Source: Amaurobius ferox (taxonomy: Eukaryota; Arthropoda; Arachnida; Araneae; Amaurobiidae). Taken from it: a DNA stretch of 64,000 nt. Below the pieces are notes generated by a model that saw only the letters and a list, made by a program, of their open reading frames with translations, was not told the DNA's origin and did no database searches. Positions 1 to 64,000 of this stretch are shown in pieces. Numbering within the stretch: the stretch's first letter is position 1; each line of letters opens with the position of its first letter. A program made the position numbers and the translations under genes. The DNA is taken from assembly GCA_951213105.1 (NCBI GenBank), contig OX578142.1:119817354-119881353 (forward strand), given 5' to 3'.

Positions 1-490
1 TTTTTCAAACAATTCATGCTTTCATAAAGTGCTTAATTAGTGCAAAAAATCTCCCCCCAAACTCAGAGATACAGTTTTAATTCACTTTCAAACGATTTTC
101 AAGCTTTTCGTTTGGATAAACCACGTAGTTAGAGAGTAGAACTTCTAGGAAAAAGTTTCGTTTTTAATAATATCTCGACAACCCCTGGTCTTAGATACTC
201 GAAACTTGGGCTAAATTTATGGGGACTATTTAAAGGCTATCCACAAAATTTCATCAAATTCGATTTAGCCGTTCTCCCGTGATGATGAGACAAACGAAAA
301 TGTCGTTTTTTACTAATATCTCGAGAACCGTAGAATATCTCGATCGTAGAAACTCCATACATGGACTAAATTTTAAGTGGGACTATTTCCAGGCCACCCA
401 CAAAATTTCATCAAATTCGGTTCAGGCGTTCTCACGTGATGATGGGACAAACAGACAGACAGACAGATTTTCATTTTTATTTATATAGAC
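1..490. repeat. Interspersed repeat A, copy 1 (cut by window start)
   Basis: Seen directly: this block is a diverged direct repeat of 2264-2772. Shared landmarks in the same order are a run near GTTTGGATAAACCACG, TAGAACTTCTAGGAAAAAGT, AATATCTCGACAACCC, a TTCAGCCGTTCTC-type motif, GTGATGATG, and a terminal CAGA/GACA tract followed by TTTTATTTATATAGA. The CAGACAGACAGA tail before a TATATAGA end is a pattern of old non-autonomous arthropod repeats. No credible protein is encoded. Class unknown. Confidence 0.7.
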
Positions 491-1760
491 TAGCAGCATA
501 CCCGTTCTTCATACGGAGTATATAATATGAAGAAACTTATAATTCGCAATCATATGCAATTCTGTTAAAATATTAAATTTATTGCTCATAAAGAGAAGTT
601 TAAGACTATCTGTTCTCACTATGCAAAATTATCTTCACGGGCAGATCTGAAGAATAAAACATCCTGGCCCCTTTTGTAAACAAATTTACAAAAAAAAAAA
701 AAGGAATTGAATCAATATATACAACCCTGCACTACTTATATTGTCGCAGATTAGAAAATATGCCAGTGTGTTAGTAGAAGATTACCTGTATTACAATATG
801 AGTTTAAAAAATATTTGCCAAAATAAAAGAGATGACCTAATAAATTGAAAATATCAATAATCCCCGAAATCTTTATACCAGAAGGTCTTAATTGATTCCA
901 ATATATGCCAATACATATATCAAAATATATGCCAATATACCTGTACTACTTATATTCTCGTAGATTAGAAGATATACCCTTGCATTTGTAGAAGATTACT
1001 CGTACAACGTACTATATATGAGTTTCAACAATTTTCGTCATAATAAAACAATGACATAATAACTTGAAAATATCAATAATCCCTGAATCAACAGTCCCCG
1101 AAAATATCAATAATAATAATGTTTAAACCTGAAGACCGTAATTGATATTATCCAGTCAAAAATGCAATGTCAATGAAATTTATTTTATATACATATCTTT
1201 ATTATTCAAATCGGAAAAGATTTAATATAAAATCATATGCCTCATAACACATTGGATCCGTTGCTAAGCGACATCATATCATTTGCTTCAAATAAATTGA
1301 TGGAAATCATATCGTCTGAATAAAGCGATCTCCATGAAAGGGTTGACGACATTTTAGTTAATTTAGCGATAACTTAAAAAATCGCCAAATTTATCGCCAA
1401 GTGGGACTGTAGAACTGATAGTCTCATTTTGCGACACACTGACGAAACATCATCACAATACCGTCCCCTAACAAAACACAATTAATTTCATTTATTAATC
1501 GCGATTTTATCAATTGCATGATATTTTTATGGATTGACAAATATTTATATCAATTTGGTGATATTAAAAAAATTCGTTAAATGTGTTACTAAGTAGGATG
1601 GATGGACTGACCGACAAATGCTACCGAAACATCATTTCAGTACTCTATTCTAAAGAAATAAATCATTGATTTGCGTCATTTTTATAAATTTGGAGACATT
1701 TCCGCTAATTGGTAAAGTTTAAGAAAAGTTACCAAGTTATTTAGAGATATCCCGCTAAAT
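491..1760. repeat. Degenerate interspersed repeat B with internal duplication
   Basis: Two internal near-copies start about 720 and 925 (shared ACTACTTATATT, AGAAGATTAC and ATATGAGTTT words). The segment near 641-680 recurs at 1776-1815 (AGAATAAAACATCCTG type). The distal part, 1370-1760, is built from short phrases such as CGCCAAATTTATCGCCAA and GATATCCCGCTAAATTCG that recur at 44880-45440 and, reversed, around 29690-29790. No gene seen. Confidence 0.55.
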
Positions 1761-2263
1761 TCGTAGCTCTGAATTTGCAGATTTGAAGAATAAAATATCC
1801 TGATCCCTTTTGTATATACTAAATGAAAACACTAAAATTGTATTATAAGATACACCCGTTCTACACCTTTTCTGCTTCAACAATCGACTAAATGAATTTA
1901 TTGGGTAAATACAATATATGAGTTTATTAGTTAAACACAATATATGAGCTTGAAACCTCTTTGCTAAAATAAATGAAAGTGATGTACGCAGTCCGCAATT
2001 TATATAATTAAAAGAACAATCAAACCGTTCATTTAAAAAATATATTTTTACATCCATTTATTTATTATTCAAATAGAAAAAATAATAATAGATATTAACA
2101 ACACATTTAAATTCATTCCTTTGCCGAGCAACATGATATAAGATAGAATCTTCCTCATTAAATGCGAAATTAAATAGCCATTTTGACTTCTTTATACTTT
2201 TCATCGTTGAGTAAATATTGTGAAAGTTAAACCATGGAGGTAGATTTTTCCATTTAAATTCAT
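1761..2263. repeat. Interspersed repeat B, second partial copy
   Basis: Shares the AGATTTGAAGAATAAAATATCCTG-type landmark, an ATATGAGTTT motif and a TTATTATTCAAAT motif with the 620-1260 segment. It leads directly into repeat A copy 2, so the element order here is B then A. No coding content is credible. Confidence 0.5.
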
Positions 2264-2772
2264 GTTTCAAACAATTCATGTTTTCTGATAGTGACTAATT
2301 AATGCAAAAATCCTGCACCAAACTCGGAAATAAAGTTTTATTTCATTTCGACGTATTAAACAAACGATTTTCATCCTTTCCGTTTGGATAAACCACGGTG
2401 TTGGAGAGTAGAACTTCTAGGAAAAAGTATCGTTTTTCATTAATATCTCGACAACCCATAGTCTTGGAAACTCGAAACTTGGACTAAATTTATGGGGGCT
2501 ATTTCATGGCTATCCACAAAATTTCATTAAATTCAGTTCAGCCGTTTTTCCGTGATGATGAAACAAACGAAAATTTCGTTTTTTACTAATATCTCGAACC
2601 ACCGGTCGTAGAAACTCAAAACACAGACTAAATTTTAAGTGGGGCTATTTCTAAGCTATCCACCAAATTTCTTCAAATTCGGTTCAGCCGTTCTCGCGTG
2701 ATGATGGGACAAACAGACAGACAGACAGACAAACGAACAGACAGACAGATTTTCAATTTTATTTATATAGAT
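2264..2772. repeat. Interspersed repeat A, copy 2
   Basis: Direct repeat of 1-490 with the same landmark order, ending in a longer (GACA)n tract at about 2710-2745 and TTTATTTATATAGATTA. This copy defines a likely full 3' end. Non-coding; family not identified. Confidence 0.7.
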
Positions 2773-3740
2773 TATTTTGATAGTTAATGCTGCATCAAAT
2801 AATATTTAAACTTTAGTTTTACTAAATAAACAAAATAATTCAATCATACATTCAATCCCACTACCCTGCAACACTACTCAAGCACCCTTAGAAATATGTA
2901 CTATATATAGCGCAAATTAAATCTTGCACAAATTTATGCAATTCAGATTCCTAACACACTTAATGCGGTACAAATCCCTTCCAATATTCGTTTCTGCGTG
3001 TGCTTTCGAATTCCTTTTATGTTTTTCCTTTAAGCATTCGTACTCCATTCGCTTCTATAAATCGAGTTGATATCTTGCTTTAGATATAAAATTTCTGCCC
3101 AAAATAAATTGAAGACTGGATTTCCGATATACGGATTACATTCGGTATTCCTTTGTATGCCATTCCTTATTTTAGATGCATCCAATATCTCAAATCACAG
3201 ACACACGGAATATCTCAAATACATCTGTTCTTGATATGCAGGAAATCAGATATTTTATGCGGTGAAATGATATTTTTAGTTCCTTTTATCGTTCTGATAT
3301 ACGTACTTTTATATCTCCGGCACAAATAAATGTTTATGCTCACGTGTCTGTGCATTGCCATGGAGCGTGCGTTGAATGGTATTTATCTATGCGTATGAGA
3401 CGTTTTCCCTGAAACGCAATCAAACCGAAGAAATGCAGCGTAAAAGATTAAACACAGAATAAACAAAAAAAATTATGTTAATATAATTTGTTAGAATAAA
3501 TAAAACTAGAGTTCCAAACAAATGAATGTCCATAGATATTGACAAATTTTCATATTGGAAGAAAATAATAACACAAATTAGATTTCTTTTAATTAGATCT
3601 TACCAAATATAAGACTTACTAGTATTTAAACCTGTCAAAAAGGAAACTAACACTCTTAAAATATTAAGCTAAGCCTTTTGTGATTAAGTTTTATTTTTTT
3701 AATAATATATGGTGCTTAGCGTCATAAATAGTCATATAAA
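2773..3740. other. AT-rich stretch without a recognised feature
   Basis: I see no long open frame, RNA gene, or repeat shared with the rest of the window here. Confidence 0.5.
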
Positions 3741-3764
3741 TTAGAAATTGGCTCAGTTAGGTTC

Positions 3765-4565
3765 TGCCCCGAGGTCGAGTTTTAGTCTCTTAAGTCTTCA
3801 GGGCAGGGGTTTTCGGGAAAGTTTTGAGAAACTTAATTCCTCCTCCCCATTTTTCCACCCCAAGGGAGAAATTGGAAGTCTGCCTCCGTTAGATTCAGTC
3901 CAGTGGTCTGAAAAACGTCGTATACTGCTCAATTTAGAGCTGACCTTGCATAATATTCCCCTTCCTTCTAAGATCTCCCTTATTTCTATTGTTAAGAAAT
4001 ATGTACTATAAGAAACAGAATGCATATAATACGTGAATATATACGTAGTGCTTATTTACTTACATGGTACATACTGTACTTATATCATCGTGATTACTGC
4101 ATAAAGTTTTAGAAAATAAATCCGTCAATCTGTTCTGTTTTAAAGAAATCCCTAGCTTATTTGCTGTGATGTTTCCATAAGGGCTTTCATCCCCCTGTTC
4201 GATGTATCGCAGTGCAGCATTTTCGTGCATTCTGCGAAATTCTTGAGCCTTCTCCTGGATACTACTCATCTTCACTATCTTGTTTTCCCTCACTCACTAA
4301 ATTTTGTAATTGTTACTTTTCGTATAGTACAAGTTTTTTAACAACGGAAATGAGGGATGTCTTAGAGTGGAAGGGAACATTGCGCAAGGTCATCTCTAAA
4401 TTGTACAGAGCGGTATACGACGTTTTCCGAACACTGGACAGAACCTAACGGAGACAGATTTTCGATTTCTCTCCTGGGGTGGACATAAATGGGGAGGAGG
4501 GGTAAAGTTTCTCAAAATCTTCTCAAAGATCCCTGCCCTGAAGACCTAAGAGGTTAAAACTGGTA
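3765..4565. mobile_element. Inverted-repeat (foldback/MITE-like) element
   Basis: The arms at about 3770-4010 and 4320-4562 are inverted copies of each other with many substitutions. For example CTTCAGGGCAGGGG at 3797 faces CCCTGCCCTGAAG near 4530, and the CCTTCTAAGATCTCCCT region of the left arm faces GGGATGTCTTAGAGTGGAAGG in the right. Arm length is about 240 bp with a roughly 310 bp spacer. The spacer holds a small open frame on the minus strand (separate entry). No clean target duplication is visible. A diverged relative may lie at 63640-63830. Confidence 0.75.
4060..4269 (-). pseudogene. Small ORF resembling C-terminus of a pogo/Tigger-type transposase
   Basis: A 69-residue open frame from an ATG at 4269 lies exactly between the arms of the inverted-repeat element. 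It contains ALRYIEQGDES near residues 18-28 and QNRLTDLF near residues 46-53. In pogo/Tigger and jerky-like DDE transposases the tail after the catalytic core often has an A-L-x-x-I/L-E-Q helix followed by a Q-x-x-I/L-T-D-F/L-F motif, which is the basis of the assignment. No catalytic domain is present. It may be a captured transposase 3' end or an exon remnant. The family call is inference; the existence of the ORF is certain. Confidence 0.4.
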
Positions 4566-4939
4566 ATATAATTGGTAATCTTATATTGCTCACCTTGATA
4601 GATAAAAATGATAACGCTTCACGACGACGCGATGGTAAGACGGATATGAGTCATCAGAAAAATTGATGTGTCAGCTTAGATAACACGGAACTTCATATAA
4701 TAGGGACTTTAATGTACTTTAAAATAGAGCTCAGGTGACATAAAGTGACACTGGATATGTTCACAGTGCACTGCTTCGTGCATTCTGCATTGGGAATGTG
4801 ATGATCGTTTCTTTCGCCATTCTCTTATACGAAGCACTTTCCCAATTATGTACTACTCGACACAGAAAATGCAGCACCATGAATGAGCGAATATAGTGTG
4901 ATGATAAAGGACACAAAGACAGAGATGGCATAAATAAAT

Positions 4940-6060
4940 AAATGATGTTAATTCCAGAAGGATAATGCAATACAGTGATGACATAGACTGGGTGATCAGT
5001 AGGACCAACTTTTGCGATGATACAAGCAGCAACCCTTCGAGGAACAGATGCAATGATCGTGCGGATAGTTTCCTGAGGGATGGATGGCCATATGCCCTCA
5101 ACCATCCTCCACCATAGGTCGTTCCCTGAAGCGTTTGAGGCGGGGGCAAGGCAGTCAAACGACGGCCAATCACATCCCATACATGCTCGATGGGTGAGAG
5201 ATCTGAAGACAGCAGAGGCCTAGGAAGCACCTGGATACCTTACAAGGCTTGTTTGCTGATGAGTGCTGTGTGCGGTCGCGCGTTATCTTGCTGGAAAACA
5301 GAATTTTGCAACCGCTGAATGTGGGGCAGTGCAGCCGTCCCCAGCACCTCATCCACATATCGTCGTGTCGTCACTGTGCCTCTGATACGAATCAGGGGTG
5401 ATCGGCTATCAAAGCCGTTGGCACCCTAAACCATTATGCCGTGCCGTCGAGCAGTTTGGCGTTCAACAGTTTCAGCAGGATTAGATCTGTTTCCACGTAG
5501 CCTTCAGACTCTCACACGGCGGCTGTCATTCGACAAACAGAACCGAGACTCGTCGCTAAACACTACCCTTTCCTATTCAGTCGTCCAAGCGGCTTGGGCC
5601 CGACACTATTGTAATCTCTCACGTTGGTATCTTGTCGTCAATGGCAGTCTTTGTGAAGGACGGTAAGAGTGCAAGCCGCTTTCGGCCAATTATCGAGAAA
5701 CTGTTGTCGCTGATATTAGAACATTCAATGTACCCTGCAAATTCTGCAGAATGTCGGCAGTTGGCGCTTGTGGGGCCACCATCGCATGCCTTCGGATGCG
5801 TCGATCAATGCGTTGTAACATACATCTGGATGGACCTGTACCACTGCGACGATTCACTTGCTCTTCTTCAATCCATCTTCTATCCTTCTTCTCCATAATT
5901 ATACGGTCAAAGCTTCATATTGTTGCATTCTCTATGTCTGGTAGTGTACGTTCGGGCCTGGCGATATCTGTTGGATTAACCGTAAAATATTGGGCTACTA
6001 CACTCGAGGCCCCGTGTTAAAACGTGAACAAGGCCAGACAGTTCATCTTCTTAGTTGTCA
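4940..6060 (-). pseudogene. Tc1-like (Tc1/mariner) transposase, inactivated
   Basis: Read on the minus strand from about 6060 to 4940, conceptual translation gives the whole Tc1-family order. A helix-turn-helix segment GASSVVAQYFTVNP is followed by VNRRSGTGPSRC and IDRRIRRHAMVAPQAP. The catalytic core follows: SDESRFCLSNDSRRVRV (first Asp), QQDNARPHTA (second Asp) and SSDLSPIEHVWDVIGRR (Glu), then IPQETIRTIIASVPRRV at the C-terminus. The spacing of the last two acidic residues is about 32 with one stop between them, against 34 in the family, suggesting a small deletion. The frame is broken by in-frame stops (after VRV, before GANGFD, after SKQAL) and by shifts near 5180 and 5700. It would have cut and pasted its element at TA sites. 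Family call is firm; function is lost. Confidence 0.88.
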
Positions 6061-6259
6061 ACTGAACGATAAAACGACACACGCAATCTTCCCGAAGACG
6101 ATGATAATACCACTCACGAAGATGGCAGCATCATAAAAAGACTCACAGCACTCCCTTATCTTTTAACGTTATCCATCTACTTTGCGTGAGAATTAGCAGA
6201 CTTTATGAAGTGGACCCACCCTATTCTCACATACTTCATGTGCACCTTTTCATCCTAGA

Positions 6260-6425
6260 AAGGGTGCTGACCGGTTCTTGCATCCATTCTCTGTTACAAA
6301 ACACTTTCCCAATTATACGTTCGGGAGCGAAGACATTATTTGGTTTAACCATATAACATCGGGCTACTACACTCGAAGTCCGGGTTCAAACCTGAACGGT
6401 TCTAGGTAACCGGTCACCTCAGGGG
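6260..6425. repeat. Partial duplicate of the Tc1-like element (N-terminal part)
   Basis: About 6317-6400 repeats 5946-6035: both contain a GGTTTAACC/GGATTAACC word, ATAACATCGGGCTACTACACTC or its variant, then AGTCCGGG-like sequence. Upstream, 6291-6316 (CACTTTCCCAATTAT) matches 4817-4850 next to the 3' end of the transposase. The block therefore joins an element end to an N-terminal segment, as expected of an internally deleted derivative. Confidence 0.55.
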
Positions 6426-6775
6426 CTTGATTATAACTTTGTAAAAAAAAACTTAAAGCGACTGTAAACTTTACCGTTGTAGTCTTACTTAGCTTCAGCT
6501 GAATTTTAGAAAAATTTGGAGCCGACAACGTGGTAGAACTGGATTGACTAATTCCCTTAGAGCAAGCAGTGTTTTCAAAGTGTATTCCGCGGAACTCTTG
6601 GGGATCCGCGATATAATAGTTTCATGTAAAATTTAATATTAACCAAACCGCGTAACATTTGAATGCATAATTTGGAACACAATGGACATCTTCTTATTTT
6701 GGGGTTCTACATCAAATAAAATTTCAAAAGTGTTCCACCATCGAATAAAATTTTAATAGGATTCCGCGACCAACA

Positions 6776-6900
6776 CTGCCATAAAAGTTTGCAAAATCGT
6801 GGTTCATAGCGTTCTTGCTGCCACTGTAGTTATCGGCTATCCCCTACTGACGCGCTTATGTACAAAACCGGTCTATAAATTCTGTTATCTCCAAATGAAG
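6776..6900 (+). ncRNA. Fossil hammerhead ribozyme motif (copy a)
   Basis: An upstream helix I strand (CTGCCACTGTAGTTAT) is followed by a catalytic-core-like CTGACGC, a short stem-loop and ACAAAACCGGTC, then TATAAATTCTGTTATCTCC. Compared with the type I hammerhead core CUGANGA...GAAA, position A9 is C and G12 is A, so it should be inactive. The palindromic ACCGGT of helix III followed by the cleavage-site C is kept. The left flank (AAGTTTGCAAAATCGTGG) is like that of the copies near 38.8 and 49.9 kb. Confidence 0.6.
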
Positions 6901-7740
6901 TTAAATCCAAAATTTTAAATTGATCCCATAAAGCAAGTTCAAGGACTGTAATATTAACAAATGCATTTTTATGTTTGAAAAATTCACAAATATCGATTTT
7001 TAACTATTATTTATGCGAGATATTTATCTGATAACGGCCAAAACTAGAAATTTTTCTGCATCTATCGGAAATTACAGTTTATTGTTCCATTAGCGCTAAA
7101 GAGAGTAAATCATTTCACTCAATTTTATTTCAGTTTAAACATTCTTGAAATTTTTCATTTAATACATTTGCCAGATTGCGTCTTTACATAAAATAGCTCG
7201 AAGCCTAGACTCAATGTCAAAAGGTAATGATTTTGTCTTCCAATTGTGTCATTAATAGCAGAGTTTCTCTCATACATTCATATCGGTTTTCAATATTTCA
7301 AACTTTATTCTATTCTTTATCAGGAAGACTTCTTTCATAGCAACGATTTTTCCTTTTGTCTTTATTTTTGTGCTTCATTCTTCTCATTGTTTTAATTTTA
7401 TTTATTGGAATAAAAATCATTCAATCTTAAATTTTCTAAAGGGTAAGATAACATGATTGACAAATAGTATCAGAAGAGGCAAAAACGATTTTGTCAAGTA
7501 TAAAGACCGGTTAAAATAGCCAGCACGGCAAGATGAAGTACCATTAATTTCTCAGTTACCTACAGAAAGCAGCACGTAGTGATCATGGTTATAATATGCA
7601 TTATTTTGTGTACCAAGTATACTTGGAGAAACAAGTTTTTTGAAGATAGTTGTAACTGTAAAGCAAACACGAAACGTAACAGCCCGAAAACAAACAAAGA
7701 AATCACAGTGTAAATAAAGAAATCACAATAAATTGAGATG
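6901..7740. other. Non-coding AT-rich stretch; one shared repeat fragment
   Basis: About 7195-7330 is a diverged copy of 40495-40630 (both have a TCAATGGCAA/TCAATGTCAA word, GTCGTCCAATT/GTCTTCCAATT, TTCTCTCATAC/TTCTCGCATGC, and GATATTTTGAATTTTATT/AATATTTCAAACTTTATT). Nothing else is recognised. Confidence 0.45.
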
Positions 7741-7757
7741 TAAGTATATGGTTAAAA

Positions 7758-7949
7758 TCAGAGTTTTCGATTTTCTTCTTTAACCTGAATAGGCTTACAG
7801 CTTAATGCCACATAAGTGTAAGAAAAACAATATGTACAATAGATAAATATGTAATTATGTACATAAAGCACGCGACTTTGTGCATAATCAATAATGAACT
7901 GGTTTACAACGTAAAATGCACGGCAAATTAAGATAAATAAGCATACGTA
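7758..7949 (-). other. Distal end of left Penelope-like copy, unassigned
   Basis: A minus-strand open frame crosses this region (7758-8084) but its product resembles nothing I know and it is rich in hydrophobic and aromatic residues of an AT-rich translation. It probably reflects 3' untranslated element sequence or flanking DNA. The exact element end is not resolved. Confidence 0.3.
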
Positions 7950-9757
7950 CATTTCAGAAATCAACTGGATTTCCTTTCTCAGTGCAAAACGTCTGGGCCT
8001 AAATAAACACAAGACTATGTCTGCTGAACTGAAATGGCTAAACGGCAAGTAGGGCCATATAGTACACCCACCTAGTGGAGTCAAAATAGTGTAGCCACCT
8101 AGTGGGCTCTGGAAGGGAATAAAACTAGAAAGTTATTATGAATGAGGAAATATGAACATGAGAACCACACACAAAAAAATAAAGACAGTGAATATGAACT
8201 CAGAAATAAAAAATTCAGCGTTGGCTTGACATACCTTGGAGAAATATGGAACCGTTAACAAATCATTAACTACATTACTATGTTTTTATTAATATGAATA
8301 GATTCAAAGAAATTTAAATCAAAAACTGAAGAGCACTTTTGAATATTGGAGGCAGAAAAAACATTAAACTGGTTCCAAGTCATTTAACAATGATTAGCAA
8401 TAATAGGTTTATTAATTTCTTAAATATTTACACAATTCCCATGTTTTTTTAAGCGGGGCGCATTTACTTTGACCTATGTACGATAGTCTGCATTAACAAA
8501 AAATTTGACAAATGCCTCAATTATTGAACTTTTCAACAGGATACTGAAGCGAAGAAAATTGGAGTTTATTGACAGAGAAGAATATCACTTTGAATTCAAA
8601 CTTATTGAGAATTTTAGCAATTTTATATTTAGTTTTAGGGTAGAAACAAAGCCATGCAATATTGCTAAAAGCTTTAATTGGATGTTCCTTGCTTAAAAAA
8701 TTTGGAAAAAAGTACGATCAAAATTTTTCGACGAGCTTTAAAACGGCGACAGCTTCTATATAATCCAGCTCAGACTTTAATAAGTCAGAAATAGAGCATA
8801 ATTTATATAGCACGGTAGACATAAATATTTGATGTGGTAATATCTTGATTAGAGGGTGACAATAATCTGTCTGATGGGGTTATGAAACGGCAAAGGGCTT
8901 ATGGTAAACAGTGGTTACAAATTAATTTTTGTTCCGAATGACCAGAACATTCTGGAAATAAAAGATATATATTACATTCTATCTCATAGGTAAACTGAAT
9001 ACAAGAATCAATAAAATTAATAATGGGAAAAACAAGATCTAAATCAATATTAGTCTGATCTAGAAGAACAAAACATTCATCCACATAGCGAATATAAAAT
9101 TGAAATTGAATAAAATTTAACAATAAAACTTCAAAATGCAACTTGTAAATATCACACAAAAGGGGAATTCGAGGACTACCCATGGCCAAGCCATCAGACA
9201 TTTTAAAGTAATCACCTTGAAAAACGAACATGTTTTGAGTTAAATAAGTACGTGTCAACGAAATAGGGTCATCAACTTCAAAGGCATAACAAAGCACCTT
9301 CAACAAGAACAATAAAGAGTGGCTTGAAGTCAAAAGAAGCCATAATACAGTTATCAAATTTGAAATTACGAATTTCGTTGACATAAGGGTTCTTAGAATT
9401 ATTAATTCTTAGTTTTATAAATAGTGCCAGAAAGTAAAGGAGTAAAATGAGAAAGAAGGATTTTTGCCAAAGGATAGGAAGCAGTGCCAATATTAGAAAC
9501 AATAGGCCGAAAGGGAACGCCAACTTTATGAACTTTAGATAGAGCATAAACTCTAGCGTAAATTACAATTAAAGGGATTGGAGACTTTAAAGTTGACAGG
9601 AATAATTCTAGAAGATTTGACAGCAATTTTTATTTTAGTTCATACACTATTGTTGGGATATTTTTATAGATTGATATGGTCCCTGGTCCCTCATCAAGTA
9701 AATACCAATTTTTTCATAGTACATAAATTTATTTATAACAACAAATTAATTTCCCTT
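7950..9757 (-). pseudogene. Penelope-like retroelement, left copy (reverse transcriptase remnant)
   Basis: On the minus strand, translation from about 9626 to 8880 gives Penelope-type reverse transcriptase blocks. These are a fingers motif YALSKVHKVGVPFRPIVSN, motif A context CIMASFDFKPLF, motif B MSDGLAMGSPRIPLL and motif C IRYVDECFVLLD, where the second catalytic Asp of YxDD is Glu. A thumb-like FTYEIEC segment and a shifted FLDVLVIR-type block follow. Non-frame homology to the right copy continues to about 8475, and 8110-7950 again matches 13320-13500 (CATGTTCATATTTCC and GGAAATCCAGTTGATTTC landmarks). Several frameshifts and stops; dead. It faces the right copy head to head, centre near 9765. 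Confidence 0.8.
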
Positions 9758-9779
9758 ATGAACTTTTGTTATGATTAGA

Positions 9780-10539
9780 TTATAGATAAATCTATTTATA
9801 AAGAAAATAATGGTAATTTATTTGATGAGGAATCACAACAATCTATCAAAATAAATCCCAGAAATAGTGAACTAACTAAAATAAGAAATGTTGGTACATC
9901 TTCTAGGACTATTTCTGCCAATTGCAAAAAGTCTATAATTCCTTCAATAACCAATTGTGCTAGATATTATGCTCTACTTAAAGTTTATAAAGTCGACGAT
10001 CCCCTTTCGGCCTATTATTTCTAATATTTCTACAACCTCCTATCCTTTGGTTAAATTCCTTGTTTCTCGCTTTTCTCCCTTACTATATAGCAATGCTTAT
10101 ATTACTAAGAACTCTTGTGACTGTCAACAAAATTCGTAATTTCAAAACTGATAACTGTACTATGGCTTCTTTTCCCGCCAAGTCACTCTTTACTAATATT
10201 CCTGCTGAAGCCTTAGGAAACGGTTAAGGGAATTTCACTTCTTTGAGTTGGAAGTTGATGAACTCGTATCTTTAACACGTATCTGCTTGCCTCAGAACAC
10301 TTTAGTCTTTAAGAATAAATACTTTGAAATATCTGTTGGCTTGAGCATGGGTAATCCTCTAAGTCCGCTTTTGTATAATATTTACATGCATTATTTAGAA
10401 GATTCCTTATTTAATCTTACTCATTTTCCCTTTTCTGTTCGCTACGCGGATCATTATTTTGTTCCTCTAGATCAGTCTAATGTTAATTTAGACAGTGTTT
10501 TTTTCATTATGAATTTCACTGACTCTTATTTAAATTTAC
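9780..10539 (+). pseudogene. Penelope-like retroelement, right copy, segment 1 (RT)
   Basis: Diverged inverted partner of 8900-9757. Conceptual translation shows a fingers block ALLKVYKVDDPLSAYYF in shifting frames, motif A context MASFPAKSLFTNIPAEAL with the catalytic Asp replaced by Pro, motif B SVGLSMGNPLSPLLYNIYM, and motif C VRYADHYFVPLD with the second Asp changed to His. The element would be copied by target-primed reverse transcription. This copy lacks two catalytic Asp residues and has stops and frameshifts. It is interrupted at 10540 by a SINE and resumes at 10781. Confidence 0.82.
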
Positions 10540-10780
10540 GCCGGTCCGGTAGCTGAGAAGTGTAAGGCAAAATGTTCCTCATACTCTCTCCACTGCCTGG
10601 CTCTGGGTTCGAATCCCATCTGCAGGCACGGATCTTGTGGTGTCCGTTTGTGGTGCAATGTGATCCGCCCTCTGTGGTACGCCAGATCACCGTCATGTAA
10701 TGGCAAAATGGTTCACGATCGGGTCTTTAAAAATGGTCGAATGATTAAGTAATCAAGAGCCCGATCATCAAAAAGAAATA
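10540..10780 (+). mobile_element. tRNA-derived SINE inserted in the Penelope-like element (S1)
   Basis: Starts with a tRNA-like head: A-box-like GGTAGCTGAGAAG at 10548 and a perfect B box GGTTCGAATCC at 10608. A 150-bp body follows, with TGTGGTACGCCAGATCACCG near 10673 and GGCAAAATGGTTCAC near 10703. It splits the reverse transcriptase frame, and the RT sequence resumes directly after it. Imperfect 10-bp flanks TTAAATTTAC (10530) and TTCAATTAAC (10781) look like a decayed target duplication. The tail module is shared with the SINE at 39060-39418. Pol III transcription is expected from the head by family knowledge. Confidence 0.82.
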
Positions 10781-11239
10781 TTCAATTAACCTGTGAACTA
10801 GAATGCAATAATTATTTTTCTTTCCTGGATGTTTTGGTCATTTGGAATGAAATTTCATTTGTAACCATTGTTTACCGTAAACCTCTTGCCGTTATATTAC
10901 CTCCTCATAATAATTCTTGTCATCACTCTAATAAAAGGATTGCCACATTCAATACTGATATCTTCCATGCTATTAAGTTAAATTATGCTCTATTTCTGAC
11001 TAAATTTTCTAAGTCCAGAGCAAGGAGCATCCAGTTAAATCTTTTGGCAATATTATATCCCTATTATCTTCCTTTTTATCCTAAAATTAGTCATAAAATT
11101 TCTAGAATTCCCAATAAATTTGACTTCAAAGTGATATTCTCCTCTATTAAAAACTTGAATTTTCTTCGCTTAAGGATCCGATTGAAAAGTTCAAGAATTG
11201 GGGCATTTACCAAATTTCTTGTTAATGCGGACTATTGTA
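10781..11239 (+). pseudogene. Penelope-like retroelement, right copy, segment 2 (RT thumb/linker)
   Basis: Continues the reverse transcriptase after the SINE: LECNNYFSFLDVLVIWNE, FVTIVYRKPLA, then CHHSNKRIATFNTDIF and KFDFKVIF blocks typical of the region between RT and the GIY-YIG nuclease in Penelope-like elements. It is colinear with 8475-8890 on the opposite strand. It ends abruptly at a TA where a terminal-inverted-repeat element is inserted, and the sequence picks up again at 13019. Confidence 0.78.
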
Positions 11240-13018
11240 CAGCCGCAGAAAAAAAAACGCCCCACCCTCTGTAAATCGAGCATCGTTCATCGTAGAGAAA
11301 ATTGAATGATACCATTCGATTAGGAATAACATGCTCTACAAATTAATGTGCGTAAAATTGCATAAAGGGCCGTCTTCATATCTAAATGCGGACAAAATTT
11401 CAAATTTTCAAACGCAACACCCAAATTTGACAACATAGTTCGAATCTAGAGCAAAATTCAACCTGTGATACCAAATTTCAAGTCATTTGGGTGAAATGTT
11501 TCTGAGTTGTGAGTATGTAAAGTTTTGAACTCCTAATGTTAAATTAGTTTCCAAGACTTCTATTCATATCTTCAGAAATAATTACCTGCTCATGCTGATT
11601 ATTTGTATGACGTTACTACTAAACAACCCAAACACATTTACGTGATTTTTATTTTTGGGGAAATAATTGTTTGAATGAAGTATTAATTATGAAATCAATA
11701 ATCGAAAATATATGAATACAAACCTGGACATGTTTTGATAAAAATCGATTCACAAAGACTTTTTATATGTTTATGTGAAATTCCAGGTGTGTCCTCCCTC
11801 TAGTTCTTTCGAAATGTTTAAATATTCAGCATCACGATGATTTTAGGGGTCGTATATTGGTTTTAAAAAATGGCTAATTTGAAAAAGTTGTATTAATTGT
11901 AAGTTAATCTTTATTTAAGAAAACGGGCATTTATTTTTACCCAGTTTTAATAAAAACTTTGTATAAATAGTGTTTTATAGATGCAACCTAATCAACGTAA
12001 TTCTGCTACTGTATTGAAGGGTGAAAACTTGTATTGTTATGAATGGGATCTACTTATGTTACGGTCAATTAATAGTTCCGGAGCTACTGCGAGTTGAAAT
12101 CGCCCACAAAATGTGATAATTTGTAATAAAAAATATTTAGGAAAAACAATAACAAATTATAAAATTAGGTGATACTAAACACCAAAACACGTAGCTTTAC
12201 ATCAAAAGACGAATTTGCATAATTGCGGTTTAGTATGATAGTTATTACAACAACCTAAGAACCTCTTATTCAAAGGCAAAATGATTCTATAATTTTATTC
12301 TCAATTTATTTTCGCTTATTTAACTGTATTACAAAGCAGATATTTGTTAGTCTCTTAAATTGATTTTGAATTATTAGTATTATAAAATAACATTTGAAAA
12401 TAAACATTTCATTCTTCTTTATTTCTTCTTTCTTTTATTAACCCTGGCACGAATGCCCCATTTGTTTTTGCAACGTACCCAGTGCGGCTTTTTACCCCTA
12501 ATAATTGTGCCCTATTTGAGGCTCACAAACACATACAAGACAACACCTCACCCAGCCATGAAAATGCTCACCTTCTCATGCAGAAATCGAAGTTGCGACC
12601 CTTTGGCTGTGAGGTAAGCCATAATGAGGAATGTCAAGAGGATGGTTCAATAATTTACAATATTGCTGTGGTCAATCAACGAAACATCGCCCTTCAAATT
12701 GCGGTTTTCAATATGTAGCTGATCTCCGAAAATTTCACATTCCGGAATATTGAATATCTTCGGATATAAAGATAGAAACGTTGTGAAAATTTGAATTAAT
12801 TTGGGGGTCTAGAATTTGTGGATGACGTCAAAATTGGGTGTTACCATTGAAAAATTTAAAGTTTGTGCGCGTTTAGATATGAAGAAGGCCCCTTATGCAA
12901 ATTTTACGCACATTAATTTGTAGAGAATGTTATTCCTAATCGAATGGTATCTTTCAATTTTCTCTACGATGAACGATGCTCGAATGACAGAGGGTGGGGC
13001 GTTTTTTTTCCGCGGCTG
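11240..13018. mobile_element. 1.78 kb long-TIR DNA element nested in the Penelope-like copy
   Basis: Terminal inverted repeats begin CAGCCGCAGAAAA at 11240 and end TTTTCCGCGGCTG at 13018. They extend inward for about 250 bp on each side at visibly high similarity (for instance ACAAATTAATGTGCGTAAAAT on both strands). Both sides are flanked by TA, and removing the element with one TA rejoins the Penelope-like sequence into an uninterrupted motif. TA duplication fits the Tc1/mariner superfamily, but I recognise no transposase in the 1.2 kb interior; a 78-codon frame at 12482-12718 has no family resemblance. Likely non-autonomous. Confidence 0.85.
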
Positions 13019-13550
13019 TACATAGTTCAAACTAAACACACCTTAAAGTAGCGCTTGAAAAACATGAAACTTGCATAAAAAACCAAGAAATTGATAAGTC
13101 TTCCGCTTCCTTTTCTTCTTGCCTCCATTATTTAAAAGCACCCTTCAGTTTGTGATTTGGATGTCTCTGAATCTTTTAATATTCATGAAAATTCCAGTAA
13201 TGTAGTTAATGATTTGTGACTAACTCCACATTTTTGCAAGGTATGGCATGACCACGTCTAATTTTTTGTTTCTTTGAGTTCATATTATCAGCCTTTTATT
13301 TATTCTTATTTTTGGCTCATGTTCATATTTCCTTTTTTTCTAGTCTTTTCCCTTTCGTCCCTCTAGGTGACTCCACTACATTGGGATGTCATTGAGCCAT
13401 TTCAGTTTGGCCGGCATAGCCTTGCACTTAGTTGGACATTCAGGTCCAGATCTTTTTTCACGGATAAAGGAAATCCAGTTGATTTCCGAAAATGTCCAGT
13501 TGATTCCATCCTGATTAATTCAATCCTAGATGTTTTCTACCGTAATAGGT
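13019..13550 (+). pseudogene. Penelope-like retroelement, right copy, segment 3 (GIY-YIG remnant and 3' part)
   Basis: After the nested element the sequence reads IVHSSN-stop-THLKVALEKHETCIKNQ then EIDKSSASFSSCLHYLKAPF. This matches the YIG-x-S/T-x...L-x-x-R-x-x-x-H pattern of a GIY-YIG endonuclease, where the second tyrosine motif is altered and the usual Arg is lost. The nuclease would nick target DNA to prime reverse transcription. Stops follow. The part 13320-13550 matches 7950-8110 in inverted orientation, so it belongs to the same element; where the element ends is not clear. Confidence 0.62.
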
Positions 13551-15077
13551 CTTGATACTGGAAGCTTTTTTATTAGGTCTAAGAGGGGGGTCCATGACTA
13601 TCTTCATCAACTTCCTCCACGTTACACCGAAAAAATTTCCAGGACTTTGTGAGAGTTAATATTTTAAGTTCATCAGATAAATGGATTGCTGCACCAGTGG
13701 TGTGCGTCATATATACGTATATATGACAAAAGAAAAAGAAAATGTGAAAAGTAAATACAGTAAATAAGTAAAAAAATAATGAATGTAAAAAATAATAAAC
13801 ACAGAAACAAATAAAAATTAAACAGCTGTATTTACAATGCTACAAATTAAACGATTATATCATAACTCCGAGAAATAAGGGGTTATGAATTATAAACAGA
13901 CTATGTCCTACCCATTAAGTTACTCAGATAATTTTCTTTCCTTCGTTAGTTGATATGAATCATACGTCTGACTGGCTTAGGTTCTTTTTAATATTAACCT
14001 AATATATGTTAATAATTCTGTAAAACTCCAAACGTTTTTGTAATTATTTAAAGTATGTACGGAAGCATAAAATATAACCCAGTACTTTTTTAGAAGTTTT
14101 CGTATTTTAATGCAGCATTTTTTTTTCGTTTTTGCTTTCAGTAAAGCGTAAACTAATTAAACATCAGAATTAATCACTAGGTTTAACTTATAACATCTTT
14201 ACTCCAGCATAAAATGTGTTTATATAAAGCATTTAGGGGGAAATCTGGGAAGGCTGTAATCCCGTAGGACTTATAATTTAGCCTTAAGATCATTGCCGTT
14301 TCATATTCATTTTTGCATGTACGTATTTTGGAACTGTAAGAGGTTGATATATTAATCTGTATTACGTTTTCGCCAATTTGAAGTTTCCACAGATTTTACA
14401 TTATATATAACCGATAGAAATACTCGGCGCTGTCTAGAATAATATTCAAATAAAGTTATACTGACATAAAATTAACTTTGAACAAAAACTGAAATATTTT
14501 ATCCATAAATATGAGTATGTAAATACATTAAGCGGTTTTCGAATAATCAGCTGTCACTGCTATCCGACAAAAACGGCATTTCTATTTCAATCATTCCGCA
14601 ATGAGGTGTAGGAGAAAACCTTATATTAAAAGATTCACTAAATCTAATATCATTGCTTAAAAATATTCACTACATTTCATTGCATATTTCAGGAAATATT
14701 TAGCTTGGAATACTATTTTAGAATATTCACTTTTAAATACATAATTAAGCTGTACAAATTCAAATAAATAAGCTGTCAATTATTTTTGCCATAATAAGTA
14801 TATAAATAACTGGGTATATACATATTCAAGCTGTCAATTATTTTTTGCCATAAACCTGTTCCTTATTAAACCTAACACGACAATGAAAAAAAGTATGTAA
14901 AACGGTGAGCTTTTCTCGAATTATAAACTGTCCTGACAGACAGAGAGAAATAGATTTTTACTATTTTCTTGATAGAAAACAGGAATAAGGAAATGATGCG
15001 TCTACTACTATTTCAAGGGCGCTATGAGACCTCATAATCAGATCAGAAGGAGTGATCACTGATAGAAAGATCAAATA
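13551..15077. other. AT-rich stretch without a recognised feature
   Basis: Contains short local duplications (for example CAAGCTGTCAATTATTTTTGCCATAA-like phrases at about 14770 and 14828) and a small TATATACGTATATA palindrome near 13710. No gene or element boundary is seen. Confidence 0.45.
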
Positions 15078-15081
15078 CAAC
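15078..15081. repeat. Target-site duplication, left (CAAC)
   Basis: CAAC directly precedes the 5' TG of the left LTR and is repeated at 26388-26391 after the CA end of the right LTR. A 4-bp duplication is in the range made by Ty3/Gypsy integrases. Confidence 0.75.
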
Positions 15082-16318
15082 TGTCATGTCGCAATTCTGC
15101 GCCATGAGCCTTTTTGTATTTTCTGCAAGAGAAACATCCTTCTCTCCGTTCGTGCCTGTACAGTGTTTTTACTAACACTTGTTTCCATTGAAATTACATT
15201 AAAAAGCGCATTTCGTCGAAAAATCGTTGGATTGTCTGGACTTAGTGTCTGGCCGGGATGCGTGACGTTTGCTCGCTGTTGCCGAGGAGGAGCGCGCCGT
15301 CCAATCAGGAAGAGGCGCATTTTTTGCGAAGGAGAACTTTGCGTGGGCTCAGAGGACCCATGCTCTCCTTCTTCGTGCTGGAACACTTCGACTGAAAGGT
15401 CGCATCGAAGGTTTTGTCTAATTTAGACAAAGGATTTAGCCGAAATGGCTAACTGGCGGAGATGGGCATTTTGGTTCTAAAGGAAACCGCCCCTGTATTT
15501 TCTGGAGATGATTGAAGAAGATCCTGGATACTCACATTAATTATGCTGTACATCTTTTCTAAAATTTGTTTTTTCATTCCAGGAATCGTATCCGACACCG
15601 ACTCCGGATTCGAAGGAGTTGAGTAACGGTTGTACGAGTCGAGGCATAATGGTCGCATGACGGAACTTAAAGATTTTGGATTCTCCCTGGGAAAAACCTC
15701 CCTGTGAACATTTTTGAAATCCCGTCTCAAAACCGTGATTACCTGATGCGAATCTGTTGCTCCAAATTAAATAAAATTAAGAGATCAGGTAAATTTTCCT
15801 TTTACCGGGATCAATGATTCCGAGGCAGCACTGGCATAACGAGGACCAACCTCTAAATTAAATGGCTCATGTTAAATGTATTTTTGGTTAATTAAATTTA
15901 GTATTGGAAACCATATGAATATTGAATTGAAATTAATGTGATATATAAAATTTGAACAGAGCAGATATCCTGATTGTTAATACATAAATAAAGCTCTGAC
16001 TATAATTAGATAATTTGAAGGATAAATAGATATATATATATGCTGTGGAAATTCTTAAAATAAATATTGATTATTGATTGAGTGACAATTGAGCCATGTT
16101 TTTATTGTGTTATGTTTACTTTACTCACTGTACTTCATTTAGGATTAATTCTCCTAAACTGGGATAACTCCTTTAGATCTTGAACCTGGTGGTTTTGTTG
16201 TTAAATTTTTGAGACTAGATATGTTAAATATGTGTCTCTTTGGCTTTTTGAAATTACGATCACGAAGTTGTGGGTGGTGGAGTCGGTAGGTGCTGTTTGT
16301 ACTGACCCAGCTCCCACA
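15082..16318 (+). repeat. 5' long terminal repeat
   Basis: Begins TGTCATGTCGC and ends CTCCCACA. Nearly identical to 25144-26387. It contains AATAAA at 15987-15992 as a candidate polyadenylation signal. The open frames inside it on both strands are simply duplicated in the other LTR and are not genes. Confidence 0.95.
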
Positions 16319-16320
16319 AA

Positions 16321-16340
16321 TTGGTGCCGTATCCCTTTCC
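16321..16340 (+). promoter_or_regulatory. Primer binding site of the Gypsy element
   Basis: TGGTGCCGTATCCC starts four bases after the LTR end. A TGG start is expected because it pairs with the CCA tail of a tRNA primer. I cannot name the tRNA from memory with confidence. Confidence 0.65.
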
Positions 16341-16925
16341 CAGAGTATTACAGTGAGTGGAGTATAAATTTATGAAAGAGTGCAAATTTTTTATTGTGAT
16401 TATGTATATTGCGGTGCTGAAATATCAAAGTAAGTTGAAAAATTCTTTTGTGGTGCAAAATATTTGAGTTAATGGGCATGAAAATTTTTGTTTATGTGTC
16501 ATATAGTAAATAAGTGCAAAAGCACAGAAGCCCAGATGCACCAGAGTATTATTTGCATGATTTAATTTGCATATTACATGTTGAAATTGTGTTACATATA
16601 TATTTTGAGGTACTTGACATACATAAATACAGAGTTCTATATGATATATGAGTAAATTGAAATTTCCAAATACACACACATTAAAACGTAAATACATGAA
16701 GTGCATACATTTATTTTGAAAAGTGAATACAAAAGTTCTGTGCACATGCAAAAGTGATTCGAAGTTCATGATAATGAACAAAAAGTGAAAAAGTTACACG
16801 TTGTGTTTTTCAGTGCTCTGTTTACACATAAATAAGTGATTTAAGCGAAAGTGAAACCAATTTTCCACAATAAACTGTGCTTCGTGATAAATTTGAAATT
16901 TTCTGGTGAAAAACCTTGTGCTAAA

Positions 16926-17564
16926 ATGCCTAAATCTAGAAATACGAGAGCAAGCAGGAGTAAAGACTCCTCTGCTCAACCAAGAGTGTCCAACCACCGT
17001 ATCCCTTCGGTGTCTCCACCACGACTTTCTCCAAATGCTGGCAGATCGGCTTCCGCTGTCAGAGACTCTAACAAAATGAAAATTGGAATTGGATCACAGT
17101 TCCTTGGATCCATTCCAAGTTTTGCTGGCAATGCAAATGAATCTTTTCACGAATTTTTGGAGAAATTTCTTCTTGTCGCTGACCATGCCGAATGGTCTAA
17201 TAGAGATAAAATTTTTGTGTTGAAATTGAAGTTATCTGGTCGTGCTGAAAGACTGATAAAATCCATCCCGAAACTAAACCAAAGCACGAATTTTTCAGAA
17301 TTGGTGAATACACTCAAGGACAATTTTATGAAAAAAGAAAATATTGCCAAGAATGTCGCTTCCCTGGTCAATTGTAAACAAATGACAAATGAAAGCGTAC
17401 GTGATTATGCGAATCGAATAGAGGCCGAATCCTATGTTGCCTTTCCGCAAGATGTTGTGTCTGATAATGAAGATTCCTTGAGAACTGCTATTTTGCTCAA
17501 CTCTTTTAAAAAAGGGTTAAAAAGCCTTTTTAGAAAAGCCGTCTTGTCTGCTAATCCACAGTAA
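16926..17564 (+). CDS. gag: Gag (capsid part) of the Gypsy element, cut by an in-frame stop
   Basis: Structural protein that would package the element RNA. I place the start at ATG 16926 (context AAAATG), because the upstream open codons to 16851 lack an ATG. The N-terminus is basic and Ser-rich (MPKSRNTRASRSKDSS). The middle has a retrotransposon Gag capsid-like fold signature: FAGNANESFHEFLEKF near residues 60-75, WSNRDKIFVLKLKLSGRAE, then a helical tail through LNSFKKGLKSLFRKAV. The frame closes with TAA at 17562-17564 after 212 residues. The same frame continues without interruption into FEAAKEIAILEEE, which looks like the normal continuation of a Gag C-terminal domain, so the stop probably lies inside gag and not at a natural gag-pol border. 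Readthrough is possible but not shown. Confidence 0.85.
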   Translation: MPKSRNTRASRSKDSSAQPRVSNHRIPSVSPPRLSPNAGRSASAVRDSNKMKIGIGSQFLGSIPSFAGNANESFHEFLEKFLLVADHAEWSNRDKIFVLKLKLSGRAERLIKSIPKLNQSTNFSELVNTLKDNFMKKENIAKNVASLVNCKQMTNESVRDYANRIEAESYVAFPQDVVSDNEDSLRTAILLNSFKKGLKSLFRKAVLSANPQ

Positions 17565-17627
17565 TTTGAAGCTGCGAAAGAAATTGCAATATTGGAGGAA
17601 GAAGTGCAAAATGAAGTGCTGGAAGAA

Positions 17628-20600
17628 ATGACAGAGGACATAAATACAGTGAGAATTGAAAAAGACACTAAACAGGAAATTGAAGAGTTGAAGAATGAAT
17701 TAAATTTAAAGAAGAAAGAATTTGAGAAATTAAGAAGAAAATTTGGTGAAAATTCAGAAAAAAGAAAGAAAAGACTGAATGAAATAAGAGAAGATCTGGA
17801 AAAGAGCAATTCCAGTTTTGAAGAATCTTTCCTGGATACGCCCTCTACAAGCAGATACAAGGAAAATGAATTGGAAGAAGAAGATTGGGAAGATATTCCA
17901 GTAAAGAAGAAACATAAACCATCAACATTTTTCAGAACTTCTACACCATCCAAAAGATCTGAAAGTAGAAACCGTTTCAGTCAAAGAAGAATTCCAGTTG
18001 CCTCACAGGAAGAAGAGTGGTATGTTAAAAGTCCATATCAAAATTATTCTCCAAGGAAAAACTCTCATATTTTTAGAAGACCTTTTCGTAACAGTTCATA
18101 TAGAAATTCAAATTTCCAGAGAAATTTTTCAAATTTTAGAAATTCTTTTGATAATTATAAATCACAAAACTTCAATAATTTTGGATATAGAAGAAATAAC
18201 AGATATTTTAATAATAGATTTGGTAATAGAAGGCAATTTAGAAGACAAAATTTTAGAACACAAAATTTTCAATCTCCACTAGTTAATAGACGAAATTCTG
18301 AAGTTAGTTTCATGACGGAAATAGAGGATCCTTGCCAAAACAATTTTCCTATTATTCAAGTTTTTGTTGAAGATGTCACACTAAATGCCTTAATCGACAC
18401 TGGAAGTTCTATAAACATTATCTATAGTGATGCTTTACACAAAATCAATCCGAGAAAAGTACAATTAAAGCATACATCCACTATTTTGAGAGGAATTGGA
18501 AGTCAAAATATTTTGGTTGAGAGAAAAGCTTCTTTTCCCATTATTATTGGAAATGAAAGAGATATGATTGAATGCTGCATTTTAAATACACCTGCCCCAG
18601 GAAGGTACAACATGATTTTGGGAAATACATTTTTACATGAGAAACAAGTGACAATTACTTATAGACATAAACGTGTGAATTTTTTGTACTGTAGTATTCC
18701 TTTTACTGAATTTACCGAATCACAAAGTTTTACTGTGATTTCTGATGATGTACAATTTAAACCAATCGAGAGTTATGCAATAAGCCATGATTTTGACAGA
18801 AGAAATTACAATTTTACAAATGATGTAGATTATAGATCCAAAGACACAAATTTTTCAAGAAATTATGAAAATAAGTGTAATAATGGATATTTATTTGAAC
18901 AAAACAATTTTCATAATGAATTTAGAGATGTTGATTTTAGAAATTTTGATGCAAATGGAAATGAAAGGTCAAATTATGAATGTGAAAATGATTTACATGA
19001 AAGACAAATGAATGACAATGTACATACAGACAGATTTTTGACAAAAGACAATACCAGTAACAATGAAATATTTCAGACAGATTGTGATAAACATGATGGA
19101 GGAAGTTCACAACAAAACCAGGCAATAGGGATTGCCAAAGCTTTCAACAAATGTGTTCTACACCCATTTTCAGAATCTTTTATTAAATTAAAAAGAAATT
19201 ACAAAATTGAAAAAGACACGACAATTTTACTTGAACCTATCAATAATAAAGAATTTTCTGCAAACAAAATTTTCATCGCCAGAAGTATCCACAAAATTCC
19301 TGAAAATGACTTTTTGTATGCTAAAGTTGCAAATCCATCTGAAAAAGTTGTTTATATAAACAAAGGTATGAAATTGGGAACTTTCGAAAACATCCATGAA
19401 TCTGATATTGACATAAATAATAGAGTTGACATTGAAAACTGTATTGAAGAAAATGAAACATTTGATGCATGGGGAGGAGATTTTGATTTGAAACATATGA
19501 ATATTGCACAAAAAAATTTGCTTTTTAAATTACTAAGTAAATATAAACATGTTTTTGCTAAAAATATGAAAGAATTGTCTGGATGTGACACTATTTTGCA
19601 CGAAATTAATCTTGAATCTAACATACCTGTTAGGCAAAAGCCATACCGCATTCCACATAATTTACAGAAAGAACTTTCACGCCAGGTAAACGAACTCCTT
19701 GATGCAAAAATCATTCAGCGCAGTACATCACCTTACAATACTCCAGTGCTTTTTGTGAAGAAACCTGATGGAAGTTACCGTTTGGTAGCGGATTTTCGAA
19801 AGCTCAATAAGATCACTATTGTTGAGAACTATCCGATTCCAAATATATCGGAATTAATCGATAACTTGTCTGGAGCCTTGTATTTTTCTACCCTGGATCT
19901 AACCAGTGGATTTTACCAATTGTGTTTACATCCTGATGATTACCCAAAGACTTCTTTTTCAACACCTGATGGCCACTTTGAATGGACCAGAACCCCATTT
20001 GGTCTTAAGAATGCGCCTGCATCCTTTCAGAGACTGATGTCTCTGGTGCTGGCTGGCATATCTGGAATTTACATAGATGACATTATAGTTGCTTCAAGAA
20101 CATTCGAAGAACATTTGGAAAAACTAGAAGAGATTTTTGTAAGATTAAGTAAACATGGTCTTAAATTGAAACCAAGTAAATGCCATTTTTTCAGAAAAAC
20201 AATTAAGTATCTTGGATTTTTGGTATCAAATGGAAAAGTACAACCTGATACTCATAATTTGGAAGTTGTAGAGAAATTCAAAATCCCTAAATCAATTAAG
20301 AATGTGAGACAATTTCTTGGACTCACCGGATTCTATAGAAAATTCATAAAAGACTATGCAGAACTGACTTTGCCATTAACAGAATTATTGAAAACTAAGA
20401 ATAATGAAAGCAAAAAGAAATTTATTTGGACTAATGAAGCTCAAAAATCTTTTGAAATTTTAAAAGGAAAACTTCTATCAAAACCTATTTTGACACTTCC
20501 AGATTTTAGAAAACCATTTATTTTACATACTGATGCTTCAAATCACTCTTTAGGCTGTTATTTGTCCCAAGAAGATGAGAATAAAATTTTGCATCCAATA

Positions 20601-22601
20601 TCTTACGCAAGCAGAAAGCTTAGCGAAGCAGAATGTAAATACAGTGTTGTCGAAAGAGAAGCATTAGCTGTTGTTTGGGCTACAAACTATTATAAACATT
20701 ATTTAATTGGAAAACCTTTCACAATTTTTTGTGACCAAAAATCTTTGTCCTTCGTATTTAAATTAAAAGATCCTACATCTAGATTGGCAAGATGGATTGC
20801 ATCTCTATCACAATTTGATTATCAAATAGTACATAAACCAGGAAAAGCAAATGTTGTTGCTGATTATATGTCAAGAAATGTAGATGAATGTACAAATACT
20901 ATTGACAATATTCCACAAAGATTTGTGTCACAATATAAAGTTATAAATCAAAATGTTAATCAGAATTTTCCAAGTGTAAATCAAAGTTCTCAAAGTTCTA
21001 ATAATGTAAACAATACTAATAGTAGCAATAGAAGAGAATCAGAAGTCAATTTGAATCCAGCAAATACAAATGAAGAAAATGAAATTTGTGCTGTTAATAA
21101 TAATGAAAGTGAAATGCAAAATGAAAATAACATACAAATTGGTCAATTGGAACAAACATTTACTTGTCCTACTTTGCTCATAAGAATTAAGAATGCGCAA
21201 AAATCTGACCCAAGGTGCAATAAAATTATAGATCTCTTAGATAAAAACATAAAACCTTACCCACAAACTTTGGTATTTTTTAGAAAAGATGATATCCTGT
21301 GGTGTACTCACAAACACCCAAAGCGTAGACATCAAGAACAAGAAAGAGTTGTTGTTCCGCAGGAACTTGTGTCTGAAATTTTATGGTTACATCATGACTG
21401 TCCCACTTATGCACATTGTGGATTTAGAAGAACTTTAGCTTCTGTAAGTAGAAAATATTTTTGGCAGGGAATGTATTCCCAAACACAAAATTATGTTGCA
21501 TCATGCGAAATTTGCGTGGTAAATCGTGGCTTTAGAAATAACAAAGCACCCATACAAAGATTTTCGAAGTCCACATACCCATTTGAGCGTATCGCCATGG
21601 ATTGTGTCGGACCATTACCTATATCAAGATCTGGAAATAAATTCATATTGGTCATAACTGACTATTTTACAAGATGGCCTGAAGCATATCCCTTAGCTTC
21701 AATTAAAACTGAAGACATTTTAAGTTGCTTAGAGCACTACATGGCTCAGCATGGTATACCTAAATTCATCGTCTCGGATCAAGGGACGAATTTTGTTTCT
21801 AGAACAGCAAGATGTTTTTATAAGAAATTAGGAATAATAAAGAATACTACTACTGCCTACATGCCATCTGTAGACGGTTGTGTTGAAAGATTAAATGGTA
21901 CTTTGATCAGATCCTTGAAAAATATTGCATATAACGATAAAGATAATTGGGATAATCTGATACATTTTGCTTTATTGGCACATAGAAATGCCATACATGC
22001 TTCTACGGGTGAATCGCCTGCTTATTTACTCTATGGTAGAGATTTAACAGTTCCAAATACGTTGATCGCTGGATTTAAACCTCCGACATATGAATCAACA
22101 TATGATTATGGAGAAGACATGAGATTCCGACTTAAAAGAACATATGATGTAGTAAAAAGTAACTTAGAAAAAGCTGAAAACTCACAAATTTTACAACAGC
22201 ATAAGAAAGCAAAGATGCCCAATATTAAAGTTGGTGATTTAGTGTATCTTTACACTCCCTTTTTACCTCAAGGCCAGTCAAGAAAACTGAGCTCCTTTAA
22301 TAAAGGTCCTTTTAAAGTGATAAAACAAACTTCTGCTGTTAACTTTTTGATCAGACATGTGATGAATCCCAAAAATGAACAACTGGTTCATGTGAACAGA
22401 CTGACTCTTTTACCTCCAAGAAGAGAGGAATTGCAAAAATTTTCAAAACAAACTACTGAAAGTCAAAAATTGAACTCTAAGTCAAATAAACTTACTCCAG
22501 TGATCACCGCTGAGAAAGACTCTGTGAAACTAAAATCGTGTTTAGCGAATCCTGCAGAAAGATCTCAAAACAAAAAAAACTGTGAAAAGAGTAAGATTTA
22601 A
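17628..22601 (+). CDS. pol: Pol polyprotein (with Gag C-terminal region) of the Gypsy element
   Basis: In the same frame as gag, open from 17565; first ATG 17628, giving about 1657 residues. Order: coiled-coil Glu/Lys-rich stretch (residues 1-80); Arg/Asn/Phe-rich basic region (about 130-220) that may replace a nucleocapsid, as no CCHC knuckle is present; aspartic protease ALIDTGSS with DTG at 257-259; reverse transcriptase with VADFRKLN, TPFGLKNAPASFQ and YIDD at 815-818; RNase H with TDAS near 969 and EREALA; integrase with an HHCC zinc module starting near 1255 and catalytic Asp 1325, Asp 1384, Glu 1420 (D-D-35-E); then GPFKVIK and QLVHVNRLTLLP, a usual Gypsy C-terminal block. All catalytic residues are present. 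A linker of about 250 residues between protease and RT is Asn-rich and unassigned. Translation initiation is uncertain because of the upstream stop. Confidence 0.95.
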   Translation: MTEDINTVRIEKDTKQEIEELKNELNLKKKEFEKLRRKFGENSEKRKKRLNEIREDLEKSNSSFEESFLDTPSTSRYKENELEEEDWEDIPVKKKHKPSTFFRTSTPSKRSESRNRFSQRRIPVASQEEEWYVKSPYQNYSPRKNSHIFRRPFRNSSYRNSNFQRNFSNFRNSFDNYKSQNFNNFGYRRNNRYFNNRFGNRRQFRRQNFRTQNFQSPLVNRRNSEVSFMTEIEDPCQNNFPIIQVFVEDVTLNALIDTGSSINIIYSDALHKINPRKVQLKHTSTILRGIGSQNILVERKASFPIIIGNERDMIECCILNTPAPGRYNMILGNTFLHEKQVTITYRHKRVNFLYCSIPFTEFTESQSFTVISDDVQFKPIESYAISHDFDRRNYNFTNDVDYRSKDTNFSRNYENKCNNGYLFEQNNFHNEFRDVDFRNFDANGNERSNYECENDLHERQMNDNVHTDRFLTKDNTSNNEIFQTDCDKHDGGSSQQNQAIGIAKAFNKCVLHPFSESFIKLKRNYKIEKDTTILLEPINNKEFSANKIFIARSIHKIPENDFLYAKVANPSEKVVYINKGMKLGTFENIHESDIDINNRVDIENCIEENETFDAWGGDFDLKHMNIAQKNLLFKLLSKYKHVFAKNMKELSGCDTILHEINLESNIPVRQKPYRIPHNLQKELSRQVNELLDAKIIQRSTSPYNTPVLFVKKPDGSYRLVADFRKLNKITIVENYPIPNISELIDNLSGALYFSTLDLTSGFYQLCLHPDDYPKTSFSTPDGHFEWTRTPFGLKNAPASFQRLMSLVLAGISGIYIDDIIVASRTFEEHLEKLEEIFVRLSKHGLKLKPSKCHFFRKTIKYLGFLVSNGKVQPDTHNLEVVEKFKIPKSIKNVRQFLGLTGFYRKFIKDYAELTLPLTELLKTKNNESKKKFIWTNEAQKSFEILKGKLLSKPILTLPDFRKPFILHTDASNHSLGCYLSQEDENKILHPISYASRKLSEAECKYSVVEREALAVVWATNYYKHYLIGKPFTIFCDQKSLSFVFKLKDPTSRLARWIASLSQFDYQIVHKPGKANVVADYMSRNVDECTNTIDNIPQRFVSQYKVINQNVNQNFPSVNQSSQSSNNVNNTNSSNRRESEVNLNPANTNEENEICAVNNNESEMQNENNIQIGQLEQTFTCPTLLIRIKNAQKSDPRCNKIIDLLDKNIKPYPQTLVFFRKDDILWCTHKHPKRRHQEQERVVVPQELVSEILWLHHDCPTYAHCGFRRTLASVSRKYFWQGMYSQTQNYVASCEICVVNRGFRNNKAPIQRFSKSTYPFERIAMDCVGPLPISRSGNKFILVITDYFTRWPEAYPLASIKTEDILSCLEHYMAQHGIPKFIVSDQGTNFVSRTARCFYKKLGIIKNTTTAYMPSVDGCVERLNGTLIRSLKNIAYNDKDNWDNLIHFALLAHRNAIHASTGESPAYLLYGRDLTVPNTLIAGFKPPTYESTYDYGEDMRFRLKRTYDVVKSNLEKAENSQILQQHKKAKMPNIKVGDLVYLYTPFLPQGQSRKLSSFNKGPFKVIKQTSAVNFLIRHVMNPKNEQLVHVNRLTLLPPRREELQKFSKQTTESQKLNSKSNKLTPVITAEKDSVKLKSCLANPAERSQNKKNCEKSKI

Positions 22602-22845
22602 TTTGCCAAATAAAAGGGTAAATGAAAATGCTGTTCATACTGGATCAAACTTTCATGCTAATAGAAGTCAACAATATGCACATAGAAATAATTCAAATAA
22701 CTTTGATAATAGAGGAAATGGAAGAATCATTTACAACAATAACTTTAGAAATAATTATACACCACACCAAAATCAGTATTACATGACAAACAGAAATACA
22801 CGTACACCTTATAATCTTAGGAATAAAAGATTTTCACAATATTAA
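22602..22845 (+). pseudogene. Probable out-of-frame C-terminal tail of Pol
   Basis: An open frame one base off pol overlaps the pol end and runs to 22845. It is Asn/Arg-rich and finishes with TPYNLRNKRFSQY; a Y-N-L-R tail is common at the C-terminus of Gypsy Pol or Gag-Pol proteins. The frame change falls at an A8 run at 22572-22579, a typical slippage site. I read it as the natural tail shifted by a one-base indel, not an independent gene or env. A sequencing error in the homopolymer is an alternative. Confidence 0.5.
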
Positions 22846-25128
22846 ATTTTGGTTGAGTTCACAATTTTTCAGAAATTAAATTTTGCAAGAAAGATTTCAT
22901 TTTAAGTTAAAGTTTACACTTGTTTAAGTTTTATATTTCAATATTGTCTTTTAAAATAGAATTTATGAAAAAATTGTTGTGATTTTAAAAATTTATTGGA
23001 AATCTTGCATTAAGTTAAAAAAGTAAATAAGTAATTGATTTTGTGAACTATAATTTATGAATGTTTATATTATAATTTAAATAATAAATAAATTTGTTAA
23101 TTGACTCTCCTTGGACTTTAAAATTTTTCGAGAGTCCTGTCTTGATTGACTTTGATTATATTGATGTGTTTTAATGTAAAAATGTTTGATCATTTGTTTA
23201 AATTCATTAATGAAAATAATTAAAATGGTGTTGGTAATTTAATTGTTCCCCTAAGTAAAAGGGAGGAAATCTTGATTTTCTGAAGGAAATTTTGAATTTT
23301 GGAAAAAGTAAATGATTTTATTAAAATAAAATTGAAATTAAAGGTGAAATTAATATAAAGTAAATATAAAGAATTTAAGTAATTGAAATAAATTAAGTAA
23401 TTTGAAAGTGAAAATGAAAAGTTTGAATTTGAAAATTTTTGAAAATTTAATGAAATTTTTTTTTGAAGATCAAAAATAAATGATCTCTTTTGAAAAATGT
23501 TTTTGAAACTTTGTTGCTGAGAGAGGTGAAATTTTTGGCTGATGTGTTGTTGAAATTCTGTTCTCTTGAAATTCCATTTCACATTGTTGTTTTTTTTTGA
23601 CCAGCAGTTTTCAAACATCTACACAAATTTCAGTTAGACATCATATTTTTATGCTGCAACCCCTTTTTCTGAAAGCTGGCTGGTGGACGCAAACATGGAC
23701 ATATTTACATTGGATCACAGATGAAGAAGCAGCTTAGCAAATTAATTGTCCGAACTTTTGTGGCAGGACTGGAGTCCTGGACGACAACTTGCTCCGAGCC
23801 TACCTAGGACGGTTGTGATTGGCCAGGTGGGAAACTGGTGAAGCTATGAGGATGATGATGATGAAGAAGATGATGATGATGTTGGGATCAGCGCAAGCTG
23901 CCCAAAAATTTTGATGATATCCGTGCTTCTGAGGCGTGTCCTGGCGTCCTGTTTCTGCTGCAATCGCTTCCTGCACGCGAGTATTTTTTTTCTTTTTTCT
24001 ACACCCCTTTTTTTTTTTTTTTTAGTGTTGGCAACTCGTTAGTCCCCGCCGAGTTTGCTCTTTAGATGTGTTCCTGCTCTTTTACATAACTGACGTGAAT
24101 TTCAGGAGAAATTTTTCTCCTTCTCTCTCTCTCAGTAGACAAATGTATATAAATGTAAATTTTTGTTTGTGACATGAAATGGTCACTTGTTGAGTTATTA
24201 CAGAGTGAAATTTGTTAAAAGTAAAGTAAATTGAAATTTTAAGATAAATTAAATAATGTAAATAAATGAATAATTTAAAGTAATTTATGAAAGTTGAGTC
24301 AGAATGAGAAAATTCTGAATTGTCTTGATGACAAAAATAAGTTGAATTAAAGTTAATGTTAAATTTGTTGAATAAATGATGAAAGGTTGAAAAATTGAAA
24401 GTAAATGTAATTTAAAGTTAATGTGTTAAAATGAAAGTAATTTAAAGTGAAAGTTAAGATTTTAATGAAAGTTTTGAAATGAAAAATTGAAATTGAAAAA
24501 TGGAAATATTGAAAGTGACTTTGTTCTCAAAAAGTGAGACAAATTTTTGAATGAGTGAAGAATCTCATTTCCTGAATATGACAAATTTAATTTAGAAATT
24601 AATTTTCAAAATATTTAACCTTTTGATGAAAATTAAGAAAAATTTTTGTGTCACTTGTGTGTGTTTGAAAGTGACAATTGTTTGAAATTGTTTGAATTTT
24701 GAATTGTTTATATTGTTAAGTTTGTAAATTCATATTATATCATATTTTATTTTTCATATCACCTGATTGATCTCAATGTGGTTGATTGAGATAGTGTGTT
24801 GTCAGGCAAATTGCCTTAACAAATTTTCTTCTGATTTAGTGTAATTTTATGTAAATTTTTGTAAAGGTTCCTTTAAGATGTGGTGACGCCTTGTCATCCT
24901 TTCGGTTTTCTTTTGGTCTTTTCCTGTGGTGATGAATGGCTTGGCCGGTCATTCAGATCTGCAGTGCCGTTGTCTTGAGAAACGTTGGGGCCCACGTTTT
25001 CTCGCCCAAAATTTTGGTTTAAATTATTTTACACTTACAGGTTCCTAAAACTCCTTGTAAATTTTTGTGTTTTTGTGTTTTGAGTGAGAGAAAAATTTTC
25101 CTCACTGCGTTCTGAAAATTTTTGCCTC
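22846..25128. other. Long non-coding 3' region of the Gypsy element
   Basis: About 2.3 kb between pol and the polypurine tract without a credible frame; no envelope-like signal peptide or membrane segment. It is composed of repetitive GAAA/TTAAAG/TGAAAT phrases, a GATGATGATG tract near 23850-23880, and T-rich runs near 23990-24022. Confidence 0.7.
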
Positions 25129-25143
25129 CCAGAAGGGGAGAGC
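25129..25143 (+). promoter_or_regulatory. Polypurine tract of the Gypsy element
   Basis: AGAAGGGGAGAG immediately precedes the TG start of the right LTR. This is the expected site and composition for priming plus-strand DNA synthesis. Confidence 0.8.
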
Positions 25144-26387
25144 TGTCATGTCGCAATTCTGCGCCATGAGCCTTTTTGTATTTTCTGCAAGAGAAACATC
25201 CTTCTCTCCGTTCGTGCCTGTACAGTGTTTTTACTAACACTTGTTTCCATTGAAATTACATTAAAAAGCGCATTTCGTCGAAAAATCGTTGGATTGTCTG
25301 GACTTAGTGTCTGGCCGGGATGCGTGACGTTTGCTCGCTGTTGCCGAGGAGGAGCGCGCCGTCCAATCAGGAAGAGGCGCATTTTTTGCGAAGGAGAACT
25401 TTGCGTGGGCTCAGAGGACCCATGCTCTCCTTCTTCGTGCTGGAACACTTCGACTGAAAGGTCGCATCGAAGGTTTTGTCTAATTTAGACAAAGGATTTA
25501 GCCGAAATGGCTAACTGGCGGAGATGGGCATTTTGGTTCTAAAGGAAACCGCCCCTGTATTTTCTGGAGATGATTGAAGAAGATCCTGGATACTCACATT
25601 AATTATGCTGTACATCTTTTCTAAAATTTGTTTTTTCATTCCAGGAATCGTATCCGACACCGACTCCGGATTCGAAGGAGTTGAGTAACGGTTGTACGAG
25701 TCGAGGCATAATGGTCGCATGACGGAACTTAAAGATTTTGGATTCTCCCTGGGAAAAACCTCCCTGTGAACATTTTTGAAATCCCGTCTCAAAACCGTGA
25801 TTACCTGATGCGAATCTGTTGCTCCAAATTAAATAAAATTAAGAGATCAGGTAAATTTTCCTTTTACCGGGATCAATGATTCCGAGGCAGCACTGGCATA
25901 ACGAGGACCAACCTCTAAATTAAATGGCTCATGTTAAATGTATTTTTGGTTAATTAAATTTAGTATTGGAAACCATATGAATATTGAATTGAAATTAATG
26001 TGATATATAAAATTTGAACAGAGCAGATATCCTGATTGTTAATACATAAATAAAGCTCTGACTATAATTAGATAATTTGAAGGATAAATAGATATATATA
26101 TATTCTGTGGAAATTCTTAAAATAAATATTGATTATTGATTGAGTGACAATTGAGCCATGTTTTTATTGTGTTATGTTTACTTTACTCACTGTACTTCAT
26201 TTAGGATTAATTCTCCTAAACTGGGATAACTCCTTTAGATCTTGAACCTGGTGGTTTTGCTGTTAAATTTTTGAGACTAGATATGTTAAATATGTGTCTC
26301 TTTGGCTTTTTGAAATTACGATCACGAAGTTGTGGGTGGTGGAGTCGGTAGGTGCTGTTTGTACTGACTACTGACCCAGCTCCCACA
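25144..26387 (+). repeat. 3' long terminal repeat
   Basis: Near-identical to 15082-16318 with one 7-bp tandem duplication (TACTGAC) near 26365 and two substitutions. Candidate polyadenylation signal AATAAA near 26049. Ends CCCACA, followed by the CAAC duplication at 26388-26391. Confidence 0.95.
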
Positions 26388-26391
26388 CAAC

Positions 26392-28315
26392 TAGCTGTCC
26401 TTAAATCCGTTCACATTGCTTTCGACCTAATGATAAAGGTGGATAACGGTCTTGAAACAGTTGTAGTCACCTAATTTTTTGGTGCCTGCTTTCTATCAGC
26501 AAAATATTAATAATCCATATTCTCACAAGCAGCATTTATATTAATTGAGACAGAATTGGGTTTTATTCCACTCTCCTATGCGGTTTTACTACTTATTCCA
26601 TACTTCGCTAAAGAGTAATAAAATCTGCATCAGAAAAATCACTAGACTCGATGTCATTTCCTGAAAATAACATTCCTTCAAAATTCATCGCGTGATTCAG
26701 AAGATATTTAAGTTAGCAGGGGTGTCCCAAGGGCCAAACAGCCCAAGCGACCGCTTGGGGCCTCATGTTTGCAAAGGACCTAAAAATTTGGTACATTTTT
26801 TTAGTTGGGCTTCACTGGCATTTTTTACAACATCATTAGAGCACCATAGATAATCTAGCATTTTATTGTATTAAATTTTGCAATATCTTTAGTCACTTGT
26901 ATATGAATGTTCAATTGTCTTTATATATATAACGCTTTAACTACGACCTTTTAATTGACTTGTTGTTGAACACAGATTATGATACTATAAACCCCTTGGT
27001 AAGCGCTCTGGGATTTGGTGGATTAATGCAGGCTTTGTAACATTTTACATTTGTTTTGGTGTCTTGTGTTTTGAAATTTTGTGATTTTAAGAAGGCTCAA
27101 TGAAAATCTGCCTAAAAGTCTTTGCATAATCAGTATTTCTTCTTCCTGCCTGAGCTATAACAATGGACTTTTAGGTATTAGATAGAAAAACTAGAGTTAT
27201 AGAATCAGGGCCGGATTATCCATTAGAACAAGATAGTTTCGAACCCGGGAATATTTTTAAAAGTCCCCAAAATATTATCCCGGAGGACCCAAAATTCTAT
27301 GCAAGAACCTAAAGTGAAAAAACTGACATAATGAATCCGTATTTATTTTTGAACTTGCAGAAACAGCATAAATAAATTGTGGGATAATCGGTTTTTCGAA
27401 TTACCAACGTGAGCCATTTGTGATGTTTTCCTTCATTTATTGTTTAGATGAAGCCTTTGGTGAAAGTTTGCTTGAGGTCTCACAAAACCCCGGGACGCTA
27501 CTGTAAGTTAGAAGCGCATATTGAAATTTTCCCTTTCATACATTAAATGTAAGTGACAATCTAGGTTCGCCCAATTCCTTCTCAAATCAATACGCTGCAA
27601 TAATTTATAAATTTTCAAAAACTTATATAACAGGGAACAAGCTCATTCACGCCATACGCTTTCTAAGTTAAATATTCTTTGGTGCAAACAAGAACGCATT
27701 TATATGACGGGATAATTCTTAACACTGCAAATATCAGTCACTTAACTTACCGTTTTAAGCCAAAGCGACACGACTATATTAAATCTTACCTTCAATTAAG
27801 ATGTCCAAGTTTCTGTACCAAGTCTAAATTACACCCATGGATCGGTATCGCTATAAACTTCTCCTTAATGTAGATCATAAAGCTCTCAGAGACCATAATT
27901 CAGCTGCTTGTGTTCACAAATGGCTGGTTTTTAGAATAGACTGTTACATGTCTTGCTTTTAATTTCAAGTTCAGAATTATTTTTTTTAATTTCGATAAGA
28001 AAAGGAGATCAAAGATATCTTACATTTTTACATATAATTATTTAAATGCATTTTAAGTGCGTCTATTTAATATGCTTAAATGCATTTTTGTAAGAATAAC
28101 TCGGCTAAGTTCTTTGAAGGAATGCATCTCGTGACCATGAATGATAAAGTTTGATATACATCTTACTATATTGCGTTTTGTTCGTTTCTAAAGAAACCTG
28201 TTTGGTTTTTGTTAAAAATATATTGCATTTTATTCGAAATTTTTCCCTAAATCTATTACAATATTTCTATTTAAAATTGTGTAAAATGAAAATATTATAA
28301 AAGTTTGCAAAGAAT
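26392..28315. other. No gene; possible fragments of hAT-like element ends
   Basis: CAGGGGTGTCCCAAG at about 26717 followed by GGCCTCATGTTTGCAAAGGACC, and CAGGGCCGGATTATCC at about 27206, resemble the starts of hAT-type non-autonomous elements. I could not find matching inverted ends. The rest is unremarkable AT-rich DNA. Confidence 0.3.
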
Positions 28316-28319
28316 ATAT

Positions 28320-28372
28320 GTTCCAGCTGGGGTTCGAACCACAGGTTTCCACCTTGGCTAGACAATATTATT
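28320..28372 (-). repeat. tRNA-like SINE head fragment (family 2)
   Basis: On the minus strand the block carries a perfect B box, GGTTCGAACCC, preceded by AAACCTGT as in the copy at 30120-30192. No downstream body is recognisable. Confidence 0.5.
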
Positions 28373-28504
28373 TCCTTGTTGCAGATATTCCATGTTCTTT
28401 TAAACTTTCCAATCGAAATGTAACTTTTGATGGAAATAACCTTCTAGCTCCCCCCCCCCTTCCCCACAGAATAGCATAGTGTTTATTCCATGAATTCAGT
28501 TGTT

Positions 28505-28895
28505 GATGATACCCAGACCCTCCGACCTACCAGAAAGATGTAAGGTAACTGTTTGGATGCCCGGAAAATGCCACCCAATTTAGACCGGAACCCAGTGGGG
28601 GAAGCATCCACAGGGGCCGTACCCTCCTTCCCCTAAATGTGCCAACAGCCACCAACCTCTCGGAAGGACTTACAGACCCACATGTTTAACGTGATTGTAC
28701 TCCGCATGAACACGGTCGCAGTTGTGGCAGCGTGCAAATTCAGCGCGCAAATCACCGGGCAACCGCTTCCGAAATGTGCCAACAGCACGCGGTGTTCCCA
28801 GGTGGTCACCCACCCAAGTACTAACCGCGCCCAATGCTGCCTGACTTCGGTGATCTAACGAGAACCGGTGTTTTCAGCACGGTAAGGCCATTGGC
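28505..28895 (-). mobile_element. SINE with a 5S rRNA head (S2)
   Basis: On the minus strand, 28895 to 28778 (118 nt) is a recognisable full-length 5S rRNA: it starts GCCAATGGCCTTACC, contains GATCACCGAAGTCAGGCAGC, the C-box-like GGGTGGGTGACCACCTGGGA, and ends GTGCTGTTGGC. It is followed by a body (GTGGGTCTGTAAGTCCTTCC, GAGAGGTTGGTGG, CCACTGGGTTCCGGTCTAAA) that also occurs, with a different head, at 53445-53720. The 5S type III promoter would drive Pol III transcription. This makes it a SINE3-type element, not a 5S gene: substitutions in the 5S part and the attached body support that. Confidence 0.85.
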
Positions 28896-28959
28896 CATGA
28901 GTTCAGTTGTAGATTACTCAAATTGCAGCCATAAATAATGATGTTTTTAGAAAAAACAT

Positions 28960-29275
28960 TATTACATTCCCTATATGCATAATATAATGTATAGGGTAAA
29001 TATCGTGACGGGATCAAAAATTTGAATTCAAGTTTTCAACAAAAGAGTACGTTTCAGGCATTCCTGAACTCGAATTGAACGTTTTTGGGGTTGTGTCTGC
29101 GCTTGCGCGCGCGCGCGTGTGTGTGTGTGTGTGTGTGTGTCCGTGAATCTGTGGGTGTAATATCTCACGAACAAATAAAATGTTTCGAAAAATAATTACA
29201 ATCACTGAATACTGGAAACCTATTGATTTTAAACGCAATCGAATGTTTGGAGGACTCTAAAATTTTCGAATAAAA
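28960..29275 (+). repeat. Interspersed repeat F, copy 1, with a (GT)n microsatellite
   Basis: Starts with CCCTATATGCATAATATAATGTATAGGG-type dyad near 28970 and GGGATCAAAAATTTGAATTC; a GC/GT alternating run lies at about 29105-29140; then ATATCTCACGAACAAATAAAATG. Reverse-oriented relatives are at 31490-31750, 50130-50420 and 62190-62440, and a fragment at 32195-32260. Non-coding. Confidence 0.65.
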
Positions 29276-30055
29276 TTTGGAAAAATCATTAATAATAAGA
29301 ATCTTCCATAATATTAAGTAAATAATCATTTTATACGTAATTTTTCATTAGAAAACGAATGATACAAACTGCAAAACACTAGCATGAACCTTTCTCGAAA
29401 TAATTCAAATTTTTCAAATAAATTTATCAAAAATCACATAAAATAAAAAATAATTATTGTAAAATATGCTAAATTTTCATATGTAATAATATGCGATAAA
29501 TTTGCTAACATCATTCTCTTCTTGTGAATTTAGTTCGCTCCGTTCACGAGAGAAGATACTTTTAGTAACAGTTCTATATCATATTTTGATGCCTAATAAT
29601 TCGCCAAAAGTCATTTATATATAAGAAAATATCTTCTTTCTCTTTGTCTGTAATGCTTAGCGATAAATGGGGAGAACTTGGTGACTCATTTAGCGAAATA
29701 TCACCAACCTGGCTATATTTCGCCTCAGATGGACCAAAATGTAGCCAAATTGCAAAAATGACGCCAAATTGATGAATTAATTATTAAAATATTTTAATAT
29801 ATAGACTATATTGCTTATTGTGCGTGCTATCACTATTAATAATTTTCAATTTAAAGTTGCGCGAAATGTGGCGGTTAATTGGATACTCAGAAATATAGTT
29901 TTCACGCTGTGATCCGAAAAACAACCAATGTATAATTGAACGTTGATAACATTGTGTCATGGAGCTTATATTATCTATTTTTCACTCTGAAAGAAGTAAA
30001 TTCATTACATTATATAGGGCAAGCAATGTTCTGCCAAGATCAGATTTTTTTCATA
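29276..30055. other. AT-rich stretch with a reversed trace of repeat B
   Basis: Around 29680-29790 phrases such as GCGATAAATGGGGAG and GCCAAATTGCAAAAATGACGCC are the reverse of phrases in 1370-1760 and 44930-45440. No gene. Confidence 0.4.
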
Positions 30056-30195
30056 TATTGGAGATCCTCTGCATTTAACCTTTAGGGTTAAATTTACAGG
30101 CGTCATTTTAAAGAGCTCGTGCCCCAGAGAAGATTCGAACCACAAATTTCCACATGCTTAGTCGACGACCCTCTGAGTTACTGGAACGATAGGAT
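30056..30195 (-). mobile_element. tRNA-like SINE, family 2, copy on minus strand
   Basis: Reading minus, a tRNA-like head has GTAACTCAGAGGGTCGTCGAC (A-box region) and GTGGTTCGAATCTTCTC (B box), then GCACGAGCTCTTTAAAATGACGCC and CCCTAAAGGTTAAATGCAGAGGAT. The latter match GCAGCAAGGTTCTTTACAATGGCGCC and TAGGTTAGTGCAAAGATG at 63090-63155. Confidence 0.65.
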
Positions 30196-31440
30196 TTTCT
30201 TCTATTATTGAAGTAGATTCTACAAGTGTGCTGAGTAATAAGTTATATAAGCAGCACACATTATTATCTTACAATATTTTTGAATTGACAACTTTATTTC
30301 AGTTTTTAAAACTTTAGTTGAATAAGCTAATCTTTTAATTTGAGTTGAATACATAAATCTTCCATTTAAAACAATTCCACGAATCTCGTCTAAACAATCT
30401 ACACAAGCAGCAATTTAAATATGAGATAGATTTCATTCCAATTCCCCTCATCAAACCATTATGCCACTTAAAATTAAATTTTGTTATCCGAAACCATTGA
30501 AATGATCTTTTATTAAATGAATTCGAAAAGTTTTATTTACTTAACGAGATTCCAACATGGTCTTTGAATCTTATGTTCGAAGTTTGCCCATTAAATCTTC
30601 TGATTTGTGAATAATATTATGGCCCTCATTAAAGACCTCATTTAATTAAGGTATTAGTCAGGCCATAACAGGTCTAAATTGCATTTCTGAATTCAAAAGC
30701 CGTAAATTTCATACACTCGACAGACCCATGTAATATTTTATCCTAATAATTAGATAACTCTGAATGCTTGCCAGTTTTAATAATGCAAATAAAGATTATT
30801 AATAAATTAATTCTGTGAGACCTCATCCTCTCAAAATCATCCGTTTTCAAAGGATTTTGTTTTAAAGCTGAAATTTATAACCATATATATTTCGGATTTA
30901 AATGTTTGAAAATATTTTTGTTTTATGCATTTAAAGCTTTATCAAAAAAATCTGATGTGGACAACACAGGACTTTCTCAAAAGACTCGAATTCATTGAGT
31001 TTAATCGCTCAAATTGACAATGATAATTACTTGATATTATATCCAATTTGCAGTTTTAACACGTCTTAATTATTTATTAGGCAACTTAATGCTTTTTAAA
31101 ACTTCGACATGTCCTCCTCAAAAGTCCAAGACACTTAAATATTTCAAAAGAGTAATGGAGTTGATCTTATTCGTGCCGTCGTTAAAAATCCCACATGAAA
31201 CATGTATTTAATGAATGCTTTTAAACATATAGAATTATCAGCTCCTCAAAGTTCCAAAAATCCTTAATATCTTGGGAATGATCTATCCTAGAGTAATCAC
31301 GTTGGTCTTATACCTTTTATCATAAAAATAGGTATAAAGCAGTCACTTAATGAAGACTAAATATGCTGAAATGTATTTATTAAGTAATTAATTGATTAAA
31401 AGATTCAGAAGTCAAATTTCAGATTTCGACGAATTTTGCA
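30196..31440. other. AT-rich stretch without a recognised feature
   Basis: No frame of note, no shared repeat and no RNA signal found. Confidence 0.5.
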
Positions 31441-31760
31441 GAAAACGACAAATTTTATTATTTTTTTCGAATCATACCCAAAATCTAATCACCGCCGGGG
31501 TAACCCACAAGTGACTTACTTATCTATCAAATTTTGGAAAATTTTCTGAAATAATTTTTGAGCTAGAGTGGATACATACACTGCACAAACGCACAGACTG
31601 CCCGACAGACCAACAGACACACACACGCATACATTCTTCAGACGAAAAATAGATTTTTCGTCTTTTAAAATGCCTGAAACGTGCATATCCGTCGAAAACT
31701 CGAGTTTTGATTTTCGGCATGACACCAGTACTTTCCCTATACATTCATTATCATGTAAGG
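31441..31760 (-). repeat. Interspersed repeat F, copy 2 (reverse of copy 1)
   Basis: Contains a GACAGACCAACAGACACACACACG tract region, ATGCCTGAAACGTGCATATCCGTCG and CGAAAACTCGAGTTTTGATTTTCGGCATGACA-like phrases, ending CTTTCCCTATACATTCATTATCATGTAAGG, each recurring in copies 3 and 4. Open frames on both strands here are by-products. Confidence 0.65.
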
Positions 31761-33585
31761 CAGTAAAATAAAGAAAGGTGAAAACTGTAATTAAACACAA
31801 TTTAAGTTACAGCGTAATATACAACTCTTTCGAAGATACGTTGAATACACGTGCATTCTTAGATACTTAGTCCAGTAATTTTATCTTCCGATTTTATGAT
31901 CTTTATTGACAGTGAAGAGTGTCTGATGTATAGGTAAAATAGCTATATGCTGCGATCTAACTTAATCTGTACTTACTTAACTTATACTTTACGATTCTTC
32001 ATTCTTTCCTTATCCTTAGCAGAAAGTACTTTTACTTCTTAATGAAAACCTCTTGTAAAAATTTCCAATTACTATGTGACGTTTTTTGATGTCTTAAAGT
32101 GTACAATTAAAAGTTATTTTTATCTATAACGATTAAAAGTGATAAAGTAGATATTTTTTCCTGGATTTTTTTTACTTCATCTACAATTCATAATATATGT
32201 AAGGGCAGAATATAGAGATGGGGTCAAAAATCCGATTCTCGTATTTTCATCGATTTACACAATTTGACATACCTGAATAAACATCCCACATTTTGGCAAT
32301 GAGGCGTCTGTTTGCACGGTGTTTAGAGAGTAATATAAATTGGTATAACTTAACTAGTAAACTTTACAACTGGTAAGAGGTTTATTGATTTTCAAGAAAG
32401 AAAATAAATCAATTAAAATATAATTTTCCACAATACATCTATGAAGGAGCCTTCATATGGTGGTAAGTGGTGTGTACACTTCATTTTTGATAAAACTATT
32501 AAACATTTTTATGCTCGTCTGCCCACTTATTTCATATAATCACACGAATTATAAAAACCGGCAATGACATATCCATAGCCGAAAATGCAAATCTTTAGTG
32601 AAGCTCTCCCCCCTCTCCTAAAATAGATTATAGATCTGTGAGACCAGATTAAGACCAGGAACAGATTTGAGACAAGATTTAGCAAAGTCAGTTTTATGTT
32701 CTTTATTTATTAAGATGTAATGTTGAACAATGAAAGCAGACGTAAGGACGCCAGTTTCTACAACATTTTGAACTGAGAGGTCAATTAGGCCGTAAACCTG
32801 AGAGGCTAGGTAGCCACGAGATTGGCTAAAAACGTTGACCAATATGGATGATATCTGATCGCGTTGCCCTAAGATCGGCAAATGGTAGCCAAATGAGCGT
32901 TGCAGGCCTCAGGCAAAGGGGACGGCAACCGAAGGGAGCTAAAAACGGATATGCACGACTTTGACGGCAGATTCACAGATTAGACAACAGAATGACATAG
33001 CAACAGATTCATATCCGCAGAAATGCAGTAGAGAAGTATTTCGCTACATATAGCCACAGAGATTAGAGGAGAAATTCAGCAGAATGCCATGACGATTCCC
33101 TAAGAGTGTGTTCCACAGAGATTCCACAAAGAGTCCACAAAAATGTCCTGATTTAGACTTCAACAAAAGAGCAGATGCAGTATTGAAGGTTTGTGTCTAT
33201 TAATTACTGTAACAGGTCATAGAACATCTTGGTAGTAATAACTTACTGGTCTCAGATGTCCGATATCACATGTCCAATCTCACATATCCTGTCTCCTACA
33301 CAATAATATGATAATTATTTTAATCAATTTAATAATTAAGCAAATGTTGTTAATAAATAATGTTATTTTTAAAGTTAAAAATGGTGCAATTGAGTCACTT
33401 TATGTTAATAATTGTTCTATTACAGGAACTCGCACTGAAGATTAATATGGTGGGTTTAAGCAGCACAGAACGCAATGTATTTCAATGAGTTGCACAATTT
33501 ACGATAATTACGGTCATGTTCCAAAATTAATTAAATATGTTTATTAAGTGTAACTTTAAGTTACGTCTTTTTTGTGCACCACAGT
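31761..33585. other. Mostly AT-rich; one less AT-rich block of unknown nature
   Basis: 32195-32260 is a fragment of repeat F. About 32620-33210 is noticeably richer in G and C than its surroundings and has an 87-codon minus-strand frame (32618-32881) with no ATG at its start and no family resemblance. It may be a remnant of an unidentified element. Nothing else is recognised. Confidence 0.35.
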
Positions 33586-33589
33586 ATCC

Positions 33590-34262
33590 ATATCAGTTAT
33601 CATCAAAGCTCTATCTATAGTCAAACGTGGGAAATAAATATATGTTTCGAGAAAAATGTGCTTTTTTTAACCGGAAGTGACATTTCTAGAATCGAAAGTG
33701 GAAATGCCATCAAAAATTGTGACGAAATCCACACCAGTCATCATCTAAACTTTATTTATAGCCGATTCTGAAAAAAATAGATGTTTCAAGAAAAAATTTT
33801 AAACCAAAAGTGAAAAAAACCGGAAGTTGATATCCTTAGTGAATTCCCAACCCCTCCGAAATTTGATAGTACATCTATATCAGTCATTATCTAGGCTCTA
33901 TCTACATCCACTCCTGAGAAATAGATGTTTGAAAAAAAATTTTTGAAAGAAAAGTGCAATAAGAACCGGAAAGGGAAACTCTTTGTGATCTTCCCTTCCT
34001 TTTCCAGATCCGCATTCCTGTATCCATACTATTCATCATCTAAACTCTATTTACATCCAATTTTTAAAAGTTAATGTTTTAAGGAAAATGAAAATTTTTG
34101 AACCGGAAATGGAAAAGAACCGAAAGGGGAAATCCTTAGTTATTACTTAATACTAAGTTTTATTATTTTAGTTATACTAGTCATCATCTAACCTTTATCT
34201 GTAAAAGATCCTGAGAAATAGATACTTCAACGCAATTTATGGTAAAAACAATAGTATTACAA
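33590..34262. repeat. Tandem array, about 5 diverged units of roughly 145 bp
   Basis: Units begin with a TCATCATCTAAACTCTATTTA-like phrase at about 33596, 33736, 33880, 34030 and 34180. Each continues through GAGAAATAGATGTTT, an A/T-rich tract, an AACCGGAA word and GGAAATCCTTAGT. Units differ by many substitutions and small indels, so the array is old. Confidence 0.75.
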
Positions 34263-34917
34263 AATTTTTGCCGCCAACAAAATTGTAGCCACCAGTAATA
34301 ATTATGTTACAAATTTTTAAACTATCATTCTCTATGTAGTTTTTATTTAAAATAGATTGACATCATTCATATGAATTTAGGTGACGTTTTTCAATAGAAA
34401 TACTCAATGTTTATCATCCAGTTGATCAATAGAATGAATTTCGAAAATAGAAGGCAGTTATCAACAACAAAAATTAAAACAATGGAAATTTCTCATGCTT
34501 ATTCTATATTCAATTCAAAACCATTTATATATAATTGCATTTACGAAGGTTATAAGCAAATCTGATTAACACTACAGCGGTTACTAGCAAATTTATCATA
34601 CTGAAATCTCAGACAGAATACTGGGAAACTATTCAAAACGTACTTAGATATACATTAAACTTCGCTACAGTATGCAACCAAATAGATCGAAACAGTGTCA
34701 GGGTATATGATATATTGTTATATAACAAATTATGAAGCATTGCAAATATTTACATACTAGAAATAATGAAATTATGATTCATGAACCATTTAGAGTTGTT
34801 TTAATCATTGCTTATATTATTTGACATCGAAATTGTGTTATTTTTAAAACTAGATCAACATCCGGCGACTCAATTTTTCACTAACTATATATATTAAAGA
34901 AAAGGGTACTGCATTTT

Positions 34918-35915
34918 CAACACTTTACAACATAGTTGAAAAGTGTTTATGTCTTTGTTCATTCATTCTGTCTGTCTGTCTGTTCGCTCGATAACTGCCG
35001 TAAAAATGACTTTATCAAAATGAAATTTCAGTATATTGTTGAGACGGTCTGTGGGACATATTGGAATGTAAATTAATAATATCACGCAATTAGTTTTGGA
35101 TTGAAACCGGATTGAAAAAATGAAATGCATTTAACCCTACGGGACCTAATTTTTCAAACATGTTTAAGCGAAGTTAAAATTCCCAAACTGCTTCGAAAAT
35201 TTTAGTAAATATTCAAATTATCCCATTAAATATATTAAAAAATGTCATCAAAATATGTTGGGCAGTCTTTTAAATAAAAATTAAAATAATAATTACATCC
35301 GTATAACATAATGAAATCAAGTGACCCACTTCAAAATAAAATATGGCATCCATCTTTTTTCTTAGTGTCAAAATCGTGATTTTAGAAATTCTTTTAAATT
35401 TATATTTAGTGTTGCATCCGTCCTAAAACCACTTTATTTTTGCTTATGTTCTGTGCATGTATATTCTGTGCCAACTGACAACGCAATTACGATATTTTTG
35501 AGTTTAAATGATCATCAAACTTTGATTATTTCTACAACAAAGCCTAATTTTAATGAATGCAGGATGTAAACAAGTGATTGTAAGAATCGCTGAATTTTTT
35601 TTTCACGAAATATTATTTAACTCTGGAGTCGGGAATAAAAGTGTATGAATGAAATATTCACTACTTTTACATAGAAAGTCAGACGATTTATATTTCGATG
35701 ACATCATTTGAATGAAGTTCATTATTTTGAACAAAGTTTTAAGTTTTCAAATATAATAAATTATTGTAGTACTGTGATAATTTAGAATATGTTAGCGCTG
35801 AATGTATCGCATTTTAGAGATGTATAAATACAATTGCATTTAAGTTGAAAAGTGTTTCATAATCAATGATTTATTCATGATTGATCTTTCTTGTTATACG
35901 TTAATTTTATCTTTA
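34918..35915 (+). repeat. Hairpin-ended 1 kb repeat H, copy 1
   Basis: Begins with a hairpin at 34918-34948 (AACACTTTACAAC/GTTGAAAAGTGTT), then CTGTCTGTCTGTCTG and ATAACTGCCGTAAAAATGAC. It ends near 35850-35905 with GTTGAAAAGTGTTTCATAATC and a second hairpin. Landmarks through the body (GTTTTGGATTGAAACCGGATTG, GTGACCCACTTCAAAAT, GCATCCGTCCTAAAACCAC, ATGTTAGCGCTGAATGTATCGC) occur in reverse order and orientation at 51860-53160. No coding capacity is evident. Confidence 0.82.
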
Positions 35916-35925
35916 CAATACATAG

Positions 35926-37685
35926 ATGCAAAAAGAAATTATTATAATACGGTCAGAAATTTGGCTGTCTGATTCACAGATTCTTACGTTTGGGGCAACT
36001 CTGAATATTAGTCACTATTTTTTCAGTTATATCCGCTTCTCTGTGGATACGATATATCTCGAACAAATGGCACTAGTAAATCGAAATTTAGTACGGCTAT
36101 TTCCAAAAGGTAACCGTAACAGACCTATTAACTTTCCAAAAAGTCAGTCAAGGAGAAGGTGTAATAAAGATATTTATGCTGAAAATTTTTGAACAAACAG
36201 TAAATTTATATGTAAAGTTTTAATTGAAATCAAACGATATAATTTATAGGATGTTAACATGGGTCTTTATCGGAGTATTGTCTTTTCGATTTTAAATGAA
36301 AAAGTCATAAAAAATAAACATTATCACTTTTAACAAGAATTCTTAAGCCCAATACAAGACTTTCCATACAAATGAAAAACTGAAAAAAATTCTTATATTT
36401 AGACACAGCGAAACAAGCTTTCCTATGACTCAATTAAAGCTTTATTGTGACTTAATTGCACTGAAAATCAAAAGACGTGTTGTTCTTATTGATTAAATTA
36501 AACATAACAAATTGCATGGCAATCGCATAATTCTTTCGAACATATCGCGCTCCCTCATAGGAAAGTAAAATTCCTAATACCTTAAGAACGACTCTTTATA
36601 AATTCTATAAAAGCTTTTACTCATTTCTGGTTCAAGTTATTTACAATGCATCACTGATTTAATAACAGTGAGTATATCTATTTTATGACTTTTCTCTATT
36701 TTAAATCCAAAACGTACAACAGTGTTAGAGTCCTATAAATGATGCTAATCATTTTTAAATAAAATATTGCATATAGCATAGATATTTTGTAACACTTTTC
36801 AATATAAAACTCCTTTTCTAACAGTTTAATTTTCTATTACCATAAAAAATCGAAAACTTGAGCGTCTTTCCCTGCTTTGTTTACCCCAAAAATCAATAAG
36901 CCTCTTATGTTTATTATTCGAAATAATCGTAAAAAATTTCATTCGATTTGCCATTAAAATCCGGTAGTCAGATTTGGGGCTCCATCAGATTACTTTTTAT
37001 TTGCATACACTATGTATTGAAAGTATTTTGTAAGTTCTTTTAATCAGAAATATATGCAAACCATTGTTAAGAAGTTATAACGTGCCGTTATTTAGATAGC
37101 AGCTAGATAATATGCCGTTATCTAGCCGCTATCTATTTTCTTTTCCACAGACAGCGCGATCTCTAAAAAGAATCCAACAATGAGATTTTAACCAATAGCA
37201 TCGAAACGGCTATTATTTCCAACGAGATAATTATAAAAATATCTAAATTATGATTATTTTAAAGAAAACTGGGGCTCTACATCTGTTTGCTACGATTTCC
37301 GATTTCGGCATCAATATTTCAAAACGAATAAAACGTATATATAGTATACAATATATACATAATAGTTGGAGATTCTATGTTACTATTGTTTATAATGCAA
37401 ATAAAGAGAACTATATAAAACAGAAAGTACATCCTTCATCTTGAATTTTAATTTTTCTGATTCACATTTTAAATATTAATGGAGGTATTTTGTAGGCGTG
37501 ATCTGTGTTTCCGTTAATTTTTTATCCGTAAAATGTATAATATTTTAGTAATCATATGTATATTTTATTTAACTTGAATATTTATATTATTCTATGGTTT
37601 TTATATAGTTAACTAATTTAAAAACATTTTGTTTTGTTTCAAATATTTTGCATGCCTAAAAGCATTTGCTTTCTTAGTTTTTCTA
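35926..37685. other. AT-rich stretch without a recognised feature
   Basis: A few short open frames only; no recognisable protein or repeat. Confidence 0.5.
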
Positions 37686-37689
37686 AACA

Positions 37690-38150
37690 TTTAAATAATT
37701 TTAAATATTTTTGCATTTATGATATACTATATCACAAACTTCCTTCAACTATTCATTTTTAAACACGGTATTAAATTAATAATAAAAAATTTTAAGTACT
37801 TTTGCATTTATGATATATATCACAAACTTCCTATCCTTCAACTATTTCTAAACACTATATTAAATTGATAATGCAATAATTTTAAATGTTTTTGCATTTA
37901 TGATATATATCACAAACTTCCTATCTTTCAATTATATCTTTTTAAGAACTATTAAATTGATAATTAAATAATTTTAAGTATTTTTGCATTTATGATATAT
38001 ATCACAAATTTCCTATCCTTCAACTATACATTTTTAAATCACTATATTAAATTAATAATGATATAATTTTAAATATTTTTGCATTTATGATATATATTAC
38101 AAACTTTCTATCCTTCATCTATTAAATTTTAAACCCTATATGAAATTGAT
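37690..38150. repeat. Tandem array, 5 units of about 90-95 bp
   Basis: The phrase TTTTAAATATTTTTGCATTT followed by ATGATATATATCACAAACTTCC starts units at about 37699, 37789, 37880, 37972 and 38067. Units are very AT-rich and closely similar. Confidence 0.85.
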
Positions 38151-38429
38151 TGATGTTAAGAAACCTTATGGCACATTTCTCTTGATCCAGAAGGTTTACA
38201 CTTCTAAAAGAACGGGAAAACTTTTCTGCACTTCAACTAATATCCTATTTTTTCACTCGATATCTAGCATTTTAAAATTTCCAGCAATTTAGATTCAAAT
38301 TGAGTCACTAGAAAGCAGTTTCCATAGTCTTATAAACGGATCTACAAATAAGGGGTGTCCTCTAAAGATCATGTAATATGTTAATTAATATAATATATCT
38401 ATTAATTAATATCATGCATCTGATTTTAC

Positions 38430-38655
38430 ATAAATTCTTATCCCCCCCCCCCCCCCGTTTGCACTGATTTATTTTTAAAATCATTCAAAATTAATAGGCA
38501 AATGATGTGTATCAACTGCCTGGTCATTTGTAATAAATAAATAAATCATTCAAAATTAATCTGAGGGGGGGGGGGGTTGAAGACCCAGACCGTCCGACTC
38601 GTCTTGAGGACTTGAGTATCCATTTGGACGGCCGCCGGGGGGGGGGGGATTGTGT
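38430..38655 (-). repeat. G/C homopolymers flanking a SINE tail fragment
   Basis: A C run at about 38443-38457, then G runs at about 38565-38577 and 38636-38649. Between the G runs, 38577-38632 on the minus strand matches the 3' part of the S2 body (GTCCAAATGGATACTC...GAGTCGGACGGTCTGGGTC compared with ATCCAAACAGTTACC...GGTCGGAGGGTCTGGGTA). ATCATTCAAAATTAAT occurs twice around the interval. Confidence 0.5.
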
Positions 38656-38888
38656 TTTTAAACATTGCCTTTGCAGTTTTGTATGGCCTGAGTTAAAATG
38701 TAAATGAATTTTTTGCCGGTCTCCAAAAAAGACTGAAATTAGCCGTTCCCACGGAATTTCGCAAAAATTGTGGATTACAGTAAATTTCTTGCTGCCATTG
38801 CAGATATAGGTTATACCATGCTAACGAGCCCATAATAAGCATGAAACCGGTCTATGAATACTGGCATATGCAATGGGAGTGTCTAAAT
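38656..38888 (+). ncRNA. Fossil hammerhead ribozyme motif (copy b) with its 5' flank
   Basis: Helix I strands ATTGCAGATATAGG (38797) and GGCATATGCAAT (38863) flank a core CTAACGA (38821-38827), stem II with the loop ATAATAA, GAAAC, then CGGTC. G5 of the core is A, which should abolish catalysis. The upstream 130 bp (CCTTTGCAGTTTTGTATGGCC, GACTGAAATTAGCCGTTCCC) matches 49755-49850 upstream of copy e. Confidence 0.7.
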
Positions 38889-39059
38889 TAATTCATAAAT
38901 TAATTAATTAATTTTTGTTGCAACTCGTACAAAAATCCTTTTGAAGCCATTGTTGAGATGACTTGATGAAGTTTATTCCCGCGATTCCATTGCTAATTGT
39001 CGTGATAGAAAATGAATGTTTAACTTCAACATTGCATTATTCCCCAATGGTCAGGCACT

Positions 39060-39418
39060 TGATAATAAATCACTTTCCCTATATAGCATCCGAAGTGTGA
39101 ACCATTTTGCCGTCATAGCACGTTGTCTGGGCGCACCACAGGGGTGAATCACTCTACGCCCTTAAGCCACTCAATTTAGATCGGACCCCATCGGGATAGC
39201 ACACAGACATATACAGTATCTTTTACGTCTATGGGATAGCAGACACAGGATCCATAACCTCCTTCCCCAATGCATCCCCTCTCGAAGGGACTTTCGGATC
39301 CACAGATTTATCATGCTTATACTCGGCGTAAATACTGGAGTAGTTTGGGTGGCGGTGAAGATCGAAATCGGTTTCATCTCGCGCGATCCTCTAGCCAAAA
39401 CTACTGGGCTATCCCTGA
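39060..39418 (-). mobile_element. tRNA-headed SINE (S3) combining two known bodies
   Basis: On the minus strand, 39418 begins GGGATAGCCCAGTAGTTTTGGC with a degenerate B box GATTTCGATC. Next comes a body shared with S2 and S4 (TGTGGATCCGAAAGTCCCTT, GAAGGAGGTTATGGATCC, GTCCGATCTAAATTGAGTGG), and finally a tail (GTGGTGCGCCCAGACAACG, GACGGCAAAATGGTTCAC) shared with S1 at 10670-10720. Head and tail modules are thus recombined. Diverged; not recently active. Confidence 0.68.
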
Positions 39419-39424
39419 CCCCTT

Positions 39425-41480
39425 CAACATTACAAAGAAAATAAAAATTTAAATCCGTTATCCGTGTAGAAAATAAAAATTTAAACCTACATAGGAGGGA
39501 ATACATGGCACAGTATTCTAAACTATTGTGAAATTTTAATTAATGTGATGCCATGGAGAAGCCATTACAAGAAATGTTTACAGTCTGGTCAGGGACTGTA
39601 GCTAATTTTTTTTTCGCCTATAGAGATAAACTAAGACTTTTAATTGCTTTTTTTTCTAGATTCTATTTCAAATTTGCTTGGTACAACAAAGCTTATAATG
39701 CTTTAAATAAGTTTATTTTAATAGTTTTACTATGTAATGATTCATCTGGGCAATTTTTGATTGAGATTTCTGATAATGAAACTTTGCCATAGTTTTAGCT
39801 TTTCTCATTACATAGTGTTACATTTTTTTGTCATATCAAAAAAATATCATTGTGAGCAACATTCGTTTTTAATATTTTAAATATAAAATATTTTCATTGC
39901 TTTTAATCACACTGCTCAGTAACTTTTTAAGATCCACTAAACCTTTAAAAAATGCCGAAAATGCCAGAATCAAAAGAGAGAGGATTACACTAAAATCAAA
40001 GATTACATAAAGGTATAATTAAAAGAAGTGTAAAAAATCTAATATTTTGTATTTAAAGTTAATTGAATAAATTTTAATAGAAATTTGTGTATTTCATTAA
40101 AATTTCATACAAATGGTTTAGTCTACAATTTCTATAAAATTCATAAAAAGCACTAAAATTTTTTTGTAATTTTTATAGAAAAAATGTCACGCACAGCATC
40201 CCATATAACTATTAAAACTATACATAACTCAATTTTTTCCGAGAAAAATGTTTTCTTTTAACAGATCAATAAGTTCTTAAAAATTTTAACTAATAAGGTA
40301 ATACTTTTGTTGCAAAACTTTTCCCGTTTAAGGTAATAGATTATTTTAGAAGCTGTGCGGTGAAAACACAAAAAGTTTAACTGTGGTTTTAATAAATCTT
40401 TATAGTAGAAATGAGAACAATCAAGCATTATTTGAATTTCTTAGGTAATAAAGTTATTCAATATCTTTCCAATTCGCTCCAATATTAACTTCTGTCCAAA
40501 GCTGTCCCAAATCTAAATTCAATGGCAACAAAGAACAATTTTTGTCGTCCAATTTTGTCGTTTAGAGCAATTCTTCTCGCATGCTTGAATTGGTTTCCGA
40601 TATTTTGAATTTTATTTTGCAATTTATCAAAAGAACTTTATTTTTAAATTAGGTTTATTTTCTTATTTCTTTTTTCCTTTTCGTATCATGTTTCCTCTGT
40701 TATACATAGTTGGATTATTTCGGTAAAAGTCACTTTATTTTGCGGAGTATAATATTGATAATAGTGAGTCTTGGTAGTTCTTGCTAAATTTATCGGTTGA
40801 AGAAATCTGTTTGAATACCAAACCTAAAGCTCCTTTATATTGCATATAAGTTCCTGAAATAAAATGCTTGGAAAAGTCCGTTGCCCATTAATAGCGCTTA
40901 TAAGTCGTTCCAACCAAATTTATTTCAGAATATCGATTTAAATTGTGCTATTTACTCAACTTTAAAAATACTTTCAAATAAACTCTATACTAAAACATTA
41001 TAAAAATAGACTGAGGCAATATATTAAACCTAAAGTAAACAAATTTAAAAGCACTGAATAGTATATGTTTTAAGAAAACTGTTTTAGTAAATGATACAGT
41101 ATATGTTGCAAAAAACCCAATGTTAAAGATTTATATATTTCAACAATTAACTTTTACAATGGCATAATTGAAATTCAAAATTATTAAAAATAAGCAAAGC
41201 GAATATTGCATGGCGCACATTCTTTTGGTGGTGTGAATTTGCAAAGGATGGAAATCTTACCTACTCTCATAAAATATTTAAACTAATTTGTAATTTTCAG
41301 AGAAAGGTGGATATCAATGATTACATTCTTCTGAAAAATCAATTTCTCAGGATTTATTACAGATATAGCTCAGATGCTGATTGATAGATTCAGTATTAAA
41401 TTTTGGTAAGGGTGTTTTCTAAGGATTTCCACGTCCTGTTTGTTTTTCATTTCCTGTTTTAAAATTCACTGTGGTTTAAA
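39425..41480. other. AT-rich stretch; one shared repeat fragment
   Basis: 40495-40630 is the partner of 7195-7330 (see that entry). An open frame at 39553-39792 has no recognisable motif. No other feature. Confidence 0.45.
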
Positions 41481-41782
41481 AATTCAAAATGGCTCTGTCA
41501 CCAATGCATTCCTGGGGTCCATACCCTCCCATGGCCTGGTCTTTCGTGGTGGTGGTCTCCTATGACCAGGTCTTTCATGATCTGTCCAAGCCAGGTCTTC
41601 TCCAGACGTCTTGCAAATGGAGCATGTCTGAAATATGCTGAGAGGGCAGTTAGCACCAACATTGAATTTGATTGAACTATCCTGACAAACCTGCAACTGG
41701 ACAACATCAGAATTTTATTTAACTTTATTCCGCACCGTATATCTTATATATCGCTTATACCGCTGTCAGAGGAGGGTTTGCA

Positions 41783-41845
41783 ATGCATTAGCATGTGATC
41801 ACTATGCATTAGCATGTGATCACTATGCATTAGCATGTGATCACT
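41783..41845. repeat. 21-bp tandem repeat, three copies
   Basis: ATGCATTAGCATGTGATCACT is repeated three times without change apart from the last base. Confidence 0.95.
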
Positions 41846-43040
41846 CTGTAATAAAAAGTCATTTTGCAATGAAAATGTGACAATTTCTTTATTTTACATA
41901 CACATTACGTGGACGAAGTTTCATGGCGATAGAACAATTTTTTCAGTGTGCGGTGTTTTTTGTTTTGTTTTTCAGAGTGTAAAAAAGGCATGTTAAGAAT
42001 TTTTTTTAATAAGAATATTTTGGCAAGTTATTCAAAATCTCAAATAATTCTTACATTAAATTCTTACATAGTCTTATGCAAATTTCATAGTGTTAAAATA
42101 ACCGTAATTCCTTTACGATAACCTTAATTCAAATACCTAGTTTTAATTTAGCGGTTGATAAAAATAATTATTTCTCATACGCTCAGAAAACATTGCTAGA
42201 AAATTAAATACTAATGGAATATACAGAACTAATTAAAATACTCTTTTGTGTAAAACATTTTCAGTATTTCTCTAAATTACTATGCAAAAAGCGTTTAAAA
42301 GTTAATTTTTTTAGTAGATACAGCATTTAGTCTGCCCCAGTAGATATGCTGAAATCCCGATTTTTGCCTTTCTGTAACCAATCGAAGATATTTAAATCGA
42401 AAGTCGTTTCTTTCAGACATAGATCTTAAAGACCCAATGTTCCGATTTGAGTGATTGACTTTGTTTAGCAATCGGAAAATGTGTTTGTTCTAAGTTAGAC
42501 GAAAAAGATTAACTGTTTTGAATGTTTCATAAAATGAATTGTTTTTGGAGCATCGGCTTTCACCCATTAGCAGTTAATTCTGATAAAGAATGAAACGAAA
42601 ATATATTTGAACTGAATCTTTTTTCACTTTATTCTCCTAACTTCTCTCACTGCGGGATGTTTCTTTACGCGATTTGCGATTGTTGATCTATTATTTTCTT
42701 GTTCATACTTAAGATGATTAAAGGAGAGATGCCGCACATTTTCCCGCATTTGTATATTTTCACAAGCAAAAAAAACTTTACAACTTTATTTTGCTTTTGT
42801 AGACTTTAGTGCAACTGCTTATATAAAGACAAAAAATATATTTTTGATTTTAACTATTAAAACTAAAAATAAAGTAAAAATGTTCGAAACGGCGAGAGGT
42901 GCTTTAGTTTGAATATTCTTTCCAAATTAAAACAGAGATTAAATAGGATTTACTGAGTGAAGTAAGAAATACGTCACAAAATAACATACACGATGTGTAG
43001 ATATACTGTTTTAGCTTTCAAGATTCTTTTTTTTCTTCTT
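41846..43040. other. AT-rich stretch without a recognised feature
   Basis: No gene or repeat signal found. Confidence 0.5.
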
Positions 43041-43049
43041 CCTTCCACA

Positions 43050-43800
43050 GTCATACAAAATAGTTCCATACATGATGTATGTTTCATGCAGCCAGTTATT
43101 TCAATCCATCCAACCAGTCAGCATTGGGTTTTGTAATAACTTTACCAACATTCGACGCAATTGTTAGAATCTACGTCCTCATTCTGGTATGGATCGTCAA
43201 TCTCGTTTTCTTGTGACTTTTTCATTTCTTCTCCCAGCAGTGCTTTTTTCTAATTTTTTAAAGATTAGAGGTAACTAAGGAATGAGGTAATTTTATGAAG
43301 AAATATTGAAGGTAGCATCTTTGGAATTTTTGGACGTGGTCGGTTCAAAATTTTTGCGGAAATTTTTCGAAGTACTTACTATCTGTTGGTTAAAATATTT
43401 TACAGTACTAAGAATTAGTGATTTAAAATCTTTTGAGGTAGTAGCTTGAGTAGTTATCATAAAGACAGAAGTGCGTTTATTATTAGACTGTGAATTTTCT
43501 TTCGCTTTAGTGACAGCGTTCTCTTAATTTCTGAAATGGTGGTCAGAAATAACGATGAGGTTAAAGGAGTAAATTTCTGTTGCTTTGAATCAATTAATAG
43601 CGGATTAAACTGAGTCTGATTTGATCCAGGCATTTACTTTAAATTACCGCAATCGCATATTGTTATCTTTCAGTGGAGTTTCTGTCTTGGCAGTGTTGAG
43701 AGATTTGTTTGAAATGCTCCTTTAGTGGGCCATAGATACCAACATCCAGTGGCTGTAAACCATGTATACAGTAGCTGGATACACACACTAATATTACATT
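43050..43800 (-). pseudogene. pogo/Tigger-type transposase, C-terminal fragment
   Basis: On the minus strand 43766-43686 translates to HGLQPLDVGIYGPLKEHFKQ, the strongly conserved block after the second catalytic residue in pogo/Tigger-type DDE transposases (LQPLDVG-x-F/Y-GPLK). Downstream on that strand SKNFRKNFEPTTSKNSK and a Cys/Trp-rich tail near 43150-43060 (NNCVECW..., GWIE, GCMKHTSC in shifting frames) resemble the C-terminal zinc-binding tail of arthropod members. Upstream KVWYLSKTVIERDATV (43880 region) is not assigned. Stops and frameshifts throughout; no first catalytic Asp is visible. Confidence 0.7.
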
Positions 43801-43804
43801 TTTA

Positions 43805-44625
43805 CATTCTGCGGATTACAGTAAAATCATCTTCTACCTATTTAGACCGTGGCGTCTCTTTCAATTACTGTCTTGGAGAGATACCACACTTTACTCCTTT
43901 TTTGTATTTTATTCAGCATGGCCGAACAGATATTTTGTTCAACATGGCAGCACACGGACATTGTCGAATTTCAAATTAACAACATACATTAGTAAACAAT
44001 AAATACTACAAATTTTTCATTAGACGTATAAGTAAATACACAGGGAATATAATTATTAAATCAAAATATTGACAACTTACCTCAACCAATAGTCGATACG
44101 TCAAAAATAATGACCGATAATTATTTGATTAGACATTACTTGACTTTAATCAAGCAGCTGAACCCACGTGTGCAATGCTAGCGCTACTTATCAGAAATAA
44201 CCCGACTTTTCATCAACGTGGCGTCTCTTCCGGAATTACCCTGCAGGAAAATGTGTACACTGACGATGCTGTTAATGCTTGTTTACCTTCCTTAAGGCTG
44301 CAAAAATTAGAAAGCTGATTAACTAGAGGAGCGATTAAAGTTTACTAAATAAGTCTTTACTTAATTTAGAGCAAAGCACGAACAGAGTTTCTTTTTTTTT
44401 TTTTTGTCTTTTTCTTTTTTTCAATTTTGAATTGAAGTAAAAAAGTATACATTGAATCTGTGACATTTGTCATAGTGTGTACAATGAGTATAAAATGTTG
44501 AGCTTAATATATTCGCAACACCTTACTTAATATTAGGTAATTGAGGTCTAGGTATCTAGAATTTTTATTACCGTCTTTATTCAGCATAGAGATAGTTGAA
44601 CTATACATTGTTTTATACAATTCTA
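43805..44625. other. Non-coding stretch
   Basis: A T-rich run lies at about 44390-44420. No further support for transposase or other genes. Confidence 0.4.
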
Positions 44626-44629
44626 TTAA

Positions 44630-45445
44630 TACTAGAAGATATGCCCGTCGTATGACAGGATGTAAAACATTTCAGAGCATTATCTAACATCCGCCCGCCA
44701 GCAGCATTGCGTTCCTACTATCCATGGACGAATGCGAGTCATTCATCTCTCCCAATCAATATTATTTCCTATACGACTCCCTATGGAAATATACATTCTA
44801 TATCATCCCCTAACCAAACGAAAATCAACAGGGATTATCAAAGAAATTTAACTTATCTATTCAAGATATTGAATTTTTATTAATTAGTCATCACTTTCTT
44901 TGATGTATGATTATTTTTATCAATTTGGCATCATTTTTATTAATTTGGTGATATTTTTATCAGTGCGACAAGATTTTCGTCGATTTAGCTACATTTATAG
45001 AAAGTCGCCAAATTAGAGATATCCTGCTGAATTCATCGCCAAATTTTTCACCAAGCGTTACGGACGGACAGACGGAGAAATTGGTTATTCTTATATTCTT
45101 TCTAAGATATTGATATTTTATATTATCAGCGTCATTTTTATCAATTTAGCACTATTTCATAAAAGTTGCAAAGTTGACGATATCCCGCCAAATTTTCCGC
45201 TAAATGTTATGGACAGATGGAGAAATGGATTATTCTTAATGCTATTCTTTACAAGATGTTTAATTTCCATCTTATCAGCGTCATTTTTATCAATTTTGCA
45301 ACATTTTTATCATTTTAGTGATTCGTCAATTTGGCAACATTTAAAAAAAAGTAGTCAAGTTGGCGATACCACGTCAAATACCACATCAAATGTTTTGCCA
45401 AGTGTTACAGAACGACAGACGGAGAAATAGGTTATTCTTATAATG
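44630..45445. repeat. Repeat B relative with a three-unit tandem array
   Basis: Opens with ACTAGAAGATATGCCCGTCG, similar to 955-990. From 44990, three units each run through GATATCCCGCCAAATTTTC, a GTTACGGACGGACAGACGGAG-like phrase, and GAAATTGGTTATTCTTAT, with GCGTCATTTTTATCAATTT between. Units are about 135 and 210 bp apart, so they are uneven. Confidence 0.6.
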
Positions 45446-46035
45446 AATGAAAACTTTATAAATACGAATAAATGTAACACACAAATAAACTACATTCTTG
45501 TAGTTAATTCCAAATTCAAACTGGATTAAATCTTTTATCTCGGTTACAACTTGAGTTCCAATTAAAAGTGAGAAAAAAACCATGGGATCAACAATTAAGG
45601 CCGTGAAAAGTATTTCATGTTTGGTACACGGGGAACATAAAGTAGCTTAGCATTTGGCGGCCCATTTTTGGTGACAGTTCCTCAACACCCATCTTTGATT
45701 TTCTTCTTTTATGTTCTCATAAATGCCCTCTAACTACTTCCTATCAAGATTTGCAGAAACTATTTTTAAAAGAACTTCGAACATTTTCGCATAAGAATCG
45801 AATATACAGGCCGACACCCCAGTTACTTGATTAGAAGTTTTTAGTCATTTTCTTTGTTATATGAAATACTTATTGACTATCATTTATTACTTATTAAAAC
45901 TAAAACTTATTAAAACTAAAACTTATTAAATTAATCAGAAATCCACTTAAACTTGCAAACAGTGACAGTAAACAGGAATCGGTACGACAGTTGCTTATAT
46001 CTCACAAAATTACCACTTCATGGAAAAAAAAAACT
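45446..46035. other. No recognised feature
   Basis: Short local duplication AAAACTTATTAAAACTAAAACTTATTAAA near 45895; otherwise unremarkable. Confidence 0.45.
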
Positions 46036-46068
46036 GCCAAGTTAAAAAGAAAATAAAAACTTCCTTTC

Positions 46069-46266
46069 AGAAAAGTTATGAAATCTCAAAATAATTTGCG
46101 GCAAGTTTCCGCAGAACCGGGACTGTAAATTTCAGGTCTAGTTATAAACCTCAGCTCTATATTTCAGGTCAGTGCCCAGCTGAAGAATCCTAACTCTAGA
46201 ACTGAAAATACAGCTTCGGTTCTGCGGAAACTTGGCGCAAACCCTTTTGACATTTCATAACTTTTT
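46069..46266. repeat. Inverted repeat with 50-bp arms and a 97-bp loop
   Basis: Left arm 46069-46118 (AAGTTATGAAATCTCAAAAT...AAGTTTCCGCAGAACCG) and right arm 46216-46266 (CGGTTCTGCGGAAACTT...GACATTTCATAACTT) pair for most of their length, including a perfect 17-bp GC-rich core AAGTTTCCGCAGAACCG. Confidence 0.85.
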
Positions 46267-46393
46267 GGAAGAAGGTATTCTGTACCTGGCGAGGAGATTT
46301 TTCTAATAAATTGGTGTTTATGTGATATTTCAATAATTTCCATCAGCATGATCACGCAACATTGATAAAGCAGGCATTGCGAATTTCACTTTA

Positions 46394-46800
46394 CGGCCGA
46401 AAACCATTTATTCGTGATTTTCAATTTTTGAAATTCTATATCAAATTTACCTTCGAGTTTCAAAAGGAAGGAAGAAACACCAGAACACACAAAACCAAGA
46501 ACACACCAGAACACACAAAAAGAGTCATCACTGATTAAAATTGTTTCAGTAGTTTAGGCCGTAGGTCCCTTAGCACTAAAGATAATGGCCGAAAAATCAT
46601 GTTTTTATTTATTTTTGAAATTCTAAACTAATTTTATCTTCAATTAAAAAAAACATATGTAAAGTTGAAACACACAGTCGAACACACATATGTAAAGTTG
46701 AAACACACAGTCAAAACACACAAACTGAGCCATCATTTATTAACATTGATTCAGTAATTAAGACTGTAGATTCGTGGTCATTGAAGAGAAAAAGGCCGGT
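46394..46800. repeat. Tandem duplication, two units of about 200 bp
   Basis: Both units start GGCCGAAAA, then TTTTTGAAATTCTA, an ACACAC-rich block, GAGTCATCACTGATTAA/GAGCCATCATTTATTAA, TTCAGTAGTTTAGGCCGTAG/TTCAGTAATTAAGACTGTAG. The second unit has its own internal 36-bp duplication (ATATGTAAAGTTGAAACACA twice). Confidence 0.65.
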
Positions 46801-47059
46801 GTAAAAAAATACACTTTTAAAATTATTTTTTCTCCTATGATACCGCACCAATTGTAATTTTTTTGCCAGATTCGTGGTAATAATACATAAAAATATCAAG
46901 TCTATAGCTATCTTGAGAGCTAAGATACAGACCCGTGAAAATCAAGTTTTATCACGTCAGTTATATATCCACATTCAGGTACATCATTCGGAAATGACGT
47001 CTTGGCTGGACGGAAAGCCACCATATTTCTAAAAAATGCTACGGTATTTTTTGTTCAAT

Positions 47060-47940
47060 TTCAGATTTTTACTTTCTCATATCTTTTGTATTGAGAAAGT
47101 ATTGTTCTCACGAAAATTTTCGATTTCGAAATTTTAAAATGTAAAGATTAAATTTATGAAATGTAAAGATATAATTTATGAAATGTAAAGGTATAATTTA
47201 TGAAATGTAAAGATTAAATTTCAGACAACTAAAGGAAATTGTTTCTACTAAACATTTTTACGTTCTCATACTATGTAATATACCATAGAGAAAGTATTGT
47301 TTTCATGAAAATTTTCGATTTCGAGATTCTAAAATGTAAAGATTAAATTTATGAAATATAAAGATATAATTTATGAAATGTAAAGATTACATTTCAGACA
47401 ACTAAAGGAAATTGCTTCTACTAAACATTTTTACTTTCTCATACTATGTAATATACTATAGAGAAAGTATTGTTTTTATGAAAATTTTCAAATTCGAAAT
47501 TTTAATGGCAATATATGTTTTAAGAGCTCCTGAACACGTTTTGACTATTTTTGGCTTGATGTCCTTCTGTCTGTCTGTGGTCGATTTCTTGTGTGCACGA
47601 TAGCGGCCACAAATATTAATGGATTTTCAAGAAACTTTATTTCCTGCTTCCTTATCAAAAGATCTCTAGATAGAATTTTTTTAATTCGATCGAAACTTCA
47701 GTATTTTTTAGAAATTTTGTACTTCTTAACATGGCAGCATAGGACAAAATTTGACATAATAATACATAAAAGGATTTATTTATGGCTCAAATGATCCCGA
47801 GACTTTATACTTCCAATCATTGTTGTGAAAAACCGCCGCGATACAAATTTTTTGTTCGTGACGTCATTAGCCCACTCGGGGGGTAGACAAGTCCCCCCCG
47901 GGGAGTATATTGTCAAGTATTGTATCAATCGAAAGATTTT
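47060..47940 (+). repeat. Interspersed repeat G, copy 1, with duplicated end
   Basis: Two near-identical end modules of about 210 bp (from TTCTCATA...GAGAAAGTATTGTT to ACAACTAAAGGAAATTG) lead into a body with AGCTCCTGAACACGTTTTGAC, CTGTCTGTCTGTGG, CACGATAGCGGCCACAAATATT and a G/C-rich end (GGGGGGTAGACAAGTCCCCCC). The body recurs reversed at 60590-61150. A TTTCTC...GAGAAA dyad caps the end. Confidence 0.8.
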
Positions 47941-47944
47941 TTCA

Positions 47945-49430
47945 AGCCTATTAAAGTGAAGAGTAACACGCTATAATTGTAATCACTTGGATCCATGATT
48001 TCAAAATTTTTCTTATAAAATTAAAAAAAGCTACTAGAAAGAGATTCTGCTATGAGAAATTCGAGTTAAGCCACACTTAAGTTAATTTTTAAATGCCTTG
48101 TCTTTCCAGTGATTTTACGCAGCTGTGGGACTTTTACTGTAAATGACGTTAATAAAGCTGTAGTGTAAGTAAAGTTTTGATAGGATTTTACCAATTTTTC
48201 AATAAATTCCGTCGATAGTTAATTACTTATATAAAGCAAAGTAATCAGCCATTACTGGAAAAATACTCGTTTAAACGTAATGGAAACACAAAAAATTTAA
48301 TTGATTTCTTTGCAAAGAATTTGTAGATTTAATGAAAATTCAGCCAACATTCAGTTTACGGCGCGGACAAAGAAAGCTTTCGAATGAAAATTTCAATTAC
48401 CACTAATAGGATTGTTTGTGCAAAAGCGCAACATTTTTTTTTTCTAAAGGAGCAAGATCAATAAAGAATTCGTTTAATTTAACTGTCCTGTTTGAAGTTT
48501 TATTGAATAAATACAAGCAAAGACTTTCCAAACAGTCCGAGTCTGTAAACAATTTTGAAAACTTTCCTTTTTTAAATAAAATTGATCGTTTTTAGACAGG
48601 AGCGTGTTAAAATTAAATTTCAAGCAATCAAATCGTTTTGCAGTTCTCGATTTTATTCCTGCAAAAACGTATCCATGAAATGCTTAATTATTGAATACAT
48701 GATTGGACGCACTTAAAGTTTAAAAGACTTGTTTAATTTCTCCATCAAGAGAAGTTTCATCAAAGACATTTTTCTGTGAAAAGAAAAATTTGTTTGACAA
48801 TCCCCTTTCTGAAAATTTCTATATTGTTGAAATAAGTCTTTAAATTTACCAAATAAAAGACTTCTGCAGTTTAAAATTAAAATCTGTCATACGATATTCA
48901 CTTGAAAGGGTTCTTAGATGCAGATTATAAACGATTCTGCCGTTAATATATTGAACAATAAAAATGGAAAGAAAATGACTTCAAACGCATGTTCAACAAG
49001 GTATTTTTAAATTAATTTAAGTCATCAAACCCTTTAATTTCAATAGCATGCGTTGGAAAGAAAAGTGTGATTCAAAGGGAAGTAAAATATTTTAAAATCA
49101 GGATTTCTGCTAGCATGTCGAGCACGGTTTTAAAAGTGCAATAAATTAAAAAAGAAATTATCTCTCAGAACAAATAGCTTACAGCATCGCGGAGCTAAAA
49201 AAATCCAATGAAATATAGATAATTCAAAGGGCAGCACATGACTTTCCTTACAGATTCAAATTAATTTTTTCTTTCCTGATTCATTAAATTGGGTTTAATT
49301 ACCCAGAATGGAAATTAGACTTATTTCATATCATATCTAATGTGCAGTCTTCTTTTTCATTTTGCAATTTAACGCATTTAAAACCTCGCCAGCTCCTCAA
49401 AATTCTAATAAACAACTGTCTCGATAACGG
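47945..49430. other. AT-rich stretch without a recognised feature
   Basis: No gene, element end or repeat copy recognised. Confidence 0.5.
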
Positions 49431-49473
49431 TTCATCTTAAAGTAATAGGGATGGTCTTACTTAAGAAGACACT

Positions 49474-49560
49474 CCCATTGCAGATAAAAGTATCCATGGA
49501 CCGGTTTTGCACTTATTATGCACTCATCAGTATGAAATAACCGTTAACTGTAATAGCTGC
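49474..49560 (-). ncRNA. Fossil hammerhead ribozyme motif (copy c)
   Basis: On the minus strand an intact CTGATGA core is followed by a stem II GTGC/GTGC with the loop ATAATAA, then AAAACCGGTC and CATGGATAC. Helix I extends to ATTACAG/CTGCAAT. The only core defect I see is G12 changed to A. Opposite orientation to copies d and e. Confidence 0.75.
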
Positions 49561-49599
49561 AAGAAAACTTGCTATTTGCCACAATTTCGAGGGAACTGA

Positions 49600-49700
49600 C
49601 AATTTCTGTAATTCCATGTAGCCGGCATAAAATCCATGCTGATGAGCCTATAATAAACGCGAAGTCGGCCCATGGATACTGTTATCTGCAATGAGAGTGC
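49600..49700 (+). ncRNA. Fossil hammerhead ribozyme motif (copy d)
   Basis: CTGATGA at 49639-49645 and GAA at 49661-49663 are intact; helix I keeps CCATG/CATGG. Helix III reads GTCGGCC where other copies read ACCGGTC: the 15.1-16.1 pair is G-C in place of the conserved A-U. Catalytic capacity is therefore doubtful but the core is the best preserved in the window. Confidence 0.75.
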
Positions 49701-49882
49701 CTCCTTACTTTTTAGGAAAACCCCATTCTGGTGAGTTCTTGGGGTTCTTAACCTGACCTTTGCAGCTTCGTGTAGTCCGAACTAAATTGTATACATATTT
49801 TATGCCCGGTAAGTAGAAGGACTGAAATTGTCGGTTCCCTTAGAAGTTTACAAAATTACGGCAAATAACAAGTTTTCTTACT
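49701..49882 (+). repeat. Linker between hammerhead copies d and e
   Basis: Contains GAGAGTGTCCTCCTTACTTTTTAGG then CCTTTGCAGCTTCGTGTAGTCC and GACTGAAATTGTCGGTTCCC, matching the 5' flank of copy b at 38656-38796. The distance between the d and e cleavage sites is about 271 bp. Confidence 0.65.
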
Positions 49883-49985
49883 GCTATTGCAGGTAACATT
49901 TATTTCATGCTAATGAGCAAATAATAAGCACGAAACCGGTCTTGAATACTGTTATCTTCAATGGGAGTGTCCTTCCTATTTTGGA
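49883..49985 (+). ncRNA. Fossil hammerhead ribozyme motif (copy e)
   Basis: Long helix I: ATTGCAGGTAACA (49885) faces TGTTATCTTCAAT (49950). Core CTAATGA (49910-49916; G5 is A), stem II with ATAATAA loop and GCAC, intact GAAACCGGTC ending at 49941. The G5 change should inactivate it. Confidence 0.75.
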
Positions 49986-50129
49986 AACGCCCCTTTCTGG
50001 AGGGTGTCGTACGGTTTTGATAGTCTTATTTGTTTTGTCGGCAAAAAACAAGTATAAAACAAACATTTAATTAATAGAACATTTAGTTTCTAGTTTATAA
50101 TTTTGACGATTTTCTTTGACCATTTCCCC

Positions 50130-50425
50130 AAAAAAGGTCGATTCTGTTTTTTCGAATCGTACCAAAATCTATCTAATCAGCCTCAAGAAAGCCCATAAAT
50201 GGCACACATCTACCCAATTTTGTGATATTTCATTGAATAGGGTGTGATCTAGATCGGATACATACATTGCACAGTCACGCACACTGGCATCATGCTAAAA
50301 ATAGTGAATTCGAGTTCTAGAATACTCGAAACGTATAGATCCGTCGAAATCTCGAGTTCCGATTTTCGACATGATTCTAATAATTTCGCTATACATTACC
50401 GTGTATTGTAGAGAAAGTAGAAATC
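50130..50425 (-). repeat. Interspersed repeat F, copy 3
   Basis: Shares GGATACATACATTGCACAG, CGAAACGTATAGATCCGTCG and CTCGAGTTCCGATTTTCGACATGA, ending CGCTATACATTACCGTGTATTGTAGAGAAAG, with the copy at 31441-31760. Confidence 0.65.
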
Positions 50426-50634
50426 GTAATTCAAATTTCTCAATAACAATTCGAACTAATGTTCTGGTTCCTAAGAAATAATACTTTATTAAATACAATT
50501 AAACATATAATTCATCCATGTAGTGAGAAGCGTTATGCTTCGAGAACTCAACTACGCATTTTTCTTACCAAGTTCAATGATATGTCATTAATTTTATGTC
50601 GCTAAAAATTTCTGGATTTATAAGTTACTAAAAC

Positions 50635-51728
50635 GAAATACCCAGCGTTGCCCGGATTCAATAAGCTCCCGCTACTTAAATAATACAGATACAGCTAACA
50701 CCACTGAATTTCAAAATCGCCTGCTATAAACTAAAATCATATCTACGCTCCATTTTTCGCATGCGCAAACATGCTAATTGTACAACCGGGCGCATAAGCC
50801 CTAAATAAGCGCTCAAAAAAGTCTCAAAAAAGTAAATTCCCTGTTCCCAGAAGTAAAATTAAAAAACTAGTGCCATTGCAGCGAGTTTTCATCCAATTAG
50901 AGTCAAATTTTAGCACAATACTCATATTGATAATATAATATCAAATTTTAAAAACTCGAAAGAAACCTTTTCAATTCGTGGATAAAACAGAAAATAACTA
51001 GAAAACTAATTCGAATTTAACCAAAATAACACTACAGTTCACCTTTCCGTGTCCTGAAATATCTGTGACCCAAATTTCATAGCCGTACAATGCTTAGCGC
51101 TTTCGCGACGAAACACACACGCACACATACAAGAGCGTATCTGCCTTTGTTACGTAAGATTTCAATATTATAAGTGTTCTCTGAAAATTTGACTTAAATC
51201 GAATGAAAATTCGCTGAGATAACAATTTTTTAAATTTTACTTCTGGGGTAACGGAACTTTTTTCCACTTCACGTGTTTTTACGACTTCAAGTGTTTTCAT
51301 TCACTTGTGTTTATTTTTGATAATCCAAAATCTAACTTCTTGATTATCAGTTTCTTAACTTCGCGAAACAAAGAGATATATATTTTTTCTTATGTCGCCC
51401 TTCCAACGATTGACGTAAAAGATATTCGTACGCATCCGTAGCGAATTGCAGCGCATATTTTTAGTGCGTATCAAGGAGCTCATGTAGAGCGTATCATTAG
51501 ATGTTATTTAGGATATTTCAGAGGAGCTTATTTAAACTCAAATTAAATGGGATAATTTAAGGCGTATTGCTCCCACGTTGTGTAATTGGGATGATTGCGC
51601 ATGGAAAAAATAGAGCGCCAGAATGATTTTGGGTTCAAAACAGGCGATTTAGAAATTAAGTGGTGTTATCTACATCTGTATTATTTAAGTATCGGGCACT
51701 TAATCAGAACCCGAGCAACACAGTATAG
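50635..51728. mobile_element. Foldback/MITE-like element with ~170-bp inverted arms
   Basis: Left arm 50640-50812 (ACCCAGCGTTGCCCGGATTC, ACTTAAATAATACAGATAC, AAATCGCCTG, CGCATGCGCAA) is the diverged reverse complement of 51545-51725. The spacer of about 730 bp is non-coding, with a short CACACACGCACACA tract at 51110. The interior has no transposase. Confidence 0.75.
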
Positions 51729-51859
51729 TTCGTTCTAGTTAGAGAAGTAAAGGAACAAAAACTGGGGAGGATGAATCAAAATGTCAAACTTAGAGATTCA
51801 ATGATTGCGTAAGAGTTGAAAATATCTTTGCCCATTTTTATATAAATTATTCTACATAG

Positions 51860-53160
51860 GCAAGTATAAATTTAACAAGAAAGATCAATCATGCTTAAAG
51901 CATTGATTATGAAACACTTTCCAACTTCAATGCAATTTTATTTAAAAAAGTCGAAAATGCAATACATTCCTCTGTAATATTTTCAAACTTATCACAATAC
52001 TACATTAATTCATTATATTTGAAAACTTAAACCGTCATTGAAAAAAATGAACTTCATTCAAATGACGGCATTGAAATATAAATTGCCTGCTTTAAAAATC
52101 TCTAAAATGCGATACATTCCACGGTAATATTTTTAAAACTATCATAATACTACGATAATTTATTATATTCGAAAACTTCATCGAAAACAACTGAAATTAA
52201 TTCAAATGACGTCATAGAAAAAATAACATCGTCTATAAAATCTCTCTATAAAAACAGGATTTCATTCATAACTTTCTCCCATTCATTTCATTCATCACAA
52301 TACTATAAAAAATTATTTTATTTAAAAATTAAGACCAAGGAGCTACAAGTAATTAAACTCTATGCTTAAAACTTCATCGAAAAATATCGTCCTTCTCTTT
52401 ATAAAATCAATTAATATTTCATTCATATCAGCCATGCAGACTTCATGGACTAAATTATTTTGTGTTAAAGAAATACAGCAATTCTAATACAACTCATTCT
52501 ACATATTTTGCTGTTTACATTTTACATAAATGAAAAATAAGCTTCGTTGTAGAAATAATCAAATTTGGATAATCATTTACACTCAAATATATTGTATTTG
52601 CGTTGTTTCAGTATGTAGATGCACAGAATTTAAGCAAAAATAAAGTAGTTTTAGGACGGATACAACACTCAATATGAATTAAAAAGAACTTAAAAAATCA
52701 CGATTTTGAAACAAGATAGATGCCATATATCATTTTGAAGTGGGTCATGTGATCGTTTCATATAAGAGGTGTAATTATTATTTTAATTTTTATTTAAAAA
52801 ACTACTGAATATATTTCGCTGAATTTTTTTTTTATATATTTTATGGAACAATTTGAATATTACCTAAAATTTTCGAAGCAATTTGTGAATTTTAAATCCG
52901 ATTAAAAAATGTTTGAAAAATTAGGGCCCATAGGGCTCAATGTATTTCATTTTTTCAATCCGGATTCAATCCAAAACTAATTAGGTGATATTATTCATTT
53001 ACATTCCCATAGGTCCTACAGACCGTCTGAACAACCTACTAAAATTTCATTTTGATTAAGTCATTTTTACGGCAGTTATCGTGCTAACGGACAGACAGAC
53101 AGACAAACAGAATGAACAAAGTCATAAACACTTTTCAACTTTGTTGTAAAGTGTTAAAAA
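51860..53160 (-). repeat. Hairpin-ended repeat H, copy 2 (inverted relative to copy 1)
   Basis: Reverse complement of 34918-35915 with the same landmarks and end hairpins (AACACTTTTCAAC/GTTGTAAAGTGTT at 53127-53155). It is longer because a block of about 200 bp with ATGCAATACATTCC/ATGCGATACATTCC, CACAATACTAC and TTCAAATGACG is duplicated in tandem at 51940-52220. Confidence 0.82.
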
Positions 53161-53444
53161 AATGAGCATCGCTTCTTCAAGTGCTACATGAGATTAAGAC
53201 ATTATATTTCAGAATTTGTGTTTGCTCCAACATTTTTTCTATTTCCTTATATACTCCTTTTCCAATATTTTAAAAAATTGAAAAATAATGCCTGAGGTTA
53301 TTTCGGAACATTAAATACTATTATTGTACTTTTGTAATTTTTCGACAATTTCTGGGATATATCTACCTACTAAGTCTTTAGAATGCTAAAAATACTGTAG
53401 AAATGCCTAAGTTTAGGTATTCAAATTATGAGCTTCATTTTCTT

Positions 53445-53720
53445 CGGCTCGGAACGTCTGACCTACCCGAAGGTGTAAGATATCTGTTTGAAGGACCGGG
53501 AAGTGCCACCCAATTTAGACCGAAACCCAGTGGGGGGCGGCATCCACAGAGGCACCACCTCCTTCTCCTATCACCAACCTCTCGGAAGGGCATACAGACC
53601 CAAGTATTTAACGTGCCCGCACTCCGCGTGAACAAGGGAACAGTTTGGTCATAGCCATGAATCGAACTCGAATTATTCGAGTACAATCCCCGGTGCTAAC
53701 CACTAGGTTGTCCCACCCCA
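53445..53720 (-). mobile_element. tRNA-headed SINE (S4) sharing its body with the 5S-headed SINE
   Basis: On the minus strand, the head 53720-53648 has CAACCTAGTGGTTAGCACCG (A-box region) and GAGTTCGATTCATGG (B box). The body (GCACGTTAAATACTTGGGTC, CCTTCCGAGAGGTTGGTGA, CCACTGGGTTTCGGTCTAAA, CCTTCGGGTAGGTC) aligns colinearly with the body of S2 at 28505-28720. Open frames across it on either strand are by-products. Confidence 0.82.
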
Positions 53721-54115
53721 AATCATAATCTTCCGCGTCCGTGACCGAGGACCTCACCTGAAGGTTTGGAGCATCAAGATCCCCGGCCAAAAACATCAGA
53801 CTCTTATTATTTGAAGAAGATGAAAAGTTTTTATGGATTTATGATATAATTTTACGATGAATGTTTCTAGTAACATGATTATTGTACCCAGGTAGTGGTT
53901 AGCGTTTAAAGGAAGTTAGTGGAAGTGGTAAGTACCAGAAAATGGTAAGAGAGGATTTCCTCTGTGCAGCAGTATTGACATCTAAACAGTATTTTGGGAC
54001 ATACATTATCATAAACGTCCTCATAAAATATCATAAACAATCGATAATTCGTCAGTGCCAAATGATCAGAGTATCATCGAGTGACCTATTATTCACAGCG
54101 TCATGAGAGATTAAG
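53721..54115. other. No recognised feature
   Basis: A GC-richer segment 53725-53795 abuts the SINE head and could be upstream element sequence; nothing is identified. Confidence 0.35.
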
Positions 54116-54119
54116 TAAA

Positions 54120-54416
54120 GTCCTTCTTAGAGAATGATACTTAGATAATGATACCAAATCCCTTGTGCATGATCTTTTTCCAAGACTACTAAACTCCATT
54201 TAATAAGTAAAATACACTTTGTACGAAAAATAAGGAAAACTTGAGCAATGTATATAAGCGCAAATAGCACAATAATGCAGCATACAGCTGTTTCGAAGAT
54301 ACACTGGATCTTCTTCGTCAGTGCAAGAGATCCAACAAATCTGAAGTCCAAAAACGGAATGGGTGTAAAAGCAAAAAGCAGCGGGGGTTATATACCCAAG
54401 ACCTGGATTAAGAGAG
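54120..54416 (-). repeat. Reversed fragment of the LINE promoter joined to a 3'-side module
   Basis: 54358-54416 is the reverse complement of 54497-54555 (the LINE upstream region, including TATATAA). Continuing on the minus strand, 54350-54200 (CTCTTGCACTGACGAAGAAG, CAGCTGTATGCTGCATTATT) matches 59805-59940, which lies just beyond the 3' end of the LINE. The block thus looks like an internally deleted, head-to-head partner. Confidence 0.75.
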
Positions 54417-54449
54417 TTTAGTAAACGTCAATCTTGTGTGTCACTTCTC

Positions 54450-54560
54450 GTTTCGGATTGGCTGGACGGTTCTTCATGTTGCTTTCCGATTGGCTCTCTC
54501 TTAATTCAGATCTTGGGTATATAACTCCCTCTGGTTCTTGCTTTTGCACCCATTCGTCTT
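54450..54560 (+). promoter_or_regulatory. Probable Pol II promoter of the LINE
   Basis: Two inverted CCAAT boxes (ATTGG at 54457-54461 and 54489-54493) precede a TATA box TATATAA at 54518-54524, 48 bp before the ORF1 start codon. A mirror-image TTATATA lies at 54388-54394, facing away, so the pair could form a divergent promoter. Confidence 0.6.
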
Positions 54561-54571
54561 TCAGTTACGTC

Positions 54572-56347
54572 ATGGAAGCGACAGTAATAGGTTGTGCGAA
54601 CGCTCCGCTCCCGGAGGAGAGCGATGTCCAGCTAGCGACCGGAAACTGCGTCAGAGACGGCAGGAGTATGAATCACTCCGGTCTCGTAGATCCTGTACAT
54701 GAAAATGCAAACGACGATGAAATCAGCGCTGGAGATATAACTCTAACTGAACTGGATAAAGTACGTGAATCGTTTGGAATAATAAACGACAAGATTATGA
54801 TTCTGGACTTGAAAACAGAAAAAACTACTGAAAATCTTGCTGGATATAAGCAACTGCGTCATCAAGCTGATGTTGCGTTTAGTGCTTTGGAAAATATGGC
54901 CACCATGTTAAAAAGAGGTATTTTTGAATCTGATTCTCTAGTTAATTTTGATAGCAATCTTAAGGCTGTGATGGGCAACGTTAATGTAAATGTTGTAAAT
55001 AATAATACTGTTGATAATTCTGTAAATGTTGTAAATAATGATATTGCTGATAATAATTTTAATAATAATGTTAATATGTTAAATTCTGAAAGCAGTAATG
55101 CTGTAAATAATATGCCCAGATCGATGAGAACGATAATCAGAAATGCTCAAATTGTAAATAATAAAGCTGGAACTAATATTCATACAACAAATAGTAAATC
55201 AATTAAAAGTAAACTACTTACATCTATGCAAAATATTGTAAATAATAATTCTAAACTCTCCGAAGTCATGGAGAAGATAGCCAATGTTGAAATTAATGAA
55301 ATTGACCCCAAAAACACTAAAAAACGGCTATTTGAGCCAATTGACACTGAATTCTTAACCGCTGAAGATTTCACGGTAGTTGAAAGATCTAAAAGTAAAA
55401 AGAATAGAAATCTTAAACCAGAAATGCCCACCCTGAGCGGGAATCGCTTTAGCGCTCTCGCTCAGGAATCACAGCCAGGGACTTCGAGCGAGGTTGACCC
55501 CCCTCTTAAAAAAGCGAAAGAGCCGCCAACTATTAGGATCCCTCCGCTACTGGTAAATCCAGGACACGACGATTGGCCCTCAGTGCCTGCGATGCAGAGA
55601 CGATACGACCCTGATCTACGTTGTAGACAAGACAAAGGCTTCTTCAGGATTATTGTAAATACTGAGGACCAATATAGGGCCTGCACCAATTTCATGAAAG
55701 CACAAGGAGTGCAATTTAAAACCTTCAGCCTGAAGGAGGACAGGCCCCTAAAAGTCGTGATCCGTGGACTACCAATAGCCACCAAAATTGAGCAAATTAC
55801 TAATCACGTTAATGCAGCTGGACATTCTGTCATAAGTAACATCATAATGACTAAAAGAGGTAGCAAGGTACCTCTTCCCCTTTATTATTTGCAAATTGCA
55901 CCCGGGCCTAACTCGGCGTTAGTTTATAATACAACTTCGCTCTTGGGCACGGAAGTAAAAATTGAACTCTACACAGGGCGCAAAGGCATGGCATCTCAAT
56001 GCCATCGCTGTAATACCTACTTCCATAGTAGCGATGCATGTACCATGCCACAAAAATGTGTGCGCTGTGCAGGGCCTCATTTCTCCAGAGATTGCAAGGC
56101 TGTATACCTCCGCTGCTCAAACTGCGGTGGCGATCATGCAGCAAACTGGCGTGGTTGCACAAGAAATCCGGGCAACATTTCCAAACTCAAGAGCCGTAGG
56201 AACTCCCAATCAGACAAGATAGGTGCCCCTCCCCCTCCCACAATACCGAAGTGGGCAAAGTCAACCAGCTCGATATCCAAGTGTTACCAACAATTTTTCA
56301 TATTCAGCCATGGTCACTGGAAAACCCAAAGAGCAAAGCTTTTCTAA
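54572..56347 (+). pseudogene. LINE ORF1 (Jockey-clade Gag-like protein), frameshifted near its end
   Basis: Nucleic-acid-binding protein of a non-LTR retrotransposon. I choose ATG 54572 (CGTCATGG context, 54 bp after TATA start). Low-complexity Asn/Val region about residues 136-185; a Lys-rich segment; then the block FFRIIVNTEDQYRACTNFM and VVIRGLP that precedes zinc knuckles in insect Jockey-type ORF1 proteins. Three knuckles follow from residue 477: CHRCNTYFHSSDAC, CVRCAGPHFSRDC and CSNCGGDHAANWRGC. The frame ends at 56347, but the natural continuation (VTNNFSYSAMVTGKPK and on to 56558) lies in another frame, so a one- or two-base indel lies near 56250-56290. Otherwise intact. Confidence 0.85.
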
Positions 56348-56558
56348 ATCAAAATCCGTGGTCCCAGAGGTCGCAGATTCTTCGGCTAACAAAATTGATT
56401 ATATCACGGTGCTTTCGACACTAATTAATATAAGAGATCCCCAAAATAGGGAAATTTTGCTTCAGGCTTTTAAAGAAGCCTTACAGGAACAAACTGCGAC
56501 TTCGAGTATCCAGATGATTTGGATCATCTACGAGCACTACGTTAGACTCGCTGGATAG
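56290..56558 (+). pseudogene. LINE ORF1 C-terminal part in shifted frame
   Basis: Continuation of ORF1 after the indel: YSAMVTGKPKEQSFSKSKS then DYITVLSTLINIRDPQNREI and ALQEQTATSS, a short helical tail ending at TAG 56556-56558. ORF2 follows after about 45 bp. Confidence 0.65.
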
Positions 56559-56602
56559 GTCTCCTCCCTTTTTCGTTCGCTCTTTCGGCTAGAATCTTTA
56601 AC

Positions 56603-57262
56603 TTGCAGACTCTCAAGATCGGTATTTGGAACGCTAATGGTTTGCGTCCACATATCGATGAGGTGCGTGATTTTGTTATTAATAATGATTTTGACATTTT
56701 TTGCATTAATGAAACCCATCTCCCACCTGGCAATACCCTTAAGATTGGTAACTTTTCGGCATACTTTTCATACAGAGCATTGAACTCTACTCAGAGAAAG
56801 CAGAGTAGGGGGACTGCTCTGTACGTCAAAAATATTATTTCCCACCATAGCATTCATATTCCGTCTTTTTCGCACTTGGAAGCAACTGCGGTCAAAATTA
56901 ATATTCCAAATTTAGTCCCTTTTATCATAGCTTCAGTTCACATACCTCCTAAAAATACTTCCCCGTTCCCCACCGGTGAACTGGAAGCACTTACTAAACT
57001 TAGTAGTAATATGATCATTGCTGGTGACCTAAATTCTCGCCATACCTCATGGGGCAATACTTCGAATAGGTATGGTAATGCTCTAAATCGACTGGCTCAG
57101 CGCGCCAACCTTAGGATTGTAGATTCCAAAATCCCAACTCACTTTTCCACAGTTCAGTCCCATAGTATTCTTGACTTGGCCATTTTTAGACAAATACCTT
57201 ATAATTATGTGATCAGAACTATTAACGAACTTGACTCTGATCACTTGCCTGTGTGTGTGTAA
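56603..57262 (+). pseudogene. LINE ORF2, AP-like endonuclease domain
   Basis: APE-type endonuclease that would nick the target for reverse transcription. Motifs in order: IGIWNANGL (Asn), FCINETHLPP (Glu), IIAGDLNSRHTSWG (Asp/Asn), and SDHLPVCV (Asp-His), all consistent with an intact active site. No ATG precedes the domain in frame, so the true ORF2 start is lost or lies in ORF1 overlap. The frame stops at TAA 57260-57262 and continues in the same frame beyond it. Confidence 0.85.
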
Positions 57263-58919
57263 TTGACCCTTAACTTTCAAAACATTTCTTTAGACCATCC
57301 TGTGGAGCTACATACAAATTGGAATAACTTCCGTTATTCACTTATTCAAACTAGTATCCCACCTCCCAAAATTACCAGCACGGACAAGATTGATAATAGC
57401 GTCCAAAAAATGACTCATTTACTACTTGAGGCAACTGCTGCTACCTCAACTCCTAAAACTACCCCGCCTACTTATCACTTGCTCCCGAGTGATATCAAGG
57501 GCAAAATTAAGCAGCGTAACCGTCTACGGAAAGATTGGCAGCGTACTAGATATCCGACTTATAACGCAGAATACCGTAGACTTAGTAACAAGATCAAGGC
57601 TCTCATTGGTGCACACAACCAGCAACGCTGGAAAACACACATTGGAAAACACACATTGCTGGAAAACACACATATCTCAACACTTCTGATGGCAGTCTCT
57701 GGCGAAAAGCTAAACAATTAAAAAATAATAGAGCACATATCCCGCCCATTAATGGCCGACACGGACTCACCCAGACTGAGGAGGAAAAAGCTAATGCTAT
57801 TGCAGATAGCTTGGAACTCCAGTTCTCCCCACACACGGATCCTAACTTCAGCCACCTTTTCCACAATATGAAACTAAAACACAGCTGACCAATACAACTG
57901 CACTACATGCTCAAACTCAAAACGACCTACAACAAACAACACTGGCTGAAGTCTTATCTATTTTCCTCAAACTCAAAATTAAGAAATCTCCTGGTATTGA
58001 TCGGATTAACAACCGCATCATTAAAAACCTTCCCCTCTCCTTTATCTGCTAAATCGCCGCTCTAGTAAACAAAATGCTCGAGCACCGCTACTTTCCCCAA
58101 AGCTGGAAAACTGCCACTGTGATCCCTCTTCTAAAACCAAATCAGGATAGCTCTCTTCCTGAGAGTTTTCGTCCTATTAGTCTTCTCTCCAGCTTGTCTA
58201 AAATTTATGAACTTGTGTTGCTCAAGAGATTAGATAGTTTCTGCAGGTCCCACCAAATTCTTATTCCTAATCAACACGGCCTCTGATCTGCTTATTCCAC
58301 TCAGACCCAGCTTATGCGTATAGTAGAAACTATACACACCAACTCTAGTAACAGGCAGTACACTGGTATAGTGTTCTTTGATATTATGAAAGCCTTTGAC
58401 AAGTGCTGGGTCCCGGGTTTAATTACCAAGTTGGTGTGGCTTGGCATATCAACCCAGTTACTTACTATCATCAACTCGAATCTCAATAATCGTTCTTTCC
58501 GCGTGCGAGTTGGTACTTCCCTCTCTTCACCCCGACCGATCAATGCAGGAGTACCTCAGGGAGGAAACCTCAGCCCCCTGCTTTCCAACCTATACATCAA
58601 TGATATGCCACATATTCCACAGGTTAAACTCTGCATTTTTGCAGATAACACCGCAATCATAGCCCGCGCTGGCTCTCCCCTCAACACGGTCAACACACTA
58701 CAAAGCTACATCACACACAGCCTTGAGCGCTGGCTCGTGCCATGGAAAATCAAAATTAACGCTTCCAAGTCTAACGTAGTTATTTTTAAACTTCACTACA
58801 GAGCAATCTCTCATAACTTTCAAATCAAAATCTTTAATGAAAATATCCCTTTCAATCACGCTGTAAAATACTTGGGCGTCACACTTGACGCTCACATGAC
58901 ATTCAGCACCCATATTTAA
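57263..58919 (+). pseudogene. LINE ORF2, reverse transcriptase domain, inactivated
   Basis: Reads on from the endonuclease with several lesions: a frameshift and short duplication (GGAAAACACACATT repeated) near 57630-57690, another shift near 57885, and in-frame stops near 58048, at 58284-58286 (TGA, an expected Arg position) and 58917-58919. Reverse transcriptase motifs are clear: KKSPGIDRINNRIIKNLP, SFRPISLLSSLSKIYE, FFDIMKAFDKCW, INAGVPQGGNLSPLL, and FADNTAI, where the second catalytic Asp is Asn (codon 58647). Dead enzyme; Jockey clade by motif style. Confidence 0.88.
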
Positions 58920-59405
58920 TTAAAAACCCAATCTGCCAACAAAATTATCACTTCCCTTCATCCCATGCTCTGTGTGAGGTCTCCCTTTTCCCTGGAGAAC
59001 AAGCTTCTCCTTTACAAACAAATCGTTGCACCTATGATTTTGTACGCATGTCCCATTTGGGGAGCTGCTGCAAAATCACATATTGGGAAACTGCAAGTTA
59101 TCCAAAATAAAATCATACGTATGATAACCAATTCTCCTTGGTTTATCCAAAACGAGGTCATACATCATGATCATAAAGTTTCTGGCATTGAAGAGCATTT
59201 TAGATTAATCACCCAAAATTTCTACATTAAAAACTTTGAGAAACCTTGTATGGCAGATACTGATCTCAACTACAATCTTAAACCAGCTAGCAGAAAACGC
59301 AGACCCAGGCACATCTTCTCTGACCCAAGAAGAACTTACGAGCCCAAAACTAAAAGAGCTCGGCTGCCTGACTTGCCTACACTGCCAATGCCAACTGATA
59401 TGTAA
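58920..59405 (+). pseudogene. LINE ORF2 C-terminal region
   Basis: Same frame as the RT after the stop at 58917: LENKLLLYKQIVAPMILYAC and PIWGAAAKSHIGKLQVIQNK match the usual region after the RT in Jockey-type ORF2 proteins, followed by a basic tail (ASRKRRPRHIF, TKRARLPDLP) and TAA at 59403-59405. Confidence 0.8.
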
Positions 59406-59800
59406 CTCAAAGTTTTTGACCTTGAGACGATAATGTTGTTTACATTTATCGTCCCACCCTTTGACCTCGTGACCACTGAATTGAAACTGACTACGATAAT
59501 TCCCGCGAAATTCACTTGGATCCCATCTTCTTTCAGAGAACCTGTTTTCTCTCTGTTTACTCTCCTTTTCAAATTTAGTTTTGTCTACCTCTCAACATTG
59601 GTGGTTCATCTTCCAAGGTATTTAGATCACAGTCTAAGCCATCATGACTGTCAATCTTTTCAAACATCCAACCAGAAAAGGAATGCTTCACATCAAATTT
59701 CAATTACAAAACTATTCTAAGAACTTATATTTCCGATGTGGGGATACGTGAGTTTTCTCACAGGTGCCCCGAAAATAAAAACCTTGGAACCTTGGAACTA
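59406..59800 (+). other. LINE 3' untranslated region
   Basis: Non-coding sequence ending with AATAAAAACCTTGGAACCTTGGAAC near 59776-59798; a short duplicated ACCTTGGA stands where a poly(A) tail might be expected. No stronger end signal. Confidence 0.5.
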
Positions 59801-59940
59801 TTCGTCTTTTGGATTTCGGGTTTGTTGGTTCTCTTGCACTGACAAAAGGGATCCAGCGTATCCTCGAAGCAGCTGTATGCTGCATTATTTTGTTATTTAT
59901 GCTTATATACGTTGCTCAAGTTTTTTTTTACTAAGCTCCA
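59801..59940 (+). repeat. Module shared with 54200-54350 in inverted orientation
   Basis: Contains CTCTTGCACTGACAAAAGGG, GATCCAGCGTATCCTCGAAG and CAGCTGTATGCTGCATTATT; its inverted copy lies upstream of the LINE. It could be a separate SINE-like piece or the true element end. Confidence 0.7.
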
Positions 59941-60585
59941 GCTTCTTTTACTAAAGAATTAGGCACAACTTCCATCTATGGTTGACCCGACTGTCAGGTT
60001 ACATAGATCTAGGTGCCAGACTGTTTATTGGACCTGACTGGCCGAAGGATTGTGTTAGTAGTGTTGGAGATTTTCGTAAACACTGAACATTGTTGTGAAT
60101 TATTCAATTAGCAACTGTCCACCATGGTACCAGAGTGTCGATTTCTTTGTGTTTTCTATATTTTATGAACGATCGCTAACAATACGGCCTTCGACTCATA
60201 ATACATTCTACTATGTCTATTTTTATAATCGGGGCATTTCTGGATCTGATATTACAATTATGCAAAGTCTCGGTCTAATCCACATACAACCCTTCCTTTG
60301 GTACGTAAACAAATCATTCAAAGGAAGATATAATTAATACTGCAGTTAACTTTTGGTACTCCTATTTTTCCTGTCACACCTTAAAATTCAAAATTATATG
60401 ACTGCGTCGAAATGTTTGACGAGACTAACACAGCTTTTTAAAGTTTCCAAAACATTAACTCGAGTGTGGCGCAACTCGACTTTATCATATCAGAATCCTT
60501 TTTTTTCTCAATTTTCAAAAATCATGAGTCCAAGTGATTGCACTTATAGCGTGTTATCCTTCAGTTTAAAAGACTTGAAAAAAAA
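59941..60585. other. No recognised feature
   Basis: Short open frames without family resemblance. Confidence 0.45.
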
Positions 60586-60589
60586 TTCG

Positions 60590-61155
60590 ACTGATACCAT
60601 ACTTGACAATGTACCCCCGGGGAGGGCTTGCGCCCCCCCCCCCCTCCGAGAAGGGCGAATGGCGTTACGAACAAAAAATTTGTATCGCGGCTATTTTTAC
60701 AACAATGATTGAAACTATTATGTCTTGTGACCATTGAACCATAAATAAACCCTTTTACACATAATTATGTCAAATATTGTCCTATGCTGCCAAATTAAAA
60801 AAATATAAAATTTTGAATACATTTCGAAGTTTACTCTTGAATTTAAAAAATGTCTATCTAGTTCTAGATTCTTTGATAAAAAAAAGCGGATGTAAAATTT
60901 CGTCAAAATCCACTAATATTTGTGGCCTCTATCGTGTATACAATAAACCGACCACAGACAGGCGGACGGACATCACTCCAAAAATAGTCAAAACGTGTTC
61001 AGGACGTCTTAAAGTATATATTGGCATTAAAATCTCGAATTCGAAAATTTTCATGAAAACATTACTTTCTCTATACTATATTACATAGTATGAGGAAGTA
61101 AATATGTTTAGTTAGCAATTTCCTTTAGTTGTCTGAATTTAGTCTTTATATTTCA
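60590..61155 (-). repeat. Interspersed repeat G, copy 2
   Basis: Reverse complement of 47250-47930: G/C-rich end (CCCCCGGGGAGGGC) at 60614, GAACAAAAAATTTGTATCGCGGC, GTGGCCTCTATCGTG, CAAAACGTGTTCAGGACGTC, and the closing dyad CTTTCTCTATAC...GTATGAGGAAG near 61066-61097. Confidence 0.8.
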
Positions 61156-61159
61156 TAAA

Positions 61160-62185
61160 TTTTTTGGCTATAATTATGAGTTTTATTGTTGCAAAATACG
61201 CTAGAATGTCTTCAAAAGAGATTTGCACCTTAATTTAGTATATACGTAAAAAATTCCACCCACCGCGTAAAAACTTCGCTTGTCTAAGAAAACTGAATAA
61301 CAATGGGGTCAGTAAATTACATCTCAGGATGTCGACATGAAATAACTCTATTAAGGTAAAATTTTTATAAGCATAAATCTTCATTAAGGCTACTTTTATT
61401 TTAGTACTTGTTTTATTTTTATACTAAACCTACCGCATACGAGAAAAAAAATAACATATGACTTCCCATAAAAGCCATAGGAAAAGATGCATAAATCAAT
61501 AAGGGTTTTTCTGCATTGTTATTTATCAAATGTTTCCTTAGAGATTATTAATATCTTATCACCCCGTGAAAATAATTGGCTTTTTAATTCGTCAGAAAGT
61601 TTCCGATAAAAATATTTCAATGGCCAAAAATCAAATCAATCTTCTATGATTTATATTCCACTGTATTTTTCGATCTTATACTTCAATACATCTTTTCTCA
61701 AAGTTAAAAATCGTTTTTGCCTTTAGGTTACTGTACGTGCTTGTTACTAAAATAAGTAGTCAGCACATGACTTTCACTAAATAAGGCAATCGCTTTGACT
61801 TCTTTCATAACGAAATAATGGTGGCGAAGACCTACAGTACATTGTTTTTAGCATTGAAAATACAAAACTGTTACAGAAAGTCACTTCTCTAGTGAATGGA
61901 AAAAGCTAAATCCGCTAAAATGATGTTGACATATTTGTTACGTAATATTGCATATGGAAAGGGAACATACTGTTACTTTTCGATTTTAAGTAATTTGGGG
62001 GGGGAATTTATTTGAAAGGGGTTCGTTCTAGCATTCTAAAATTTGAGTCATTTGTTCCCAAATGAATAATTACGGCTGCAGTGATTATTTATTTATCGGT
62101 ATTGTAAATATTGATTTTTTTCAAAATTTTATTTTAGAATTGGGAGGTTTTCCAAACATTCTATTGTGCTTCAAATTAATACGAT
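61160..62185. other. AT-rich stretch without a recognised feature
   Basis: A G8 run sits near 61997; no gene or repeat copy found. Confidence 0.45.
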
Positions 62186-62189
62186 TCCA

Positions 62190-62445
62190 GTATTCATTGA
62201 TTGTATGTTATAATCGTATCAAATTTCGTTTGAAAAGCTCCATTCGTTCGAGAGATATCTCATCCACAGATTCAGGGACAAACACACATACATACACACA
62301 GACTGACTTTACTTCATAAACGTTCGATTCGAGTTCACGAATGCTTAAAATGCTCTTTCATCGAAAACTCGAATTCGAATTTTCGACACTGTCATAATAC
62401 ATTCCCTAGACATTATCACTATGCATATGGGGAAAATAATACCAA
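62190..62445 (-). repeat. Interspersed repeat F, copy 4
   Basis: Shares GAGAGATATCTCATCCACAGATTCAGGGAC, CGAGTTCACGAATGCTTAAAATG, CGAAAACTCGAATTCGAATTTTCGACA and CCCTAGACATTATCACTATGCATATGGGG with the other F copies. Confidence 0.65.
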
Positions 62446-62544
62446 AGTAAAACATATAGTAATTTATTAACTGAAATTCAGCGAAAACTTGTAAAATGAT
62501 TTTAAAGGCATCTTCAATTGTAGAAGAAAATACTACTAGTAATT

Positions 62545-62690
62545 CAAGAGATAGATCGTCGACTGGCCAGGTGGAGATTCATGGTTCAAATCCCTGCTAT
62601 AACATCAGTTCTTTATAATAGCACCCGAGCAACTTGATATGTAGATTAGATGTTATTGGCCACTAAGGTCAGTCTCAAAATACCGAATTT
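62545..62690 (+). mobile_element. tRNA-like SINE, family 2, cluster member 1
   Basis: tRNA-like head with ATAGATCGTCGACTGGCCAG and B box ATGGTTCAAATCC (62581), then CATCAGTTCTTTATAATAGCACC, the family-2 joint. Confidence 0.6.
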
Positions 62691-62883
62691 CTATTTTTTT
62701 CAACAGCACTACCATTTATGGCAACGGTTTTAAATTCACGAGTATGAAGAACAAACAGTGTGCTATCCTGTATAAGAACGAATCAGGAAAGTCAGAAGAT
62801 CGTATAGATCTAAAGTTTCACTGCGATCTAAAATATCCATGAAAAAAATGTTGAATACACGTCAACTTCAGAACGATAAAGTA

Positions 62884-62975
62884 TTATAGTAGCTCAATGG
62901 ATAAAACGTCAAGTGAAGGTTCGCATAGGTGGTTTGAATCCTGGCTATGGTATTAGTTCTTTAAAAAAATGCTTC
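62884..62975 (+). mobile_element. tRNA-like SINE, family 2, cluster member 2
   Basis: Head with a good A box TAGCTCAATGGATAAAACG (62889) and B box GGTTTGAATCC (62931), followed by TTAGTTCTTTAAAAAAATGC. Confidence 0.6.
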
Positions 62976-63023
62976 CTAATTTCTAAATACCAGTAATAAA
63001 TTAAAGAGGTTACTTTGATGTTA

Positions 63024-63175
63024 AGAGCTTGCAATTTCGTCCCAGTAGCGTTGACTGATCAGTTCGGAGATTCAGGGTTCGATTCTCTGTTGGGCAGCAA
63101 GGTTCTTTACAATGGCGCCCTATCAAATCAATCCTGTAGGTTAGTGCAAAGATGTCGAAGGTCTGAAAGTGACCC
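63024..63175 (+). mobile_element. tRNA-like SINE, family 2, cluster member 3
   Basis: Starts GCAATTTCGTCCCAGTAGCG; B box GGGTTCGATTC (63077); GGGCAGCAAGGTTCTTTACA and ATGGCGCCCTATC follow, then TAGGTTAGTGCAAAGATGTCG. It is the best template for the family. Confidence 0.7.
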
Positions 63176-63365
63176 TAGTACGATTAGTGCGGATTCAGTG
63201 AATTCTGAAAGATTAAGCGTCGATTTCAAATTGAGATGATAACGACCACTCAGGATACTAACCTAGGTAAAAATAGAAATTGCAGGAGGTGGTCAGTCAA
63301 ATTGTCAGTTGCCCTCCAATCTGACATCAGAGGGTGGAGAATGCAGAGTCCACTTTGACGATAAG

Positions 63366-63475
63366 AGATTGCAATTTCGCCCTAATAGCCCAACAGTAGA
63401 ACGTCGGTTGGCCAGTTCAGAGATCCAGGGTTCGATTCCCAGTTGGGGCAGCAAGGTTCTTTACCAAATGCATTA
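63366..63475 (+). mobile_element. tRNA-like SINE, family 2, cluster member 4
   Basis: The head nearly folds as a tRNA: acceptor strands CCCTAAT (63381) and GTTGGGG pair fully, and the T arm has GGGTTCGATTCCC. The D arm and anticodon arm are poor. GCAGCAAGGTTCTTTACC follows, as in member 3. Confidence 0.68.
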
Positions 63476-63599
63476 TGTGCTCATTTCGTTGCATATTACT
63501 CTACTTTCGATTTACATGCCAAACAATCTACGTATCCACATGTATTTTTTCCAAGGTTATCTACTTTCTACGATCACATTAATTGTTTCTATAGCTATA

Positions 63600-63830
63600 G
63601 ATAGGACCCCTGGAGCAGAGATTATGGGTTCTTTTTTAAAGTCTTTCCAGACCCTCAAGCAGCCACCCGGTGACTTAAAAGGTTGACTCTTTGCACATTT
63701 ATAGTATCGACCATTGGACCGAACCCGGAGTAGACAAAATGGGAGAGGGGTGAAGTTTATCACAACCCTTTTAAAGCAAGCCCCCACCGGGAACATAAAA
63801 GGCAGGAGACTACAGAACTTAACTGGACCG
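63600..63830 (+). repeat. Diverged relative of the inverted-repeat element arm
   Basis: CATTGGACCGAACCCGGAG, GGGAGAGGGGTGAAGTTTATC and AGCAAGCCCCCACCGGGAAC parallel ACTGGACAGAACC, GGGGAGGAGGGGTAAAGTTTC and AGATCCCTGCCCTGAAG in the right arm at 4432-4545, in the same order. Confidence 0.45.
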
Positions 63831-64000
63831 GTTTCAATTGAGACAACTATTTTTACGCTAAGCACAATATATTGTTAATCAAAATAAAATTTATTCAAAA
63901 AAATTATTTTTTTAATAAGTGTTAGTTTTTCTGTCTTTTACGGGTTTATGTATTAGTATAGACTCTACTCCATAGGACTATACTCCATTATGGAGTAGAC
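63831..64000. other. Window end with a short palindrome
   Basis: TCTACTCCATA at 63963 and TATGGAGTAGA at 63990 form an inverted pair around ACTCCAT repeats; the context is cut by the window end. Confidence 0.4.

Follow-up and report, generated by a model that had tools for sequence, protein, structure and literature searches.

A 271-nt hammerhead repeat, probably a retrozyme, whose genomic copies bear integration marks of Penelope-like elements

Background

The metazoan retrozymes are described as tandem hammerhead repeats of 170-400 nt with circular RNA (PMC7229834). One amphibian retrozyme in that account has a helix III of a single pair capped by a palindromic tetraloop, and the amphibian motifs are said there to be most effective as dimers (PMC7229834); for dimeric cleavage the loop of stem III reportedly has to contain a palindrome and, in eukaryotes, the motifs have to occur in tandem (PMC6466107). 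Small dimeric hammerheads in Penelope-like elements (PLEs) go back to Cervera and De la Pena (2014) and Lunse (2017), as cited in PMC6466107 and PMC7761336. As to the enzyme that moves the animal repeats, one section of a review describes metazoan repeats with no conserved motif that would reveal a helper, and another section suggests PLEs or Terminons as helpers on the grounds of shared hammerheads and co-occurrence (PMC7761336).

For the PLEs themselves, the tail is described as an optional extension of 30-40 bp that marks two start sites of reverse transcription (PMC11167929). Their commonest inversion is given as head-to-head, and inverted head-to-head pseudo-LTRs (pLTRs) with duplications are described (PMC3846280). 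Ribozyme mutants of one PLE are reported to show unchanged insertion in vitro (PMC11167929), and thus the ribozyme may serve the production of RNA units rather than integration.

What is new here is a set of retrozyme copies bearing the integration marks of PLEs. No mapping of retrozyme copy ends is announced in the title or abstract opening of any open-licence paper that our searches listed.

Hammerhead motifs in the window

The window is the whole stretch of 64,000 nucleotides that was analysed. A sequence-only reading had reported three type I hammerhead motifs within it, c on the minus strand and d and e on the plus strand, and direct reading confirmed all three, together with every core lesion that had been named (Table 1). 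Each motif comprises helix I, a CUGANGA-type box, stem II, a GAAA-type box, a hexamer and C17, and the loop AUAAUAA is present in c, d and e. Copies c and e have ACCGGU as the helix III hexamer and d has GUCGGC, still self-complementary with wobbles; C17 of d lies 271 nt from C17 of e. In helix I, some 7 proximal base pairs are followed by an internal loop (as in Hammerhead_HH9) and then by a distal helix, which d does not have because its 5' end is the junction with c.

A profile of c, d and e run with nhmmer found two further copies in the window, at 38.7 kb (E 1.9e-30) and 6.8 kb (E 1.8e-11), and a covariance model made from the five copies retrieves exactly those five within the window. 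The reading had given each copy a lesion of its own; the lesions are present, but they are not strictly private, as e shares G5 to A with the 38.8-kb copy and c shares G12 to A with the 6.8-kb copy. In a tree of the five window copies the informative sites split 4 to 4.

Table 1. Copies of the hammerhead unit in the window, with their cores and candidate target-site duplications
Feature	Positions	Strand	Remarks
Copy c	49462..49633	-	0.68 unit; short 3' site (phase 38); 5' end head-to-head against d
Copy d	49634..49750	+	5'-truncated unit, continuous through 'tail' phases into e; left edge is an estimate at the c junction, the alignment itself beginning at 49603, within c
Copy e	49751..50020	+	One full unit; long 3' site (phase 80, with tail)
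Tail of e (short to long 3' site)	49979..50020	+	
Hammerhead core of c (CTGATGA to C17)	49499..49530	-	Direct reading; G12 to A
Hammerhead core of d	49639..49670	+	Direct reading; 15.1-16.1 is G-C, plus 15.2 C to U
Hammerhead core of e	49910..49941	+	Direct reading; G5 to A
Candidate left target-site duplication, c-d-e insertion	49450..49459	.	9/10 matches
Candidate right target-site duplication, c-d-e insertion	50019..50028	.	2-base overlap with the estimated end of e
Fourth (38.8-kb) copy	38641..38893	+	0.93 unit, short 3' end; core at 38821, G5 to A
Fifth (6.8-kb) copy	6779..6916	+	0.54 unit, most decayed; core at 6847

A search of the window at the Rfam gathering thresholds returned no hammerhead. 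At a permissive threshold Hammerhead_HH9 (RF02275) matches c, d and e in the right place and on the right strand, with sub-threshold scores of 18.0, 15.9 and 15.8 bits against a gathering score of 52; the E-values of 0.83-4.1 apply to 4227 families, and division by 4227 gives about 2e-4 to 1e-3 each for that family alone. RAGATH-1 matches d at the permissive threshold (23.8 bits), and the 38.8-kb and 6.8-kb copies have no hammerhead match even there. The covariance search that had been proposed as a check thus gave nothing above the gathering threshold, with sub-threshold matches at c, d and e.

A simple descriptor, composed after the motifs had been seen, gives c and d 23 points each, a score for which shuffling predicts 0.06 hits per 64 kb (6 in 100 shuffles attained it). 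Taken singly, the other three copies do not reach significance (e scores 18, the 38.8-kb copy 20 and the 6.8-kb copy 9). The majority sequence of the five copies scores 22, a value reached by 6 of 20000 shuffles. The proposed pairs are retained in 74.6% of 138 cells across the five copies, as against 26-35% when the pairing is slid. Covariation beyond that in shuffles was not seen among the five window copies, which is what neutral decay from a common ancestor would lead one to expect.

Folding of single copies gave z-scores of -2.4 for e, the one copy that stands out, -1.35 for c, -1.24 for the 38.8-kb copy and -0.44 for d, while the 6.8-kb copy folds worse than its own shuffles (z +2.4). The distal helix I strands of the five-copy majority, with two ambiguous majority columns filled by hand, pair at -32.5 kcal/mol, and none of 2000 shuffles was as low; for single copies the number of shuffles as low, out of 2000, was 0 for e, 69 for the 38.8-kb copy, 287 for c and 1026 for the 6.8-kb copy. 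Taken together, the five window copies are convincing as hammerheads.

Genome-wide copies and the ancestral core

The source genome (3,564,777,782 bases, or 3.56 Gb, in 276 contigs) was searched with e. The best-scoring 40 of 3417 first-look candidates yielded 53 matches, a lower bound on what is a large copy number. The loci examined are 29 fetched places and the window, with flanks of about 4.8 kb per side for 20 places and 1.5 kb for 9, and the copies in them are among the best matches to e rather than a random sample.

When 37 full-length units are combined into a majority sequence, its core is intact, its 4-bp stem II is fully paired and its hexamer is the palindrome ACCGGU. Among the 51 units with all core columns, from which e and the 6.8-kb copy are left out because of gaps in the columns used, the canonical base prevails in each core position. 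The core is undamaged in 11 units and carries a single lesion in 22, two in 13, three in 4 and six in 1. The recurrent lesions are G12 to A (13 of 51), C3 to T (10), U16.1 to C (7) and G5 to A (6), and the exact hexamer ACCGGT is retained in 18 units. Given a majority base that is canonical throughout the core, an intact hammerhead core in the ancestor is very likely. At the level of the family, then, the repeat has the core of a type I hammerhead (CUGANGA, GAAA, N-U-H and an open helix I), and c, d and e themselves each carry core lesions. The tally and its 11 intact units also support the view, put forward from the letters alone, that a functional ancestor gave rise to copies which decayed separately; part of this decay was via a CpG hot spot, G12 being located in a CpG.

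The sequence-only reading had said in advance that it would fall if d and e lacked an above-threshold covariance match and if, in addition, a genome-wide consensus lacked CUGANGA or GAAA. The first of these came true and the second did not, as the consensus keeps both boxes. The Rfam result is what one would expect if the repeat held no ribozyme and resembled a hammerhead by chance, a reading that we find scarcely credible: the canonical base is the most frequent one in all core columns of the 51 units, and the distal helix of the five-copy majority was equalled in stability by none of its shuffles. Chance similarity was rejected on the descriptor statistics, the score of the five-copy majority and the canonical core of the 51 units.

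The 271-nt unit

The unit is 271 nt long, equal to the C17 spacing of d and e, and the upstream and downstream edges of its majority sequence repeat each other; therefore the unit closes on itself. Its G+C content is 45% in the majority and 39% in e. The longest open stretch is 49 codons on the plus strand and 131 codons on the minus strand, read round the circle. Folded as a circle, the majority unit reaches -91.8 kcal/mol, as against -69.4 (sd 4.6) for shuffles, none of 300 of which was as low; the monomer and circular folds of the decayed d-e stretch are no better than those of its shuffles.

In these respects the unit resembles the non-LTR retrozymes described from coral, mussel and axolotl, which are about 170-400 nt long with less than 50% G+C and a type I hammerhead, and which are tandem, have no coding region and form a circle predicted to be highly self-paired (PMC7229834, PMC7761336). 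It is, as those are, a short tandem unit of low G+C content with a hammerhead and without a coding region. The hexamer ACCGGU, by analogy, fits the description of the amphibian palindromic helix III, although the host looks like an arthropod. The small dimeric hammerheads of PLEs, as described, likewise have a diminished palindromic helix III and tandem copies (PMC6466107, PMC7761336); they differ from our unit in that no reading frame was seen between unit copies here, and in that helix I of the unit is long.

Direct neighbours, with profile hits within 60 bp of each other, were seen in 14 of 30 loci (29 fetched and the window): one unit there comes straight after another, and no coding sequence lies between the two. 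We compared the flanks of the inserts after masking those that adjoin a neighbouring copy. None of 94 flanks shares sequence immediately beside inserts of different places, and therefore the mobile entity looks like the unit alone; 39 of the 94 share other repeats further off. As far as the examined places show, the unit looks like the whole element. No Pfam domain was found in six frames of 48.0-52.2 kb and 36.6-40.8 kb of the window, and the sole Pfam match around the 6.8-kb copy is a Tc1-type transposase about 1 kb away.

Ends and neighbours of the copies

We aligned 32 places to the tandem unit, numbering phase 1 as the first base after the cleavage site, and analysed the ends of the 42 alignments that score at least 60, which cover 31 places; the remaining place, the 6.8-kb copy, scores below 60. 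These copies also furnished the reference to which they were mapped, and alignment ends are accurate to a few bases. Thirty-four of the 42 3' ends cluster at two positions separated by about 42 nt, 16 at phase 33-43 and 18 at phase 78-85, with a nominal p of 1.5e-25 for windows (phase 30-45 and 75-88) that were chosen after the ends had been seen; the other eight are at phases 22, 22, 56, 57, 67, 130, 133 and 236. The 5' ends are scattered across the unit, and 5' truncation is evident. More than half of the alignments (22 of 42) exceed 1.1 units, some of them inflated by overlapping alignments at head-to-head junctions, and the places examined hold scattered short arrays, of about 1-2 units, rather than long satellites.

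One excess stands out among the 5' ends: eight of the 42 lie immediately beyond the tail, at phase 75-88 (p 0.0012). These eight are in L037, L042, L043, L047, L052, L053, L026 and L028, and in L043, L053, L026 and L028 the 40 bases upstream of the 5' end look like a neighbouring inverted copy. The excess could possibly be due to insertion beside an existing tail, or to the 5' end of the template.

Inverted neighbours are strongly biased in their arrangement. Fifteen adjacent pairs (score at least 45, within 200 bp) comprise 13 head-to-head, 2 direct and no tail-to-tail, which makes 13 of 13 inverted neighbours head-to-head (p 2.4e-4). When nhmmer hits lying no more than 200 bp apart are counted, 17 pairs are head-to-head, 17 are direct and 1 is tail-to-tail, the last being in L025, where it is flanked by two head-to-head pairs. 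Candidate target-site duplications with at least 8 of 10 matches flank the insert in 11 of 32 places; mismatched pairs of flanks reach that level in 10.4% of cases (p 2.5e-4). For c-d-e itself, a longer version of the candidate duplication (11/13) was equalled by 63 of 3000 random pairs.

The copies thus have both the pair of 3' ends and the head-to-head copies of PLEs, with a spacing here of about 42 nt, slightly wider than the 30-40 bp given for PLE tails. A PLE pLTR with a tail, as described for Pen2a_Av and for Poseidon of Anolis, shares with them an optional 3' tail (30-40 bp as described, about 42 nt in the unit), an inverted head-to-head copy and a target-site duplication. Metazoan retrozymes as they have been described differ from the unit in this regard, its copies showing PLE-type 3' ends and head-to-head inversions.

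The same ends bear on whether a hammerhead satellite was spread by a LINE-type enzyme or by recombination, with no part for a PLE. Metazoan type I hammerheads in short tandem repeats are described in PMC11722881, where LINEs too are named as possible helpers, but two 3' ends and mostly head-to-head inversions are marks of PLEs in the papers cited here, and short arrays at scattered sites also speak against such a satellite, which we hold to be quite improbable.

The search for a Penelope-like partner

Pieces of PLE protein occur in 2 of the 29 fetched places, and neither adjoins a unit. No reverse transcriptase (RT) plus GIY-YIG gene flanked by pLTRs is attached to the unit in the loci examined, nor is there an autonomous PLE with the unit's ends among the window and the fetched loci. 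Among viral and prokaryote contigs no PLE locus was confirmed.

The unit might itself be the pLTR of an autonomous PLE, its copies being 5'-truncated or solo pLTRs from which the open reading frame was lost or went uncopied. PLEs are described as bearing minimal type I hammerheads in tandem pLTRs (PMC7761336) and as having the tail and the head-to-head copy (PMC11167929, PMC3846280), and the pLTR of A. vaga Pen2a, at 218 bp in its description, is of similar length. An ATG just after the cleavage site is followed by 12 codons to the short end in c, as compared to 12 aa described for the Pen2a pLTR, and the long end lies about 26 codons on, as compared to 22 for Pen2a. On the other hand, the frame in d stops after 20 codons, and we rejected the idea that the cleavage site is followed by the N-terminus of a coding frame, since the conceptual N-termini are unlike PLE proteins (129-189 of 200 shuffles are as PLE-like). 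Set beside the directly adjoining units with no coding sequence between them, the unshared flanks and the fact that, unlike a PLE pLTR, the unit has no RT or endonuclease gene attached in the loci examined, this leaves the pLTR origin unlikely in our estimation.

The window does contain PLE remnants, at 7952-9818 (-) and 9700-13491 (+), which are homologous, 5'-truncated and head-to-head. They are 67-70% identical over the aligned pieces, and the plus copy is interrupted by about 1.75 kb. We considered these remnants as a parent of the unit and rejected them, as their 3' ends are without the hammerhead unit.

A proposed cycle

Our preferred reading is that c-d-e is one old (or closely nested) insertion of a non-autonomous hammerhead retrozyme of 271 nt, for which we propose a Penelope-type RT; we hold this with reasonable though not full confidence. 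Judged from the copies, the retrozyme is probably mobilised by a PLE RT from multimeric or circular RNA, which suggests the workings of a retrozyme combined with PLE-like integration. Cleavage, circularisation and the identity of the enzyme are the parts of the cycle that we infer.

Read-through transcription of tandem copies would yield multimeric RNA. Helix III, consisting of the palindrome ACCGGU alone, would pair with the hexamer of a neighbour, so that cleavage is predicted to occur as a dimer, and the monomer or multimer may then be circularised or left in tandem. A Penelope-type RT would prime at a nicked target and begin copying at either of two internal sites about 42 nt apart, reading upstream through about 1-2 units and halting at varied points. 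Fixed starts and varied stops of this kind would give fixed 3' ends, scattered 5' ends and inserts of more than one unit. Second-strand or self-priming events may add the inverted copy head-to-head at the 5' side.

We lean, by a modest margin of belief, towards regarding the copies as direct genomic evidence that a Penelope-type RT moves animal hammerhead retrozymes, from two fixed start sites on circular or tandem RNA. If true, this would name the hitherto unknown helper of the metazoan retrozymes. Copy ends are in any case an independent line of evidence on the helper of animal retrozymes, and since those seen here show the tail dimorphism and the head-to-head inversions of PLEs, the helper can be tested in other genomes through retrozyme ends.

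Other elements and motifs

The hammerhead pattern was found at two loci in viral contigs. One of them, at L001:50-95 (-), is a hammerhead-like motif that reads CTGATGAG, CGAAACCGGTC; it has an apparent 5-bp helix III and a closing helix I, and the repeat's covariance model matches it with E 0.0052. The other has the look of a chance match. A 17-mer of the unit matched one locus and was rejected, there being no wider similarity.

Elsewhere in the window are a full-length 5S rRNA match at 28777-28895 (-), with 104 bits, and a remnant of a Tc1/mariner-type transposase at about 5150-5806 (-), with HTH_Tnp_Tc3_2 and DDE_3. Frames at 54425-59405 (+), recognised by eye, look like the ORF1, endonuclease and RT of a non-LTR element. 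A Ty3-type retroelement occupies 15028-25488, with an open frame of 1678 aa at 17565-22601. Among the 120 relatives listed for its polyprotein, the closest that are named to species come from Araneus ventricosus, at 49-56% identity, and others among the matches listed reach 76%; by this measure the host looks like an arthropod of arachnid type. The 112-aa minus-strand translations of its end repeats are identical, and the element is thus probably young.
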